From contig OX485805.1 of assembly GCA_950295325.1 (NCBI GenBank), positions 26,459,501 to 26,523,500 of the forward strand: a stretch of 64,000 bases of DNA, written 5' to 3'. Positions 1-64,000 of the stretch are shown here, piece after piece; positions within the stretch are counted from its first letter, which is position 1; the number at the start of each line of letters is the position of its first letter. The notes beneath the pieces were generated by a model that saw only the letters and a program-made list of their open reading frames with translations, did not search any database and had not been told where the DNA came from. The translations under genes and the position numbers were made by a program. Source of the DNA: Polytrichum commune (Eukaryota > Streptophyta > Polytrichopsida > Polytrichales > Polytrichaceae).

Positions 1-322
1 TGGAATTTGGAAATAGGGGAAAGTCCTCCAATCCCAATGAGACCCAAATTGACAGTTCTTGAAGATTATGGCAATTTCGAAGATCAATTGTTGTGGAATG
101 GGATATCTCTGTCAAGTGAAGCACTCGCAGGGATGTCAATGGTTTGTAATCTACAACTTTGGCACGACAAGGATCCCATCTCATCCAGACGAGCTTATCT
201 CGAGTCTCCAACCCTTGAAGATGTTCCAAGCTTGGACACTCGAGCAACTCCAGGCTGCGTAATTGTTCAAGGCCATCTAGGTCCAAGCTTTGCAATCCAT
301 TGCAATGGTCCACCTTCAGTAA
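1..322 (-). pseudogene. 5'-truncated NLR leucine-rich-repeat fragment, inverted relative to the intact NLR
   Basis: Read on the minus strand, this stretch is open throughout and matches the LRR exon of the NLR gene at about 13835-14155 almost base for base. Shared peptides include ETRDKLVWMRWDPCRAKVV and NCHNLQELSIWVS. It runs off the left edge, so the 3' end is not visible. On the N-terminal side the match stops near position 322, and the sequence that follows is a dispersed repeat also found at 4469, not TIR, NB-ARC or early LRR sequence. I therefore read it as the truncated end of a paralogous NLR lying mostly outside the window. It could still be an exon whose upstream parts were moved away by insertions. 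Homology is directly visible; pseudogene status is inference. Confidence 0.8.
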
Positions 323-348
323 ACCAAAAATTCATGTATTGTTGTTGA

Positions 349-598
349 GCGCATTGTTGCACTTGAAATTGGTGGCACTAGTGATATCATAGCGTAAAGA
401 AATTTAGCATCACCTTCACTATTTCCCACCCCTCACTATTAGCCCACCTTCACTACTTGGGACATTTAGTGTAGACCAAAACCTTCAAATATTTACTAAG
501 ATAAGTGGGTATAACTAAACTATCCTCGTAAATGGACACCTATGTTTGAGTGACATGTGGTAATGTGTGGATCTAAGAATGGATATAAAAAAGCATGT
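349..598. repeat. Dispersed repeat R1, copy 1
   Basis: Nearly the same sequence recurs at 4469-4717, including the shared run GGTGGCACTAGT and the phrase TTTAGTGTAGACCAAAACC. It begins right where the truncated LRR fragment ends, so its insertion or a rearrangement at its edge probably caused the truncation. Its right part grades into the longer dispersed family A (see 520-1010). Confidence 0.7.
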
Positions 599-1010
599 GT
601 CTCAACAAAATTGGAGTGTGCTCAAAAGTTGTTAACCATTCTTAGTTCAATAAAGAACAGAAGTGGAAAGATCCATATGATCATCTAATCCTCACTTGAC
701 AATGAATAAGATGTTCACGCTCAGTATATCATGAGGATAATGGGTACACACAATTTGAATTTGCTTAATATCTCCCACTAGTTGCGTGTTTTCATCCCTC
801 CAAGAAGTGGGTGCAAAAGAGAAAAGTGTGTGTGCTTAAGACCCGCTCCCCAAAATGACTTAAGCGTGTAACAAAATACGAGCTCGAGAAAGATCTAGTC
901 ATAGAGGAAGGACGCATGAAGCTCCAGTGGAGATGGATGATAATTGCTCCATAGTTATATCCACAAACGCATCCATCCATTGCTGGGCTCATTCTGTTGG
1001 GATCGGCCGT
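520..1010. repeat. Dispersed repeat family A copy
   Basis: Family A is marked by phrases such as ATCTAAGAATGGA, CATTCTAGACGCAA (other copies), AGAAGTGGGTGCA and TTAAGACCCGCT in fixed order. Related copies lie at 15590-15900, 16375-16690, 52380-52660, 54835-55210 and 56385-56810, with shorter pieces at 20150-20260, 34120-34210 and 57025-57115. No coding capacity is seen; it looks like a non-autonomous or decayed element. Class unknown. Confidence 0.6.
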
Positions 1011-1022
1011 GAAGTGTAGGAG

Positions 1023-1275
1023 CATTGAGTTTGAGGAATAACCGGTTGGAGTTGAAGACTGTGGGAAAATGACCCATCATTTTATGAGGAACTTATAGAA
1101 TATGCCTGAAATTAACAATATAGGAAAACCGGAGGATGTCAACATGTAACCGGTTGGGCTTACAAACACTAAGGATCTCAACCGATTATGAATGCCCAAA
1201 AATCTCTGGTCCACTCCAACCCCGTGAATTTCCACATTCGAACGTAGCATCCTCTCGTCTGGCATCCGACATGAA
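1023..1275 (+). repeat. AACCGGTT-rich 220-bp repeat, single copy
   Basis: This copy has two AACCGGTT palindromes in the expected order and aligns along its length with the tandem units at 50180-51240 and the single copies at 55255-55490 and 58402-58624. The left end lacks the GGGGAGAACC start seen in other copies, so it is slightly truncated. Confidence 0.75.
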
Positions 1276-1811
1276 ACCACTTTGTGGCTGATTTATCTCA
1301 ATTAAAATGACATATTTGCATAGACATAGACATAGACATATTTGCCCAATTTTATGTAAATGTTTTTACAGTCTGCCTCAACCAATTTTTTGAAATTAAT
1401 TAATTATTTGGAATTTTTTTGCCCAACTTGCTATCAACCTACGGTATACCTTTTCTCTATCCATTGTAGAAATTTTACCTTCCCTAAGTTTGTGGTTCAT
1501 TCATCTCAATGACTTGGCCTCTAAAAGATGTAAGATCTTTGAAATTAAATATAATGTCAAATAGACCAACCCACCCTACAATATAAAAAATTTAATTAAA
1601 GAAGGAAAAAAAAAACAACTCCCTCAACCAACTGTCCATTCCAATCCATCCCTGTGAAGCTTGCAAGCAATACGAGAGGGAAGTGTTGTGTGCGACATCC
1701 ATCCAACATAAAATCCTTCATCCCTTACACGTTTGTGTTTGATTCATCTCAAATGACTTTGCCTTGACAAATTCAAGATCGTTGAACCTAATTCTAATGT
1801 CAAAATGAACC

Positions 1812-3832
1812 CTTGTTTTTTATGCTTTTATAATGCTTACTAGAAACAATAATTGAGACCCTATCTTTTATCAAATTGTGTTTTCTAGTGGAATGCCGGT
1901 TACCCCCCCCCCCCCCCCGTCCCATGTGGTCATGTACTTGAGATTGTTTCTAGATTTATTTGCAGATTGTTGAAATTGAAGGTTACATGTTGCAAAAGGA
2001 GGGATTGATGTATGGATCCCCATATCTGATATGGGGATTGACATTATGGATTGTTGTGATATGCTTATGTAATATGCTCATTGTTGCAACAAAAAGCCAT
2101 GACAAGCGGAACATGTATGTAAAGCCATGGCAAGTGGAAGATGTATGTAAAGCTTGATAGTTTTTTGAGATTATGGTGTGATTTGCTTGATGTACTTTGG
2201 TGCTTTGAAATGAAATAGCTACCTAGTGAAATTCCTGCTACCCTGGAGGGTTGATTTGGACAGGATTCCTTCTAGTGTGGCGTGAAGTTAGTAACCATGT
2301 TTCTTCTTCTAGTGCTTTGAAAATCATGTAGCTTCATTGCCCTAATGAGGGGTGGGGGAGGAACTTTGCATTTCTAATGAGCAATTTATTTTTCATTATA
2401 TCATGGTTATTTTCCTTTCATAGAATTATTCTTCCAATAAATTGTGTCTTCTTGCAAAGAGCCCAACAAGATGACTCAATTAGATGTTCTTTTTAACATT
2501 GTTGACCTCCACATTACATTAAGTAGTAATGCTAGCAAGTTACCCTTTGAGTACCCGTAAAATTACCTCAACAAGAGGGAAAAACTTGCAAAGCAAGGGT
2601 GAATGAATTGACAATAAATCAAAAATAATAACTTCAAAAAGGTATCAAAGACGTTTCCAATGTGGGTGTCGGGACACTTTTCCAAAAAATGCAAATACCT
2701 TTTATGACCTCACCAACTTTCCCGTTCCTTTATAGATATTTAGATTTGTTTAAATCATAATTTAGCCTAGATTAGAACCTTTACCACTACTTGGCATTAG
2801 TTTTGTCCTAGAAACCAACATAAATAATTATAATCATTGAAAATAACTACTCAAATAAATTAAAAATAGCCAAAGTAAAACTCAAAGGTAGTGCTTGCTA
2901 CCTTTGCTTTTGAAATAACATTAATCCAGCACACGCCAATTTGATGCTCTTTTGAGAAGGTCATTCCGAGCTTGTTAATTAATGGTATGCATATTCACCA
3001 CAAAAAAATTATGAAAGAATAAAAAGGAAGTGTATTATAGGCGTCAAAAGATATATAATAAAATAACTATAAACATTAATAAACATCAATAAATTTATGC
3101 ATGACTATATTTTATTTTATATAATTTAAACATAAAATCATATAATTGTAACAATTTCATGCTTTATTATGAACTTATTATAAGTTGTGAGGGTCTTTAA
3201 GGATCCATTTATCTCAAATCTTTCCCATTCAAACCTCCTGGCATGATGAATTCATCTAACAACCATACGGGTCTCTTCATTTACAAGTTCCTAGAAATAG
3301 CAAACATACCTAATATCTTTCATGTCTTATTAACGAAGATGGTATATATATATATATGAGCAAAGAAAACAACATGGTAATTGAACTCCTCAATCCCCAA
3401 CGGAACTTGGGTGGTGCACTTAGTTCACATTTTCATGACTACATGTATGCAACCAACAATTAAATGTAGCCTAATTGTTTTGCTTTCAATGTTTATGAAG
3501 AGGGCTATACTTGTTTCATTTCTCAAGATGGGTTGTTTTAAGTGACCCACTCTTTATTGGAAATATGGCAAAGTCGAATATACCCAGGGGGTGGCTTCTT
3601 CATGGGAAACTTAAATGACGTGCTTGGGTCATTATGAAATCAAACCCCCTATATACAAGAAGTTTATAAAGGAAAACATATGTATACGTACTAACAACAA
3701 GCTAAAAAGTGGACTCATGTATTTATACTAAGCTTTTCAATTTCATGTGATAAATGCCTCCACTACATATACAAAGTGTACATCATGACTCAAGTAATCC
3801 TTTATTTATATACAAAATCCATTTTCACTTTT
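1812..3832. repeat. Large imperfect tandem duplication, copy 1
   Basis: This region is colinear with 5773-7206: the same order of phrases runs from TTGTTTTTTATGCTTTTATA to the end near TTTCACTT. Copy 1 is longer because about 480 bp (roughly 2515-3000) has no counterpart in copy 2. It contains a C homopolymer (about 1905-1918) and a short TA microsatellite near 3345. The 3380-3830 part belongs to a dispersed family also seen, in opposite orientation, at 22430-22895 and 34860-36490. No gene is visible. Confidence 0.7.
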
Positions 3833-4468
3833 CAAAGAGAAAGTCGTTGAATGTTCTTCATCCATAACATGTAAGTCAATGATTGTACCAAACAAACAAA
3901 GATAAGAGCACACATAGTAAGTGTGATTTTCCATGTAGGCCGCTTGCCCACCGCATTCTAGTGTGAATAAGGACAAACACGCCCAAATGTAGATGCCAAC
4001 AATATATCCTTTTGGATTGGTAGTGGTGAGATTATATTAGGTTTACCTGGAGAGAAACTTGAAGGAAACACACTTGAGTGTCAACCAAGCTTGTATGGGC
4101 CCCATGGGTTGCAAGATAAGAGCTCGGAGTGGGAGTGGCTTGCGGCTATGTCATGGTGTTGGCTTTTGGCCACTTCGAGGTTTGTTACCAAGTGCTCTTA
4201 TTGACCAAGCAAAACCTTAACGTAACAGTGAAGGCACCGGTTGCGGCTCTCCCCAATAATCACCCCTACAATACTCAAGTCTTTCACGCTATATAGTTCT
4301 TCATTACGGTACTCTCCAACAAGATCCGTATTGAGCAACAATCACCAAGACTAGTGTAGTGCGTTCTAATTCATTACTCCCATGTGCCGTGAATTCTTCC
4401 AATTCACAATCACCATATGCCAAAATAGAGATGCTAAATAAATTCGAAATATTGTGGTTGTTTTTGAG

Positions 4469-4717
4469 GACATTGTTGTACTTGAAATTGGTGGCACTAG
4501 TCATATCATAGCGCAAAAAAAATTAGTATCACCTTCACTATTTCCACCCCTCACTATTAGCCCACCTTCACTAGTTGGGATTTTTAGTGTAGACCAAAAC
4601 CTTCAAATGTTTACTAAGATAAGTGGGCATAACTGAGTTGTCCTCGTAAATGGGCACCTATGTTTGAGTTACATGTGGTGATGTGTGGATCTAAGAACGA
4701 ACATAAAAAATACATGT
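4469..4717. repeat. Dispersed repeat R1, copy 2
   Basis: Second copy of the repeat at 349-598, in the same orientation. No coding potential. The flanks 3840-4460 and 4720-5770 show no gene that I can support. Confidence 0.7.
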
Positions 4718-5772
4718 TTTATTTTATTTTATTGTTATTTTTTATCCTTTCCTTTCCACATTTTATGCCACATTTTGGTGGGAGGAATGCATTCCATGGA
4801 CTCGACCAAATGACCAGATTGAGTTCAACCATAATTATGTAAAATAAAATGTTGGAGAGAATGTGGCATGGGCTAAAAGTGCCAGTTCTTGGTAGCAAAC
4901 CATGGACAATTCACATGCAAGAACTAGCACAAGTCTTTCTACAAATTTCTGAAGATTGAAGTGGCAACTAAGAGATACCAGATGAAGGGAGAGAGAGAAT
5001 GTTTATCAAGATTGCATAACTTATGTGTGCTTTTAAATCACACAAGAATCGGAGTCTACCAATCTCACTTTCAATTGGCTTCGAACTAACATATTGAGCG
5101 ACTCTAACCCCTACTATTTGTTACTGCAGTATGTGTGTGGCACAATTTGTCCAAGCACGATAAAGCCATAATATGTGGTCTACATTGCTCGTCGTTGATG
5201 CATGTGCAGACAACTTTCTTGGCTTCCTACACACATCGTTAATAAATAGACACTTTCAAATATGTGCAAGAACTTGGACTTTTTAGTCATCTCACAACAT
5301 ATATCAACATATGGAATCGGAAATCAAGATGATTGGCATACACATGTATGAGTTTGCTACACATACCACAAACACATTTGTTATTCATTTCTCTAGGTCC
5401 CTTGTGATCTGATCCAAGCACTATATTCACCTCTTGCTATCCTAAACCCAAATTGGACTAAAAAGAGGAAACTCTACGTAGCAAGCTCCAGGAACACCCA
5501 TAGTTTAGTTGAAGACTTGATCCGGTCATAATGTCACGAAGAACGGTAATAAAGGTTTTATAACACAGACCATGTTCGGGTCTTGTGCCAATCGATCCTA
5601 ATTTGTGGAACGTGGAGGATGTATCTAGACCCTCTTCCATCTTGTTTGCCCAAGGTTTATCCGAGTTGGGCATAGAAGCACATCATGTACTCACGCAAAC
5701 CGTTCACTTCACAGAGATTCCATGTGTTTAATAACTATTTGGGAATATATCTACTATATTCTCAAAATTAAC

Positions 5773-7206
5773 AATTGTTTTTTATGCTTTTATAATGTTT
5801 ACTACAAACAATAATCCAGACACTATCTATTATCAAATTGTGTTTCTAGTGGAATGCCAATTACTCGCTCCCTCCTCCCCTCCCCTCCCTTGTGGTGATG
5901 TACTTGAGATTGTTTCTAGATTTATTTGCGAATTGTTGAAAATGAAGGTTACATGTTGCAAAAGAAGGGATTGATGTTAGGATGTGCCACTTTGGGAATT
6001 GATATTATCGATTATCATGATATGCTCGTGTGATATGCTTATTGTTGCAACAAATAGCCATGACAAGTGGAAGATGTATGCAAAGTTTTTAAAGATTTTG
6101 GCGTGATCTGCTTCATAAACTTTGGTGCTTTGGAATGAAATAAGTACGTAGTGGGGTGAAGTTGGTAACCTTTTTTTTTTTAGTGCTTTGAAAATCATGC
6201 AGATTCATTGGTTGAAGGAGGGGTGGGGGAGGAACTCGGCTTTTATAATAAGAATTTTATTTTTCAATATTTTATGGTTACTTGCCTTTCAAATATTTTA
6301 TTCTTCCAATGAATTTTGTCTTCTTGCAAAGAGCGCAACAAGATAAGTCTAATTAAATTATCTCTTAACATGGTTGACCTCCATATTCATCATAAAGGCT
6401 AATGAAGGAGTAAAGAGGAAATCTATTATGCAAGGGTCACAAGATATAATAAATGTTTATGAACATCAATAAAACTATGCCTAGTTACATTTTATTATAC
6501 ATTATTTTTACTTGAGATAAATTTATTGCAACAATTTTATGCTTAAATATGAATTTATTATACTTTGTGAGAGCCTTTAAAGATCCATTTATCTCAAGAT
6601 TTTCCCATTCAAACCTACTAGGATGATGACTTTATCTAACAACCATACAAGTCTCTTCAATTTTAAGTTCCTCGGATAAGCAAACATACCTTAATACCTT
6701 TCATGTCTTATTAAAGAAGATATATACACATGTATATGGGCAAAGAAAACGGCATGACAATTGAACTCCTAATTCCCCAGCAAAACTCGGGTGGTGCACT
6801 TAGTGTATATTTTCATGACTACACGCGTGCAACCAACAATTAAATGTAGCCTATTATTTTGCTTTTGGTGTTTATGAAGAGGGCTATACTTAAGTAATTT
6901 CTCAAGATGGGTTGTTTGATGTGACCCACTCTTTATTGGAAACATGGCAGAGTCCAATATACTTGGGGGATGAACTCTTCTTGGGAAACTTAAATGATGT
7001 GTGTGGGCCACTATGAAATTAACCCCCCTGATCTATGAGAAATATATAGAGGAAAACATATGTATACGTACTAACCGCATGTTTAGAATGAACTCATGTA
7101 TTTATATTAAATGTTCCTTTTTTATGTGAGAAATGCGTCCACTACATACATACACTATACATCATGACTTGAATGATCCTTTATTACATACAAAATCCAC
7201 TTTCAC
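5773..7206. repeat. Large imperfect tandem duplication, copy 2
   Basis: Colinear with 1812-3832 in the same orientation but without the roughly 480-bp segment found there. The part around 5930-6150 also resembles 10700-10930, just upstream of the NLR gene, so this sequence is repeated at least three times in the first 11 kb. Confidence 0.7.
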
Positions 7207-7609
7207 TTCATACACTAATGCCTCGAATAATACCCCTTCATACACTCACATTAGTTTGTACGTGGTATGAAGAGTCCATCCCTTGGGCCAATATATTGGC
7301 TCTTAGTTATTGGAACTTTTTTTTTTAATTTTAAAATTTCACAATTTTGGGGGCAAAGAACATGTAACAACCAACTAATTCAAACAAACCTCTCTCCAAA
7401 CAAGAATGTTTGCACAAACCAACTCTTGAAAACCCTAACATGGAGATTAAGCTTAGCAATTCCAAGTGGAGATGGATGATAATTGCTCCAGACTTTCATC
7501 CACAAACGCATCCATCCATCGGTGGACCAAGTCTGTCGGGATCGGCCGTGAAGTGTAGAGCAGTGTCGCCAAGTTTTTGAACTGCTGCATTTGTGGCGGC
7601 GTCGTGGTC

Positions 7610-7894
7610 AGTATTGTCTTGCAGATTGCTTCTCTGGATGCAGCCGTAGTGTTGTGAAACTCCTCCCGTTGCTAAAGAATCTTCCCTCGTTCGTTTCAGT
7701 TATGTGTCGAGGGAGAACGATCTAGTCTAACGAGCTCTGTTGATCACTTTGCAGTTTTGTGTTGCGGATTGCTTCATTGGATGCAGCTGTAGTGTTCTCG
7801 AACTCGTTCCGCTGCTTAAGAATCTTTCAACATTCATTCTGGCGGGCTGCCTAGCGAGAACGATCCAGTCCACGAGCTCTTTTGATCACTCTGT
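7610..7894 (+). repeat. Two-copy 143-bp tandem duplication in GC-richer DNA
   Basis: Two diverged units follow each other (about 7610-7752 and 7753-7894). Both carry GATTGCTTC, GGATGCAGC, GTAGTGTT, AAGAATCTT and a closing GATCACT. The region is richer in G+C than its surroundings and is followed by a GA-rich tract (7922-7951) and a CAGTACAGTA run near 8080. It could be the promoter or 5' leader of a gene beginning at 8368, but no start site can be proven. Confidence 0.6.
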
Positions 7895-8367
7895 TTTTCG
7901 TACAGCTTGGGTGGAAGGATCTGGAGAGAGAGCGAGAGCGAGAGAGAGAATTTTGCACATGTTGGAGTAGCCTCTCCCGTAGTGAAGAATTTAGTTACTC
8001 AGATTTTTATAGAGAGGATTGTGTCGCGGTGTAGGAGCTGTCGAGTGTGTTTTATAGAGACAGAGGAGAGACTGTACAGTACAGTACAGTAATTGTGAGA
8101 CTATTGAGGCTCCAAAGGTGTTGTCAAATTTGCACATGTTGCAATAGCCTCTGGAGTTTGCCCCGGTGCTCACTTGCTTAACAAGAGAGGAATGCGAGGC
8201 GCTTGAAGTCGGACGCAAGTGATTTTTAATATATTTTATTCTTGCAAGATATCTTATATGGCTTGCAACTAGTAGAGAGGCTCGGCGGTCCAAGGGCTAA
8301 CGGTCTCCTGGTGCTGCTTCAACCAAGCAACATTCTGACAAAATTTGAGTTGAGCTAAAGAGGAAAG

Positions 8368-8477
8368 ATGAGTGCCGACGTGATCAACATGCAGCAGAGG
8401 CGAACTTTAGCCTCTAGAGACGTGGCGGAGTTCTCAGAATCTATCTTAGTTGGAGGCGAACAGGTTGAGGAAGAGAG
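8368..8477 (+). CDS. Candidate first coding exon (partial gene, unknown product)
   Basis: An ATG in a purine-rich context opens a 36-codon frame rich in charged residues (for example RRTLASRDVAEF and GGEQVEEER) that ends at a plausible splice donor, AG|GTGACC. I do not recognise a domain. The last residues (GEQVEEER) recur downstream as GEEVEES before another possible donor near 8748, and again near 10430, so the exon end has been duplicated. It could be a 5' exon of a decayed NLR-type gene or of the gene at 11161, or simply a chance frame. No matching acceptor could be assigned. Confidence 0.3.
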
Positions 8478-9090
8478 GTGACCAAGATTGGAATTCTGGG
8501 ACGTGCAGGTACTTCTGTAGCAATTTCATTACTCAAAAGTTGATGCACCTCAAATTGATGTGTTCTGGAAAATTGGGTATTAGATTCCAGTTGCACATAA
8601 TGAGATTTTGAGTTTTCTTCATTTAGGGATGTGATCAGGAAATTGGATTCGTGGAACATACAAGTTGATGCATCTGTTGAGTTCTGTGCAGATGAAGTGG
8701 TGGAGTTGGACCTTGAAATTATAGTTGCGGGTGAAGAAGTTGAGGAATCGAGGTATATATGAGAAGATTAGAATTGTGAGCCATCTTCTTTGTCAATTTT
8801 TTACTGCTCACAAGTTGATGCATCTGATGAGGTTTGCTCTGAAAACTTTGGAATAAGATCGCGGTTGCAGGCTGTGTTTCACTTAGAAGATCAAATTTTT
8901 TGGGACATCAGAAAATTGGGGTTCGGGAACGTTGGCCATGGCTTGGCTATGGCTAGAAAACTTCACTAGCTTCAGATTCGTGTGCACACTGTGATTGTTA
9001 ATCATCCTTCCTTAACTCAAATCCACCCATCTTCTGGACATTCAAAGGATTGCAAAACATACCCGCTCCGTTCTGTAAATCCAAAGAGTA
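8455..9090 (+). repeat. Low-copy NLR-flanking module, copy 1 (with internal 275-bp duplication)
   Basis: This block recurs at 10133-10650 (close match to its left two thirds) and, for its right part, at 16840-17060. Inside it, two subunits about 275 bp apart share GTTGAGGAA, AGTTGATGCA, a TCTGGAAAA-like run and GATTTTTTGGGA-like runs. Three copies of TTGATGCA(T/C)CT occur per module. Some reading frames look codon-like (for example ADEAVELDLEII) but are short and interrupted. Confidence 0.65.
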
Positions 9091-9639
9091 TGCTAAGACA
9101 GTGCCAGCTTAGAAGATTCTTGTGACTGTGCCCGTGTGTTGAGTTTCTTCCCCCACGCATTCTTGTTGATTTCAACCGGTTCTAGTTTTTCTATTGTACG
9201 TGCATTCGAATGCCTTAGGATTATAAAATTACAAGAGATTGCACTAAAATCTCATATTTCGGGAATTGCGACAATTTTTTGAGGAAGGCAGCGTGGAGAA
9301 GACTAAAAAGATGAGTTAGACGGATTGGTTGAGGAACCTTTCATGGTTGGACAGCTCGAATTTCTGAGCATCACGGCAGCTGCGCAACATTTGTGATCGC
9401 GGGAAAACACGAGTAGCTTTAGGTTGTGTAGCATCGGCTGGTGACAAAGTGGAACCAAATGTTGCACTGTAAATTTTAGTGATCAATAGTTTCAAGTCTG
9501 GCCTACTTCGTTGGATCTCCTTCCAACAATTCTGCTTGTCTAGGTCTTGGCAATGGCAGCTGGCGCTGAAACGGGTTTGGGAAGCTTCCTTTCCACTCAC
9601 AGCCTGATTCAATCACATGTTCCTACATCCAGTGATTTT

Positions 9640-9990
9640 CAGGAAATAAGTATTCGCGCACCGGAGCTCGTAAATTCTTGTAACCTACTAGAGCTTCTTT
9701 ATGCCCATAATTTCAGTATCTGAGGACTAAGAACATTCTGATTTGCCTTGTAGATGTAAAGAATTAAATGACCTGCATGCAACCATTTCCTCAGACAAAA
9801 CAACCCCCTCTTACCTCCTTGAAGGTAAACATTCCCGAGTCCCCCTCTATCAGCACTACATCATTCATGCCTGCTGATATCAGTGGTATTGACTATGTAC
9901 ACACACACCTGCAACCTCAGGGACATGTTAAGATTTGTCAGCACAAAAGCAGTGGGCTATGTGCCAAGATCGCTGATGGTCAGTAACAAA
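9640..9990 (+). pseudogene. Possible protein-kinase remnant (catalytic-loop region, degenerate)
   Basis: Between 9885 and 9984 the frame reads GIDYVHTHLQPQGHVKICQ followed by HKSSGLCAKIADG. This resembles receptor-like kinase subdomains VI-VII, where families usually have a LDYIH segment, HRDIKSSNILL and AKIADFG. Here the HRD triad is absent and the DFG is cut to DG before a possible donor GTCAGT. Short exon-like frames upstream (9650-9720 and 9753-9828) might be earlier kinase exons but are not recognisable on their own. Mosses are known to have kinase-NBS-LRR receptors, so a kinase piece beside an NLR fits, but this is inference from a weak match. Confidence 0.35.
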
Positions 9991-10132
9991 GTAACCTACT
10001 GCGCACTTACGAGATACTAACATGCTCCAGTAATCTAAATTTTCGTACAGCTTTTAGAAATGTTGGTACAATGAAGTTGCCACAATTCGCTTAGTATTGA
10101 GGATTGTTAAACTTACTTGCTGGAAGTCTCAG

Positions 10133-10650
10133 CTGCAGTCTGAAGATGAAGGTTGAGGAAGAGAGGTGACCAAAGATTGGAATTCTGGGACATCCAGGTA
10201 CTTCTGTAGGAATTCCATTACTCACAAATGGATGCACCTCAAATTGATGTGTTCTGGAAAATGGGGTATTAGATTCCAGTTGCACATAATAAGATTTTGA
10301 GTTTTCTTCATTTAGGGATGTGATCAGGAAATTGGATTCATGGAACATGCAAGTTGATGCATCTGTTGAATCCTGTGCAGATGAAGCGGTGGAGTTGGAC
10401 CTTGAAATTATAGTTGCGGACGAAGAAGTTGAGGGATTGACGTATATATGAGAAGATCAGAATTGTGACCCATCTTCTTCGTCAGTATTTCTTGCTCACA
10501 AGTTGATGCATCGACTGAGGTTTGCTCTGAAAACTTTGGAATTAGATTGCGGTTGCACTTAAAATATTCGATTTTTTGGTCACCTTCTTTTCGGGACATG
10601 AGTAAGTTGGGGTTGGGGTTGGGGTTGTGAGGAATTTCATTACTCACAAA
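10133..10650 (+). repeat. Low-copy NLR-flanking module, copy 2
   Basis: Close copy of 8455-8980 in the same orientation, 1.68 kb downstream. The start ATG region of copy 1 is not present here; similarity begins with GTTGAGGAAGAGAGGTGACC. The tail (10660-10930) continues into the sequence shared with 1960-2220 and 5930-6150. Confidence 0.7.
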
Positions 10651-11160
10651 TTGATGCACCTCAAATGTGTTATGGAAATTTGGAAATTGTGTCCTTGTGC
10701 TTGAGACCGCTGAGAATGAAGGGTATACGTTGCAAAAGGACGGATGGTATCTGGATGTGCCATTCTGGGAATTGATGCTCTTCATTGTTGTGATATGCAT
10801 GTTGCTGCACCAGAAAGCCAGGTCATGTGGAAGGTTGGTGGAAAGCTTGATAGTTTTTTGAGATTATGGTGTGCGCTGTGATCTGCTTGATGTACTTTGG
10901 AGTGAAGTAGTTGCCTGGCGGCGTGAGGTGGGTAACCAGATTCCTTCTTCTAGTGCTTTCGAGAATCATGCAGCTTCACTGTCCTAATTCCAAAAACATG
11001 GAGGACATTATTAGCTTTACCATGTGCTCAAGCAATTGTGTCATCCAAGATTTTATCACGCTTAGAGGGAAAGTATGAGCCGTGAGTTGCATGGAAGCAC
11101 AACATAAATGATATGTTGTCTTGCACCAATCAGGTCAAGGTGGTCATCCAACAAGAGATC

Positions 11161-14100
11161 ATGGATGGTGATGTTGAAGAGGCCAACACTTCGTCCCAGC
11201 TTTCACCTACCACAAGGCAGTGAAGGTATAATTCGATTTATTCTTGTTTCAATGCACTCTATCTGGCGAACCTTGAATTTGGGGTTATATTGAGATTTAT
11301 GGTTGATTTAATAACAATCTAGCACCTGATTGGCAAGGAGGCTATGCTATCAATCAAGTGAGTCTTGGTTGCCTAGGTCTTGGTGAGAAGTGTGAAATTG
11401 TGATTTAACAGGACATACGATGGCCCATGTGGGCTTGAGGAGAAACACAAGGTGTTCTTGAGCCACAGTGGCGCAGACAAGGCTTTTGTGAGCCATCTGT
11501 GTCGTCGCCTAATTTCAGTCCATCACCACCCTTTCTTCGACGTGCGCGAGGACAGCTTGCCTTTGGGAGATAAGTTTGCAGACATCATCTTTCAAGCTAG
11601 CAAACAATGTCGACTCGCAATTGTTGTAGTCTCGGACGATTACTTTAAGAGCAAGTGGCCCATGTTGGAGTTGGCTTCTTTTGTGGAGGCCAAGGATGGT
11701 GTCAACCCTGAGATGAAGATTTTGCCATTGTTTTATAGATTGACAGTTGCTGAATTCAAAAAGCCTGAACGACAAAGGGTTTGGTTTGAGAAATGGGAGA
11801 GGCTGAAAAAGTCTGACGAACGTTTGGACATTTTGAGCTGGGAGAGTGCATTGAAGGTTTTGGGTGGACATAAGGGTGCTGTGTATTGCGGAACAGGACA
11901 GACTGAAGATGAGTATATCGAGAGTATAGTACAATTGGTGTTCAGATCGGTTCCTCCAGATGTTTTATATGAGGATTCTCATGTGAAAGGTGGCACGCAT
12001 TTGTGTGAAGTAAGTAGCACAGGTTGAGATTTGCTGGAATGAGATTTCTTAGTTCACTAGAAAATTTGATTCGTTTCAGTTGCTTTGAAGTATGTTGATG
12101 AACATGTTACTTGTCCATCATTGAGTGTGCACAGATCCAACATGCCATCTCAAAGTGGATAATCCAATGAGCATTTATCCTTTTCCAACTGTGTGTCATA
12201 TTATGTGGGACAGGATATCGATGCAATGTTCGAGAAGTCCAGGGGATCCAAGCGCACAGGGATGCTGGAATGTCCAATCATTGGCATTTATGGACTGGGT
12301 GGCATTGGGAAAACCAACCTCTGCCAGATTGCTTACAATAAGTTTGTCGGAGAGTTTTTTGGAAGGGCATGTCTCATAGAGATCAGAAGCAAAACCAAAA
12401 GCTCTCTTGACTCACAAAAGGAAGTGTTGAGAGCTTTGACGGGTGCACATGATGAACTCCTTAATTCTGTCACAGACGTTGACAAGGTATTGTGAATTAT
12501 TAGGTTACTGACTTATCTCGCATGGTTGGAATTTGATTATGGCAGGACTTTGTAATAGAGGGAATTCGTTTATATCAATGTGTGGAGCATCTTACCTGAA
12601 ATGCTTCGTGTTGTGTAGGGGCGACACCTATACAAGGTGAGAGTTGGAAGCCATAAGGTGTTTCTAGCTATTGACAATGTTTGGGATGACCGACCATCAA
12701 TTGAAGAAGCAAAAGGTTATCTAACTAATGAACTCCATAAGGAGAGCAAAGTACTAGTGACGGCACGATGCAAGAAAACCTTGAGAAACTTGGGTATTGA
12801 GGAAGAATGTTGCTTTGACATGCCTGATCTTAGGGAGGAGGATGCCATGCGCCTATTCTTGCACAATGCGTGTCCTAGCCCCTCACTCATTGAACTTGCA
12901 AATCCCGAGCATCTTAAAGTTGTTAGGGATTGCCTCTCCAAAGCACGGTACTCCAAAGGACAGGATACGGTAATGTCTCATGCATACCATCCTTTGGCAT
13001 TGAAAGTTCTAGGGTTGTTCATGAAGACATTGACACCCTTCCCAAGCAAGTGGATTGAGAAGCTTAACAATCGAGAGATTTTGGGAAGCAAAATGAAAGA
13101 TGTCAAATCTGTATTGCGGACAAGTTTCGACATGCTGCCAGAAGATGATTATAGAGCCATGTTTCTAGATGTGGCTATATATGCACCCCAAACACATTGT
13201 TACCAAAACAAAGCATCAACAGTGGGAGAAGTGTGTGAGTGGTTGAGCATCGTGTATGCACAAGAAATTGAGGTTGTCAAGGATAAGGTGAGTTCACTAA
13301 ACATGTGTGATGACGCAATTATTTTGTACTTCCCACCGTTTAGATAGAAAAGTGCAATGTAAGGAATGGCTAGTTGATAGTGGTCTAGGATGTCTTTTGT
13401 TTTACATAAATGATTAGAGAAATGCTCTTTAGGATCGAGAGGTAGCCTAGTTCTGGCATCTAGAGATTGAACACATATATGACAATCTATAGATAGAATT
13501 TATCGTTTCAGTACTCAACACTAATTTGTTTGGGGTGTAGTTGGAGGTTCTCAGTGCTCGAGGTCTTTTGAACCAATGGGATGACCTCACACACTCTATC
13601 AACATGCATGACCTTTACTTGGAATTTGCTGAAGAGGAAGTGAAGAGAAATGACAATGAGCGGGGACGAGCTCATTTGTATCACAAGAATGAAAATAACA
13701 TACCACAATGCCTTACGAGGAATCCGAGGGGGACCAAATCATTTTCTTTTGAAAGGATGCGATTCAGCAATGTGTGTAAACTTGATAGCTTCAAGCAAGC
13801 CAAATTGGATAAGTGTACAAATGTTGAAGTACTTAAGGTGGACCGTTGCGATGAATTGCAAAGCTTGGACCTAGATGGCCTTGAAGAATTATGCAGCCTG
13901 GAGTTGGTCGGGTGTCCAAACTTGGAACATCTTAAAGGGTTGGAGACTCGAGATAAGCTCGTCTGGATGAGATGGGATCCTTGTCGTGCCAAAGTTGTAG
14001 ATTACAAACCATTGACATCCCTGCGAGTGCTTCACTTGGCAATGGCATGGTATTCCCCAACAATCAATCTTCAAAATTGCCATAATCTTCAGGAACTGTC

Positions 14101-14936
14101 AATTTGGGTCTCAATTGGATTGGAGAACTTTCCCCTATTTCCAAATTCCAAGAGCATGCGCAAGATTAGCTTACGTGATTGTTTGAATCTGAGACATCGT
14201 GGACCAAAACTTCTCAACCTGGAGGGATGGATAAATGTGGAGTTTCTTGATCTGACACGGTGTTGGTCTCTCACAAATGAATTGGAAAGGTGCCCCATCA
14301 TGAAGAACTTGAAACATTTGGATGTATCATGTTGCGATAAGCTGAAAGCTTTGCCTGACCTCACAAAGTCCAAGAATTTGATGACCTTACATGTCAGGAA
14401 GTGTGATGTGTTGGTCAAGACTTATGCTTCTTCAAGCCAATTTTCGGATTCAATGCCTATGGACCTCCATGTTGGCCTAAATACATCAGGTGTATCATTG
14501 GATGACCAATCTGTAGCATCAAGAATTATCGGGAAATTTGGAGTTTCCTCACAGGTGTGTTCCCTCCAATTTAAGGATTGAGTGTTTTATTTGATAATGT
14601 GTTGTTGAGATATTGGAATGGTTTGAGTCAAATGCTTGATAGTTTTACACAAGTTCAACTGACATGTAGGCCATTGAATGCTATTCTATTATTGGACGCT
14701 TATGATGAAAGGCAATGGCAAACACTGAGCATAAGTTGCTAAACGAATATTTGTGCATATTACATGAAATAATTTATAATGTTTTTGAATAATTTAGATG
14801 GTTGGAAAATGATTTGCATTCAGTTTGCATAGTGAAAGTCCATTGAATTTGTTTGGAAGTGAATGTAATGTGCATATGGTGTTCTTCTTGTAGGAAGCAC
14901 AACAAAGCTTGATTGACTCCTTGAGACATAAACCTG
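11161..14936 (+). CDS. TIR-NB-ARC-LRR immune receptor (NLR), spliced, 3' end not resolved
   Basis: Proposed exons: 11161-11219, 11412-12009 (or to 12022), about 12202-12486, 12619-13287, 13541-14554 and 14894-14936, mostly with GT donors and AG acceptors in matching phase. The TIR domain starts at HKVFLSHSGADK and keeps the Glu of KWPMLEL, the equivalent of the NADase glutamate. NB-ARC motifs follow: P-loop GLGGIGKT (12292-12315), kinase 2 LAIDNVWDD (12661-12690), RNBS-B KVLVTAR, GLPL-type HPLALKVLG, RNBS-D-like MFLDVAIYAP and an intact MHD (13604-13612). About ten irregular LRRs rich in LxxLxLxxC fill the fifth exon. Family members detect pathogens and trigger defence, with TIR NAD+ cleavage as the signal. 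ATG 11161 was chosen because it splices in phase; an in-frame ATG at 11113 is an alternative. Exon 6 (EAQQSLIDSLRHKP) ends at a donor with no assigned partner. The TIR to NB-ARC linker does not read cleanly, so this may be a pseudogene. Confidence 0.85.
12010..12205 (+). other. NLR linker region without a clean reading frame or acceptor
   Basis: A strong acceptor TTTCAG at 12074-12079 opens a frame that, joined to donor CAG|GTTGAG at 12022, reads VALKYVDEHVTCPS and meets a TAA at 12160. A second frame, 12125-12199, reads KVDNPMSIYPFPTVCH, which looks like the usual linker before YVGQDIDAMF. Joining it to the NB-ARC frame at 12202 needs loss of two bases (the repeated AT in CATATTATG). An acceptor AG at 12170-12171 would splice in phase to 12009 but lacks a pyrimidine tract. 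Either a rare splice form or a 2-bp frameshift is present. Confidence 0.5.
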
Positions 14937-15282
14937 GTAAGTTCAAATAAGCACATGGAATAGTGGATGTGCATTGCCCTTTGACATTGTTTAATGGTTA
15001 GATAGGCGAACCACCTTAATTTGATAACCACGTTATGATTTTTTATTCAATGGTCTTACCTTCATCATGAGCTTTTGCAATTATTCTTCCTTTGTTTAGA
15101 GTTTGATAGTTGCATGTGGGATTTTCCACAAATTCCATGTACTTGTATGATGCCTGATATGAGATTTCATGCTATTCAAGCATTGGACCTCCTAATGTAC
15201 TTCTTATGTGAGTCGAAGCCTCGCAATTAGAGAGGATGTTGTGAACCTTGTTCATCCTCATTTGTTAGTGTCCAAAAGTAAT

Positions 15283-15930
15283 CCGTTTTGTTTCAACTAA
15301 GGAAGTAAAAATTCACCTACAAGATAATTTCTACCTTTCAATAATAAGGATAGATAGATTGACATATTTGACAATATTGACAAATGTTTTTGAAGGGAAT
15401 TGGGCCTTTAAATCAAAGTATAATATGAACAACATGAAGGGCAAACCCGCTTAAAAAGACGTCAAAGTGGTTTATAACGTTGATTTCCTTGAGTATTATT
15501 CCCAACGATGCCATTCCATGGAAATGGTTGGTAAACCCAGCCAACCGACCTTGATGCAAGGGGAACATCGTGGACATAACATAATAAGATATTCATACGA
15601 CCTCATAATAGCACGATGGAGAATGGGTGCGGACATGATTTGAATTTGCTAAATATTGCACACGAAATTGCGTATTTTCATGCCTTGAAGAAGTGGGTGC
15701 AGAGAGAAAAGTGTGTGCTTAAGACCCGCTTAGCTTATAATGACATAGAGTATAACAAAATATGACATGAAGAAAGATCTAGTCATAGAGAACGGGCGCA
15801 TGAAGGTGTAGTAGAGGTGGATGATAATTGCTCAAAATGTTCATCCACTAACCCCATCCTTGCACCATGGACAAATTCTGTCGGGATTGACTGTGAGGTG
15901 TTGATGCATCTGTCGAATCATGTGCAGGTC
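15283..15930 (+). repeat. Tandem duplication behind the NLR, copy 1
   Basis: Nearly identical to 16051-16716 in the same orientation. Copy 1 lacks 24 bp found in copy 2 (near 16193-16216), and has a TAA where copy 2 has a CAA-like codon, so the short frame in copy 2 is broken here. The right part of both copies belongs to dispersed family A and ends in TTGATGCAT(C/A)TGTCGAATCA, a piece of the NLR-flanking module. Confidence 0.8.
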
Positions 15931-16050
15931 TAGGGATGGACCCGGAGAGGGCAGTTATGAAATTGACTCTTATGGTTTACAATGAACTGATAAAATGTGA
16001 GAAATGGGAGCCATGATGTTTTCCTGCTCACAAGTTGATGCATCGACTGA

Positions 16051-16716
16051 GGTTTTGTTTCAACTAAGGAAGTAACGATTCACCTACAAGATAATTTCTA
16101 CCTTTCAATAATAAAGATAGATAGATTCATATATTTGACAATATTGACAAATGTTTTCCAAGGGAATTGGGCCTTTAAATCAAAGTATAATATCGATCAC
16201 TTAATTTTTGAGCTGAACAACATGAAGGGCAAACCCATTCAAAAAGACAGCAAAGTGGTTTATAACGTTGATTTCCTTGAGTATTATTCCCAACGATGCC
16301 ATTCCACGGAAATTGTTGGTAAACCCAGCCAACCGGCCTTGATGCAAGGGGAACATTGTGAACATAACATAATAAGATATTCATAAGACCTCATAATATC
16401 ATGAGGAGAATGGGTATGGACATGATTTGAATTTGCTAAATATTGCACACGAAATTGCATATTTTCATGCCTGGAAGAAGTGGGTGCAGAGAGAAGAGTG
16501 TGTGCTTAAGACCCGCTTAGCTTATAATGACATAGAGTATAACAAAATATGACCTGAAGAAAGATCTAGTCATAGAGAACGGGCGCATGAAGGTGTAGTA
16601 GAGGTGGATGATAATTGCTCAAAATGTTCATCCACAAACCCTATCCTTGCACCATGGACGAATTCTGTCGGGATTGACTGTGAGGTGTTGATGCATATGT
16701 CGAATCATGTGCAGGT
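16051..16716 (+). repeat. Tandem duplication behind the NLR, copy 2, with 80-codon open frame
   Basis: Second copy of 15283-15930. An open frame from about 16135 to 16386 contains KSKYNIDHLIFELNNMKGKP and VVYNVDFLEYYSQRCH. No ATG precedes it until MKGKP, and I recognise no domain. The 24-bp length difference between copies is a multiple of three, which could mean the frame was once coding, but copy 1 is interrupted. Confidence 0.7.
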
Positions 16717-16839
16717 CAAATGGCTGGATTTTGAGGCTGGAGGACTTTGAGTTTGGAATCCAAAGCCATGATGTTCTTTGTCATGATGTTTCCCTGCTCA
16801 CAAGTTGACTGAGGTTTGCTCTGAAAACTTTGGAATTAG

Positions 16840-17060
16840 ATTGCGGTTGCAGGCTGGGATGCACTTCCAAAATAAAATGTTTTTGGGTCAACCTCCCTTA
16901 GGGACATCCGAAAATTGGGGTTGGGGAAGGTTGGCTTTGGCTTGACTATGGCTAGAAACCTCACCAACTTCAGATTTGTGTGCACACTGTGATTGTTAAT
17001 CATCCTTCTTTCAATCAAATCTACTCAACTTCCGGACATTCAAAGGATTTGATAACAATT
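16840..17060 (+). repeat. Low-copy NLR-flanking module, partial copy 3
   Basis: Matches 8865-9085, including GTGCACACTGTGATTGTTAA and CATCCTTC(T/C)TT. It lies 2.3 kb downstream of the NLR LRR exon, so the NLR gene is bracketed by copies of this module on both sides. Confidence 0.65.
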
Positions 17061-17510
17061 CCTGAATATGGCTTAGCAAAGGAGTACCTGGAGCTCTTTG
17101 TGATGTCATGGAGTGCATATTTGATAAAGTTCTTGGAATTCCCTTTCCTTATGTTTTTGTGCTAGTCTATTATAACATTAGGTGAGATTAAAAAAACAAA
17201 AACAAAACAAAAAAACTCGTTGTGGCGACCAATCAATGCAGGTCTATCATGTGATTGCATACATAAATTGGGAGTAAATAGGGTGGCCGGGTTGTCTAGT
17301 GATCGGTGTCATAGACATGGTTGTCTTGACATATTAGCAAATATAAGAAAATAAGGTAAGAGTAGGGTGCTCAGAAACCCTTACATACAAAATAATATCC
17401 TCCCAACAAAAATGTGCTTTGCCTCAAAGTGGCGGGGGCAGGGGGGGGGGAGGAGGGGGGTTTAGAACTTTAACAAGGGAGTGTGCACCCCATGCAACTA
17501 GGTTAAGTCA

Positions 17511-18737
17511 GGGGCAGTTTACACCATAGACCATGAACTCGTCCCACGGAAGATGCCTTATTCCGCGGTATGAGTCAATTCATGGTCTACATTTCATGAT
17601 CTGAGTTTTAAAAAAATTGATTTACAAAGCCGTTGGGCCCCTCACTAGGTGTAAACCGAATGTGGACCAAGAGGAATGACCATGCGGCAAGAAGTGGATG
17701 TGCTAGTTTTTTTAATATAAGCCCAAAAAGGGCGGTTTTGAGAAAAAATGAAGTTTGACCATTTTGTTGACTTCAATTTGCCTTCACTTGCCTACATATG
17801 CCTTCACTTATCTTGTCACTTAGTTTTTTCTTCTTTCGCCTTAAAGTTTGATCATTCTCTTGTCATCTCTTAGGCTTCAACTGTCTTCACTTCTTGTTAA
17901 ATGTGTCAAAGATGTGGCTTGCAAATCTTCTCACAACTATTTTTACAAAAAAAAATAAGCGATTCAAATTTGTACATGTGACATGTAATTTACATGTGAC
18001 ATGTACCTTGTGTTGTCACTACACTAAATAGGATATTTAGTGTTTGATTATATCTAATGTTGTTACCACCCAACCTTGCTCAACACTAAATTTCAATTCT
18101 TTGATAATTAATGTTAGAAGATTTCCCATTGCGCTTCTTTTGACCACCCTGATCTACAGTCACTAAACGACTATATTTTTTTCTTTTTTCTTTTTCAACT
18201 GTAGTTTTTAAACATTTTGGGGTGTTTAATATACCATTGGAAAGGTATTTTCAAGACCTTGCCAACGGTATATTACACGCCCCCAAATGCCAAACATTGC
18301 AGCTGATAGACCAAAAAAACAAATCTGCACTTGAATTCTTGAGTTCTAGATGTCCCGCGTTGTTTGATGAAACACGTGTAAGCTGGTTTAAGGGGTAGGG
18401 CAAGGTAGTGCTGGTATGTCTCATGGGCTATAATTTAATTAAGGCACATACAAGGTAGATTCATTATAACATTCTTGAAATGGCGTTTCTTTGACATGAG
18501 CCCTTGCATTTTCCTACCAAACCACCTCTCTTGCCTCTCTCACCGCAAAACCCGATGGACCATGTCAGTGCATTTATTAGGCCTTAAAAATTATATTTTG
18601 GGGACCTCAACCTCCGTGGTCCCTCTGCCATTTTTTCCTTAGTGTAAACCAAAGTTATCCCGGGACAACTTCAAGAGCCAATCAACTGCCTTGCAGAGCC
18701 CTGGTCCAACTTCATGGTCCATAGTGTAAACCGCCCC
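17511..18737. mobile_element. Non-autonomous Harbinger-like TIR element with TCA target duplication
   Basis: The left end GGGGCAGTTTACACC(A) is the inverted complement of the right end with few mismatches over about 27 bp (right end read inward: GGGGCGGTTTACACT). The three flanking bases are TCA on both sides (17508-17510 and 18738-18740). Ends starting GGGG/GGGC and a 3-bp target duplication are typical of PIF/Harbinger elements, although those prefer TWA. The interior (17700-18600) has no transposase and includes sequence related to the CACTA-type MITE at 52668-52997, so elements are nested. Confidence 0.65.
18125..18335. mobile_element. Partial CACTA-like MITE nested in the Harbinger-like element
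   Basis: Shares CTTTTGACCA, a CAGTC(A/G)CTAAA run, ATACC(A/G)TTGGAAAGGT and GTATTACACGCCCC with the complete element at 52668-52997. Terminal CACTAG ends are not seen here. A separate CACTACACTAAATA start lies just to the left, near 18017. Confidence 0.5.
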
Positions 18738-19129
18738 TCACTATCACCACCTTGTTGAGGATGGTAAGAGCCATCCCAAATAACCTTGAGTAGTGATGGT
18801 GGCTAGACTAAGTTACCACCACCGCCTCCTCCTCATTGAGGTTGGTAAGAACCTTCCATCATAACCACAATTGGAGGTGAGGATTAACTTCCACCTCACA
18901 ATGGAAGGTGCTTGGGAACCTTTCTAGATATTTACTCCCATCCATGGGTTAATCGTGACACATAATTGATGCAATGTATTGGAGGTCCAATTCTCAATCC
19001 AATTTTTGTTGGTGCTTCATTATAGATTTCCTAATGCAACACAAGTTTTGTTGTTTAAATCTAATTGGTAGAAGTGGAGAACATGAAAAACAACCAAAAA
19101 AACACCCTCATACAGCCTTGATATGTCTC

Positions 19130-21489
19130 ACTTGAGTGGGCTTTCATTTTTTTGTTAGTAAAGAAAGAGGAAATGATGCCCCGGGGAGGGCAGTGTGTTG
19201 AAAAATTAAGGATATAGGTGCGAACAACCACTATTTTATAGGGGGGTATTACTTTCAATTCTCTTCTTTTTTTTCACATGCTATCATTATATAATTTTCT
19301 ACTTTGGGTTAATAGAAAAATGGCTTGCATTACTTATAATTCCAAATTCCCTATTATTCCATACCCTATAGTACTTTAAAGATGTCTAGTGCCATTTTTG
19401 ATACCCTATGTTACTCTTAAGTCCAATTATTATTTTTTACCCTCATGTTTTTAAAATACCCTATCATTTGTTCGCACGTATATTGCTACTCCAACCAATG
19501 ACTACCTTCCCTGGGAATGATGCTTGCATTACTTATCCACAACATAGTCATGACAAGGAAAGTGTTCAGCTTGACACTCAATTTTTGAGTGATCGACAAC
19601 TACATCTATGAGCGTCAAGAATCAACTATAATATTTTATGTAGGTGGAATGAAAATGGGAACAAGAGTGCATGAGACTTTCTTAATATCGTTATTAAGTT
19701 GCCTCCCCATGGGTTTTTGGTTCATCTATTCCAATTGAGTTCATATATATGATTTCAGAGTCAAACTAGAAGCAAGACGTAACTTAACTTCACATCATGT
19801 GAATTATAATGAGAGAAAGACGACTTTGATGTTGCCTCTCAAGTCAATTATGGTGTGCTTCATTTTCGAGTTGGTCTAAATCCCATGTGGATCATTCATA
19901 CATCCCCTCATCGAGTACAATCAACCATGGGTATTTGTCTTGCTCTTTGATTAAGAATTAATTTGCCATGATTGGAATCTACCGACATAGTACGACTAAG
20001 ATACCACCTTAGGAATTTGCTATAGAGGTTTGAGCATTGTACATTAGAAATATCTTCCCTATTCAACAACAATTCCGTTGATTTCCTCCGAAATGTGAAG
20101 TCCAAGTGTGAAGTGACTCCAAACTTAACCAAAGCCATACATTACTCATCCACCCATTGGTGAATCCAAGCCCAAAAAGAGAGAGAGAATTGCTCAAAAT
20201 TAGTTAACCATTCTAGACGCAACAACCGACATAATTGGAGGAACCTATATGGTTATTTAATAAACTCAAAGAATATCCACATTTATTGAAAGTGAACGTT
20301 GTTGAAATAGTTTTCTTCTTTTAATGAGTTTCTTTGATTGAAGCAATAAATTGAAATCAAGGTGCAAATATAGTCAAGTGCATGAAGGAATATAACATGG
20401 AATTTATATTGGTGTATATGCCCATCATTTCTACACATGATTATATTTTCTTTCTCAAATTGTGTTACACACAAATTAGGCTAAATATAGAGAATTAAGA
20501 ATATATCAATGATTCTCTGTGTCTTCTCCCCATGGTAAGTGTCATGAAAGTTTCCTCTCATACAAAGGTGCATTGATGATGACTACAATCACAACTACAA
20601 CTAAAATTACCTCATCAACTAAGATGCAAAGCATAATAATTGAAGGTGGTCATGATGGTTGTAGTATAGGAGTCAAGTACTCTTAGGGAAAACTATACGC
20701 CAAAACCAACAAATTGTTTTCCTCCACTCCATGGTTTGCATCATTACGTAGGTGAGTGCTCCAAGTGTGAGGAGTTGTAAAAGTTTTGGTTTGATGTCGC
20801 GTGTGGCATGAGCATGGGGAAGGTTTTCTAATTACTCTTTGACAAACTTTACACAAGAAACCATAAGTATCTTTACTCCACTCTACGGATCAAACAAACA
20901 TGAAGGATGATACTTGAGCACAAATTAACCTTACAACTTACAATCCAATGTTCAAATCCACTTCATGGGTTGACCTTGTTGTGTAAACGCAAAACAAATT
21001 TTGTTCATGGTTCAAGATGGGCCCAAACCACAATCACAAGCATTTGAGTAATTTACCTACTAGTCAATGTTATCATCTTGAATTGTCATTGACAAACTAT
21101 ACTACAAAATCCATAACTCATTCGTCAACATTCCACGGGATAATGCGCACCGTCTTGTTTTAAGGTTCTTCCAAGCCAAGTTGACCTCACCTATTTGGAA
21201 TTTTATAATGAAAAATAAACATGCCAAATAAGTTTGAGGGAGAAGATGAGTAACATGCAGGTAGTGAGTTTAAAAGAATAGGGTTAGGTTCTAAGGGAAA
21301 GGCTTTCCTAAAATTAAAGGCCATGGCCCCAGGGTGGGAACCCAAGAGCATGATCCAAAGTTTAGGAAGGCTCCACTTGCATGACCTTACCTTGCTTTTA
21401 GAGCATGATGGCGGAGTTTGGCGCTTAAAAATGGTATGGTGTATATGACAATGTTGAGGTGGAAACTATGCATTCCATGTGCACGGAAT
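19130..21489. other. Intergenic, no gene recognised
   Basis: AT-rich sequence with only short chance frames. A fragment of family A (CATTCTAGACGCAACAACC) lies near 20205. The segment 18995-19130 resembles 31078-31200, part of dispersed family B. Nothing else can be supported. Confidence 0.5.
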
Positions 21490-21498
21490 GTATTATCC

Positions 21499-21824
21499 TC
21501 GGGGGGTTCACTGGCGAAAATCGTAGAACAACGTGCGATAAAAAATAGGGTCTAATATATTCATTATAGATAAATTTTGGAAAAGACCTATATATAATAT
21601 AGGGGGTTTTTAAATAGTGAAAAAGGATTACATATAAAATACCATCACATATAAATAATGAAATAGGATTACATGTAAAATACCATCACTTGTAAAATAC
21701 CATCACATCTTTATTTTGAAAAATACCATACCTTATAATCTCTTCTGCAAGGTAAAATAGCCCCCCAATAAATAGGTCCCGAACGCACGTGTATGCAAAA
21801 ATAAGAGGGAGTGAACCCCCCAAG
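21499..21824. mobile_element. Mutator-like MITE with 9-bp target duplication
   Basis: The two ends carry GGGGGGTTCACT and its inverted complement AGTGAACCCCCC. Immediately outside lie identical 9-bp direct repeats, GTATTATCC at 21490-21498 and 21825-21833. A 9-bp duplication is characteristic of Mutator-like elements. The terminal repeat also shares ACGTGCG/CGCACGT further inward. The 326-bp interior is AT-rich with repeated AAAATACCATCAC runs and no coding capacity. Confidence 0.7.
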
Positions 21825-22429
21825 GTATTATCCCACTAGTAATGATGACAACAAGATGACATCAACGTTCCAATTCTATTTCTTTACGGAAACGCATCCT
21901 TACATATGTCTAGAGAGACATAATTACATGACCAAGGAAAGCCTTCAAGTAAAGAATTTTCGTGACAGTGTGTTCAAGGCAATGTCCCAAAATTTATCAT
22001 ATGGTTATGCACATTTTTATCATGTATTACATAGGTTGTTGAATTTTAATGTGGGTGCCATGGTCTGGCTAGAGCTTGGATGTAGTCACTATGATAACTC
22101 ATCCATCATGGATGATATGCATTTATTAAAACAAACAATCTTGCTATATATATTAAGGGCTATTCCATTACAAATGGGCCCCAATAGATTAAAATTAATA
22201 CTTTGATATCATTTTATAATTCAATTAATTTTAAAATTAAATATACAAACTCTAGGTTGTAGAATAGGCCACGGCATTTTCACCTTCTCAATGGATGAAT
22301 TTAAATAAGGTTTCTTGGTTCTTGTTTTAATTTCTTTTTGGGTATTTTCTAGCAATTAACTAGAACGTTTTAGCTAGAGCCACACTATGACAGCTAGATC
22401 CATGAACTTCCCCCAATGGGTGGACTGCT

Positions 22430-22895
22430 CTTCATATCACGTACGAACTAATGTGCATGTAATAAGGGGTATTATTTGAGGTATTACCATAAATAGTATA
22501 CATAAGGGAGAGGTGGTGATTCTCTCTAGTGTTGTACATTAAAAAATGTTATTAAGAATTTGTAGTGAAAATAGATTCACAAAAGAGGGCCCTAAGGTTT
22601 AGAATTTTTTTGACAATAGATGTGCTAATTTCATCCAATTTACATTTCCATCCATTGTTGGTGATGGTTCCCAATGACTTGTATATGCAATAAAGGCCTA
22701 TTTATTTCATGATTAATATATTTGTGTATGTAGTGGAGGTATTTATCATATTGTATTCAAAAGTTGAGTATAAGTACATGAGTCCATTTTCTAGCCTACT
22801 GTTAGTACATAGACATTTTCTTTTCTCAATAAAATTCTTGTATATAGTGGGTTTTATTCATAGGCACCCACACACGTCAATTAAGTTTCCAATGA
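22430..22895 (+). repeat. Dispersed repeat family C
   Basis: Shares ordered phrases with 34860-36490 (same orientation) and with 3380-3830 and 6750-7200 (opposite orientation), such as CCTAAGGTTTAGA, AATAAAGGCCTA, ACATGAGT(C/T)CATTTTCTAGC and CACCCACACACGTCA. The copy at 34860 is interrupted by another transposon; this one is the uninterrupted reference. Confidence 0.65.
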
Positions 22896-22956
22896 AGAGT
22901 CCACCCCCCACCCCGGAACTCCCATGTTGGAGATAGGTTTCATAGGCCTCTAACAC

Positions 22957-23747
22957 ATGTTGGATGAGAAATTGTCATTGAACCCTAGGCCAGATGAGCT
23001 CACCCAACATGCACTCTCCAAGGTAGACGACACACATCCTACAATGTGTGACAACAAAGCAGTTCATCAAGTGCAACCTACTGTTGACCATTTCATGAAA
23101 ATGGAGTTTGAACAGTTCAAAGTGGCTACCATAAAAACACGTTGTCTTTTGGCACAAGGAGGTTGTACCTTCTCACAAACCCAAAAAAATACAAATCCTG
23201 GCATGGAGTGGAATATGACAATAGACAAGTTCCCAAGATGCAATTGCCCTAATTTTCAAAGATGCACTACACCAACATTGGGAAGAAAGGGAAATACATC
23301 CTTTGCAAACACCAATATATGTGTTCTTAATTGTTTTACAATCTGATTCCATTAAAGATGTATGTATCCACAATGCAACATGGAGCGATTACAAGGTGGC
23401 CAAGCTTCTCAACAATGATCCGTTTATTGAATGTTTATATTCACCTCCATGTTGTCCATATGTGTTGTGACAGCATGGCTTGGTCTACTTGCATGGTCAA
23501 ACACAAGGGAGCATTTTACTTAATGATGTGTGGAAAGTACAAAGGCTCAGAAGAGTCTACGCTTCATTCTTTCCTTTGAACACATTCTCTTGTTTTTGTG
23601 AAGCTCACAAGTCCCCCCAAAGTAGTATTATCATGGGCTTCATCTTGCCTCCCATTCCAAATGACCTCTTCTTGGAGCACAATTTGATGGTTACATTTGA
23701 TGAGGTTATTACTCAATTGTCAAAGCTTCGTCTTGTGAATGTTGACT
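22957..23747 (+). pseudogene. Broken SWIM-type zinc-finger protein gene (transposase-related class)
   Basis: Three frames must be joined. The first (to 23345) contains MEWNMTIDKFPRCNCPNFQR, matching the CxC and aromatic part of a SWIM finger. The expected CxH half is degraded: NTSFANTNICVLNCF stands where families have a CKH-containing segment. A second frame (from about 23335) reads DSIKDVCIHNATWSDYKVAK, like sequence that follows SWIM fingers in plant MULE-derived proteins, and reaches a TGA near 23468. The same frame then reads on to 23747. SWIM fingers bind DNA or protein and are common in Mutator-like transposases. Frame breaks and loss of the zinc ligand argue for a dead copy. Confidence 0.55.
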
Positions 23748-24531
23748 GAAAGTTGGGTGTATATAGGAATTACCTAGAGTGGCTTGCTTGATTTTAGGTG
23801 ATGCTAGCTAGACCATGACCAAGAAATGCAAGACTTGGAAAATTACAACCATTCCACCTCAACGGGTGGATGTGCAGCTGGAGATGATGACATGCATGTT
23901 TGAAATTTTCTTGAGGTTGTTGTTGCTACAACATAGCATCATGGGGTCTTCATCCATGGTTACAACTTAGGATTTGGAGGTCAATTAGGGATCAAAGTTT
24001 TGGACTTTAGAGTTGGAGTTGTTCAGTGTAGGCCACTTTTGTTCTCCCAAACATTCAAGTAATCCTGTGAGGTTGTCGGTTAATTTTCACTGCACTATGT
24101 ACAATGAGCATTATGTGCCATGCCCTTGGGCTTTAGAAATATGCATATTGTAAACATTCTTCATTGTTGTTTGTTCTTGCTCATTTTAGTGCATGATGTT
24201 TGTTGTGGGATATTGTTAGGGGACGTCGTGTGTACAATAGAATCAAGGCCAACATCACACCGTAATCCATGTAAGCCCTAACAGTGTAATTTAACTCCAA
24301 ATAACCATCATTTAGACAACCAAAAAATTCATTCGAGCAACCAAATCGTGTTTCAGGCAGTTGCCTCTGCAACACGGTTATAGGGGTGTGTGTGGCCTTT
24401 AAAATAGTCCCCAACAAATGCGGCCAAGCCCCAAAATGTTGGTAATAGGGGCATGCTCATGATCTAGCTTCTCACGTCATGGCACTATATATCGATATCC
24501 TAGGGATACCATAACCAAAGTTGGAGACATA

Positions 24532-24603
24532 GGGTTAGTTTTCATGTAGGCCGCTTTTCCCACTAGAATATGATGGGCGAATGGCCTACATAAAAACTAA
24601 CCC
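24532..24603. repeat. Short perfect-loop hairpin, possible tiny MITE
   Basis: GGGTTAGTTTTCATGTAGGC is answered by an inverted arm ending CTAACCC, with a 20-bp centre. The flanking triplets are ATA and TTA, so no clean target duplication is seen. A related half-arm, CCATGTAGGCCGCTT, occurs near 3935. Confidence 0.45.
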
Positions 24604-24609
24604 TTAGAA

Positions 24610-25890
24610 ACTGTGAAATGTGGACCCTTTTTTAATCACCCACAAAAGGAAATTACCAAAATTAGTCCCAGCCTTATCAAGATTTTGGCACCCTATAGAT
24701 TCCCAATGGGGTCTTGATCAGGAATAGGTGGTTTGACTCTATTACAAATTTACATGTAAAATAAGGTCACACTCATGCAGGTTGGCTCTAAGAAAATGAA
24801 AATGAACAAAAATTGAAAATACAAAGGTGGGGATGGAGGTTTTTGTGAAGGTTTCTTTTCACACCCGGCATGACCTATTTGATAGTTGGTCAATATCATT
24901 GGCTCCACTTGACTCATCAGAAGACCGAGCATCAACCCATTACTTGACATATGGCATTTTAGAATACCTATCAACATCTAATCACCAGGAATTGTTAGAG
25001 CAATATGCTTGGAGCTCCGTGCATCCACCTTTACAACTATTTTTGGAGGTTACAACTTACCAAGCTCACATTTCACATGCCTTTGCTTGCTTCTCAACAA
25101 GTGGGTTAACTTTCCAATCACCATTGATTTATCAACACTGCCATGTATTTGAAGTATATATACATTTCGGTGTCAATTTTTAAGAAACACTCAACTTTGA
25201 AGGAGTTTTTTTCCAGACAAACTCACAAATGCACTATTCTAATTTCCACATAGTAATGATTATAGAAGTCATTGACAACTACATAATGAAAGTGATTTGA
25301 TTGCATATTGTTTCAATTTGTACTATTCCTATATGTTGTTATTAAAAACATTAAAAAATCATAAACTTTTTTAATGAAACTGTCAATTTGAAAAACTAAG
25401 TGTCCAAACTCCAAAGACATGTTGAGATTTGACCAACCCATGAAAAAACTGTTGATGTAAAAATTGGGCCATCACATGAAAGGCAGGACCCTTGGCAAAA
25501 AACAGCACTGGCTTTTGTGCCTTTGCCTCAAGGTCATTTGCCATCTTTTAATGTCCTGGACAGCTGGACTTTCAAAAGTAAACCTTGCTAGATTCTAAAT
25601 TTGGAATCTGAACCCTCAGTAAATAAATGGAGGTTCCCTCGAACAAGGCGGCAGTATGTTCCGAACTCTTTATGGTTAAGTAGAGCATCCTACATAAAGT
25701 CTGTAGCTTTGAATTATCCCGCCCTTCCTAGAGCTCGAAAATGCACTGTGAGGCTAAGATTCTCAAACCACAAGGTTAGGCATGGGCATGGAGGAGAAAC
25801 ACATCCTACTAACATTCAAAGACAAAACATGGGTTATTTACAAACATCATGCTTCACGTAGAAATCCAATCACTGAATAATGCTGCAAAC
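24610..25890. other. Intergenic, no gene recognised
   Basis: Contains open frames up to about 118 codons (24827-25183) without recognisable domains, start context or splice signals. The frame 25601-25861 is basic and lies just beyond the 3' flank of the H2A.Z gene. I see no evidence that either is expressed. Confidence 0.4.
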
Positions 25891-25895
25891 AGCAG

Positions 25896-26407
25896 AGATA
25901 CAAATTCTTGAACTTGGTAAGATCAACCACCAAAGGTTTGAAAGTAACCTGAGAGGATCATCATGAGTGTGTACAAAGTGAACTGGAAGTGATACACATA
26001 AAAGTGTCATTAAAGATGAAGTACACATGAATAGCACCCAGAGTGGGAAAAGAAAAGAAAAAAGGAAAAAGAGAAAAAGAAAATTCTGTAATGCTCGACA
26101 GACACTCAGACTCATTGTCAAAGCTCAGGTAAGCATGGTTTCTAACTTTCTTCTAAATTAACCTAGATCATATGTTTCTCATATACACAAGGCACCACTG
26201 AGGAAACCAAGACAAGAGTCCAGATTGCTCCACTGACAGCAACAACTACCGGTCAAGAATGTAAAAGAAGGGGGAGCATTTGGGGTCATTCTTGATGCTT
26301 GTCCCTCCACCTTTGGTGATCACCATTTGTTATGTTATGATGGTGGGAGTGTCTGATGTCGTTGCAGAAGAAACTTTCTTGACTTATGGTACTATGGTAG
26401 TATACCC
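25896..26407 (-). other. Probable 3' UTR and 3' flank of H2A.Z copy 1
   Basis: This stretch follows the stop codon on the minus strand and matches 42415-42880 downstream of the second H2A.Z gene, for example ACACA(T/A)GAATAGCACCCAG and CATTTGGGGTCATTCTTGATG. Conservation of non-coding sequence beyond the stop in both copies shows that the duplication included it; a UTR role is likely but unproven. Confidence 0.55.
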
Positions 26408-27925
26408 TCAGTCCTTCTTTGGGGTCTTGTTGATGAGCGACTTGTGGATGTGGGGGATGACACCTCCGCCTGCGATCGTTCCTTTGATCAGAGTGTCAAG
26501 CTCCTCGTCCCCCCGAATGGCGAGCTGTAGATGGCGGGGCGTGATTCGCTTCACCTTCAGATCCTTACTCGCGTTTCCTGCCAACTCCAAGACCTCGGCA
26601 GTCAAGTACTCCAAGATGGCCGCCGAGTACACAGCGGCCGTTGCACCCACTCTTCCATTAGCTGCTACTCTTGATTTCAGCAGCCGGTGAATTCGTCCAA
26701 CAGGGAACTGCCCACAAAACAACGAAGTAGATTGTTGAAGTCACCATTTTCTTTTAAACAGAACATCACTTCGACAGCTATGGCACCATGGCCACAAAAA
26801 ACAACAAAGTTGATAAGTCATTCTCTTAAACAACCCGCCACTTCAGCAGCTATGACACCGAGAGCATTGCAAGCTGGATGATGGATTAAATACAATGCAC
26901 ACAATAATCGAGAGATTGTCTCCTTCACAAATGCTGCCATCTCTTCCATTTCAAGTAGGAGGTATAAACTTCGATCACGATGCCCTATTTAAAGGGACAA
27001 GAACCGGTAATTGCAATGAGTGCCATATGCATACACTAGCTCTTGCTTCCAGAAGCCGTTCGAGTGTTCCTTAGATCTCTTTCTCTTACATCAAATGGTT
27101 CAAGTGCTGCTATATTCTTGTAGCGCTTCCTTCTTCGAGAGATTCTTACATTGCGGCCAGTCATTACATTTGGTAGAGAGGTTGGAAGACAAGAAAAACA
27201 GTCCCACACTGCAACAGTGCCGCTATAGCTACCTGTTCCGGTATTAGTTGAGGTTTGAATCCTTGGGAGTTTGATGCTTGCTTGTCTTCAAAGCTGACCA
27301 CATTCTTTTAGTTACATTTCACATGCCTTCTTATTATGAAATTGCTTCAGCTCAAATCTTCGCAACTCCTATGCCCCTGATGAGAGAAGGAAGGAGAGAG
27401 AGTTGCATTAATGTGTCTTCCAGGATTGTTCTGGAGCTGAAGATGGAAAGCAAAGGATATATTGATCCGCTGCCCATTGAGATGGGGTAACCGGAAGTTA
27501 TTTAGTAGTTACAGTCTTGAGCTTACAACTTGGCATTATGCTTCATTGATCTGTTAATCTGAAAAAACAGAGAGTAATCTCTTCTTATGATCCCCGATGC
27601 TATGCCAGTCGACATTTAGGAAGAAAACAATTCTGAGGAGGGAGAGAAAGGAAGAGGGAGGGCAAGAGAGGGAGAGAATGCTTCGTAGCTGCAACTTTTA
27701 AGCTCCAAATAGCAGAATTGAACGCAAGAGACAATATGAGATGATGATATTAAGGTAGGTTGGAAAGGAACAAACCTGGAGGCCAGCGCGGGATGATCGA
27801 GAGGTGGGCTTCTTCTTGTCCTTCTTGTCATCCACTGCGGCAGCGGCGGCGGCAGCGGCAGCAGCGCCTTTACCCATGAGCAGGCCTTTGGCGCCCTTGC
27901 CCGACTGGTTACCTCCCACCACCAT
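26408..27925 (-). CDS. H2A.Z: Histone variant H2A.Z (copy 1)
   Basis: Two exons on the minus strand: 27776-27925 (50 codons) and 26408-26707 (99 codons plus TGA), joined in phase 0 at GLQ|FPVGR with CAG|GTTTGT and TGGGCAG|TT splice sites. The 149-residue product has the H2A fold ([35 protein letters not shown]) and H2A.Z hallmarks: the [20 protein letters not shown] segment with the extended acidic patch, and the short C-tail [11 protein letters not shown]. The N-tail is lysine and glycine rich and carries ten consecutive alanines. It replaces H2A in nucleosomes, chiefly around transcription starts, deposited by SWR1-type remodellers. It is somewhat longer than the 134-136 residues of Arabidopsis H2A.Z because of the N-tail. 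The ATG is the only one before the conserved SGKGAKGL motif. A paralogue lies at 42881-44593. Confidence 0.95.
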
Positions 27926-29110
27926 TGTGCCTCGCTTTGCTCTCTCTTTCCTTTTTCACAAAGCTACAGAATAAAAACTCTGACACTCCGAAATGTGTTG
28001 GGGCGACGGGTATAAGGGTGGGATCGTTCCGCAAGTCGTTGTTCTCGGAAAATAAAATGGTGCATGAGAAAAGAAGCCCGGAGCTCAATCTCAGCTTTTG
28101 AGAGTCACCTCAGCATAAGGCCAAGAAGAACGAGAAGAAAGTCCACCCAAATGCTTGCGGGACTAAGAGCAAACAGATTGACATGCATACATACATACAT
28201 ACAAGAGCACCGAAAGTTGGGCAGGAAAACCCTCTCTCTCTCTTATGTATTAAGCCAAGAACCGAACCAAGGGGACAAGCACTCACACAACCCGCAAGAA
28301 AGAAATGCTCCGAAAATCGCCACACACAAAATCCTTCACGTCTGTTGCTCCGCACTCAGCCACCGGTTGGAAAATTTGGGAAGAGGTACAAAGGACAGAA
28401 GTTGCACCGAGAACTCGAGATGCCTGCAAGAAACTAAGTTACAGACTCACTCCACAACCCAATCAGAAAAAACTCCCGCCACACTCAAACACTCTCCGTC
28501 TCTCTTCAAAAAACGATCCCCAAACCGGGATGGAATGCCCGCGAACTTCGACTCGTCGCTGCTGGCCAGCGAGGAGGAACGAAAGAACCAACGAACGAAC
28601 GGCTTGAACTGAACCGACGCGACGAAAACAGAACAGCGGGCCAGAGAGAGAGAGAGAGCGCGCAATCGTGCGGCAGGCTAAACAAAGCAATGAGTACGCA
28701 AGTGACTCGCACACAACAGAGTGAGAGTACGAGTGAGTGAGAGAGTGAAGGAGTCGTCCCGCCCAAACCCCAGACAGACGACGAAGAGTGACGAGAGGTG
28801 ACGGAAGCAGCGAAAACCAGAAGAGAAGCAAATGATGGGTTGAGTGGAGGCCTGCAAAAGCGAGAGCGGGGGCGCGGGGCCGCAGGCGTGCGTGGGCGGG
28901 AAAGGGCCAGCGACGGCGGGAAAAACGCAGGGAGCGGGAATATTGATTCTTCTCCACTGGCGATGGCGGGCTCCTAATCAAACCGAACCAAACCAGAACC
29001 AAATCAAACCAAACGGAAAGGAAAGGAAAGGAAAGGAAAGGCCCGCGGAAAGAGAAGAGAAGAGAAGAGAAGAGAAGAGAGGGGAGTTGACTCCAAGTGA
29101 TGGTCCGGCT
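27926..29110 (-). promoter_or_regulatory. GC-rich upstream region of H2A.Z copy 1
   Basis: The first 200 bp or so upstream of the ATG match the region upstream of copy 2, for example TTGGGGCGAC(G/A)GGTATAA and AGTCACCTCAGCATAAG. Beyond that the two regions differ in sequence but share character: GC-richer than surroundings, pyrimidine-rich on the gene strand, with simple repeats (ATAC)n near 28185, (GAAAG)5 at 29016-29040 and (AGAAG)n at 29050-29080. Long open frames across here are low-complexity and not credible proteins. I read it as promoter and 5' leader; no TATA box or start site is certain. Confidence 0.5.
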
Positions 29111-29559
29111 TGAGGTTTACATACATAACTACGCTAGATTTTAGAGGTATTTGTATTGTAAAGTGGATCAAACCATGGGTTTAGTCCCAAACTATGAACT
29201 TAGGAGAATCACACAATGTCACCCAAGTTTTCTCAACGTTTACATTATCATCCACAAGGAGTGGTGTCGGGTTATTGAAATTTGGTTTTCTAGCTTATCC
29301 TACTAGGATGGGTGGGCCAAGCTAGCTTTGTATAGGCCGATCCAGGGCTAGGACAACGGGTCCCATGCATGTACTTTTTTTAAGATCTTGAAATTCTGTC
29401 AAAGTTTGAGAGGTGGAAAGAGGAGGTCCCAAAGTTTGCACCTAACTTTGGAAATAGGTTCCAAAACATGATGAGCTAGCAGGCTCTTGATGTCTCAAAG
29501 AAGGATCAAACCCATAATTTCGTCCCTCTTTCGTGAGCTTTATGGATAACTCTATTGTG

Positions 29560-29920
29560 TTTGGTGTCGTATGGTATTTTATGTCATTGTGGTAATTGTC
29601 GTAATGGCATGTTTTGCGATTCAGTTTACAAGTATTGTCGTTCCAACTTTACATTGTGCAAGTATGATATAATATGCGTCCTAGCAATTTATGCAATAAA
29701 GACTGTTATGGGTGGTTGAAATTTGGATGAAAAATCACTTACTGAGTGGCAACAATCGCAACATTGTAAATCTATAATGCCCAAAATTTTCTTCAAAGAA
29801 TGAGAGATATACATAGTGGCCTCGCCTATTGTGGAGCCCCATTGTACACCGATACCGGTCCTCGGACCAACCAATACCTCATACAAAACCCTCCGGCAAC
29901 GATTTAAGCCACCCAAACTA
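29560..29920. mobile_element. Partial copy of CACTACACTAAA family element
   Basis: Aligns with the interior of 30000-30384, for example TGGTATTTTA(T/C)GTCA(T/C)T and TGAAATTTGGATGAAAAA(T). Terminal repeats are missing, so it is a truncated copy. Confidence 0.5.
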
Positions 29921-29999
29921 TACTAACCGAGCTTCATCCATTTTACAACTTATATTAGGAAATCTTTTATACAGAATCCAATGGCGGATTGCACAACAA

Positions 30000-30384
30000 C
30001 ACTACACTAAATATGATATTTAGGGTCGCATGGTATTTTACGTCACTATGGTAACCTTTCGGATGACACTTCCTACGAAGAAGTGAACAAATATTGTCAT
30101 GGATGATGGATGAGTTCATCCATTGGCCAAAACCTTGCCTCCTCTTGTCAGCAACTTGTGATGAAATATTGTCATGGAAGATTGAGATTTGGATGAAAAA
30201 TTAGTTGGTAAGTGACAGTAATTACAACTTTGTAAATTTGTAATCCCCAGGAAAATCTTAAAAGGAATAACAAATAATAATGTTGTGTTTACATTTGGTG
30301 TTGGTGACACTACACCAAGATCACAATTAGTATTGAGCAAGACAATTATAATGGGTGACACTAAATGTCATATTTAGTGTAGTT
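30000..30384. mobile_element. CACTA-like non-autonomous element, TIR CACTACACTAAATATGA
   Basis: The left end CACTACACTAAATATGATAT is mirrored at the right end by a run ending ATATTTAGTGTAGT, giving inverted repeats of about 24 bp with one or two mismatches; the last base is T instead of the expected G. Flanking triplets are CAA and CAG, a near but imperfect 3-bp duplication. The interior has no transposase. Related copies lie at 29560-29920 and 33655-34008, and isolated ends near 18017 and 31558. Confidence 0.6.
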
Positions 30385-30839
30385 CAGAGCCATGCATTTT
30401 TAGACTCCAGCCATGCACTTAAACTCCAGCATCTCTGAAACCAGCTGCTGTGACCTGGACCAGAGTGCTGGCCATGGTGAACAGGAATGCACTATTTTCG
30501 GGAGGGATAATGTCACAGACAAATCTAAGAATTTTTGCAGCCAGGGACTGATTACTGCATAAAAACTGAAGGGGATTAAAAGAGTGAGGGTGGCTGGCAC
30601 TCGAGGAATTGATTAGGCGAATCATCAACTCCATCAAGTGATCAGTGGCGAAGGAAGAGGAATTTGCTGCATCAACCAGGCTCTGGGCACGGGATGTAGG
30701 ATGTTCGACTGTCCAAATCCTGGAGTGAGAAATCCTGATTGGGAAACATCAGGTCGCCACATTAGCCTCACCCATTCAACCAACACAATTAATTAATAAG
30801 TCACAGGCTCTAGATCGTAAGATACGCAGGTGTTATTAT

Positions 30840-31180
30840 TCGGTTACTTCTCTTAATCGGACACCTAGTATGTACGTTTGATTGGTGTGTGGTTAGCTGA
30901 GGATCAAAGAACAGACACCATGAAGACACAATGTGTTTGAAAGAGATTGGGCTATGTCACATTAACTACTCCACACTCTACAGTGAACACAATTGGGAGG
31001 AGGTCCTACCTGTCTAGTGAAGGAATCAACCAACATGCATTTCCGATTGCCATAACTAAAGCAAGGGAGGTCTGGTTTTTGATCCAGTATTCGTTGATGC
31101 TTCACTGCAGATTCGTTAATGCATCACAAGTTTCGTTGTGTAAATCTAACCGATAAAGTGGAGAACATGAAGAGAAATTC
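30840..31180 (-). repeat. Dispersed repeat family B, copy 1
   Basis: Inverted relative to 40440-40790 and 46150-46790. Shared phrases include TGTTCACTAT(T/C)GAGTGT (read on the minus strand), a GTCCTCCTAATT-like run and CACATGT-like runs. No coding function is apparent. Confidence 0.6.
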
Positions 31181-31199
31181 AAATGGCACCCACACACCA

Positions 31200-33650
31200 T
31201 TAACAGTCCGAGCACTGTGATTCAATGAAGAGGCACAAGCATTATATACATGAGAGTTTGGATCCCAAATCGACCAGAACAACTTTGATCGTTCCAAATC
31301 CCCTCAATATACACAAAATTGCAGTTGGAGACATGAGACACCAAAAATGTTGTTGGACAACCACCCTCCGCTCACTGAAAATCTGGGAAGAAAACCACAA
31401 TGACTAGGCTTGAACATAACCATTGCAGCTTGGATCTTGAGGTGAAATGAGGCCAGAACCATCCTTAGACTTTTAGTAAGCACCAATATACTCCAATCAC
31501 CAGCTGTTAATGTGGGCCCTGCAAGCATTAAATCCTCATGCCTTCTAGCCATCATCACTACACTAAATAATATCTTATTCAGTGCCATAGGGTATTTTAT
31601 GTCACCGCTATTGGGTTTAGGGTAGTTATCAACACTCATGCGTTGATATGTACACTAAGCAAGGAGAGGAGTACTGAATACTGTATTAATGCATAGCTGT
31701 TGATTTAAGAGGGTGTTGATACCAATCAACACATTTTTGATGAATTTAGGAATTGGTGGGCCCTTTGCCTTTTTGGCCTCGTAGTGGGCTATTCTGGGAA
31801 GTGCTTTCTCCATCTTTTTCCTTATTCTTTTTCTTCTAGGATGAAATGACCTAGGAATGTTTTACTGCTCCATGTTTGTTTTGTTTCCACTACATAGAAT
31901 TTTTACCGCAATCTACCAAAGCGTCAAATTTCTACAATAGTAGTTGTCTAAATATTGTGGAGCTGGGGCGGTCGCAGTCGGAGCCGCAATGGGGGTTAGA
32001 GTTGCTGGAATCAGAGCCATACTTGGAATTAGAGTCGTTGTTGTGGTAGCCACCGAGGAAGTGGGCATGGAGATGGGAGGACCTGCTGAGATGGAGGGAC
32101 CTGCAGTTGGTGCACAAGAGCATCGTCACCAAATAATCTTACAGTAGTAGCTCCATGCAATTGCTAGTTGAATTGCCTACATTCAAGGCTGAGGAATCAC
32201 TCCTTATCGGCCTGAGAGATCAGATCGTGTATGAATTTAGATTTTCAAGTAGGGTACAGCACTTGCAATCTTATTCCATCATCTAAAATGCAGCTCCACT
32301 GTCCAAATACCCAACGCTTGACTGATAGCAGCGATCCACACAAGACAGAGACTTCATTTGATTCTTTATTCAATTTAACTAGGCAACAATACAGAACCCT
32401 GCAGAGTTCTGGTATTGCAAGAATTCTATTTTCCCTCTCAACCAAACAACTCGAATCACAATGACAGTGAGAGTTCAGATGGAAAGATAAGTCTGACCAC
32501 CCAGTACAAACACCCTAGCTAAAAGCCTTTTCACTCACTCAAAGTATCAGTCACTGGTCTTGTGAATTAGGAGTCACACCTCCATTGCTAGAGATAAAAA
32601 GTCTATTCGCTTGACAGGAAGCTGAAACCATATTTCAAAATCAAGAATTGTATCATAATTTTTGGAAGAAAAAAACTCGTACAGTAGCTCACTCAGAGAG
32701 AGACTTCAGAAGAATACTAGCCTATATATCCTTTAGTTGACATGTGCATATTTCAATATTCACATCCCTTTCAACCAGGCTGTGGTCCTTCCAATCACTA
32801 ATTCCTGAAATCTCAAGACAATAGCCTATTCCGACATACACTACTGAGGGATTTTCTGGTGCAGCTACTATCCTATTCCCATTGATTCCCAAATTACGCT
32901 AGAAAAATTAAAATTTAGCACCACAAGGTCCTTTCCAGTGTGATGTACACTTTTCTCACACATTGCAATCTAGACAATGAAAACAACCCTGATATAGGTT
33001 GTTAATAGAATGGAAAGCACCACACACAACTGACAATACGCAATATCAACACATGTGTTGAAATAAGGTTCCAAGAGGATTAGTGGTGTTGATAACTACC
33101 TTTACCCTTCGGTTCCAGAGAGGCTCGTTTTGGGCTAAGTATGAATGACTTTTGAAGGCACATTCATCCAGAAGGAAGGTCCTTGGAAGGTCACAATGCG
33201 TATCGTTGTGTTTCTCATGAAATTTTCTTGCCATTGGCGATGATCCCATTTCAATACAAAAAGATGGTTGTTCACAAGAAAAAATTTAAGTCAATAGTAA
33301 AATAATATTTTCCTTTGTTGGTATATTTCTGTATGTAGTAACTTCATATAATTTTGATTGAAAAAGGACTCTTTTTCTTACCTCAAAGTGAATATTTATT
33401 CTTAACATAAGCTTGAAAGTTTGGATTATTATTATATTGCGTATGTTTATCGCAATTTCTTGAAGTTTAATGATTTTAAATTGATTATAAACAAATCAAG
33501 AAATTTACCCAATATTGCTACCATATTGATGCAAGCTGAAAATTATTTGCAACAACTTTTCTTTTAGGTACAATAAAAGTTGAGCTCCAAAGAACTTGCT
33601 TTTGAGATGATCTAATGAAACCAGAATACACTCAGATAAGGGTTAACACC
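31200..33650. other. Intergenic, no gene recognised
   Basis: Contains a CACTACACTAAATAATAT element end near 31558. At 31960-32130, read on the minus strand, there is a proline/threonine/alanine-rich open frame (PPISMPTSSVATTTTTL) of about 60 codons. It may be a fragment of a low-complexity protein gene, but no domain, start or splice sites can be assigned. Confidence 0.4.
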
Positions 33651-33654
33651 TAGT

Positions 33655-34008
33655 AGTGTAGTATGTTAACATCTCTAATGACACTTCTTACAAATAAGTT
33701 TTCAAGTATTTGTCATGGATGATTGAAATTTGGATGAAATCACTGTCAATAATTGAAACAAACTTGGGCATGTTCTGCATCCAAACAGTTATGTAATAAG
33801 ATCTTGTCATGGATGATTGAATCTAGATGAAAAAATAACTTCATATAGTGATTGCAACATTGTAAACCTATAATGACCAATTTGTTTTTACAACAAATGA
33901 CAAATAATGTTACGTTTACATTTAGTGTTGGCAGCTCTACACAAGCGGTTTGCAATTAGGGTTGAGCATGACAAATAGAATTGGCAACAATACAATATTT
34001 AGTGTAGT
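33655..34008. mobile_element. CACTA-like family element, left end degraded
   Basis: Right end ATATTTAGTGTAGTT is the same as in 30000-30384, and the interior shares GTCATGGATGATTGAA and TTGGATGAAA. The left terminus is not recognisable, so this is a decayed copy. Confidence 0.55.
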
Positions 34009-34859
34009 TACCACAAATCTGAACCGGCTACTGAAATCCTACCAATATCTCACCTGAAGGAGCACATGCATGTGATCAATGAAGGGCCAAGCAATTGTCA
34101 CATAAGGTAAAGTAGACAAACCTAGTTCAAACATAGCAACAATATGGATACCATATTTTGAGTGATATGTGGTTAGGTGTGTATCTAAGAGCAGACATCA
34201 AAAATATTTTGAGGGGTGGATTCTTCATACCATGTACAATAGTCTCCTGCTTAAGTACGCATCCCGGTTAAGTGCACACTTCTTTTGACACAAATCAGGG
34301 TTCATACTTTATTGTCTAAACATGTCATGCATAGTCATTTGTCACGAATGCATGATTTTTTTACCCTTGACATTCAATGTCAATTTGTTAACGTTTCGCT
34401 AAAACGTCGCAAACAATTGTCGCAGTTCATCATACATTTGTCCAGCTTCCATTTGAACATCGGAGGAAAGCAATTGGTCATTGGTGTCGAGGACAGTGTT
34501 GTGTAGAGCTTCAAAGCCTTTGAAGTCGGTAGCACTTTCAAATTCAACAGATGTCTTGATAGGCAAGATTTCGTTGTAGTATGTTCTCCCGATTGTCCTA
34601 GACTTTCAGGATGGCGCCTTCACTGACTTCATACTCCCGCCCCAACACCCATTTGCTCGGCGCGTTCGGCTTGCTCAACTTTGCAATGATTTCACATCGT
34701 TAGGTTGCAGTAAAGTGGGTTACCTTAGGTTTCATCCGTATCCCATTGCGATTCATCAAAACTGAGGGTCTAGAAAGCGATATGAGTAAAGCACGCACCT
34801 ACCAACTAAGTGTGCACCAACGGCTCCGGTTCAAAGTGTGTACTTAAGCGGGAGAATAT

Positions 34860-36490
34860 TGTATGAACTAACGTGAGTGTAAGAAGGGGTATTATATATA
34901 TGAGGCATTAACGTACATACCGTAGTTTAATAGCAGGTTCGGCACAAAATAATTCTGAAAATAGATGCCTAAAATTTTGGAATATTATTGGCATTTTTTG
35001 CCGAATATAAAATTAATTATTTTTCAAAATTGCCTAAAAGTAAGAAATTTTTACTTCTCACTAGAGTTTTACTTACAATGGAAGCATATGTGAATTTTGA
35101 AGGAGAGAAGGTGCTCCTTTTGTAATAAGCTCACGTACATTAGTCCACAAAGAATATGGGTTAAGAAGTAGCAAGACTCTAGGCGAGGCTTTTCAAATGT
35201 GTTGTACACAAATTTTTGGAGTCCAATTGAGCATAGAAGATGAAGTTTTATAGAATTTTGTCCAACTAACAAAAGTTGAGAAATCAATCCTTCTTCCACC
35301 TCCAACAAGTTTTGTGTCAAAATAAGTCTTTATGCAAAAGATATGGACAAAACATTGCAGCCGTGTAAAGATCAAAAAATTAAAATGCGTTCATAACAGT
35401 TTTTTGGAGCTCATTTGTGCATAGAAGATCAAATTTTTTGGAATTTTGTTGGTCTAAGAAAAGTTTGGAAATCAAGTAATATTTCACCTCCAACAAATTT
35501 TATGTCATTTGAAGAATCTATGCAAAAGTTATGCGTGTTATAAAAATGACATCTAACTAGGTGCTTCACCTCAAAGTTTACATATCCCATATGCATTGTT
35601 GAACACAACTCCACTCTACTTGCATAAAGCACAGAGCATTCTCAACTCTTCATTCACATCTTACTTGTCATTCAATGCAAGAGAGATGTACAAGATATAA
35701 GTTGAAATAGAAAATTAAAAATGAATGTAAGCCGAATTTTTAAAAATTAAAAGAGAAAATTGCCGAAAATATGAATATACTATTTTTAGGTTCCGAACCT
35801 ACTTTTTGAACTTTAATTAAATATTAGGCAGCAAGTTGCCTAACCTGCTAGTAAACTACGGTAGTACACATTAGGGAGTGGTATGATTTTTTTTCTTCTT
35901 CTAGTGTGTCCATCCAAGAAGACTATAGATTGTTTTTTGAAGTAAAGGTAGATGTGCAAAAGGGGACCCTAAGGTTTAGATAAAACAATTGACAATAGGT
36001 GTGTTGGTTTCATCCACTTCATGTTTTCATCCATTGTAGTCATATGGTCGTAGTCCTTAATGACTAGCACTTATGTTCTTGTTAGGGCTTGCATTTGGGT
36101 TTTAGGTTTCTACAAACTAAAGGCCCTCAGAGCTCTCATGAGCTTCATTTAGTTTTGCTCTTTGTATTGTCACGAAGTTATTGTGCTCTTGTGTTTGTTT
36201 GTTACATACAATTGTCGAGTTACATGCTATGGATGGAGAAAAAGTTCAACGACTTTCTCATTGGAAAGTGAAACGGGATTTTATACATAATAAAGGCCTA
36301 ATTAGTTCATGATTTGTAGTTTGTACATGTATTGGAGGCATTTATCACATTAAACTAAAAAGCCCAACACAAATACATGAGTTCATTTTCTAGCACATCG
36401 TTTGTACGTATACATTTGTTTTTCTCTATAAAGCTCTTGTATATAGGGGGTTTCATTTCATAGTGACCCACACACGTCATATAAATTTCA
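34860..36490 (+). repeat. Dispersed repeat family C, interrupted copy
   Basis: Colinear with 22430-22895 but split by a TIR element (34918-35863). The parts on either side rejoin in the same order as in the uninterrupted copy. A second extra segment (about 36060-36275) is also absent from 22430-22895. Confidence 0.65.
34918..35863. mobile_element. Unclassified TIR element with 5-bp target duplication
   Basis: The first 27 bases (starting TACCGTAGTTTA) are the inverted complement of the last 27 with two mismatches. GTACA flanks both ends directly (34913-34917 and 35864-35868), and the related repeat at 22430-22895 shows the site without the insertion. The 946-bp interior contains two diverged direct repeats (about 35215-35360 and 35400-35550, sharing GCATAGAAGAT and TTGGTCTAA-like runs) and no transposase. 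Five-base duplications with such ends do not fit hAT (8), Mutator (9) or Harbinger/CACTA (3). Confidence 0.7.
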
Positions 36491-39350
36491 AGAACATTCC
36501 ATTATTGGGGTTTTTGTGAATTTTGATAGTCTACACCACATATTTCAATTATCTAGTGTGGGCCCCTAATTCATATGGCCTATAATTAGGATGGGCCACA
36601 TCTTGAGAGTTGCTTGAAAATGAGTGATCACATAACCCAGCCACTTTTTAATAGACATGGGCACCATCCCTACCCCCAACTTTTTGCATTAGAAAGTTCA
36701 AATTCTCCTTATGCCATCAAGGCTTGGTTATGAGGAAGAAAATAGGAATGTTGAGAAGGTACTCAAAAGTCAACAATATCAAATCAATAGTATGTAGCCA
36801 AGAGCCATGCACTCTTTGCTAACTTATTGCCAAGTTTGTGTTTTCCTTTGTGAGACAAAGAAGCAATATTTGTTTTCATGATACATAGTATTTTGGATTC
36901 AATGAAATTGTTGTGGTGGACATCCATGCACATGAATTGAGTTAATGAGGACCGCGCCAATATCAAAAAGGTCTCAAAATTCCGGATGCTCCATATTTAG
37001 TGTGTTCCACACCAATGAAAATAAAATTTTGTAATATGTAAGGTGAATGGTTCTTAAATTAATTGTCTAAGTGTTGAGTCCAAATATTTATGTAATTTTT
37101 CCTTATGCAGACAAGAAGAAAAACAAGAATGAAAAAAACAACCATAAGTTTTAGAATTTTTTTAGGATTAGTTGTGCATGTTTTGAAGTTGGGATAGCAC
37201 ATGCTTCTAAAGCTAACCCCTCCCAAATGTTTAGTGTGTAGACATTAAATGTGAATCAAATCAACCAATATTGTGCAAGAATTACAAGGTCGGTTTAAAA
37301 ATTGTCAACCTTAGCAAAAAATCTGGTGGGTTTTGAAATTGATACATCAAGATAAAGGGCACATCATGCCTCCTTTGCACTAGAGCAGTTGAGGCTTGGA
37401 GATTGAGAGCTCAAAGACGGAACGTTCTCTTTGGCGGGGAGCCTCCTACATGCCTCTTGCATATGCTTGTTCACTCAACTCCACTTTACAGTAACTTGAG
37501 CTCTCGACTAGAGAACTTGAAACTTTACTTAGGCTTACGTTGCTTTAGATGGCATCCCATGTGGAACGCCACAACATGCTTTCAGTCATTTTTGACAAGC
37601 TCTTGGTCAAGATCCTTGTAAAACAACTTCCATGGGAAAGCTTAGGAATGTTGAGAGCTCAAACTCTCATTTTGTGGGCCCAAGCCAACGGCTTTTCAAG
37701 CATTACTTGGCTTGTCATGGACACTCCTTTGTTTCGTATCACTCCCCCTTAATATCTTATATAAACATGGTCAATTTAGACTTGCTCAAACTACATTGGT
37801 TATGGTAAATATTGTGGGCCAAACTAATAATAAGCAATCTACATTAAAAACAATGTGGATAATATTAAGGGTGCCCATCTTTTACCAACCCACATTAACA
37901 CATTACATGGAAGGTCCAAGAAACAAATGATTATATCTTTATTCAAATATGGCTTGTTTTTACAAAAGAATCTTAGTCTACCTTGTAGAGTTTCTTGTGT
38001 ACTTTTTGAGAACATTGAGATTGCCTCCTAATGCTTAGCCATTTGGCCTCATTGAGCATTCAAATATTAACTACATGTACCTTGAAGAAACATTGGCATG
38101 CAAATTTTTGATGTTTTCTCCCTCGATCCTTGGATTTTGAAAGTAAAATTATAGCCCTAAATTGAAATCAAGTGTAACTAGCATTGCACGATATTTTCAT
38201 GCATGACGGTGTATATTGGGGCCACAATATAGGGATGTGAAGGGTAAGTCAAACTATACATATGCCTACAATGTTTATTATAATAAGTGAAGTGGGAGCT
38301 CAAAATTGTCAACTCTAAATAGTTGAGCGTTGGATGTAAGATAAACATGCCATATTCAATGACCTACTTTTGGGTCCAATATGGTTCAATATAGTAATAC
38401 TTAAAAAATCGTCAAATAGGTCAATACTCACCACCCGCTCAACACTTACCACTTTAGGCACACCTATATACCAACCCTTAATAAAGATTTCATATATGCT
38501 CTTTGAAAATCGTCACAATTTGATATCTAGTCACCTTATTCTCATTCTTATGCCATGGATTTTGTACAAAATTACCTAGTCATCTAGTCTCTAGAAGATT
38601 TACCTAGATATATTGCACATCAAGTGAAGCCAATCCTCGTGCAAGAAACCGTAAACATGATCAAACTCCCAAACATTTCAAATTTAACACTAAAGCTCCC
38701 AAGCTTGTGAGAGGGTTGTAATGAGTGAATTTCACTCAATGTTGGTTGTGGAATTTTCATGGACACGTTTTGAGGCTAAAAAGGGATTTATCCATGGGAT
38801 CTTAAAACATGGGAGATGAGCTATTTACATAAGATAAATGAGCATGAATAATCCTTTGGATTTTTTCATAATGCCTATAGCAATTGAAGGAAGGGATACA
38901 TAAGAAATTGTTATGTTTTGTTCCCAAAAAAAGACCATTGATCAATCAAATTCATTTGGAAAATGAGCAGAATGCTTATTTGATCCACTAGATGGGTACA
39001 ATTTAGTAGTTGAGCACCTCCAAAAATTTTCATGCCAAAATGCACAAATGGCAATAGGCTAGCCACCTTGCAGTTGGAGGATGTAAATTGTCCATGTAGA
39101 AAACCACACATATGCAAAGAATTCTCTTAAAATTTAGAGAGTATCCAAAGTGTTAAACTGAACAGTCAATGTGAGCACAAAGGTTGTCTTTACATGAACA
39201 TCGAAAACTATCTCATCTTATCAAAATAATCATCATTGATGTTCATGCAAGGTTTGTAGTGGAGTGGCAACCATTGATTGGAGTCAACAACCTCACATGC
39301 ACTCCCAACATAACAAAACATGATCATTTCCCACTTTTATTTATTTATTC
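36490..39350. other. Intergenic, no gene recognised
   Basis: AT-rich DNA with short unrelated frames only. No repeat arms, RNA gene or splice-bounded exon could be supported by eye. Confidence 0.4.
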
Positions 39351-39357
39351 TTATTTT

Positions 39358-40345
39358 TTTGTTGCATTCCAATCATCTCCAAATTACACAACTCATGTGT
39401 CTATGGGTATACATCCATTTTAGCTTGGTGTTCATAGTTATTTTGATTACAGATGAATGAGTTAGATGTAGGGAAGAAATTATCCATCAACCCCAAATAG
39501 GTTGCTTGGGAAGTTAGGGGTTAAGCTCTCAAATTTGTACACCTGGATGAATGGCATGGCCCTTGCATTTAAGCATGAGCAACATACTATATAGACGAAC
39601 CTTTTTTCTTGCATTCTGATCATCTCCAAATTGCACGGCTCATGTGTCTATGGATACATATCCATTTTAACTTGGTGTTTATAGTTATTCTGATTGTAGA
39701 TGAATAAGTTAGATGAGGGAAGAAATCATCCATCAACCCCAAATAAGTTGCTTGGTAGGGGTTAACCTCTCAAATTTGTATGCATGGATGAATGGCATGG
39801 CCCCTACATCTAATCATGAGCAACATATTATATAGATGAACCTTTTTTCTTGCATTCTAATCATCTCCAAAGTGCATGGCTCATGTGTTTATGGGTATAT
39901 ATCCTTTTTAGCTTGGTGTTTATAGTTATTTTGATTGCGGATGAATGAGTTAGATGTAGGGAAGAATTCATCCATCAACCCCAAATAAGTTGCTTTGAAA
40001 ATTAGGGGTTGAGCTCACAAATTTGTATGCCTGGATGAATGATTTGGGCCCTGCATCTAATCATGAACAACATACTATATAGACAAACCTTTTTTCTTGC
40101 ATTCTAATCATCTCCAAATTACACGGCTCATGTGTCTATGAATATATATCCATTTTAGCTTGGTGTTTATAATTATTTTGATTGCGGATGAATGAGTTGG
40201 ATGTAGGGAAAAAATCATCCATCAACCCCAAATAAGTTGCTTGGGAAGTTAGGGGTCGACCTCTCAAATTTATACACTTGGATGAATGGCCCGGCCCCTG
40301 CATCTAAGCATGAGCAGCATACTAGTACATAGACGAACCTTTTAC
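39358..40345 (+). repeat. Four-copy tandem array, period about 245 bp
   Basis: The word CTTGGTGTT(T/C)ATAGTTATT starts near 39424, 39671, 39912 and 40159, giving spacings of 247, 241 and 247 bp. Each unit carries TTGCATTC(T/C), ATCATCTCCAAA, GGCTCATGTGT(C/T)TATG, CATCAACCCCAAATA and TGGATGAATGG in order. The array ends at AGACGAACCTTTTACC. Copies are slightly diverged, with small indels. No coding frame crosses a unit. Confidence 0.85.
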
Positions 40346-40439
40346 CAGAACTTGTTTTTATTGGGTCCAGACAAACGGCCTATATTATTGGATTACAAAG
40401 GAAGAGTACAATGAGCAAAAGTGAACATATCTAAAGCAT

Positions 40440-40790
40440 GTGGGTGTTATTTGGTTCATTTGTCATGTTCTCCAACTTCTATCAATTAGATTTACACAAC
40501 AATACTCGTATTGCATCAACAAATCTGTGATGAATCATATCATGCAAAAGTCGGATTTCCCCTGATTTAGTAATGGTTATTGGAAGTGCATGTTTGTTGA
40601 TTTCTTAATTGGATACATAAGTCCTCCTAATTATGTTCACTATTGAGTGTAAAGCAATTTTTAAATATTTGAAGAAGTAGTCAGAGTCTTTTAAACACAT
40701 GTCTTTATGAAGTTTGCTCTTTGATCCTCACTAAACCACATGTGAATCTAATACAGGGGTCTGATTAAAAAACAATGAGCCACTTAAGAT
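40440..40790 (+). repeat. Dispersed repeat family B, copy 2
   Basis: Begins directly after the 245-bp array and matches 46150-46790: TTCATTTGTCATGTTCTCCAACTT-type start, GGAAGTGCATGT(T/C)TG and TTTGATCCTCACT(A/G)AA. The rest of the stretch to 42410 holds one AACCGGTT-family copy (41596-41790) and otherwise nothing recognisable. Confidence 0.6.
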
Positions 40791-41595
40791 CCATCTACCT
40801 TGAGTAGGGAGTCCCAAGTTGAAATATCTATACTGATAGGTTGACCTCATGAATAGGTTGACTCTTTACCCATGCAAATTAACTTGGGTCAACACCATAT
40901 CACAAAAACTAGTAATTTTTTTATCCGTTTGTATGGCAGCCACAATAACTTAAAAAAATGTTTCTTATATATTGTTACTGTGATTTTAAATATGTAGAAT
41001 AGCGTGGAATGTTGATAAATTAACGGGAATCAACCAAAATATTGTACATATCAACGTAGGGTTTTAGAGTTATCAATTCGTATGGCAACCACATTAAAAC
41101 TAAAAAATAAGAATTCTTGTACTTTGTTATTGTAGTAACATATATCAATAAATTATATGAAATGTCAATAAATTAGCATGGGGCAACCTAATTGCATACC
41201 TCATTCTAGCTACCTCATTCTAGCATACCTCATTGGAAGACCAACATTATTAACCCATCAACCCATACCCATAACAATAATTTGTGTAGATGATCTCCAT
41301 TTTTGGGAAGGGTATGAAAGTTCCGATACTCTTCATTTTGCAACTTGAATAGTTCAAATAAACTCAGTGACTAATGACTTGTCCATCCAGACATACACTA
41401 GTTGGAGCATGTCTCCGATACTTTTCCTGAAAGCTTGAAAACTAACCAACTAACCTTTGAATTCTGCTGTCTACATTCATTTAAAAATCCTTCCCTTCCC
41501 TTTTCCAACAACTGATGCATGGCTTTTGCAAGTCAAAATACCTCACCCTTGGCATTTGTAAGGTCAATATAAAATCTGGTGCCTCAGCATCAGTG

Positions 41596-41790
41596 TCCGG
41601 GGAGATTTTGGGCATGATGGGTCAAAATCCGAGTGTTTTGAAGTCCCAATCGGTTACATGTTGTGATCTTCGGTTTTTCTTTAATAATTTGACGTATATT
41701 CCACATATTGCTGTAAAATGATCGGTTATTTTCCTGAAGTCTTGAACTTCAACTGTTATTTCTCAAACTCAACTGGTTCAGCTGTAAATA
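41596..41790 (-). repeat. AACCGGTT-family 220-bp repeat, diverged inverted copy
   Basis: Read on the minus strand it follows the unit order. On the plus strand it starts GTCCGGGGAGATTTTGGGCA and carries AATCGGTTACATGTTG, CTTGAACTTCAACTG and AACTCAACTGGTTCAGCTG. The palindromes have decayed to single-base variants. Confidence 0.7.
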
Positions 41791-42414
41791 GCTGTCAGTT
41801 CTCCTTGTTCATTGCTGGGCATGCAACCCTCTTCACCTCGACAGGTGTATCTTAATACATTCTCATCACCTCAAGAGCTGGAGCCATTCAACATTGTGTA
41901 GAGCTGGAGAGTCTACAAGGAGTTGATCCTGACCTTGCTAGCTTTGGAGACTTGGACTCTCCATAATAACAGCAAACATATGCCAAATATAGAATACGAG
42001 TTCAATAATACATGTTCCAAAGGTGCACTTTATGCTTGCTTGAATTCGTTCTTGACTGTTATAGCTCTTTGTTGCTTTGATATACCCCAAACCTAGTTCA
42101 AGGCAAAGGAGCTGTACAGATGAAAGAGCGTTGCACAGTCATGTGCTGAGTCAGACACAATAAAAAAAGCAAGGACAAGTATGTACTCAAAGTACTGTGT
42201 CAACATCTAGAATTCATGCCTGCCAAAAAATGTGCGACTAAAACTGCAATGTTCACGCTATCGTATTGAAGGATAGGAAGCAGAAATTTCCCACTTAAAA
42301 GTTCCAGAGTAGAAAAATCTCCCTTGACAAATGAAGAAAATGGCCTTGTGATGGATGTCATCATGTTACTTATTGAGAAGTTTTGAGGAATACTGCAGAC
42401 ATTCAATTCACCAA

Positions 42415-42880
42415 ACTAGGCAAGATCAGCCAGGAAGATGCATGAAACCTCAAGGGCACCATCAGTGGGCGGGAAACTGAACTGGGTGTGATACACGTAG
42501 AACTGTCATTTAAGCTGAAGTACACAAGAATAGCACCCAGCCAAAAAAATCTGGAAAGCTCCACACACACTCAGACTCATTGTCAAAGCCCAGGCCAGGA
42601 GTGGAACGAGGGCAGAGCATGCTACCCCTCTTAACCTAGACCACATGTTCTCATCATATACACAAGGTACCACTGAGGAAACAAAGATCAAGAGTCCATG
42701 TCGCTCTACTGACAGCAACAACTTCAGTCAAGAATGTAAAAGAAGGGGAGCATTTGGGATCATTCTTGATGCATGTCCCTCCACTTTTGATGATCTTCAT
42801 TCGTTGTATGATGGTGGTGATGATGGTGTGTCGCTGCAGAAGAAGAAACTCCTGACTTATGGTACTATGGCAGTAAACCC
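42415..42880 (-). other. Probable 3' UTR and 3' flank of H2A.Z copy 2
   Basis: Counterpart of 25896-26407. Colinear with small indels up to the stop codon, then diverging beyond about 42415, which marks one edge of the duplicated block. Confidence 0.55.
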
Positions 42881-44052
42881 TCAGTCCTTCTTTGAGGTCT
42901 TGTTGATAAGGGACTTGTGAATGTGGGGGATGACACCTCCGCCTGCGATCGTTCCCTTTATCAGAGTGTCGAGCTCCTCGTCCCCCCGAATGGCAAGCTG
43001 TAGATGGCGGGGAGTGATACGCTTCACCTTCAGATCCTTACTGGCATTCCCTGCCAACTCCAAAACTTCGGCAGTCAAGTACTCCAGGATGGCCGCCGAG
43101 TACACCGCGGCTGTTGCACCCACTCTTCCATTAGCTGCTACTCTTGATTTCAGCAGCCGGTGAATTCGTCCGACAGGGAACTGCCCACAAAAAAAATAAC
43201 AAAGTGGATAGTTCAGGTTACCATTTTCTTTTTAACAAACGCATCACTTCGACATCTATGGCACTGTTGGCACTACAAACCTCAATGGCCTAGCATGTTC
43301 GAAACCGATATGTGCCACCGCTCGGAAGATAATAAATTTTAAAGTATCTGAGTTTCTCTAAATCCCTCTTTTCCTTACAGCTTAAATAGATAGCCACCTC
43401 TGAATATATCAGGAAAAGATTGATCTTACTAAATTCATTCTGTAGGTTTGCGCACAAACATCGGGTCAACATGCGCTCAAAGGGATGCACGTTTCACTAT
43501 GTCCCATACAGTAAAGGGAGTCACTGTTTGCAAGGTTTGTAACCTTCTCCAATCTATATGCAGTCAATATGCATACATTCGTTATCCACATTCGCTCTTC
43601 CAGCAGCTGCTAGTCTGTTCCCATGATTTCTTATGCTAAAATACAAGGGGCTCCTGAATTTCAGCCACTAATTTAAATATCTGTACCGGCTGAACAACAA
43701 GCAGGTCCACTCTTGTACACAGCGTAATGCATCGGCTAGAGTGCTCTTTCACATGTGCTCCCGAGGAATGTCCTGGGACCGGTGCATTACGCCGCATAAT
43801 GCATTAGTACCAAAGCATTCCGTGCAGCTGCACACCTCAGTGAAACCCCAAGTGTTTATACATGTATGGGCGCAGCGGCACTATGGCTACATTTTGCTTC
43901 AATCAATCAATCACGTCTCTGTGGTTGAGAATTGTGAATACAAGGATGTATGATCCGTCAACAGCCTACCGTGGCTCAAATCTTTGGTTATATTTCACAT
44001 GCCTTTCTATGAAAATAATGCTTCAGCTGAAATCTTCACAAACGGGACTCCC

Positions 44053-44089
<37 letters not shown>

Positions 44090-44593
44090 GCATTAATGTG
44101 TCTTCCAGGATTTTGCTGGAGTTGGAGAGAGAAAGCAAGGATATATTGCCCCGCTACCCGTTGAGATGGGGTAACCGAAAGTTATATGGTTGTTACAGTC
44201 TTCAGTTCACAACTTGACATTAAGTCCGATAAATGGAAAACCAGAGAGTCATGTCTTCTTATGATCCCCCATGCTATGCCAGTCGACATTTAGTATGAGC
44301 AGAATTCTCAGGAGGGAGAGAGAGGAAGAGAGAGGGCAAGAGAGGGAGAGAATGCTTCGTAGCTGCAACTTTTCGCTCCAAATAGTAGAATTGAAGGCAA
44401 GAGAGAATGCGCTATGATGATATTTGAGGTATTTTTATAAGGGGCAAACCTGGAGGCCAGCGCGGGATGATCGAGAGGTGGGCTTCTTCTTGTCCTTCTT
44501 GTCATCCACTGCGGCGGCGGCAGCGGCAGCAGCGCCTTTGCCCATGAGCAGCCCTTTGGCGCCCTTACCCGACTGATTTCCTCCCACCACCAT
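42881..44593 (-). CDS. H2A.Z: Histone variant H2A.Z (copy 2)
   Basis: Two exons on the minus strand: 44450-44593 (48 codons) and 42881-43180 (99 codons plus TGA), with the same phase-0 junction GLQ|FPVGR and the same splice sites as copy 1. The 147-residue product has every H2A.Z feature of copy 1. It differs by eight rather than ten alanines in the N-tail and by KTSKKD rather than KTPKKD at the end. The intron (1269 bp) is colinear with that of copy 1 (1068 bp) but contains an expanded GA microsatellite (44058-44087). Both frames are intact and splice signals are conserved, so both copies are probably functional and could be differently regulated. The pair arose from a block duplication, since introns and flanks match as well. 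Confidence 0.95.
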
Positions 44594-46070
44594 TGTGCCT
44601 CGCTTTGCCTTTCTTATTCAAGCCCGCCCACACAACCGAGGTTTCACCTCAATCTACACAACAATACGCCTCTGACACTCCGTATAGAAATGTTGGGGCG
44701 ACAGGTATAAAGTTGATATCGTTCTCGGAGAGTGAAATGGTGGTGAAAGGTGCATGAGAAAAGAAGCGTGGAGCTCAACCCCAGATTTTGCGAGTCACCT
44801 CAGCATAAGACAGGCATAAAGTAAAGGCCAAGAACTCACACAAGAGTTGAGCGACTCAGGGTAGAACAAGTCCTCCAAATGTGTGGGAGTAATAAACCGC
44901 TACAACCCACTCTCGCATGCATACAAAAAGCAGAAAGGTTGGGCTAGAACGAGCACCCTGCCCTTCCCTTCCCCCCTGCTACTTACAAAACCCAAACAAT
45001 CTGTCAAGAAAACAAAGGACACACACAGTAATGGTCGGCAAAGAAGACTTCCCGAAAGCTCCTCAAGTGTATTCTTCTCTCGCAAGCAACCGCGTCCCAC
45101 ACTGTGATAGTTGAAATTTTGTAAACAAAAATAAACCCGAGTCGCACTCACCGAGACAGACGAACGACTACTTGCAAGAAACAGAAACCGGCTTCAAACT
45201 CCAAACCCCCCGCAAGGCTAAAAGCCAACAAACTGCAATCCACCTATCCCTTAGGAACCTACCAAGCTACTGCCGCCAACTTCACCTCACCCCACCCCAC
45301 GTGCGTGTGTAAAAAAAGCTACCCTTCTCTCTCTGTCTCTCTCTCTCAACCACCTGGAGAGCAGTAACACACTCAAAACTCAAACTCAATTGCGCAACTC
45401 CCAACCCCCTTCCTTCCTTCCTTTCTGCTTCCACAGCGATCCACACCCCGGCTCCCAAACGAACCCCGAGACCAACCAACACAACAAATAACACTCCACT
45501 CCCTTACTCACTCCCTTACTCAAAGAAACTCCTCCCCTCACTTCCTTCACACAACCAACCAACCAAAAGAGCCACACAGACCTCTAATAAGACGCCCCGA
45601 GAGCGCGGAAGCCGCCCCGAGCAACAAACCCTGCCCCTGCTGCACCCGACCAACCTCCTTCCCGACTGCAGACAGACGAACGCAACGTTGTGTGACGAGA
45701 ACGAGTGTGTGACGGAGAGGGTGCGCAGAGGGGAGATTTGGTGCGAAGAAGGGAGGGGAAGGAGGAATTGCGGGAGATAGGAGGAGCGAGAGGGAGAGGG
45801 AGAAGGGAGCGGAGGAGAAGACAAGGCCAAGCGCAAGGGAAGAAGAGAAAGCGTGAGGAGCGGTGGACTTGTCCCTTAACGGTAGACTCCCTCCGGAGCC
45901 ACTCTCCTCTGTCGAGTCTCCGCAGGCCCCGCTGGCGAACGGCTGGCGAACGGCCGGGGAACGGCTGGGGAGCGTCGGGAATGCGCCTGGATGCCTCGAC
46001 GGCGTTTATATCCTCGACGGTCGCGGCCAACAAAGTACTCGTTGCTTTGGGGACTGCGCTGCTCACATGA
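44594..46070 (-). promoter_or_regulatory. GC-rich upstream region of H2A.Z copy 2
   Basis: The first 250 bp or so match the region upstream of copy 1; farther out similarity is lost. The stretch 45280-46050 is GC-rich and strongly pyrimidine-biased on the gene strand, with runs such as GGGAGAGGGAGAAGGGAG on the plus strand and a near-tandem GGCTGGCGAACG around 45938-45955. Overlapping long frames on both strands are low-complexity. Promoter and leader function is inferred from position and composition. Confidence 0.5.
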
Positions 46071-46149
46071 GTCGATGGAGACTCCTCTTTGTTGAGGGAA
46101 ATGCTTGTGTGTTCTACAAGAGTCGTGTTCGTTTTTCACATTCGCGGTG

Positions 46150-46790
46150 TGCCACGAAGGCATGTTATTGGGTTCGCTTATCATGTTCTCCAACTTCGAC
46201 GGGGAGAGAGAGAGAGGGAATTTTATCGTGTACGAGTGTACTTCTCATTTATCCAACGTAAACGCCATGAAATAGTATGCATCCCAGATGTTACTTTGTT
46301 TGGTTGATTTGACATTGGAATTAGTATTGAAGACTCCAAATTACTCTACTCAGGGTCGTTTGAGATGAATCTGCAACAAAGTTGTAAAGGGGTCGAGTTT
46401 TTCCGTTGGATAAAGGAGAGGTACGCTCGTATACGATAATTCCCCTCTCTCCGACTTCTGCTCATCGAATTTGCACGACGAGACTTGTGTTGCATTAGCG
46501 AATATGCAATGGAACATCAACAAAATGTGGATTGGAAATTGGGTGTCTCTTGATTTAGTTGTGGTTATAGGAAGCTCATCGGAAGTGCATGTCTGATGAA
46601 TCCATGATTGAGTACATAGGTCCTCCCGATTGTGTTCACTATCGAGTGTGGAGTAGGTAATAAAATTTGAAGACATAGTCCATCTCTTTTAAGCATGTGG
46701 TTTTTAGGGTGTTTGTTCTTCGACCCTCACCGAATCACACACCAATCAAATATTGGTGTCCGATCAAGAAAACTAACCGAATAACAAGCA
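46150..46790 (+). repeat. Dispersed repeat family B, copy 3
   Basis: Matches 40440-40790 in order but contains extra sequence around 46260-46440. Its left end abuts the GC-rich H2A.Z upstream region. Confidence 0.55.
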
Positions 46791-48680
46791 CATACCTTCA
46801 GTATCATTATTGGAGGAAGGCCTCTTTCTATCTAGATTTTGAACTGAGTGTTCTTGGACGTGAGGAGCCCTACCACAAGTTGTAGCATGTGGTAAACTTA
46901 CCTAATCTATTATTGGATTTATCGGTCATGCCATAACAAGATCATCAATGATGTTTGTCATGGTACTTGTTGCTTACAAGTCTCTACTCGCATAAGTCAT
47001 AACTCAGGAGCTCGGTGGAGTAAAATACTAAAGTAAGGTAGAAATACCATAACCCGTGAAAATAAGGTGATTTGCATTGAAGATCTGGTCTGACAATCAT
47101 GAGATAATTTCCCAAGATAGACAAGAAGGATTCATGAAGAATGCAAGTTGTTTCATATTTTTCTACCCTATACAAGAAATGCTACAAATTTTCAAAGTGG
47201 AAAGTTGTCTAATCCCCTACTCGTTCATTAGATTCTCCCTACACCGAACACGGTAATCCGCATTTCCATACAGAACATCGCCTAAATATGTTACCTCATG
47301 AGTACATTAACACTTGACTCCCATTGGCTACACTAAGTGTACACGCATTGAAGTTGCCGCCGAGCCATGATCCGTTTTAGAAATGGCACTTCACCATTAT
47401 GACGGCGGTCTAGTGCACGGCTAGAGGGTGGTTAATGTGTTATGATATTTCTACCTTAGAAGTGTTGTATAGTGTTTGGGTTCATGATACGTGTTATTAG
47501 TGCTTCATTTTTTTGGATTTCCATATATGTGGTGGAGACACCATGGTAGCACTAGGTAGTGGAACTAGGTTATGAACCAGGTAATCTTGGATGCAAGGAG
47601 TACTACAACATGTTGTAGTAGGTGTCCAACTTACCAAGTCCATTACCTGGGGGGTGCACTTAATGTAGAGGTTCAAAATGACATGAGTGGGAAATAATTC
47701 TACGACGCCCTTATTTACATTTAACATGATTAGTTTTAGGGTGACTTTTGAATGTGACTTCATTACTTCCAATTCTTTCATTTGACCCCAAAAAAAGAAC
47801 TTGACCAAACAAAATAAAGTAGCTTGCAAAGCTTGTGTTGAAGTTTGAAGAAAAATGTCTCATATTTCCCTTTGAAAAATTATTAGGAAAAATGACAACA
47901 TACATAGTAGATGCATGAGTGAAAAGTACCCACTCATGTCATTTTAATTCCTTACTATTGAGTGCACTCCCAGGGTCCATTACAAGATGTATTGGTCATG
48001 TCATAACAAAGTCATCATGTATGTTTGTCATAGTACTTGTTGCTTACGGGTCTCCACTCGCATGAGTCAAGACATTGGGAATTCTCTCCCCATTCTATTG
48101 GATTAAAAGAGATTTGCAAATGGTGTTTAGTAGGGTCCTAGGTGTTGGGTTTTTTCATATATGTGATGTGGCCAACATGGCAACACCAGGTATAAACCTA
48201 CATCATTAAAGGAAGGAGAGGCTTTACCATCTAGATTATGAACTAGGTGATATTGGATGCGAAGAGCCTTGCCACGCATTGGAGCAAGCGTCCAACTTGT
48301 TGAGTCCATTACTAGACGTAGAGATCAAGGCATAGCAAGATCTACATGTCTACATGGTCGATTTATGTTGGTTGTGAAGATTCTTGTTGCTTATGAGCCT
48401 TTGCTTACATGGGTAGTAATTTTGAGAGCTTTGTTGGATGAAAATAAAAATGTTGTGTTATGGTCTTGACTATCAACTTGGTTTTTTTCATATTTGTGCA
48501 ACATGGCATGTGGCATCATCACCACTAGAAGGATAAGTATTTATATCTAGATTATGAAAAACTAGACTACTACATAATGTTGGATGTGAGGAGCCTTGCT
48601 ACAGACCATAGTAGGTGTCCACCTTACTGAGTTCATAATTGGACGCAGTGGTCAAGTTGTGGTAAAGATTGGTGATAATG
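46790..48680 (+). repeat. Diverged repeats with recurring 'GATGCGAGGAGCC' phrase
   Basis: Recurring phrases occur near 46860-46990, 47540-47660, 47980-48070, 48190-48400 and 48540-48650: GATG(C/T)(G/A)AGGAGCCTTGC, GT(A/G)CTTGTTGCTTAC and ACTCGCAT(A/G)AGTCA. Units are too diverged to give an exact period by eye. No gene is visible. Confidence 0.5.
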
Positions 48681-49518
48681 AGAATTGTGTGGGTGCCTAC
48701 TTTGTTTGAATTCATGTCTAAATTGGCAATACAAATTTAGAGGTTTCCATTATGGGAACATGTGGTCTTGCTCTAGCTTTTTTTTGGCATGCTTTTGGCA
48801 TTTTTGTCCATTTTTTCCAAATACATGGGAGAAAATTTGTTGGTTGCTTATTATGTTCCTTCCACATTTGTGAGTTCTTTTGATAGAAATGTAATCTTAA
48901 AATAAATTGGGTATCAATAAAGGCATGGGGGCAAAAGGTATGTGATAACCATACAACAACCACATAAATTAAACGTCAAAATGTCAAGAACTCCTTTTAG
49001 GCTTTTGAAAATAATTTCAAACAAATTTGACGAATAAGATCATAGACCCTACATTAATCTCATGAGGTTAAGTTGAGATGAATCAATTATAACCCGAGTT
49101 TAACTCTACATGGTGTAGGTTTTTACCGGATCCCCCAATATGGTCGTCATGAATCCTAAGTTTGGTACATATATGAGTATAAAACAAGGGATTGTTAAAT
49201 CGATCATGTAGTTTATTAAAACGACCACAAAGACGTGTAGCGTGGTCATTTTAGTGTGTACAGGTCAAAATTTGATTATTTGATCACACATATGAAGGGA
49301 AACAAGGTATCAACCATGCATCCTCTTTCTTTACATTTTTAACTTAGAACTATAATTATTCAAATGTTGACATATCATGTGATCACCCGATGCGTCTTTG
49401 TGGTCATTTTAACAAGTGTTTGGTTGATTTAACAATCTCCATACAAATACAGTTCGGAATTGAGGAGAGAATCATGAAAAAGTAGTTTATTTACATACTA
49501 GTCTCACATTGTTCATTC

Positions 49519-49690
49519 TTACTTATCATATTTCGTGACGAGGCCAGCATATGCTTTAACTCCCTGCAATTTGTGACGTGGTAATTCCAAAGCATATCCA
49601 TTGATACAAAAGACATCTGGTGGCCCTATTGTACATGCACTTCCAACTCCAAAGACAAACCTAGTAACTGTTGTATCCCACTTGGGAGTT
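49519..49690 (-). CDS. Coding-like terminal exon fragment, unknown product
   Basis: On the minus strand, a possible acceptor GACTGAG is followed by an open frame reading ITPKWDTTVTRFVFGVGSAC, then GPPDVFCINGYALELPRHKL and ending KAYAGLVTKYDK with TAA. Amino-acid composition, with tryptophan, cysteines and no low complexity, looks coding, but I do not recognise the family and no upstream exon could be found. It may be a gene fragment carried by a transposon. Confidence 0.3.
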
Positions 49691-49984
49691 ATCTCAGTCA
49701 ATAAACAAGTGCGTATCACGATGATCAATGTCATATCAAGTTTCAGAACCAGAGTAGATATGCAAAATAAGTAAAAATCCAAAGCGAAGATTATTTGTCT
49801 CTTTAAAACGATCACGCAGACCCTCGCAATTGTATCCACTAATAAACCTGGGATGGTTCATACGATTCGTGCGCAATGTAATCGAAGCTTATCGTAACAC
49901 GTGTGTTTTTGGTGTCCAGTCTCAACCACAAGCCTTGCGATACACCACTCAAGTGTAGATTAAGAAGAGTGACCGCATATTACT

Positions 49985-50169
49985 TTACGTGTGTAATACA
50001 TATCCTGCCCTCAAAAGTAGTTGAACGAGCATGTCTCAAATGGGCACAAGACAAGCTTGGCGAAGAGTGCCTGCTCAGAGGAGTTCCAGCTTTAGAGATT
50101 GATGGGGGAAGAACAGGCCAACGATCTGTACAGACTAAACAGTTGGGAGCAATGATCGGGGAGCACTGA
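49985..50169 (+). CDS. Coding-like fragment left of the 220-bp array, unknown product
   Basis: Frame with KVVERACLKWAQDKLGEECL and LEIDGGRTGQRSVQTKQ, ending TGA at the edge of the tandem array. Composition is coding-like, but no domain is recognised and no start is fixed. A similar coding-like stretch (REGELRKTEEMDLLVC) follows the array near 51235-51310, so the array may have expanded inside a gene or gene fragment. Confidence 0.25.
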
Positions 50170-50179
50170 ACAGTGGGAA

Positions 50180-51240
50180 AACCGACCACTAGTTACATAT
50201 GAACTGGTTGAAGTTCAAGAGGTCAGGAAAATTACCCATCATTCTACAGGAATCTATGGAATATACCTCAAATTAATCAAGAAGAACGGAAAGATCACAA
50301 CATGTAACCGGTGGGGCTTGGATACACTAGGATCTTGACTGATTAAGCTCAAAATCCTTCCCGAACATTGGCAGGGAGAACCAACCACTAGTTACATATG
50401 AACCGGTTGAGTTTGAGAAATAACCAGTTGAAGTTCAAGAGTTCAGGACAATTACCCATCGTTCTAGACAATTACCTCGAATTAATCAAGGGAAATGGAA
50501 AGATCACAACATGTAACCAATTGGGCTTTGAAAAGACTAGGATCTTGACTGATTATGCTCAAAATCTTCCCCAGACATTGGCAGGGAGAACTGGCCGCTG
50601 GTTACATATGAACCAGTTGAGTTTGAGAAATAATTGGTTGACGTTCAAGAGTTCAGGAAAATTACCCATCGTTTCAGAGGAATCTATGGAATATATCTCG
50701 AATTAGTCATGACGAACGGAAAGATCACAACATGTAACAGGTTGGGCTTGGAAACACTAGCATCTTGACAGATTATGCTCAAAATCCTCCTCATATGTTG
50801 GCAGGGAGAACCGGCTGCTAGTTACATATGAACCAGCTGAGTTTGAGAAATAACTGGTTGACGTTCAAGAGTTCAGGAAAATTACCCATCGTTCTAGAGG
50901 AATCTGTAGAATACACCTCAAATTAATCAAGGAAAACGGAAAGATCACAACATGTAACCGGTTGGGCTTGGAAACACCAGGATTTTGACTGATTAGGCTC
51001 AAAATCCTCCCCAGACATTGACAGGGAGAACAAGCTGCTAGTTACTTATCAACCAGTTGAGTTTGAGAAATAACTAGTTGAAGTTCAAGACTTCAGGAAA
51101 ATTACCCATCATCCTAGAGGAATCTATAGAATAGACCTCAAATTAATCAAGGAAAACGGAAAGATCACAACATGCAACTGATTGCATTTGGAAACTCTCG
51201 GATATCGACTGATTATGCCCACAAATCTCCGCGCACTCTG
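50180..51240 (+). repeat. Five-copy tandem array of the AACCGGTT unit, period about 220 bp
   Basis: The word A(A/C)GTTCAAGA starts near 50211, 50431, 50641, 50861 and 51081, giving spacings of 220, 210, 220 and 220 bp. Each unit has GGGAGAACC at the left, a GTTACATATGAACC run, TTTGAGAAATAAC, AATTACCCATC, GGAAAGATCACAACATGTAA and CTCAAAATCC. AACCGGTT or one-base variants occur at four fixed places per unit. Single dispersed copies of the same unit are at 1023, 41596, 55255, 56814 and 58402. Confidence 0.85.
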
Positions 51241-51526
51241 TTCAGGAGAGAAGGAGAGCTTAGAAAAACAGAGGAAATGGACTTATTAGTGTGTCCAGGG
51301 GGCGTCCTGGGAAAAGAAACACCATCACTTCACAGTTTACAGTATTTAGTGTCACTCATTATTCGGAGTTTTGCAGTGATGTAACTTAATATATGTGAAG
51401 GATGTAAGATTCTACCAAATAAAGTCATTTAGGTTGTATAATGTCCATACAACTCAGTTATTAAGTATGTGTTGGTAAAAACTGAAATCTACAGCAAGAA
51501 GTTATAGAATTGTGTAATTCTGCATG

Positions 51527-51635
51527 CACTACAACAAAACGCATGTTTTATGACTACAATTTATGATTACATTCAGTCATAAACACTGAGTGCAATCATA
51601 AATTGTAGTCATAAAACATGCGTTTTGTTGTAGTG
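51527..51635. mobile_element. CACTA-type hairpin MITE with perfect ATG target duplication
   Basis: A 109-bp element beginning CACTACAACAAAACGCATG. The first 42 bases are the exact inverted complement of the last 42, and the stem continues with only a couple of mismatches to a small loop. It is flanked by ATG on both sides (51524-51526 and 51636-51638). CACTA ends and 3-bp target duplications define the CACTA (En/Spm) group. The perfect stem suggests recent insertion or selection on the hairpin. Confidence 0.85.
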
Positions 51636-52667
51636 ATGGTAAGTGAAACTAAATATCATAAATGGTGTCATGGTATTATTTAGTTTCTATATCACATGAA
51701 CCTCCAACCGACATGAATTCGATATACAAGGAAAGGGAAATTTCTACAAATTTATTGAAAAGAAGCTTTGAGTGAAGTGGAGCTCATCACATTGACAAGT
51801 TTTGACTCCAAACTAGGGGTGTGTTTCTAGGCTTGTAAATAAAAGTACTTCGGACCCGTGTCATCCGGCAAGCATGTTGCACCCGTGCATGTGAATTGAT
51901 GTCCCAAGTTACTTCGCATTGTCTGCTCAACTTACATGTGGATAGGAAGTCAAGACCATGACATGTCAATGAGTTGCACATTATTACTAGTGCTTAATTT
52001 TTAACCACATTGATTATGGTGAGCATATGATAAATAATGTGGACAAATGTATAGTGTGACTTACCTTGACAACCCTATAGTATGGCCCCACAAATGCACC
52101 ATCATGCAAGATGATAATGCGCAACCCTAGTTAAACTTGTCATGCCCTGGTGATATACCCACTTCCTTCCCTCCTATTAGAGGTAAACTTATAAATTCAC
52201 ATTGACTTGAATCCAATTGAGATTTGAAATGTATATTGTGAACCTTTGATGTTAATTATTGTGGGTTGGTATATAGTGTGCATCCACAATATTATATTAA
52301 ATGTTTTTGGTGTTGAAAGTAAGGTGAATAGTGTAGCCCACGATACTTACCATTATCAACACACTTAAAGTAGATGTGCCTAACTTGGTGCATGATCTTA
52401 AATGGGCACTTATATTTGAGTGGTGAACAGTGGGTGTGAATCTAAGAATGGACACCAAAAAACACGTGTTGGAAAGAGATTGGACTATGTGCTCAAAATT
52501 TATTAACCATTCTAGACGCAATAGCCAACATAATTGGACGGACTTATATTATCATTTCGAAACTTGGAGAATCTTCACTTTGACAATACTAGATACAATA
52601 TTCATACAAACTCCAAAGATTGTGACAAAATTGGCTATGGGCACGATTTGGAAATTCATCTTGCACT

Positions 52668-52997
52668 CACTAGTAGAAAACATTGCAAAAAAGATTCGCA
52701 GTCGTTTTCCCATTGTGGTTCTTTTGACCAGCCTGCTCTGCAGTCGCTAAATGACTGCAGATTTGTTTTTAGTTTACCAACTAAAATTTTAGGAATATGG
52801 GGGCTTGTAATATACCGTTGGAAAGGTCTTGAAAATACCTTTCCAGCAGTGTATTACACGCCCCGAAATGTTTAAAAATAAAATCACAAAACAAAAAAGA
52901 AAATATTTAGTCATTTAACAACTACAAAACATGCTGGTCAAAAGAATTGCAATGGAAAAACGATTGTGGTTCTTATTCACAAATTCTTCTACTAGTG
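52668..52997. mobile_element. CACTA-type MITE with ACT target duplication
   Basis: Starts CACTAGTAGAAAA and ends with TTCTACTAGTG; inverted similarity extends about 75 bp inward with indels, including CTTTTGACCAGC on both arms. ACT flanks both ends (52665-52667 and 52998-53000). The 330-bp interior includes a near-palindrome around ATACCGTTGGAAAGGT. A partial relative is at 18125-18335. It is inserted in a copy of repeat family A. Confidence 0.8.
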
Positions 52998-53059
52998 ACT
53001 AATCGTGTCCCACAAGATGTATCTATAAAGAGAAAAGTGTTCATTTAAGACCCACTTAC

Positions 53060-54835
53060 CTTAAATATACAAGGTTTGCAATTTTACTGATAAGGTGTTG
53101 TATGCAACCTCTTTTCTTTTTTCTTTTTCTTTTTTTGAATAATTGCATAAACCTACCTAATTGTGTTAACCTTTGATTGCTCGAGGATCAACCCCCTTGG
53201 CGCTTTTCGTTGGTCAAACATGAAGTTCACCTCAACCATGAATCAATTGTTTCCAAGCTCAACTAATTAATGACCATATGGAAATTTTGGCTCAGGCAGT
53301 AAAGGGTTGACTATTTAACCTACTAGAGTGGTGTCTATATTATGAGTATATAGCCCAATCTCATCATAATGTACGTGTTTTGTTTAGTGTCCCTCTTTAA
53401 CTTCAAGCTTTGCCTTTCACCATTATATATTGGTTTCCCATCACAACGAGTGACCATGTCAGGTCCATGTCATGTCATAGAGAAGTACTGGCTTTACACT
53501 AGGGTCCCACTAAAGTCCAAGATCAAAGAAACTATTGAATTGAGCAATCTTATTCGTTGAGAGCATATTGTTGGGCCCAAGTAATTTACTCTAGGGTTCG
53601 GGTCTAAGATTTGGAAAATGTTGGGTGACATTAATGTGGTATCTCTTTCTCGTTAAATCTCAGCAGTTCCAACTTCCACTCAAGAAAATACTCTTTCAAA
53701 TTTGAGAAACTAAGGATCAAGGTGGAGTCCAATCTAAAACCCGGAAATAAGGATTCAAAGAGTGTTTGGATTCCCAAGTTTCTTGGACCTAGATCCTACT
53801 AAAACCCACCTTGAGTCCAAATATTGCCTTGCCTTCTTTTTGGCATGCTTTCTAACTGGTAAATTAGAAACTATCGAATGTGGCATAGAACTTGAAAATA
53901 ACACATGAACTAATAATATTTTCCAATTTGGATTGAGGTAGAGTGCTTATTGTTGAAATCAAACTAATCACATCAATGCGTATAAGTTCTAATAGCAAAG
54001 AATATTCTAGTATTCTAACTGTGTTTTGACTACGATCGATTTTGGAAGAGTACATTTTACACTATTGTTCTTGATTCACAAAGGTCGCTTTCTTGTATAA
54101 AGTACCACTCATTGTCTAGTAGGCCAGGTCAATCCCTTCCTCAAACTGACGTTACCTTTAGAGATGTGTTTGAAGGGTTGTTTGATCCTTAAAAATAATT
54201 ACGTGTTGATCATCATCGTATAGTGTTTTACATCATTACAAGCATTTGAGTCTTAGGCAACTTTGTCCTGCATTGGTGTAAGATGAGTTGCCTAGATCAT
54301 ATATGGTTGTAGTGTATATATTGAGTTGTTGTGTTGAAACTTGTAAATAATATGGTGGATTTTTGAATTGGTGCTTTACTACTTAGGTCGTTATCAATCT
54401 TAGTTTATTGTAAGCAACGTTGTGTTTCTTATAGCTAGGAGTTTGCAAATGTCCGCTATAGATGACCTGCACTTCAATGAGTTGGTAATGCTCATGGTTG
54501 TGCCTCCAATCCACACAATACAAATACTTATCAAGTCACCATCTTGGTCCATAAATGTAGCTATTAAGAGTTCATCTAGAATTTGCAAGTGTTTAACGTT
54601 CAATGTTGAGTCAACATTGTTACATTCCCTCTAGGGTTTGATATCATTACACTACTAATTCAACATCTAGCTAATCAATTGTTCAACATTGATTGATCTC
54701 ATATGTTATCCTATTGAATCTTGCAACTATAGGATATATTAACAAAATACTAAATTTGTAACCCTATATCTTGTAGCATTGATTCAATGTTGTAGTCTCA
54801 TACGGGATGAGAAGAACTTGAAGATAAGGTCAACG
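53060..54835. other. Intergenic, no gene recognised
   Basis: No exon-like frame, RNA gene or terminal repeat could be supported. A T-rich tract lies near 53108-53137. Confidence 0.4.
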
Positions 54836-55210
54836 TGCCTAATTTGGTCAATGATCTTAAACATACACCTATATTTGAGTGGTATGTGATTGGGTGTAAA
54901 TCTAAGAACGGACATTAAAAAAAAATTACATGGGTTGAAAAGAGATTAAACTACGGGCTCAAAATTTGTCAACCATTCTAGATACAAATAGTCAACACAA
55001 AGAGAGGACTTATATGAAGGTTTAATGACTCGGAGAATCTTCAGTTTCACATTTGATAGGATATTCATACGAGCTCCGAAATGTATGAGGAAAATGGCTA
55101 CGGACACAACTTGAATTTGTTAATCACCTTGTACTAATCGCGTGTTTCATGTCCTACAAGAAGCACTAGGTGCAGAAAGAAAAGTGTTTGTTTAAGACCC
55201 GCTTATCTCA
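54835..55210 (+). repeat. Dispersed repeat family A copy
   Basis: Ordered match with 52380-52660 and 56385-56690 (TAAGAACGGACATTAAAA-type, CATTCTAGA, GAGAATCTTCA, TTCATACGAGCTCC) and continuing into the AAGTGTTTGTTTAAGACCCG tail. It is followed within 50 bp by an AACCGGTT-family copy, as is the copy at 525-1010, so the two families travel together at several sites. Confidence 0.6.
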
Positions 55211-55254
55211 TGCCATGATCATGGTGTAGATGTTTGATCGTTACAATGATCTAC

Positions 55255-55490
55255 GATGGGGGAGAACCAACAGTTAGTTACAAGTGAACCGGTTGAGTTT
55301 GAGAAATAACCGGTTGAAGTTGAAGACTGCAGGAAAACTACCGATCATTTTAGAGGAATTTATGGAATATACCCCAATTTAATAAAGGAAAACTGGAGGA
55401 TGTCAACATGTAAGCGGTTAGACTTGCAAACACTAGGATCTCAACCGGTTATGCCCAAAAATCTCCCCAATCACTGGCGCTGATATGAGG
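55255..55490 (+). repeat. AACCGGTT-family 220-bp repeat, well-preserved single copy
   Basis: Contains three perfect AACCGGTT palindromes (near 55287, 55308 and 55443) and one variant, AAGCGGTT (near 55409). Left end GGGGGAGAACC and right end AAATCTCCCC are inverted relative to each other, giving short terminal inverted repeats. Confidence 0.8.
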
Positions 55491-56384
55491 GATAACTTAA
55501 GGGACAGAAGAACAGTAATTAAATTGACCTGTATGATCTGAATGTGTATTGGATTGCTCCCCACAGCAAAGACTTCTGAACTGCCTTCTTAATAGCAATA
55601 GCACCTAGAAATGTTCCTTTTTTTGCAGAATGAGTGGATTTCAGTATACAATCACCCCAGGTCAGCAATCTGCACAAGATGAAATGCAACTTCTACCATC
55701 ATTCTCAGGAGATTGCAAGATTTATTTATTTATTTTATTTTTGCAGAGATTGGAGGTTCATATCCCCGATCAGTTTCTTAAAGTTTTGAGACGAGGATGT
55801 TATATGTAGTGTCACTAACGAAGAAATCGATCTTGCAGTGTAATGCAATGCAATCAAATGAAGTTGGTTCTAAGCTCCAGGAAGCGAATGGACTTATGGG
55901 AGTAGGAGTACGTTGAGATGGAGTCGAAAAGGTTACTTGCCTATAGTATCGTAGTGTAGTGGTCTTTTGTGAGACAAATGCTAATAACAACCCAACAATG
56001 AAATTGGTACAAAGACGTAACACTATTCACATAGTTCTGTCTATCTTTTGTGTCAGAAAATCATCAAGAGAGTCTATGAATATTCTTAAGAGACTATTCT
56101 GGACACCTCGAAGTTTTTGAGTTACATCTCACATTGAATCTTCGAGGTTCAAGGGAGAATCCGACGATGTCAGCATTTCATCGAGCACTATAACGATACA
56201 ATGTTTGGAGAGGTTGGCACTGGGATTAGAAAAATGAACATGAACATAACTTGGCTGTGAAAAATGTTATGGACTTGAGACTACCTAGTGCTACGTTATA
56301 AAAAATAGGAAATCAAACTCTCTTCAATACATTTAGTGCAACGTTGAGTTGAACACCACAAAGAAGAGGGATAAGGTAGACGTG

Positions 56385-56810
56385 TCTAATTCGATTTCTA
56401 ATCTTTTAAACGGACACCTATGTGTGAGTGGTGTATGGTTGGGTGTGAATCCAATAATCAACACCAATAAGACTTGTGTCAAATAAGAAAGAAAGATTGG
56501 ACTACATGTTCAAAATTTGTTAAGCATTCTAGACGCAATAATCAACATCATTGGGGAAGGGGGGGGGGGGGGAACAATATGATCATGTCATGACTTCAAG
56601 AATCTTCACTTTGACAATTGATATGATATTCATACTAGCTCCAAAAAAGGTTAGGAAAGTGGCTATGGGCACAATTTGGGTTCACTAATCAACTCTCATT
56701 TAATGAATTCGAGAGTCTTCACTTTGACAATCGACAAAATATTCATACGAGCTCCAAAAACAACAAGGAAAGTGGGTAGATGCACAATTTGGATTCACTA
56801 ATCAATGATC
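56385..56810 (+). repeat. Dispersed repeat family A, with partial second copy
   Basis: Full-order copy to about 56690 followed by a partial repeat (56700-56810) of the same phrases GAGAATCTTCACTTTGACA / GAGAGTCTTCACTTTGACA and TTCATACGAGCTCC. A G homopolymer of about 15 bases lies at 56560-56574. Confidence 0.6.
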
Positions 56811-56813
56811 AAG

Positions 56814-57025
56814 GAAATTTTGGGCACAATCGGTTGAGATTCTAGTGTTTGCAAACCCAACCAATTACGTGTTGACATCCTCTGGTTTTCCTTGATTAAA
56901 TTGGGGTATATTCTAGAAATCCCTCTAAAACGATCGAAAATTCTCTTGGAGTCTTGAACTTCAACTGATTATTTCTCAAACTCAACCGGTTCATCTGTAA
57001 GTAACCGCCGGTTCTCCCCGACCAT
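56814..57025 (-). repeat. AACCGGTT-family 220-bp repeat, inverted copy
   Basis: Read on the plus strand it starts TTTGGGCACAATCGGTTGAG and ends CCGCCGGTTCTCCCCGACC. One perfect palindrome remains, near 56980. It is flanked on both sides by pieces of family A. Confidence 0.75.
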
Positions 57026-57494
57026 AGTCACTAATCATCTTGCACGAATTGCGTGTTTCACATCCTCCGAGAAGTGGATGTGGAGAGGAAAAGTGTCCAT
57101 TTAAGAGCCGCTCACCTTGGTGGAGTTGGTGGGAGGACTGGAACACTGGAGACTCTGTGTCAGGTGCCATCCGGCAGTGGAGGTGATGTGTGTGGAGAAA
57201 GCGCCTTGTGTCAGCTCCCCCAGGCCGCATGTGTGTTTTAACCACAATCGATCCTGCATATCGCTCGAATCATCCCGAGCTTGGCCATAAGAATATGATT
57301 TGGGTGAACCAACTCATGCACCCGTTCCTTGTTGGATGTCTAAACCCTTGCCTCCAAGGAACTAGTGTACGGGTTGGTTCGTCCCAGCCATAAGAATACT
57401 AGTCAGACGAGGGTCAGAACTCGGTAAGAATGAGCATATATACCTCAAGTTGCTATGAAAACTACGGTATATATCCTCGTTCTTTGGACTGCCT

Positions 57495-57680
57495 ACGGGT
57501 TGCCTGCCTGTTTTGGTCACTCTAAGCAACTATCATGAAGTCCAAAGTTGCCGTAGTTACGGGTTGCCTGCTTGTTTTGGTCACTCTAAGCAACTATCAT
57601 GAAGTCCAAAGTTGCCGTAGTTGCGGGTCTTTGGACTTCCTGATAGTTATTTAGAGTGACCAAAACAGGCAGGCAACCCG
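57495..57680. repeat. Two direct arms plus one inverted arm: predicted hairpin
   Basis: A unit starting CGGGTTGCCTGC(C/T)TGTTTTG occurs at 57496 and again at 57560, 64 bp apart. Its inverted complement lies at 57630-57680 with about three mismatches over 51 bp. A transcript through here would fold with either left arm. No target duplication is evident. Confidence 0.75.
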
Positions 57681-58083
57681 GAAAATAATATATCAAAAGC
57701 GGGGCACTTTCAACATGGAATCAACATGTGTCAAGCAGTCATCCAAGTTTCTCTTGCGGTTTTTGAGATGGCTATTGCTAATTTCATCTAAGGTGGCCAA
57801 TTTACCCTAAACCTTTACCTTCACTTCCGCGTCTCCCATTAGTTACCATGAACACTCATGTGACATGGTTTGTTATGTGTGAGAGATATGTTGCATTTGT
57901 GAAAGATTGTTGGGCTAGAAGTGTTAGAATGGCGAGACAAAATACTTTGCAATGTACGTTTAAACCTATTGATACCTAAAAGCTAATTTATTAATGTTCA
58001 CACAAAATCTCAACAGTCCATATGTTCAATATCATAAGATTATAACATTGACGTGTACGAATGCTCTCAGGCAAAGGTGACTA

Positions 58084-58261
58084 CACTAGAAGAAAACTTG
58101 TCCAATACAACCACTTGTTATGACTTGGCCATTGCCACTTATGGCAAGAAAATGTACAAATCAATCATTTTGGTTGTCAACCAAAGGGTTTTGCTTGCTA
58201 ATTATCCCAAAACCACAACCAAAAACCTTTTGTTGACATTGAAAATGATTTATTTCTAGTG
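58084..58261. mobile_element. Possible CACTAG-ended MITE
   Basis: Starts CACTAGAAGAAAA and ends TTATTTCTAGTG, a short inverted match; similarity fades after about 13 bp. Flanking triplets CTA and ATG do not match, so this is weakly supported. Confidence 0.35.
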
Positions 58262-58401
58262 ATGCCCGAACAAAAAAGTCCTTCTTGGACTTTAGGGATT
58301 AAAGTTCAATGTTGGTTTTGGGTAGAGGTATTTACCTTACAAGCATTCACAAAAGCCATGGCAAAGCCGTCTTGTAGTCAGGCACTGGATTTGCATCAGT
58401 G

Positions 58402-58624
58402 ATCGGGGAGATTTTTGGGCATAATCGGTTGAGATCCTAGTGTTTGCAACTCCAACCGGTTACATGTTGACATCCTTCGGTTTTTCTATATTAATTATTT
58501 GAGGTATATTCCATAAATTCCTCTAAAGTGATCAGTAATTCTCCTGAAGTCTTGAACTTCAACCGGTTATTTCTCAAACTCAACCGGTTCATCTGTAACT
58601 AACTGCCGGTTCTCCCTGATCATA
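58402..58624 (-). repeat. AACCGGTT-family unit with 14-bp flanking duplication
   Basis: The 223-bp unit has three perfect palindromes (near 58474, 58560 and 58582). It is flanked by GATTTGCATCAGTG (58388-58401) and GATTTGCATAAGTG (58625-58638), a direct repeat with one mismatch that looks like a target-site duplication. This gives the clearest ends of the family, and its length equals the period of the tandem array at 50180. Confidence 0.75.
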
Positions 58625-59134
58625 GATTTGCATAAGTGTCGTGAAGGATTGTCTGCTGTCAATTCTTTTAATGTCGCTCACATGCTCAACATGACTACAG
58701 ACAACAAGTCATGCTCATGCACTATGAACTGCTTGCATCAATATATATATATATAGATCATATGTTACAAACAGCATTCACCATCCAAAGTCTGCACTCA
58801 CAGTTAAATAATGCTAAGACTTTTGAGAACCTCTAGCCAAATGTTGTATATCAAATGGTGCCTCCTGAAATAACATGGATTTGTTGAGTTGGTACAGTGT
58901 GTTTCATCATATTTTAGGTTATGTTGCGAGTGTTCAGGGCAGTATGTGTTTGGGAACAGGTCAAGAATGTTAAGCAATAGCCCATTTGATACGTATGACC
59001 ATGACTGCTGGGTATGGTAGGTCTAAATTATCACGAGCCAGACACCTTTCCCTCTCAATTCACTGCACCGCATGTGTCTGCATGTCCTAATTAGTCACAA
59101 TATCTCGAAGTAACTTTGGTTAGCCTGCTTATAA

Positions 59135-59634
59135 GGGCCACTTTACACACGAGACTGAGAGCCCGTGACCATTACACTTCAATCACTCTCATTGGTGGAA
59201 AAGACGGAGCTGGTCCAAACTCGCGTCACACTACGCTTGAGTGACCAACGGAGTATGTGAATGCAAGATGGATGTAAAGTCTACATGGACTCCTACATGG
59301 CATCGAATGGATCATGTTTCATTGTCACTTGGAGTATTTTATAAAAACCACCTCTTGGAGGTAGGTCTACCACAAAACCAAGAGACCGTGGCACTCCGAA
59401 CGCTCACAACCATTGATATATTTTGTTTCATCATGTGTGAGGACCCGTATGAATAGAGCTTCCTTGGAATAACATTTGGTTGAGGGCCCGGTCACATATG
59501 ACTTCACACTACACTTGAGGATCTGTGACCACACTACACGATGTTGAAGGTGTTTTGGGACGGCCTTTGGACACTTTCTATTGGGCTCTCACAATATCAT
59601 GGTCATGGCTCTTGGCTCGTGTGTGAAGTGGCCC
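59135..59634. mobile_element. Harbinger/Tourist-type MITE with TAA target duplication
   Basis: Left end GGGCCACTTTACACACGAG and the inverted right end differ at one base in 19, and further inward AGAGCC and TGACCAT also match. TAA flanks both sides (59132-59134 and 59635-59637). A GGGCC end and TWA duplication are the signature of PIF/Harbinger MITEs. The 500-bp interior has no transposase. Confidence 0.8.
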
Positions 59635-60387
59635 TAAGATGCAAGAGGGGACAAGTATCATTTGAAAATTTCAATGCTGTCCAGATCAGCAGTGTTATGG
59701 GGAAAGATATCAAGAGCTGAATTGCAAATTCAGGTGTTACAAAGGACTTGTTACGAAGTTTAAGATTGAGCTATACTGTATTTTCTGTTGCACAAGTCTC
59801 CACATTCTACTAACACGTGCATGCAACCATGGTGTCCAGCATACCTACTACCATCTCTGTAATATTAGTGACAGATGTGCAATTGTATTTGAAGGAGAAC
59901 AATAGAATTTTTGGAAAAAAAACTCATCACTTGATGTGATATGGCACCAGAGCACTTTAACACACCACCAAAGTACCCACTACCTGCAAATGAACCACTA
60001 TCTTGGTCACTACAATTCCTCCTATAATCAACGTGGTCAAGTCGTTTGAAATCAACCAATTTAGAAGGTGGAAATGGTGCATATTATCATTGGTCCAATT
60101 TTATAGTATTTTGTGGTATATTGCAGTAAGACAGACTCAATGATGGTGCCACCCATAATACAACATTAGTTTGGCACATGTCATGTGCACATGGAATTAA
60201 AAATCTATATGTGGATTGTAAAAAAATTTAGGTTCATCGGGCATATCTTTTGGCACTCAAATATATGGATAGTACAAAATACAACATATAGCTCAACATT
60301 TGTTGGGATAGATTACAAAAGAATTAATTTTTCACATGATTTGTGCCCTGATTGGATTCATATGATAGTTTTGCATAGCATTCAAAG

Positions 60388-60420
60388 TTTTTTTTTTTTT
60401 TTGTGTGTGTGTGTGTGTGT
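60388..60420 (+). repeat. Poly-T followed by (GT)n microsatellite
   Basis: About 14 T followed by nine or so GT units. Surrounding sequence (59640-61480) holds diverged repeats: 60600-60860 resembles 61060-61330 in phrases such as GTCACTAACTA and GGTAAAC. No gene is seen here. Confidence 0.7.
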
Positions 60421-61480
60421 AAGCTAGTAGAGAAGAACAACAAACAAAATAAAATCATGTAGCTCCAATTATATTGAGATATATTTGCAAATTGTTCAGT
60501 TGCACATGAGGTGTGCTTTTGGGACATGTATATGCTAATAATGCAAAATTTAGAACATTTACAACTCAAGTTTTTTTTAAAGTTGAGATTAATAAGTATT
60601 AAAAGAGATTATCACAAGTACATGATTAGGAAATGAACATCCACAACATCAACAATATTACCGCAGCAAGGTGGGTAAAAAATACTCAAGAGTTTGTCAC
60701 TAACTAATTGCAAGAGAGAATTTTGGACACAAACACAGCTGGTATAACTCTTAAGTGATCCAAAAATATTCCACTCATTCCAACTACTCCTCATATGATT
60801 CAAATCATTCGTAGCTGAAGTTTTGTGGTGTCTTCAAATTAATAGGCATGAAGAGACACACGATCACAAGTACGTAGCCTTAACTAGCTCAAATATAGCT
60901 AATGTGTCATGTCTTCATTCGCCGCAACCATGACAAATATAGAACGTAACAAGCACCCTTGCAACATGGTCAACGCTACATTCAATATTGTAGACATGTC
61001 ATCTTGCTACGGGCTGTAGCAGGACTTCTCGCATACAATGTCTAGTGGATAATCAAGAAACAACGTTACTGATTGCAGAGTGAGTAAACAATACACACAA
61101 AAAATGTCACTAACTACCTCACTGCATGAAGAGTCTAAAAATCTCCATCATAGTCTCAGCACAAGATTATCTATACGCCAATGATCCACATGTTTGCTCA
61201 CTCCAACTGCTTTAAAAATCAGGATACAAAGCATTCATAGCTCAAATTTCGCTGGGACTTTTGATTGATGAAGATGAAGAAAATCGTATACACAATATCA
61301 ACACTGCTAATATGGCAGAGTGGGTAAACAAATTTCAAAACCTGCCAATATTTAACTGCAACATAGTCACAGCATAAAGGCACATCTACGAATGCACAGC
61401 GCCGGCTACAAGATCAGCTCGCCTGAATGTACAAATTCACAAATTCAACCTACAATTCGTTTCTCGATGGTTAAAATTTT

Positions 61481-62890
61481 CTAGTGATATACGGGTGCAT
61501 GGCGGAATGCCTCGGTGATGAGCAGTGAGAAAAACCCGAGCATGGCCAGGCGACCGTTCCACCTCTCGGCTTGTGCCGTGAATGGGCCGAAGCTGCGTGC
61601 ATCGGTGGACTCTCGGTTCACAATGGGCACCAGCGATGCGTATGTGAACAATTGCACTGCGCCCACGAAGAACACGAGACCCGTGTTTCCTGGCAGGAAC
61701 AGCTGCTCGAACACCGTGAGACCTGTCGCCTTCTCTGCGAAGAAAGCCCACACTAGGCCCAACATAGCCTGCAGATCGATACAGAGACAGCAATTCAAGT
61801 AAAGGTTAGAAAATCATTGCTGTTTGTTCGGTTAAAAATCGTAATCTTTATTGATTAGCATTAGTAACCTTCTCCCATGCCAAAAACCTTTAGCAGGACG
61901 GGTGAAAGACAAAGGATCCACGTGATGGCCAAAGTGTGCGACTCCATGGCCATGGGACTCAATTGCACCCTTGTGACTGCACCAAATGAACACCAGAGAC
62001 AGCAATTCAAGTAAAGGTTACAGATTCTTTAGTGTTCGTTCGGTCCAGATAAAAAATTCATTAATTAGCATTACCAACCCTCGCCCAGGCCAAAACCGTT
62101 TAGCAGCAGGGGAAAACAAGTAACACACATGATGGCCACAGTGTGGTATTCCCTAGCCATGGGGGCTGAAGTGAACTTGTGCAAACTTGTGATTGCACAA
62201 GTGCAAAGCAGATCTTACGGAAGAAGGTTATTTTCTCCCTTCCATTCCATTTCTCACTGTTACGAAATAGGCCAATGTAGCTCATGTTAAGGTTACTAAT
62301 CTACTTGTACCCACCTTCTATTCTCGGGTATGTTCACAATGGACATTTCAACCATTATCAAGAGTCTACGTGTTTGGGGTAATTATCCTACTTGAATGTT
62401 ATTTCCCCACTCACTTCCTCACGTGTGTCCACATTCACCTGGAAGTGGACATTTCACACTTCCTCGCTGTGGTTCAGTTGGACGCTGCCTCGCCTTAGAG
62501 TGCGCCCATTTTTCAAAAAAACACTATCTCACATTGGAACCCCTTGTAGTTCATAAAATAAACTAACATGTACAAGAAGACAGCAAATCTCAGATGAGCT
62601 ATGGGCGGCTATTTCATTTTTGGTGAGGTACCAGATACCAGATACATATTGATGTGAGGTAAGGATCATCATTTCTGTAAGAAGCATTTGACTTGAAGGT
62701 GGCAGGAGCGCGTTTGAATTACTTACCAATCGGCAGTTAATGGTCTCCGGCGCTGCACCATCGAAGGCGAAGACGCTAGTGAAAGCAAGGTCACCAGTCT
62801 CAGGTCGCCTCTCCACCTCCGCGCGAGGGTACAGCGACCCCGAGGTAGGTTCGGTACCGAACACCGACTTCTTCTCCGACTCGTTCGTCT
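61481..62890 (-). CDS. ELIP: ELIP-like early light-induced protein, 5' end unresolved
   Basis: Two exons are clear on the minus strand: about 62890-62727 and 61768-61481 (95 codons plus TAG), joined in phase 0 at CRL|AMLGL with TTG|GTAAGT and CTGCAG|GC. The frame reads RRPETGDLAFTSVFAFDGAA, the conserved entry to helix I of three-helix ELIPs. Helix I (INCRLAMLGLVWAFFAEKAT), helix II (LVFFVGAVQLFTYASLVPIV) and helix III (ERWNGRLAMLGFFSLLITEA) follow. ELIPs are thylakoid membrane proteins that bind pigment and protect under high light. Helix III keeps the E..NGR chlorophyll-binding motif, while helix I has NCR in place of the usual NGR. No transit peptide or start ATG is seen; the frame is open to 62930, where it enters LTR-like sequence. 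The gene is therefore split by a retrotransposon in an upstream intron, or is a 5'-truncated pseudogene. Confidence 0.75.
61782..62200 (-). repeat. Tandem 212-bp duplication inside the ELIP intron
   Basis: CAGAGACAGCAATTCAAGTA starts at 61782 and again at 61994. Following phrases (TTAGCATTA, AACC(T/G)TTTAGCAG, TGATGGCCA(A/C)AGTGTG) repeat in order. The duplicated part includes the pyrimidine tract before the true acceptor, and the second copy also ends in an AG (TTGGTGCAG on the gene strand), so a second potential acceptor exists. Confidence 0.7.
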
Positions 62891-62891
62891 C

Positions 62892-63241
62892 TTTTGACAC
62901 AATAGGTTTAGCAAACAAATGAACAGACAATAGTAAAAGAGTAATAACAGTTTATTACGAAACAAGAATATACACTTGATTTCTGTCACTGTAATTAACA
63001 CTAGAAAACTATCCTGCTTGATCTCTATCTCTCCATGTACAACTGAAACAACTAACTACTAAACAATTGGTTCACCCTTATATGTGCAGGTGATGGAAAC
63101 CTCTAGAAGACACCTATAGAGCTTCCTGAGAGGCAAAGTGACGAAGCTTCTAGAAAATAGTATTTCATATAATAGTAAGTAGTAAGTTACTATTAGGACT
63201 CTACAAGTAAACAACACTTCATTATTTGCATTATACTAATA
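62892..63241 (-). mobile_element. Probable Copia-type LTR directly upstream of the ELIP exon
   Basis: On the minus strand, a polypurine-like GCAAGTGGGAG (63242-63252) is followed by the putative LTR. It has a TATA-like CATATAAGGG (near 63080), then an AATAAA signal (near 62955) and an end near ATTGTGTCA, where the ELIP frame begins. This order (PPT, TATA box, poly-A signal) is that of plant Copia LTRs. The expected TG start is not clear (TATTAG), and a flanking duplication cannot be tested because the other end lies outside the window. Confidence 0.4.
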
Positions 63242-64000
63242 CTCCCACTTGCAAAATAATGAAGTGATTTCACTGTTGAAATACTCTCCCTTGTAAATCA
63301 CGAAATGAAATCAAATGAAATCAAATGAAACTTTGTAGTACAAGATCAGAAAAGGGATATGTGGTAATGAGTAAAAGAAATGTGAAAGATGGAAGAAAAC
63401 GGCGATGAGATAGGTAACAGCCACGTGGCTGAATGCGGTGAAGACAGCATGCTGTCCGGGAAAGGTCGACGTGTCAGTCGTGTAGGCCGGATAGGTAAAA
63501 AGTAAAATAGGGTTAGAGTTAGGAAGGATGAATGTAAAAAGAGAAAAAGATGTGAGTCATTCTGATGCCCTCCTTTGTCTGTCTTGAGTGCGCGCATGTG
63601 TCGGTTGGTATGCGTGAGTAGGGTTTGTTGAGTTGTGGTGGCGGACTGCCGGAGAGAAAACACGTTGAGGGTGACACTGATTGTTGAAGCTGTGTGTTTG
63701 AAGTGTGTGTCGAACGTCGCGCTGAGGATGTCACGTTGAGGGTGTCGCGGTGAGGGTGTCCAGTGAGAGTGATTATGTTGTGCTGTTAAGAGATGCGGAA
63801 GAGGTGATGCTCCCACTGCTTCATGCCAAGGAACTGCTTCAGCGTTGTTGTGTGTGAGTGTTGCGTTCGTTCTCATGTGTTGCTTGACATTTCTGCGTCA
63901 GTGTTGATAAAAGATGATGTTGTCTATCCCAGGACTTGGAGTCAGCAAAGTTGTATTGTCCCCGGTGACTACATGTTGCTTTAGCTGGATGGCCAGAGAT
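63242..64000 (-). other. Possible 3' internal region of a Copia-like element, or ELIP upstream sequence
   Basis: If 62892-63241 is an LTR, this is the element's interior end. A frame of about 175 codons (63346-63876, minus strand) is rich in His, Thr, Ser and Pro and matches no family I know. I see no integrase, reverse transcriptase or RNase H motif. An inverted pair around 63210-63265 (CACTTCATTATTT and AAATAATGAAGTG) spans the putative PPT and LTR junction. Confidence 0.3.

Follow-up and report, generated by a model that had tools for sequence, protein, structure and literature searches.

Two members of the hAT superfamily, maize Ac/Ds and Hermes, are among the described transposons closest to the moss repeat analysed here. 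The Ac transposase binds AAACGG, a hexamer repeated subterminally near both ends of the element, and Ds1 – a short relative of about 400 bp that makes 8-bp target duplications – shares with its partner little beyond the ends and a few subterminal hexamers, as described in PMC3260210. For Hermes, PMC10368747 describes short subterminal repeats that are bound by BED domains and that include a quasi-palindrome made up of two repeats, together with an 8-bp duplication at nTnnnnAn targets. Tandem arrays that grew from a MITE are also on record, namely miDNA4 of Xenopus tropicalis and BIV160 of Venerupis (PMC9659126), and the mar elements of Drosophila are a hAT-type MITE family, to go by a title cited in the same source. 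A quite different context for the palindrome at the centre of this analysis, the octamer AACCGGTT, is provided by Grainyhead: the optimal site of the mouse GRH proteins contains it (PMC3348937).

The window – the whole stretch of 64,000 nucleotides of Polytrichum commune DNA that was analysed – holds a repeat that is very probably a 226-bp non-autonomous hAT MITE, with palindromes that are putative transposase sites and with a tandem array that duplicated from one copy. Like Ds1, it is short and flanked by 8-bp duplications; like Ac, it repeats a CGG-bearing word near both of its ends, the binding of which is known in Ac and putative here. Unlike Ac, with its hexamer AAACGG and its terminal inverted repeats of 11 bp, it has a palindromic AACCGG(TT) and other ends, and it is a MITE for which no autonomous element was found. 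With Hermes it shares subterminal repeats, the 8-bp duplication and nTnnnnAn targets, whereas Hermes has an AAGT or AAGC motif and its own transposase. The array resembles miDNA4 and BIV160 in its growth from a MITE and differs from them in kind – those being Tc1-mariner and Pearl elements – as well as in comprising five units at one place, joined through CANTG.

The octamer and its repeat in the window

The first-pass annotation of this DNA had reported about a dozen exact AACCGGTT sites, almost all of them inside one unit, and both statements are borne out: there are 12 (dinucleotide-shuffle mean 0.56, maximum 3, with 12 or more in 0 of 100 shuffles), and 11 of these fall within repeat copies. 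The remaining one, at 9174–9181 (unstranded), was singled out by octamer count and BLAST as a lone site, no repeat copy being found there when the consensus was compared with the window at E up to 0.01. Across the genome the octamer is not a rare word, occurring at 20,241 places, compared with 18,026 for the reversed control word TTGGCCAA. Among the first 100 listed of those 20,241 places, 45 are paired at the spacings of the MITE, and the family should therefore be masked before motif-based searches for Grainyhead/CP2 targets in this genome. The octamer excess is, on this reading, the product of an ordinary, old transposon burst.

BLAST of the consensus likewise recovers the claimed dispersed copies in both orientations (at least five had been proposed), two on the plus strand and three on the minus strand. 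The first, at 1025–1206 (plus strand), is a truncated solo copy covering element positions 43–215, with exact octamers at 1040 and 1148 and with no recognisable left end or duplication. The copy at 41591–41814 (minus strand) has flanks CTCAGCAT and CTGGGCAT that match at 6 of 8 bases. At 55251–55476 (plus strand) lies a copy with three exact octamers (55287, 55308 and 55443, the last at the fourth site position) and a flanking repeat of only 5 of 8. The copies at 56803–57027 and 58397–58625, both on the minus strand, are bounded by exact 8-bp target-site duplications: TCACTAAT at 56795–56802 and 57028–57035 for the former, and ATTTGCAT at 58389–58396 and 58626–58633 for the latter.

The array, for which five tandem copies had been claimed, indeed comprises five head-to-tail units of period 220 at 50150–51240 on the plus strand according to BLAST of the consensus, and TRF reports a 220-bp array of 4.7 copies at 50202–51227. 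A unit length of 220 bp is right for the tandem period but not for the solo element, which measures 226 bp. The outer left end, CAATGATCGGGGAG, begins at 50150 and the outer right end, finishing in CTCTG, lies at 51240. Unit 1 (50150–50370) lacks about 21 bp, so that its sites 1 and 2 run together as AACTGGTT, and it carries a partial second left-end motif, CACTGAACAGTGGGAAAACC, at 50164. Units 2 (50371–50580), 3 (50581–50800) and 4 (50801–51020), all with approximate boundaries, are followed by unit 5 (51021–51240), every one of them on the plus strand. Exact octamers are scarce in the array itself, with only two across the five units, at 50401 in unit 2 and at 50956 in unit 4. The units are 79–89% similar, the array translated in one frame contains 18 stop codons, and only 5 of 8 bases agree between the flanks of the array as a whole. 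The repeat noted previously – window array and dispersed copies – is thus confirmed as real.

An old family with target-site duplications

The consensus of the solo element, non-coding and 226 bp long, was built from the 41 copies of set B, towards which it leans; these are 36 copies from a BLAST-type search and the five solo copies of the window. Three loci (L039–L041) were left out of both the consensus and set B because they share their flanks with L014 as parts of one larger duplicated block, and the array loci (L001–L004 and L010) were kept out of the solo-copy set. Set A consists of 35 of 60 computed places, drawn from 100 listed of the 451 genome matches to an exact 19-mer of the MITE (reversed control 0), and lies entirely on one contig, C1; two of the 60 belong to tandem groups and were taken as longer pieces instead.

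The consensus ends are CAATGAACGGGGAGA and TCTCCCCGGACACTG, giving terminal inverted repeats of about 15–18 bp (CAATGAACGGGGAGA and, reversed, CAGTGTCCGGGGAGA). Members of the hAT superfamily have, by consensus, short terminal inverted repeats that start with CA and finish with TG, and CA..TG ends are present in both the MITE consensus and its copies. Flanking target-site duplications match at 7 or 8 of 8 bases in 35 of 76 copies, 22 of them exactly, as against 0 of 76 at 7 or more in the internal control. Of these 35 duplications, 15 have T at the second position and 19 have A at the seventh, a lean towards nTnnnnAn that amounts to a bias rather than a fixed pattern. At L043, one copy has inserted into the octamer of a second copy, its duplication being AACCAGTT/AACCGGTT; an insertion preference for AACCGGTT was rejected, this type accounting for only 1 of the 35 good duplications.

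Given the 220-bp tandem array, one might suppose that a satellite sequence, and not a transposon, happened to bring about the surplus of octamers. This has next to no probability. The target-site duplications refute it, since solo copies bounded by 8-bp duplications of their own are found on many of the contigs of the genome, and two of those in the window have exact ones.

The family is old and has well over a thousand scattered copies. The 408-Mb genome contains 1,408 matches to a 33-base signature in which the two central bases of both sites are left free (reversed control 0), while exact left and right ends number 383 and 409, respectively (reversed controls 0); a first look gave 8,447 candidates, a rough number. 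Among 40 scored copies, none is closer to the consensus than 96%. Two subfamilies, I and II, can be distinguished, with 10 of 76 copies fitting neither. Their consensuses differ at 16 positions, none of which falls within the three exact sites – an outcome expected by chance about once in six by our own arithmetic.

Subterminal sites and their decay

Of the four fixed site positions proposed earlier, three carry an exact AACCGGTT in the consensus (37, 58 and 162), whereas the fourth, at 193, is degenerate, reading GACCGATT in subfamily I and AACCGATT in subfamily II; an exact octamer occurs there in 0 of 41 subfamily I copies and in 3 of 25 subfamily II copies. The sites lie towards both ends, and the distance to the nearer end is exactly 57 bases for site 2 as well as for site 3. 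AACCG/CGGTT words number 8 and 9 in the two subfamily consensuses, compared with means of 0.65 and 0.54 and maxima of 4 and 3 in 2000 shuffles of each.

As the repeat is a hAT-type MITE with AACCG/CGGTT clusters towards both ends, the arrangement also seen in Ac/Ds and Hermes, the best reading is that the AACCGGTT palindromes are putative former sites of binding by the element's own transposase. The suggestion of own-transposase sites in the first-pass annotation agrees with this structure and is now preferred, the binding itself being putative. The BED zinc finger of a hAT transposase would have bound the palindromes and the AACCG half-sites as subterminal repeats, and such binding may have paired the two ends for cut-and-paste. 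The palindromes would then have been maintained only for as long as the element was multiplying.

After insertion, the AACCGGTT sites decayed at the rate of comparable positions. Palindrome CpGs are kept in 55 of 100 and 66 of 120 cases in the two copy sets, and other fixed internal CpGs in 52 of 102 and 68 of 121; retention is lower for all other internal CpGs (72/167 and 97/201) and for terminal-repeat CpGs (28/63 and 32/78). Changed palindrome CpGs have become TG, CA or TA in 90 of 99 cases. At non-CpG palindrome bases, retention is 0.901 against an average of 0.854 in one set and 0.937 against 0.916 in the other, an excess equalled by random window triplets in 9.8% and 24.3% of draws and hence not significant. 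Few copies have all three sites exact: 1 of 35 in one set and 3 of 41 in the other. The expectation that the palindromes are more conserved than neighbouring bases thus finds no significant excess after insertion to sustain it; decay at the same rate as the rest of the unit, the outcome named beforehand as speaking against a binding role, is what the sequence half of that comparison returned. The slight non-CpG excess, together with the better CpG retention relative to two of the comparison groups, leaves some room for weak constraint on the palindromes.

These figures also bear on the proposal that the MITE disperses ready-made host sites of the Grainyhead/CP2 type, its palindromes being kept by host factor binding. 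In its favour are the match to the optimal GRH site, the three perfect sites of the consensus and the marginally better retention of non-CpG palindrome bases. Yet the loss of palindrome CpGs parallels that of other fixed internal CpGs, the non-CpG excess falls short of significance and few copies keep all three sites, which makes the proposal very unlikely; the decay of the octamer relative to the rest, in two copy sets, rules out host regulatory sites as the main reading, in a test that averages over copies and would not reveal a minority of host-kept sites. A genome search for the CP2 family gave no match, its controls being silent too, and a literature search on grainyhead in Physcomitrella or moss, to which we attach little weight, yielded nothing. 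A more speculative variant, in which a hAT transposase shared its palindrome with an ancient host factor, so that the burst sowed Grainyhead-type sites by the thousand and the host later retained a few percent of them near genes, strikes us as very improbable.

Origin of the array

The array probably grew from a single insertion, since all units have private bases in common and since its CANTG junction is unique to it. The private bases, at positions 33, 134 and 144, occur in 5 of 5 array units and in 0–5% of 76 other copies. At the junctions the right end is fused to the left end through a shared CANTG, with no target duplication between the two; with up to 3 mismatches allowed, the fused junction has 3 matches in the genome, all in this array (control 0).

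CAATG at the left end and CACTG at the right form near-direct repeats, so that misjoining at CANTG would fuse the ends. One inserted copy may in this way have become a 220-bp array by tandem duplication, with the right end fused to the left and five bases lost at CANTG through recombination out of register, slippage or joining by microhomology; later expansion and independent decay would have produced the five units present today.

Alternatively, transposition itself may have begun the array, either by integration or multimeric copying of an excised circle with joined ends, or by a head-to-tail double insertion. Circles with joined ends are described as common products of Hermes and hobo excision, although precise joints are very few among them (PMC2803484), and for class II elements head-to-tail double insertion is said to be frequent (PMC12368964, citing McGurk and Barbash 2018). 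The right-to-left junctions free of an intervening target duplication would fit such an origin, but the shared CANTG suffices for them on its own, no second place with the array junction was found in the genome, and other local duplications of the MITE (L128, L130 and L132) have different breakpoints, as expected of ordinary tandem duplication. The private bases common to all five units argue against five separate insertions and are neutral on one initial double insertion. On balance, we regard a transpositional start as unlikely, though worth keeping in mind. With tandem duplication as the preferred origin, the array clearly illustrates how a head-to-tail arrangement can arise from a hAT MITE by way of its near-palindromic CANTG ends.

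Superfamily and search for a partner

P elements and Merlin, like hAT, make 8-bp target duplications. Our superfamily assignment draws only on the ends and the duplications, and no partner transposase was found around 49 of the 150 scored hAT domains; the ends might accordingly derive from one of these other cut-and-paste superfamilies. Against this, both the CA..TG ends and the T2/A7 bias are as expected of hAT, and hAT domains are abundant in the genome (150 scored by Pfam of 1,060 candidates, best E 5.8e-19), so that we consider a non-hAT origin improbable. A genome search for the P-element transposase (PF12017) gave no match, with its controls equally silent.

The partner search covered hAT domains by Pfam, 3' flanks, loci of 8–9 kb and end pairs. 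Matching ends framing a hAT domain were not seen around the 49 domains in lists judged by eye, nor, by eye, a left–right end pair at 1.5–6 kb among the first 100 listed places for each end. Four candidate partners were rejected: an apparent 1.55-kb element with two left ends (L141) is two separate MITE copies, L142 is a MITE copy with a foreign insertion, L143 is two MITE copies, one of them cut short inside, and at L092 a hAT remnant lies some 1.7 kb away from a complete MITE. Whole or partial MITE copies lie near some hAT domains (L050, L066, L079, L082, L092 and L134) without framing the domain. The commonest hAT family among the flanks examined has a different end, ...GGGCTCTG.

The palindrome and its repeat unit

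The window (G000:C3:26459501-26523500, in a genome of 408 Mb and 64 contigs, of which C1-C7 together sum to ~406 Mb) contains 12 exact AACCGGTT sites versus 0.56 expected, bearing out the dozen or so reported in the first-pass annotation. The 220-bp tandem array and the five dispersed copies in both orientations described there were also found: the array lies at 50202-51227 according to TRF (period 220 bp) and at 50150-51240 in the consensus alignment, and the solo copies, of which two have plus and three minus orientation, lie (in order of coordinate) at 1025-1206, 41591-41814, 55251-55476, 56803-57027 and 58397-58625. The site at 9174 is isolated. Across the whole genome, AACCGGTT occurs 20,241 times and the reversed word TTGGCCAA, used as a control, 18,026 times, so the overall excess is modest by that yardstick; among the first 100 listed places (of 20,241), 45 form pairs with the spacings of this element.

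In an alignment of 44 copies with their flanks, similarity is bounded by CAATGAACGGGGAGAACC (left) and TCTCCCCGGACACTG (right), with 8-bp direct repeats outside these ends; the consensus measures 226 bp. When 76 copies were compared by one uniform procedure allowing small shifts, flanking repeats agreed at no fewer than 7 of 8 bases in 35 (exactly in 22), while the same procedure applied 60 bases inside the element gave 0/76, its top score being one 6 of 8. The target duplications have T at position 2 in 15/35 and A at position 7 in 19/35, a preference that agrees with the nTnnnnAn target reported for Hermes in passages of PMC10368747 and PMC2803484. Judged by these sequence hallmarks, the unit is a hAT-type MITE, and the AACCGGTT feature – which is real – has a good and unsurprising explanation in a new family of an already known kind; hAT MITEs are described, in part of PMC12550479, as prevalent in nearly all plant genomes studied, including four bryophytes. 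This family was not found described within the literature searched on Polytrichum genomes and transposable elements or on moss hAT MITEs.

Copy number and age

The genome contains 451 exact copies of an internal 19-mer and 1,408 matches to a 33-base pattern in which the two central bases of sites 1 and 2 may vary, and the exact left and right ends occur 383 and 409 times, respectively, with all reversed controls at 0. A first look with the consensus returned 8,447 candidates, 40 of which were scored; identity to the consensus was 96% at the top and at most 93% in the rest. Mean identity is 85.0% in the 35 copies chosen through the 19-mer and 89.6% in the other set (41 copies, the source of the consensus). 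The burst is an old one, with no sign of recent movement among the copies seen.

Arrangement and decay of the palindromes

In the consensus, AACCGGTT stands at 37, 58 and 162, and the fourth site, at 193, reads GACCGATT in subfamily I (41 copies) and AACCGATT in subfamily II (25 copies); three of the four fixed AACCGGTT positions claimed earlier are thus exact, and the fourth differs by subfamily. The subfamilies are defined by linked diagnostic bases, 10/76 copies matching neither. Site 2 lies exactly 57 bases from the left end and site 3 exactly 57 from the right, and the two subfamily consensuses hold 8 and 9 AACCG/CGGTT words; over 2000 shuffles of each, the means are 0.65 and 0.54 and the highest counts 4 and 3. 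This clustering towards both ends resembles that of AAACGG, which binds Ac transposase, in Ac/Ds (as presented in part of PMC3260210) and that of the BED-bound repeats in Hermes (in a section of PMC10368747). We infer a like role for the MITE palindromes, as putative transposase binding sites.

The first-pass annotation had proposed that palindromes decaying at the unit's rate, together with no binding or accessibility signal, would refute its reading, and the sequence part of that comparison was run. In the 35-copy set, picked through another part of the element, CpGs survive in 55/100 palindrome cells and in 52/102 cells of those other internal CpGs that are fixed in subfamilies I and II alike; in the 41 other copies, the counts are 66/120 and 68/121. 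Palindromes look slightly better when set against the full group of other internal CpGs (72/167 and 97/201 kept), which includes two that differ by subfamily, and again when set against those of the terminal repeats (28/63 and 32/78). The altered palindrome CpGs are TG, CA or TA in 90/99 cases, as deamination gives. Mean retention of non-CpG palindrome bases is 0.901 in the first set, where other internal bases have 0.854, and 0.937 versus 0.916 in the second; random window triplets score as high as the palindromes in 9.8% and 24.3% of draws, respectively. The subfamily consensuses differ at 16 positions, none inside the three exact sites (chance ~1 in 6). On these figures, the sites decay together with the element and a host role is not needed; a minority of copies may conceivably have retained sites. 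A CP2-family search of the genome gave no match, but its controls were equally silent, so it carries no weight either way.

Search for a transposase partner

Of 1,060 candidate matches to the Pfam hAT dimerisation domain in the genome, 150 were scored. At none of the 49 loci examined of these 150, judged by eye, did MITE ends (at most 4 mismatches) frame the domain; both the ends and the element itself were sought, for most loci in 1.3-1.5 kb of downstream flank only. Six of the 49 do have whole or partial MITE copies nearby, none of them framing the domain. The commonest hAT family among 12 printed ends (within L045-L077) is large, and its 3′ ends carry variable numbers of its own ATGGGTG/ATGGGCA-like subterminal repeats before the terminus ...GGGCTCTG. 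A P-element family search of the genome also gave no match, but with its controls equally silent it is no evidence either way.

Origin of the tandem array

The array units are 79-89% alike, and the bases common to 5/5 units at positions 33, 134 and 144 occur in 5%, 3% and 0% of 76 other copies; these private bases make a single founding insertion the most likely ancestor of all five. At the typical junction, ...CCCCAGACATTGGCAGGGAGAACC, a single CANTG serves as both the left unit's end (CACTG) and the right unit's start (CAATG), which explains five of the six bases that the 220-bp period lacks relative to 226. There is no target duplication between units, and just 5 of 8 bases match in the array's outer flanks. 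On the simplest reading, the array would have grown by duplication in place through CANTG. The main rival is an origin from an excised circle, for which part of PMC2803484 offers support, or from head-to-tail double insertion, for which part of PMC12368964 does; arrays born of MITEs are already known (review PMC9659126, in part).

A whole-genome search for the junction with at most 3 mismatches located it 3 times, each time within this array (control 0); the array's fourth junction (~50795) is too divergent to be picked up, and decayed ones elsewhere may likewise be missed. Other local duplications within the family differ in their breakpoints: ~243 bp at L128, ~297 bp including flank at L130, and element position 35 at L132. 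Elsewhere, L129 (G000:C1:7137300-7139700) packs seven MITE copies (all spanning 178 or more element positions) and a fragment into 2.4 kb, some nearly abutting. Four copies within ~170 kb (L014 and L039-L041; G000:C3:40.79-40.96 Mb) have identical flanks and so belong to a larger duplicated block. At L043 (G000:C2:52494204-52494880), one copy is inserted in another's AACCGGTT site, with the target duplication AACCAGTT/AACCGGTT.

Other features in the window

A near-perfect hairpin at 51523-51638, with CACTACAACAAAA at its ends, folds at -51.9 kcal/mol (shuffle mean -13.3) and, we presume, looks like a CACTA-type foldback MITE. A second tandem array lies at 39355-40343 (period 247, 4.0 copies, 86% matches); the window self-comparison does not align it with the AACCGGTT unit. 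Pieces of a resistance-type gene lie at 11452-14581, with TIR (E 2.4e-16) and NB-ARC (E 2.4e-5) domains and weak LRR matches, one of the latter above cut-off. A block is duplicated within the window (25975-28119 and 42474-44809) in four pieces that are 78-88% identical, and a 64-bp direct repeat adjoins an inverted copy at 57494-57680 (85-97% identical).
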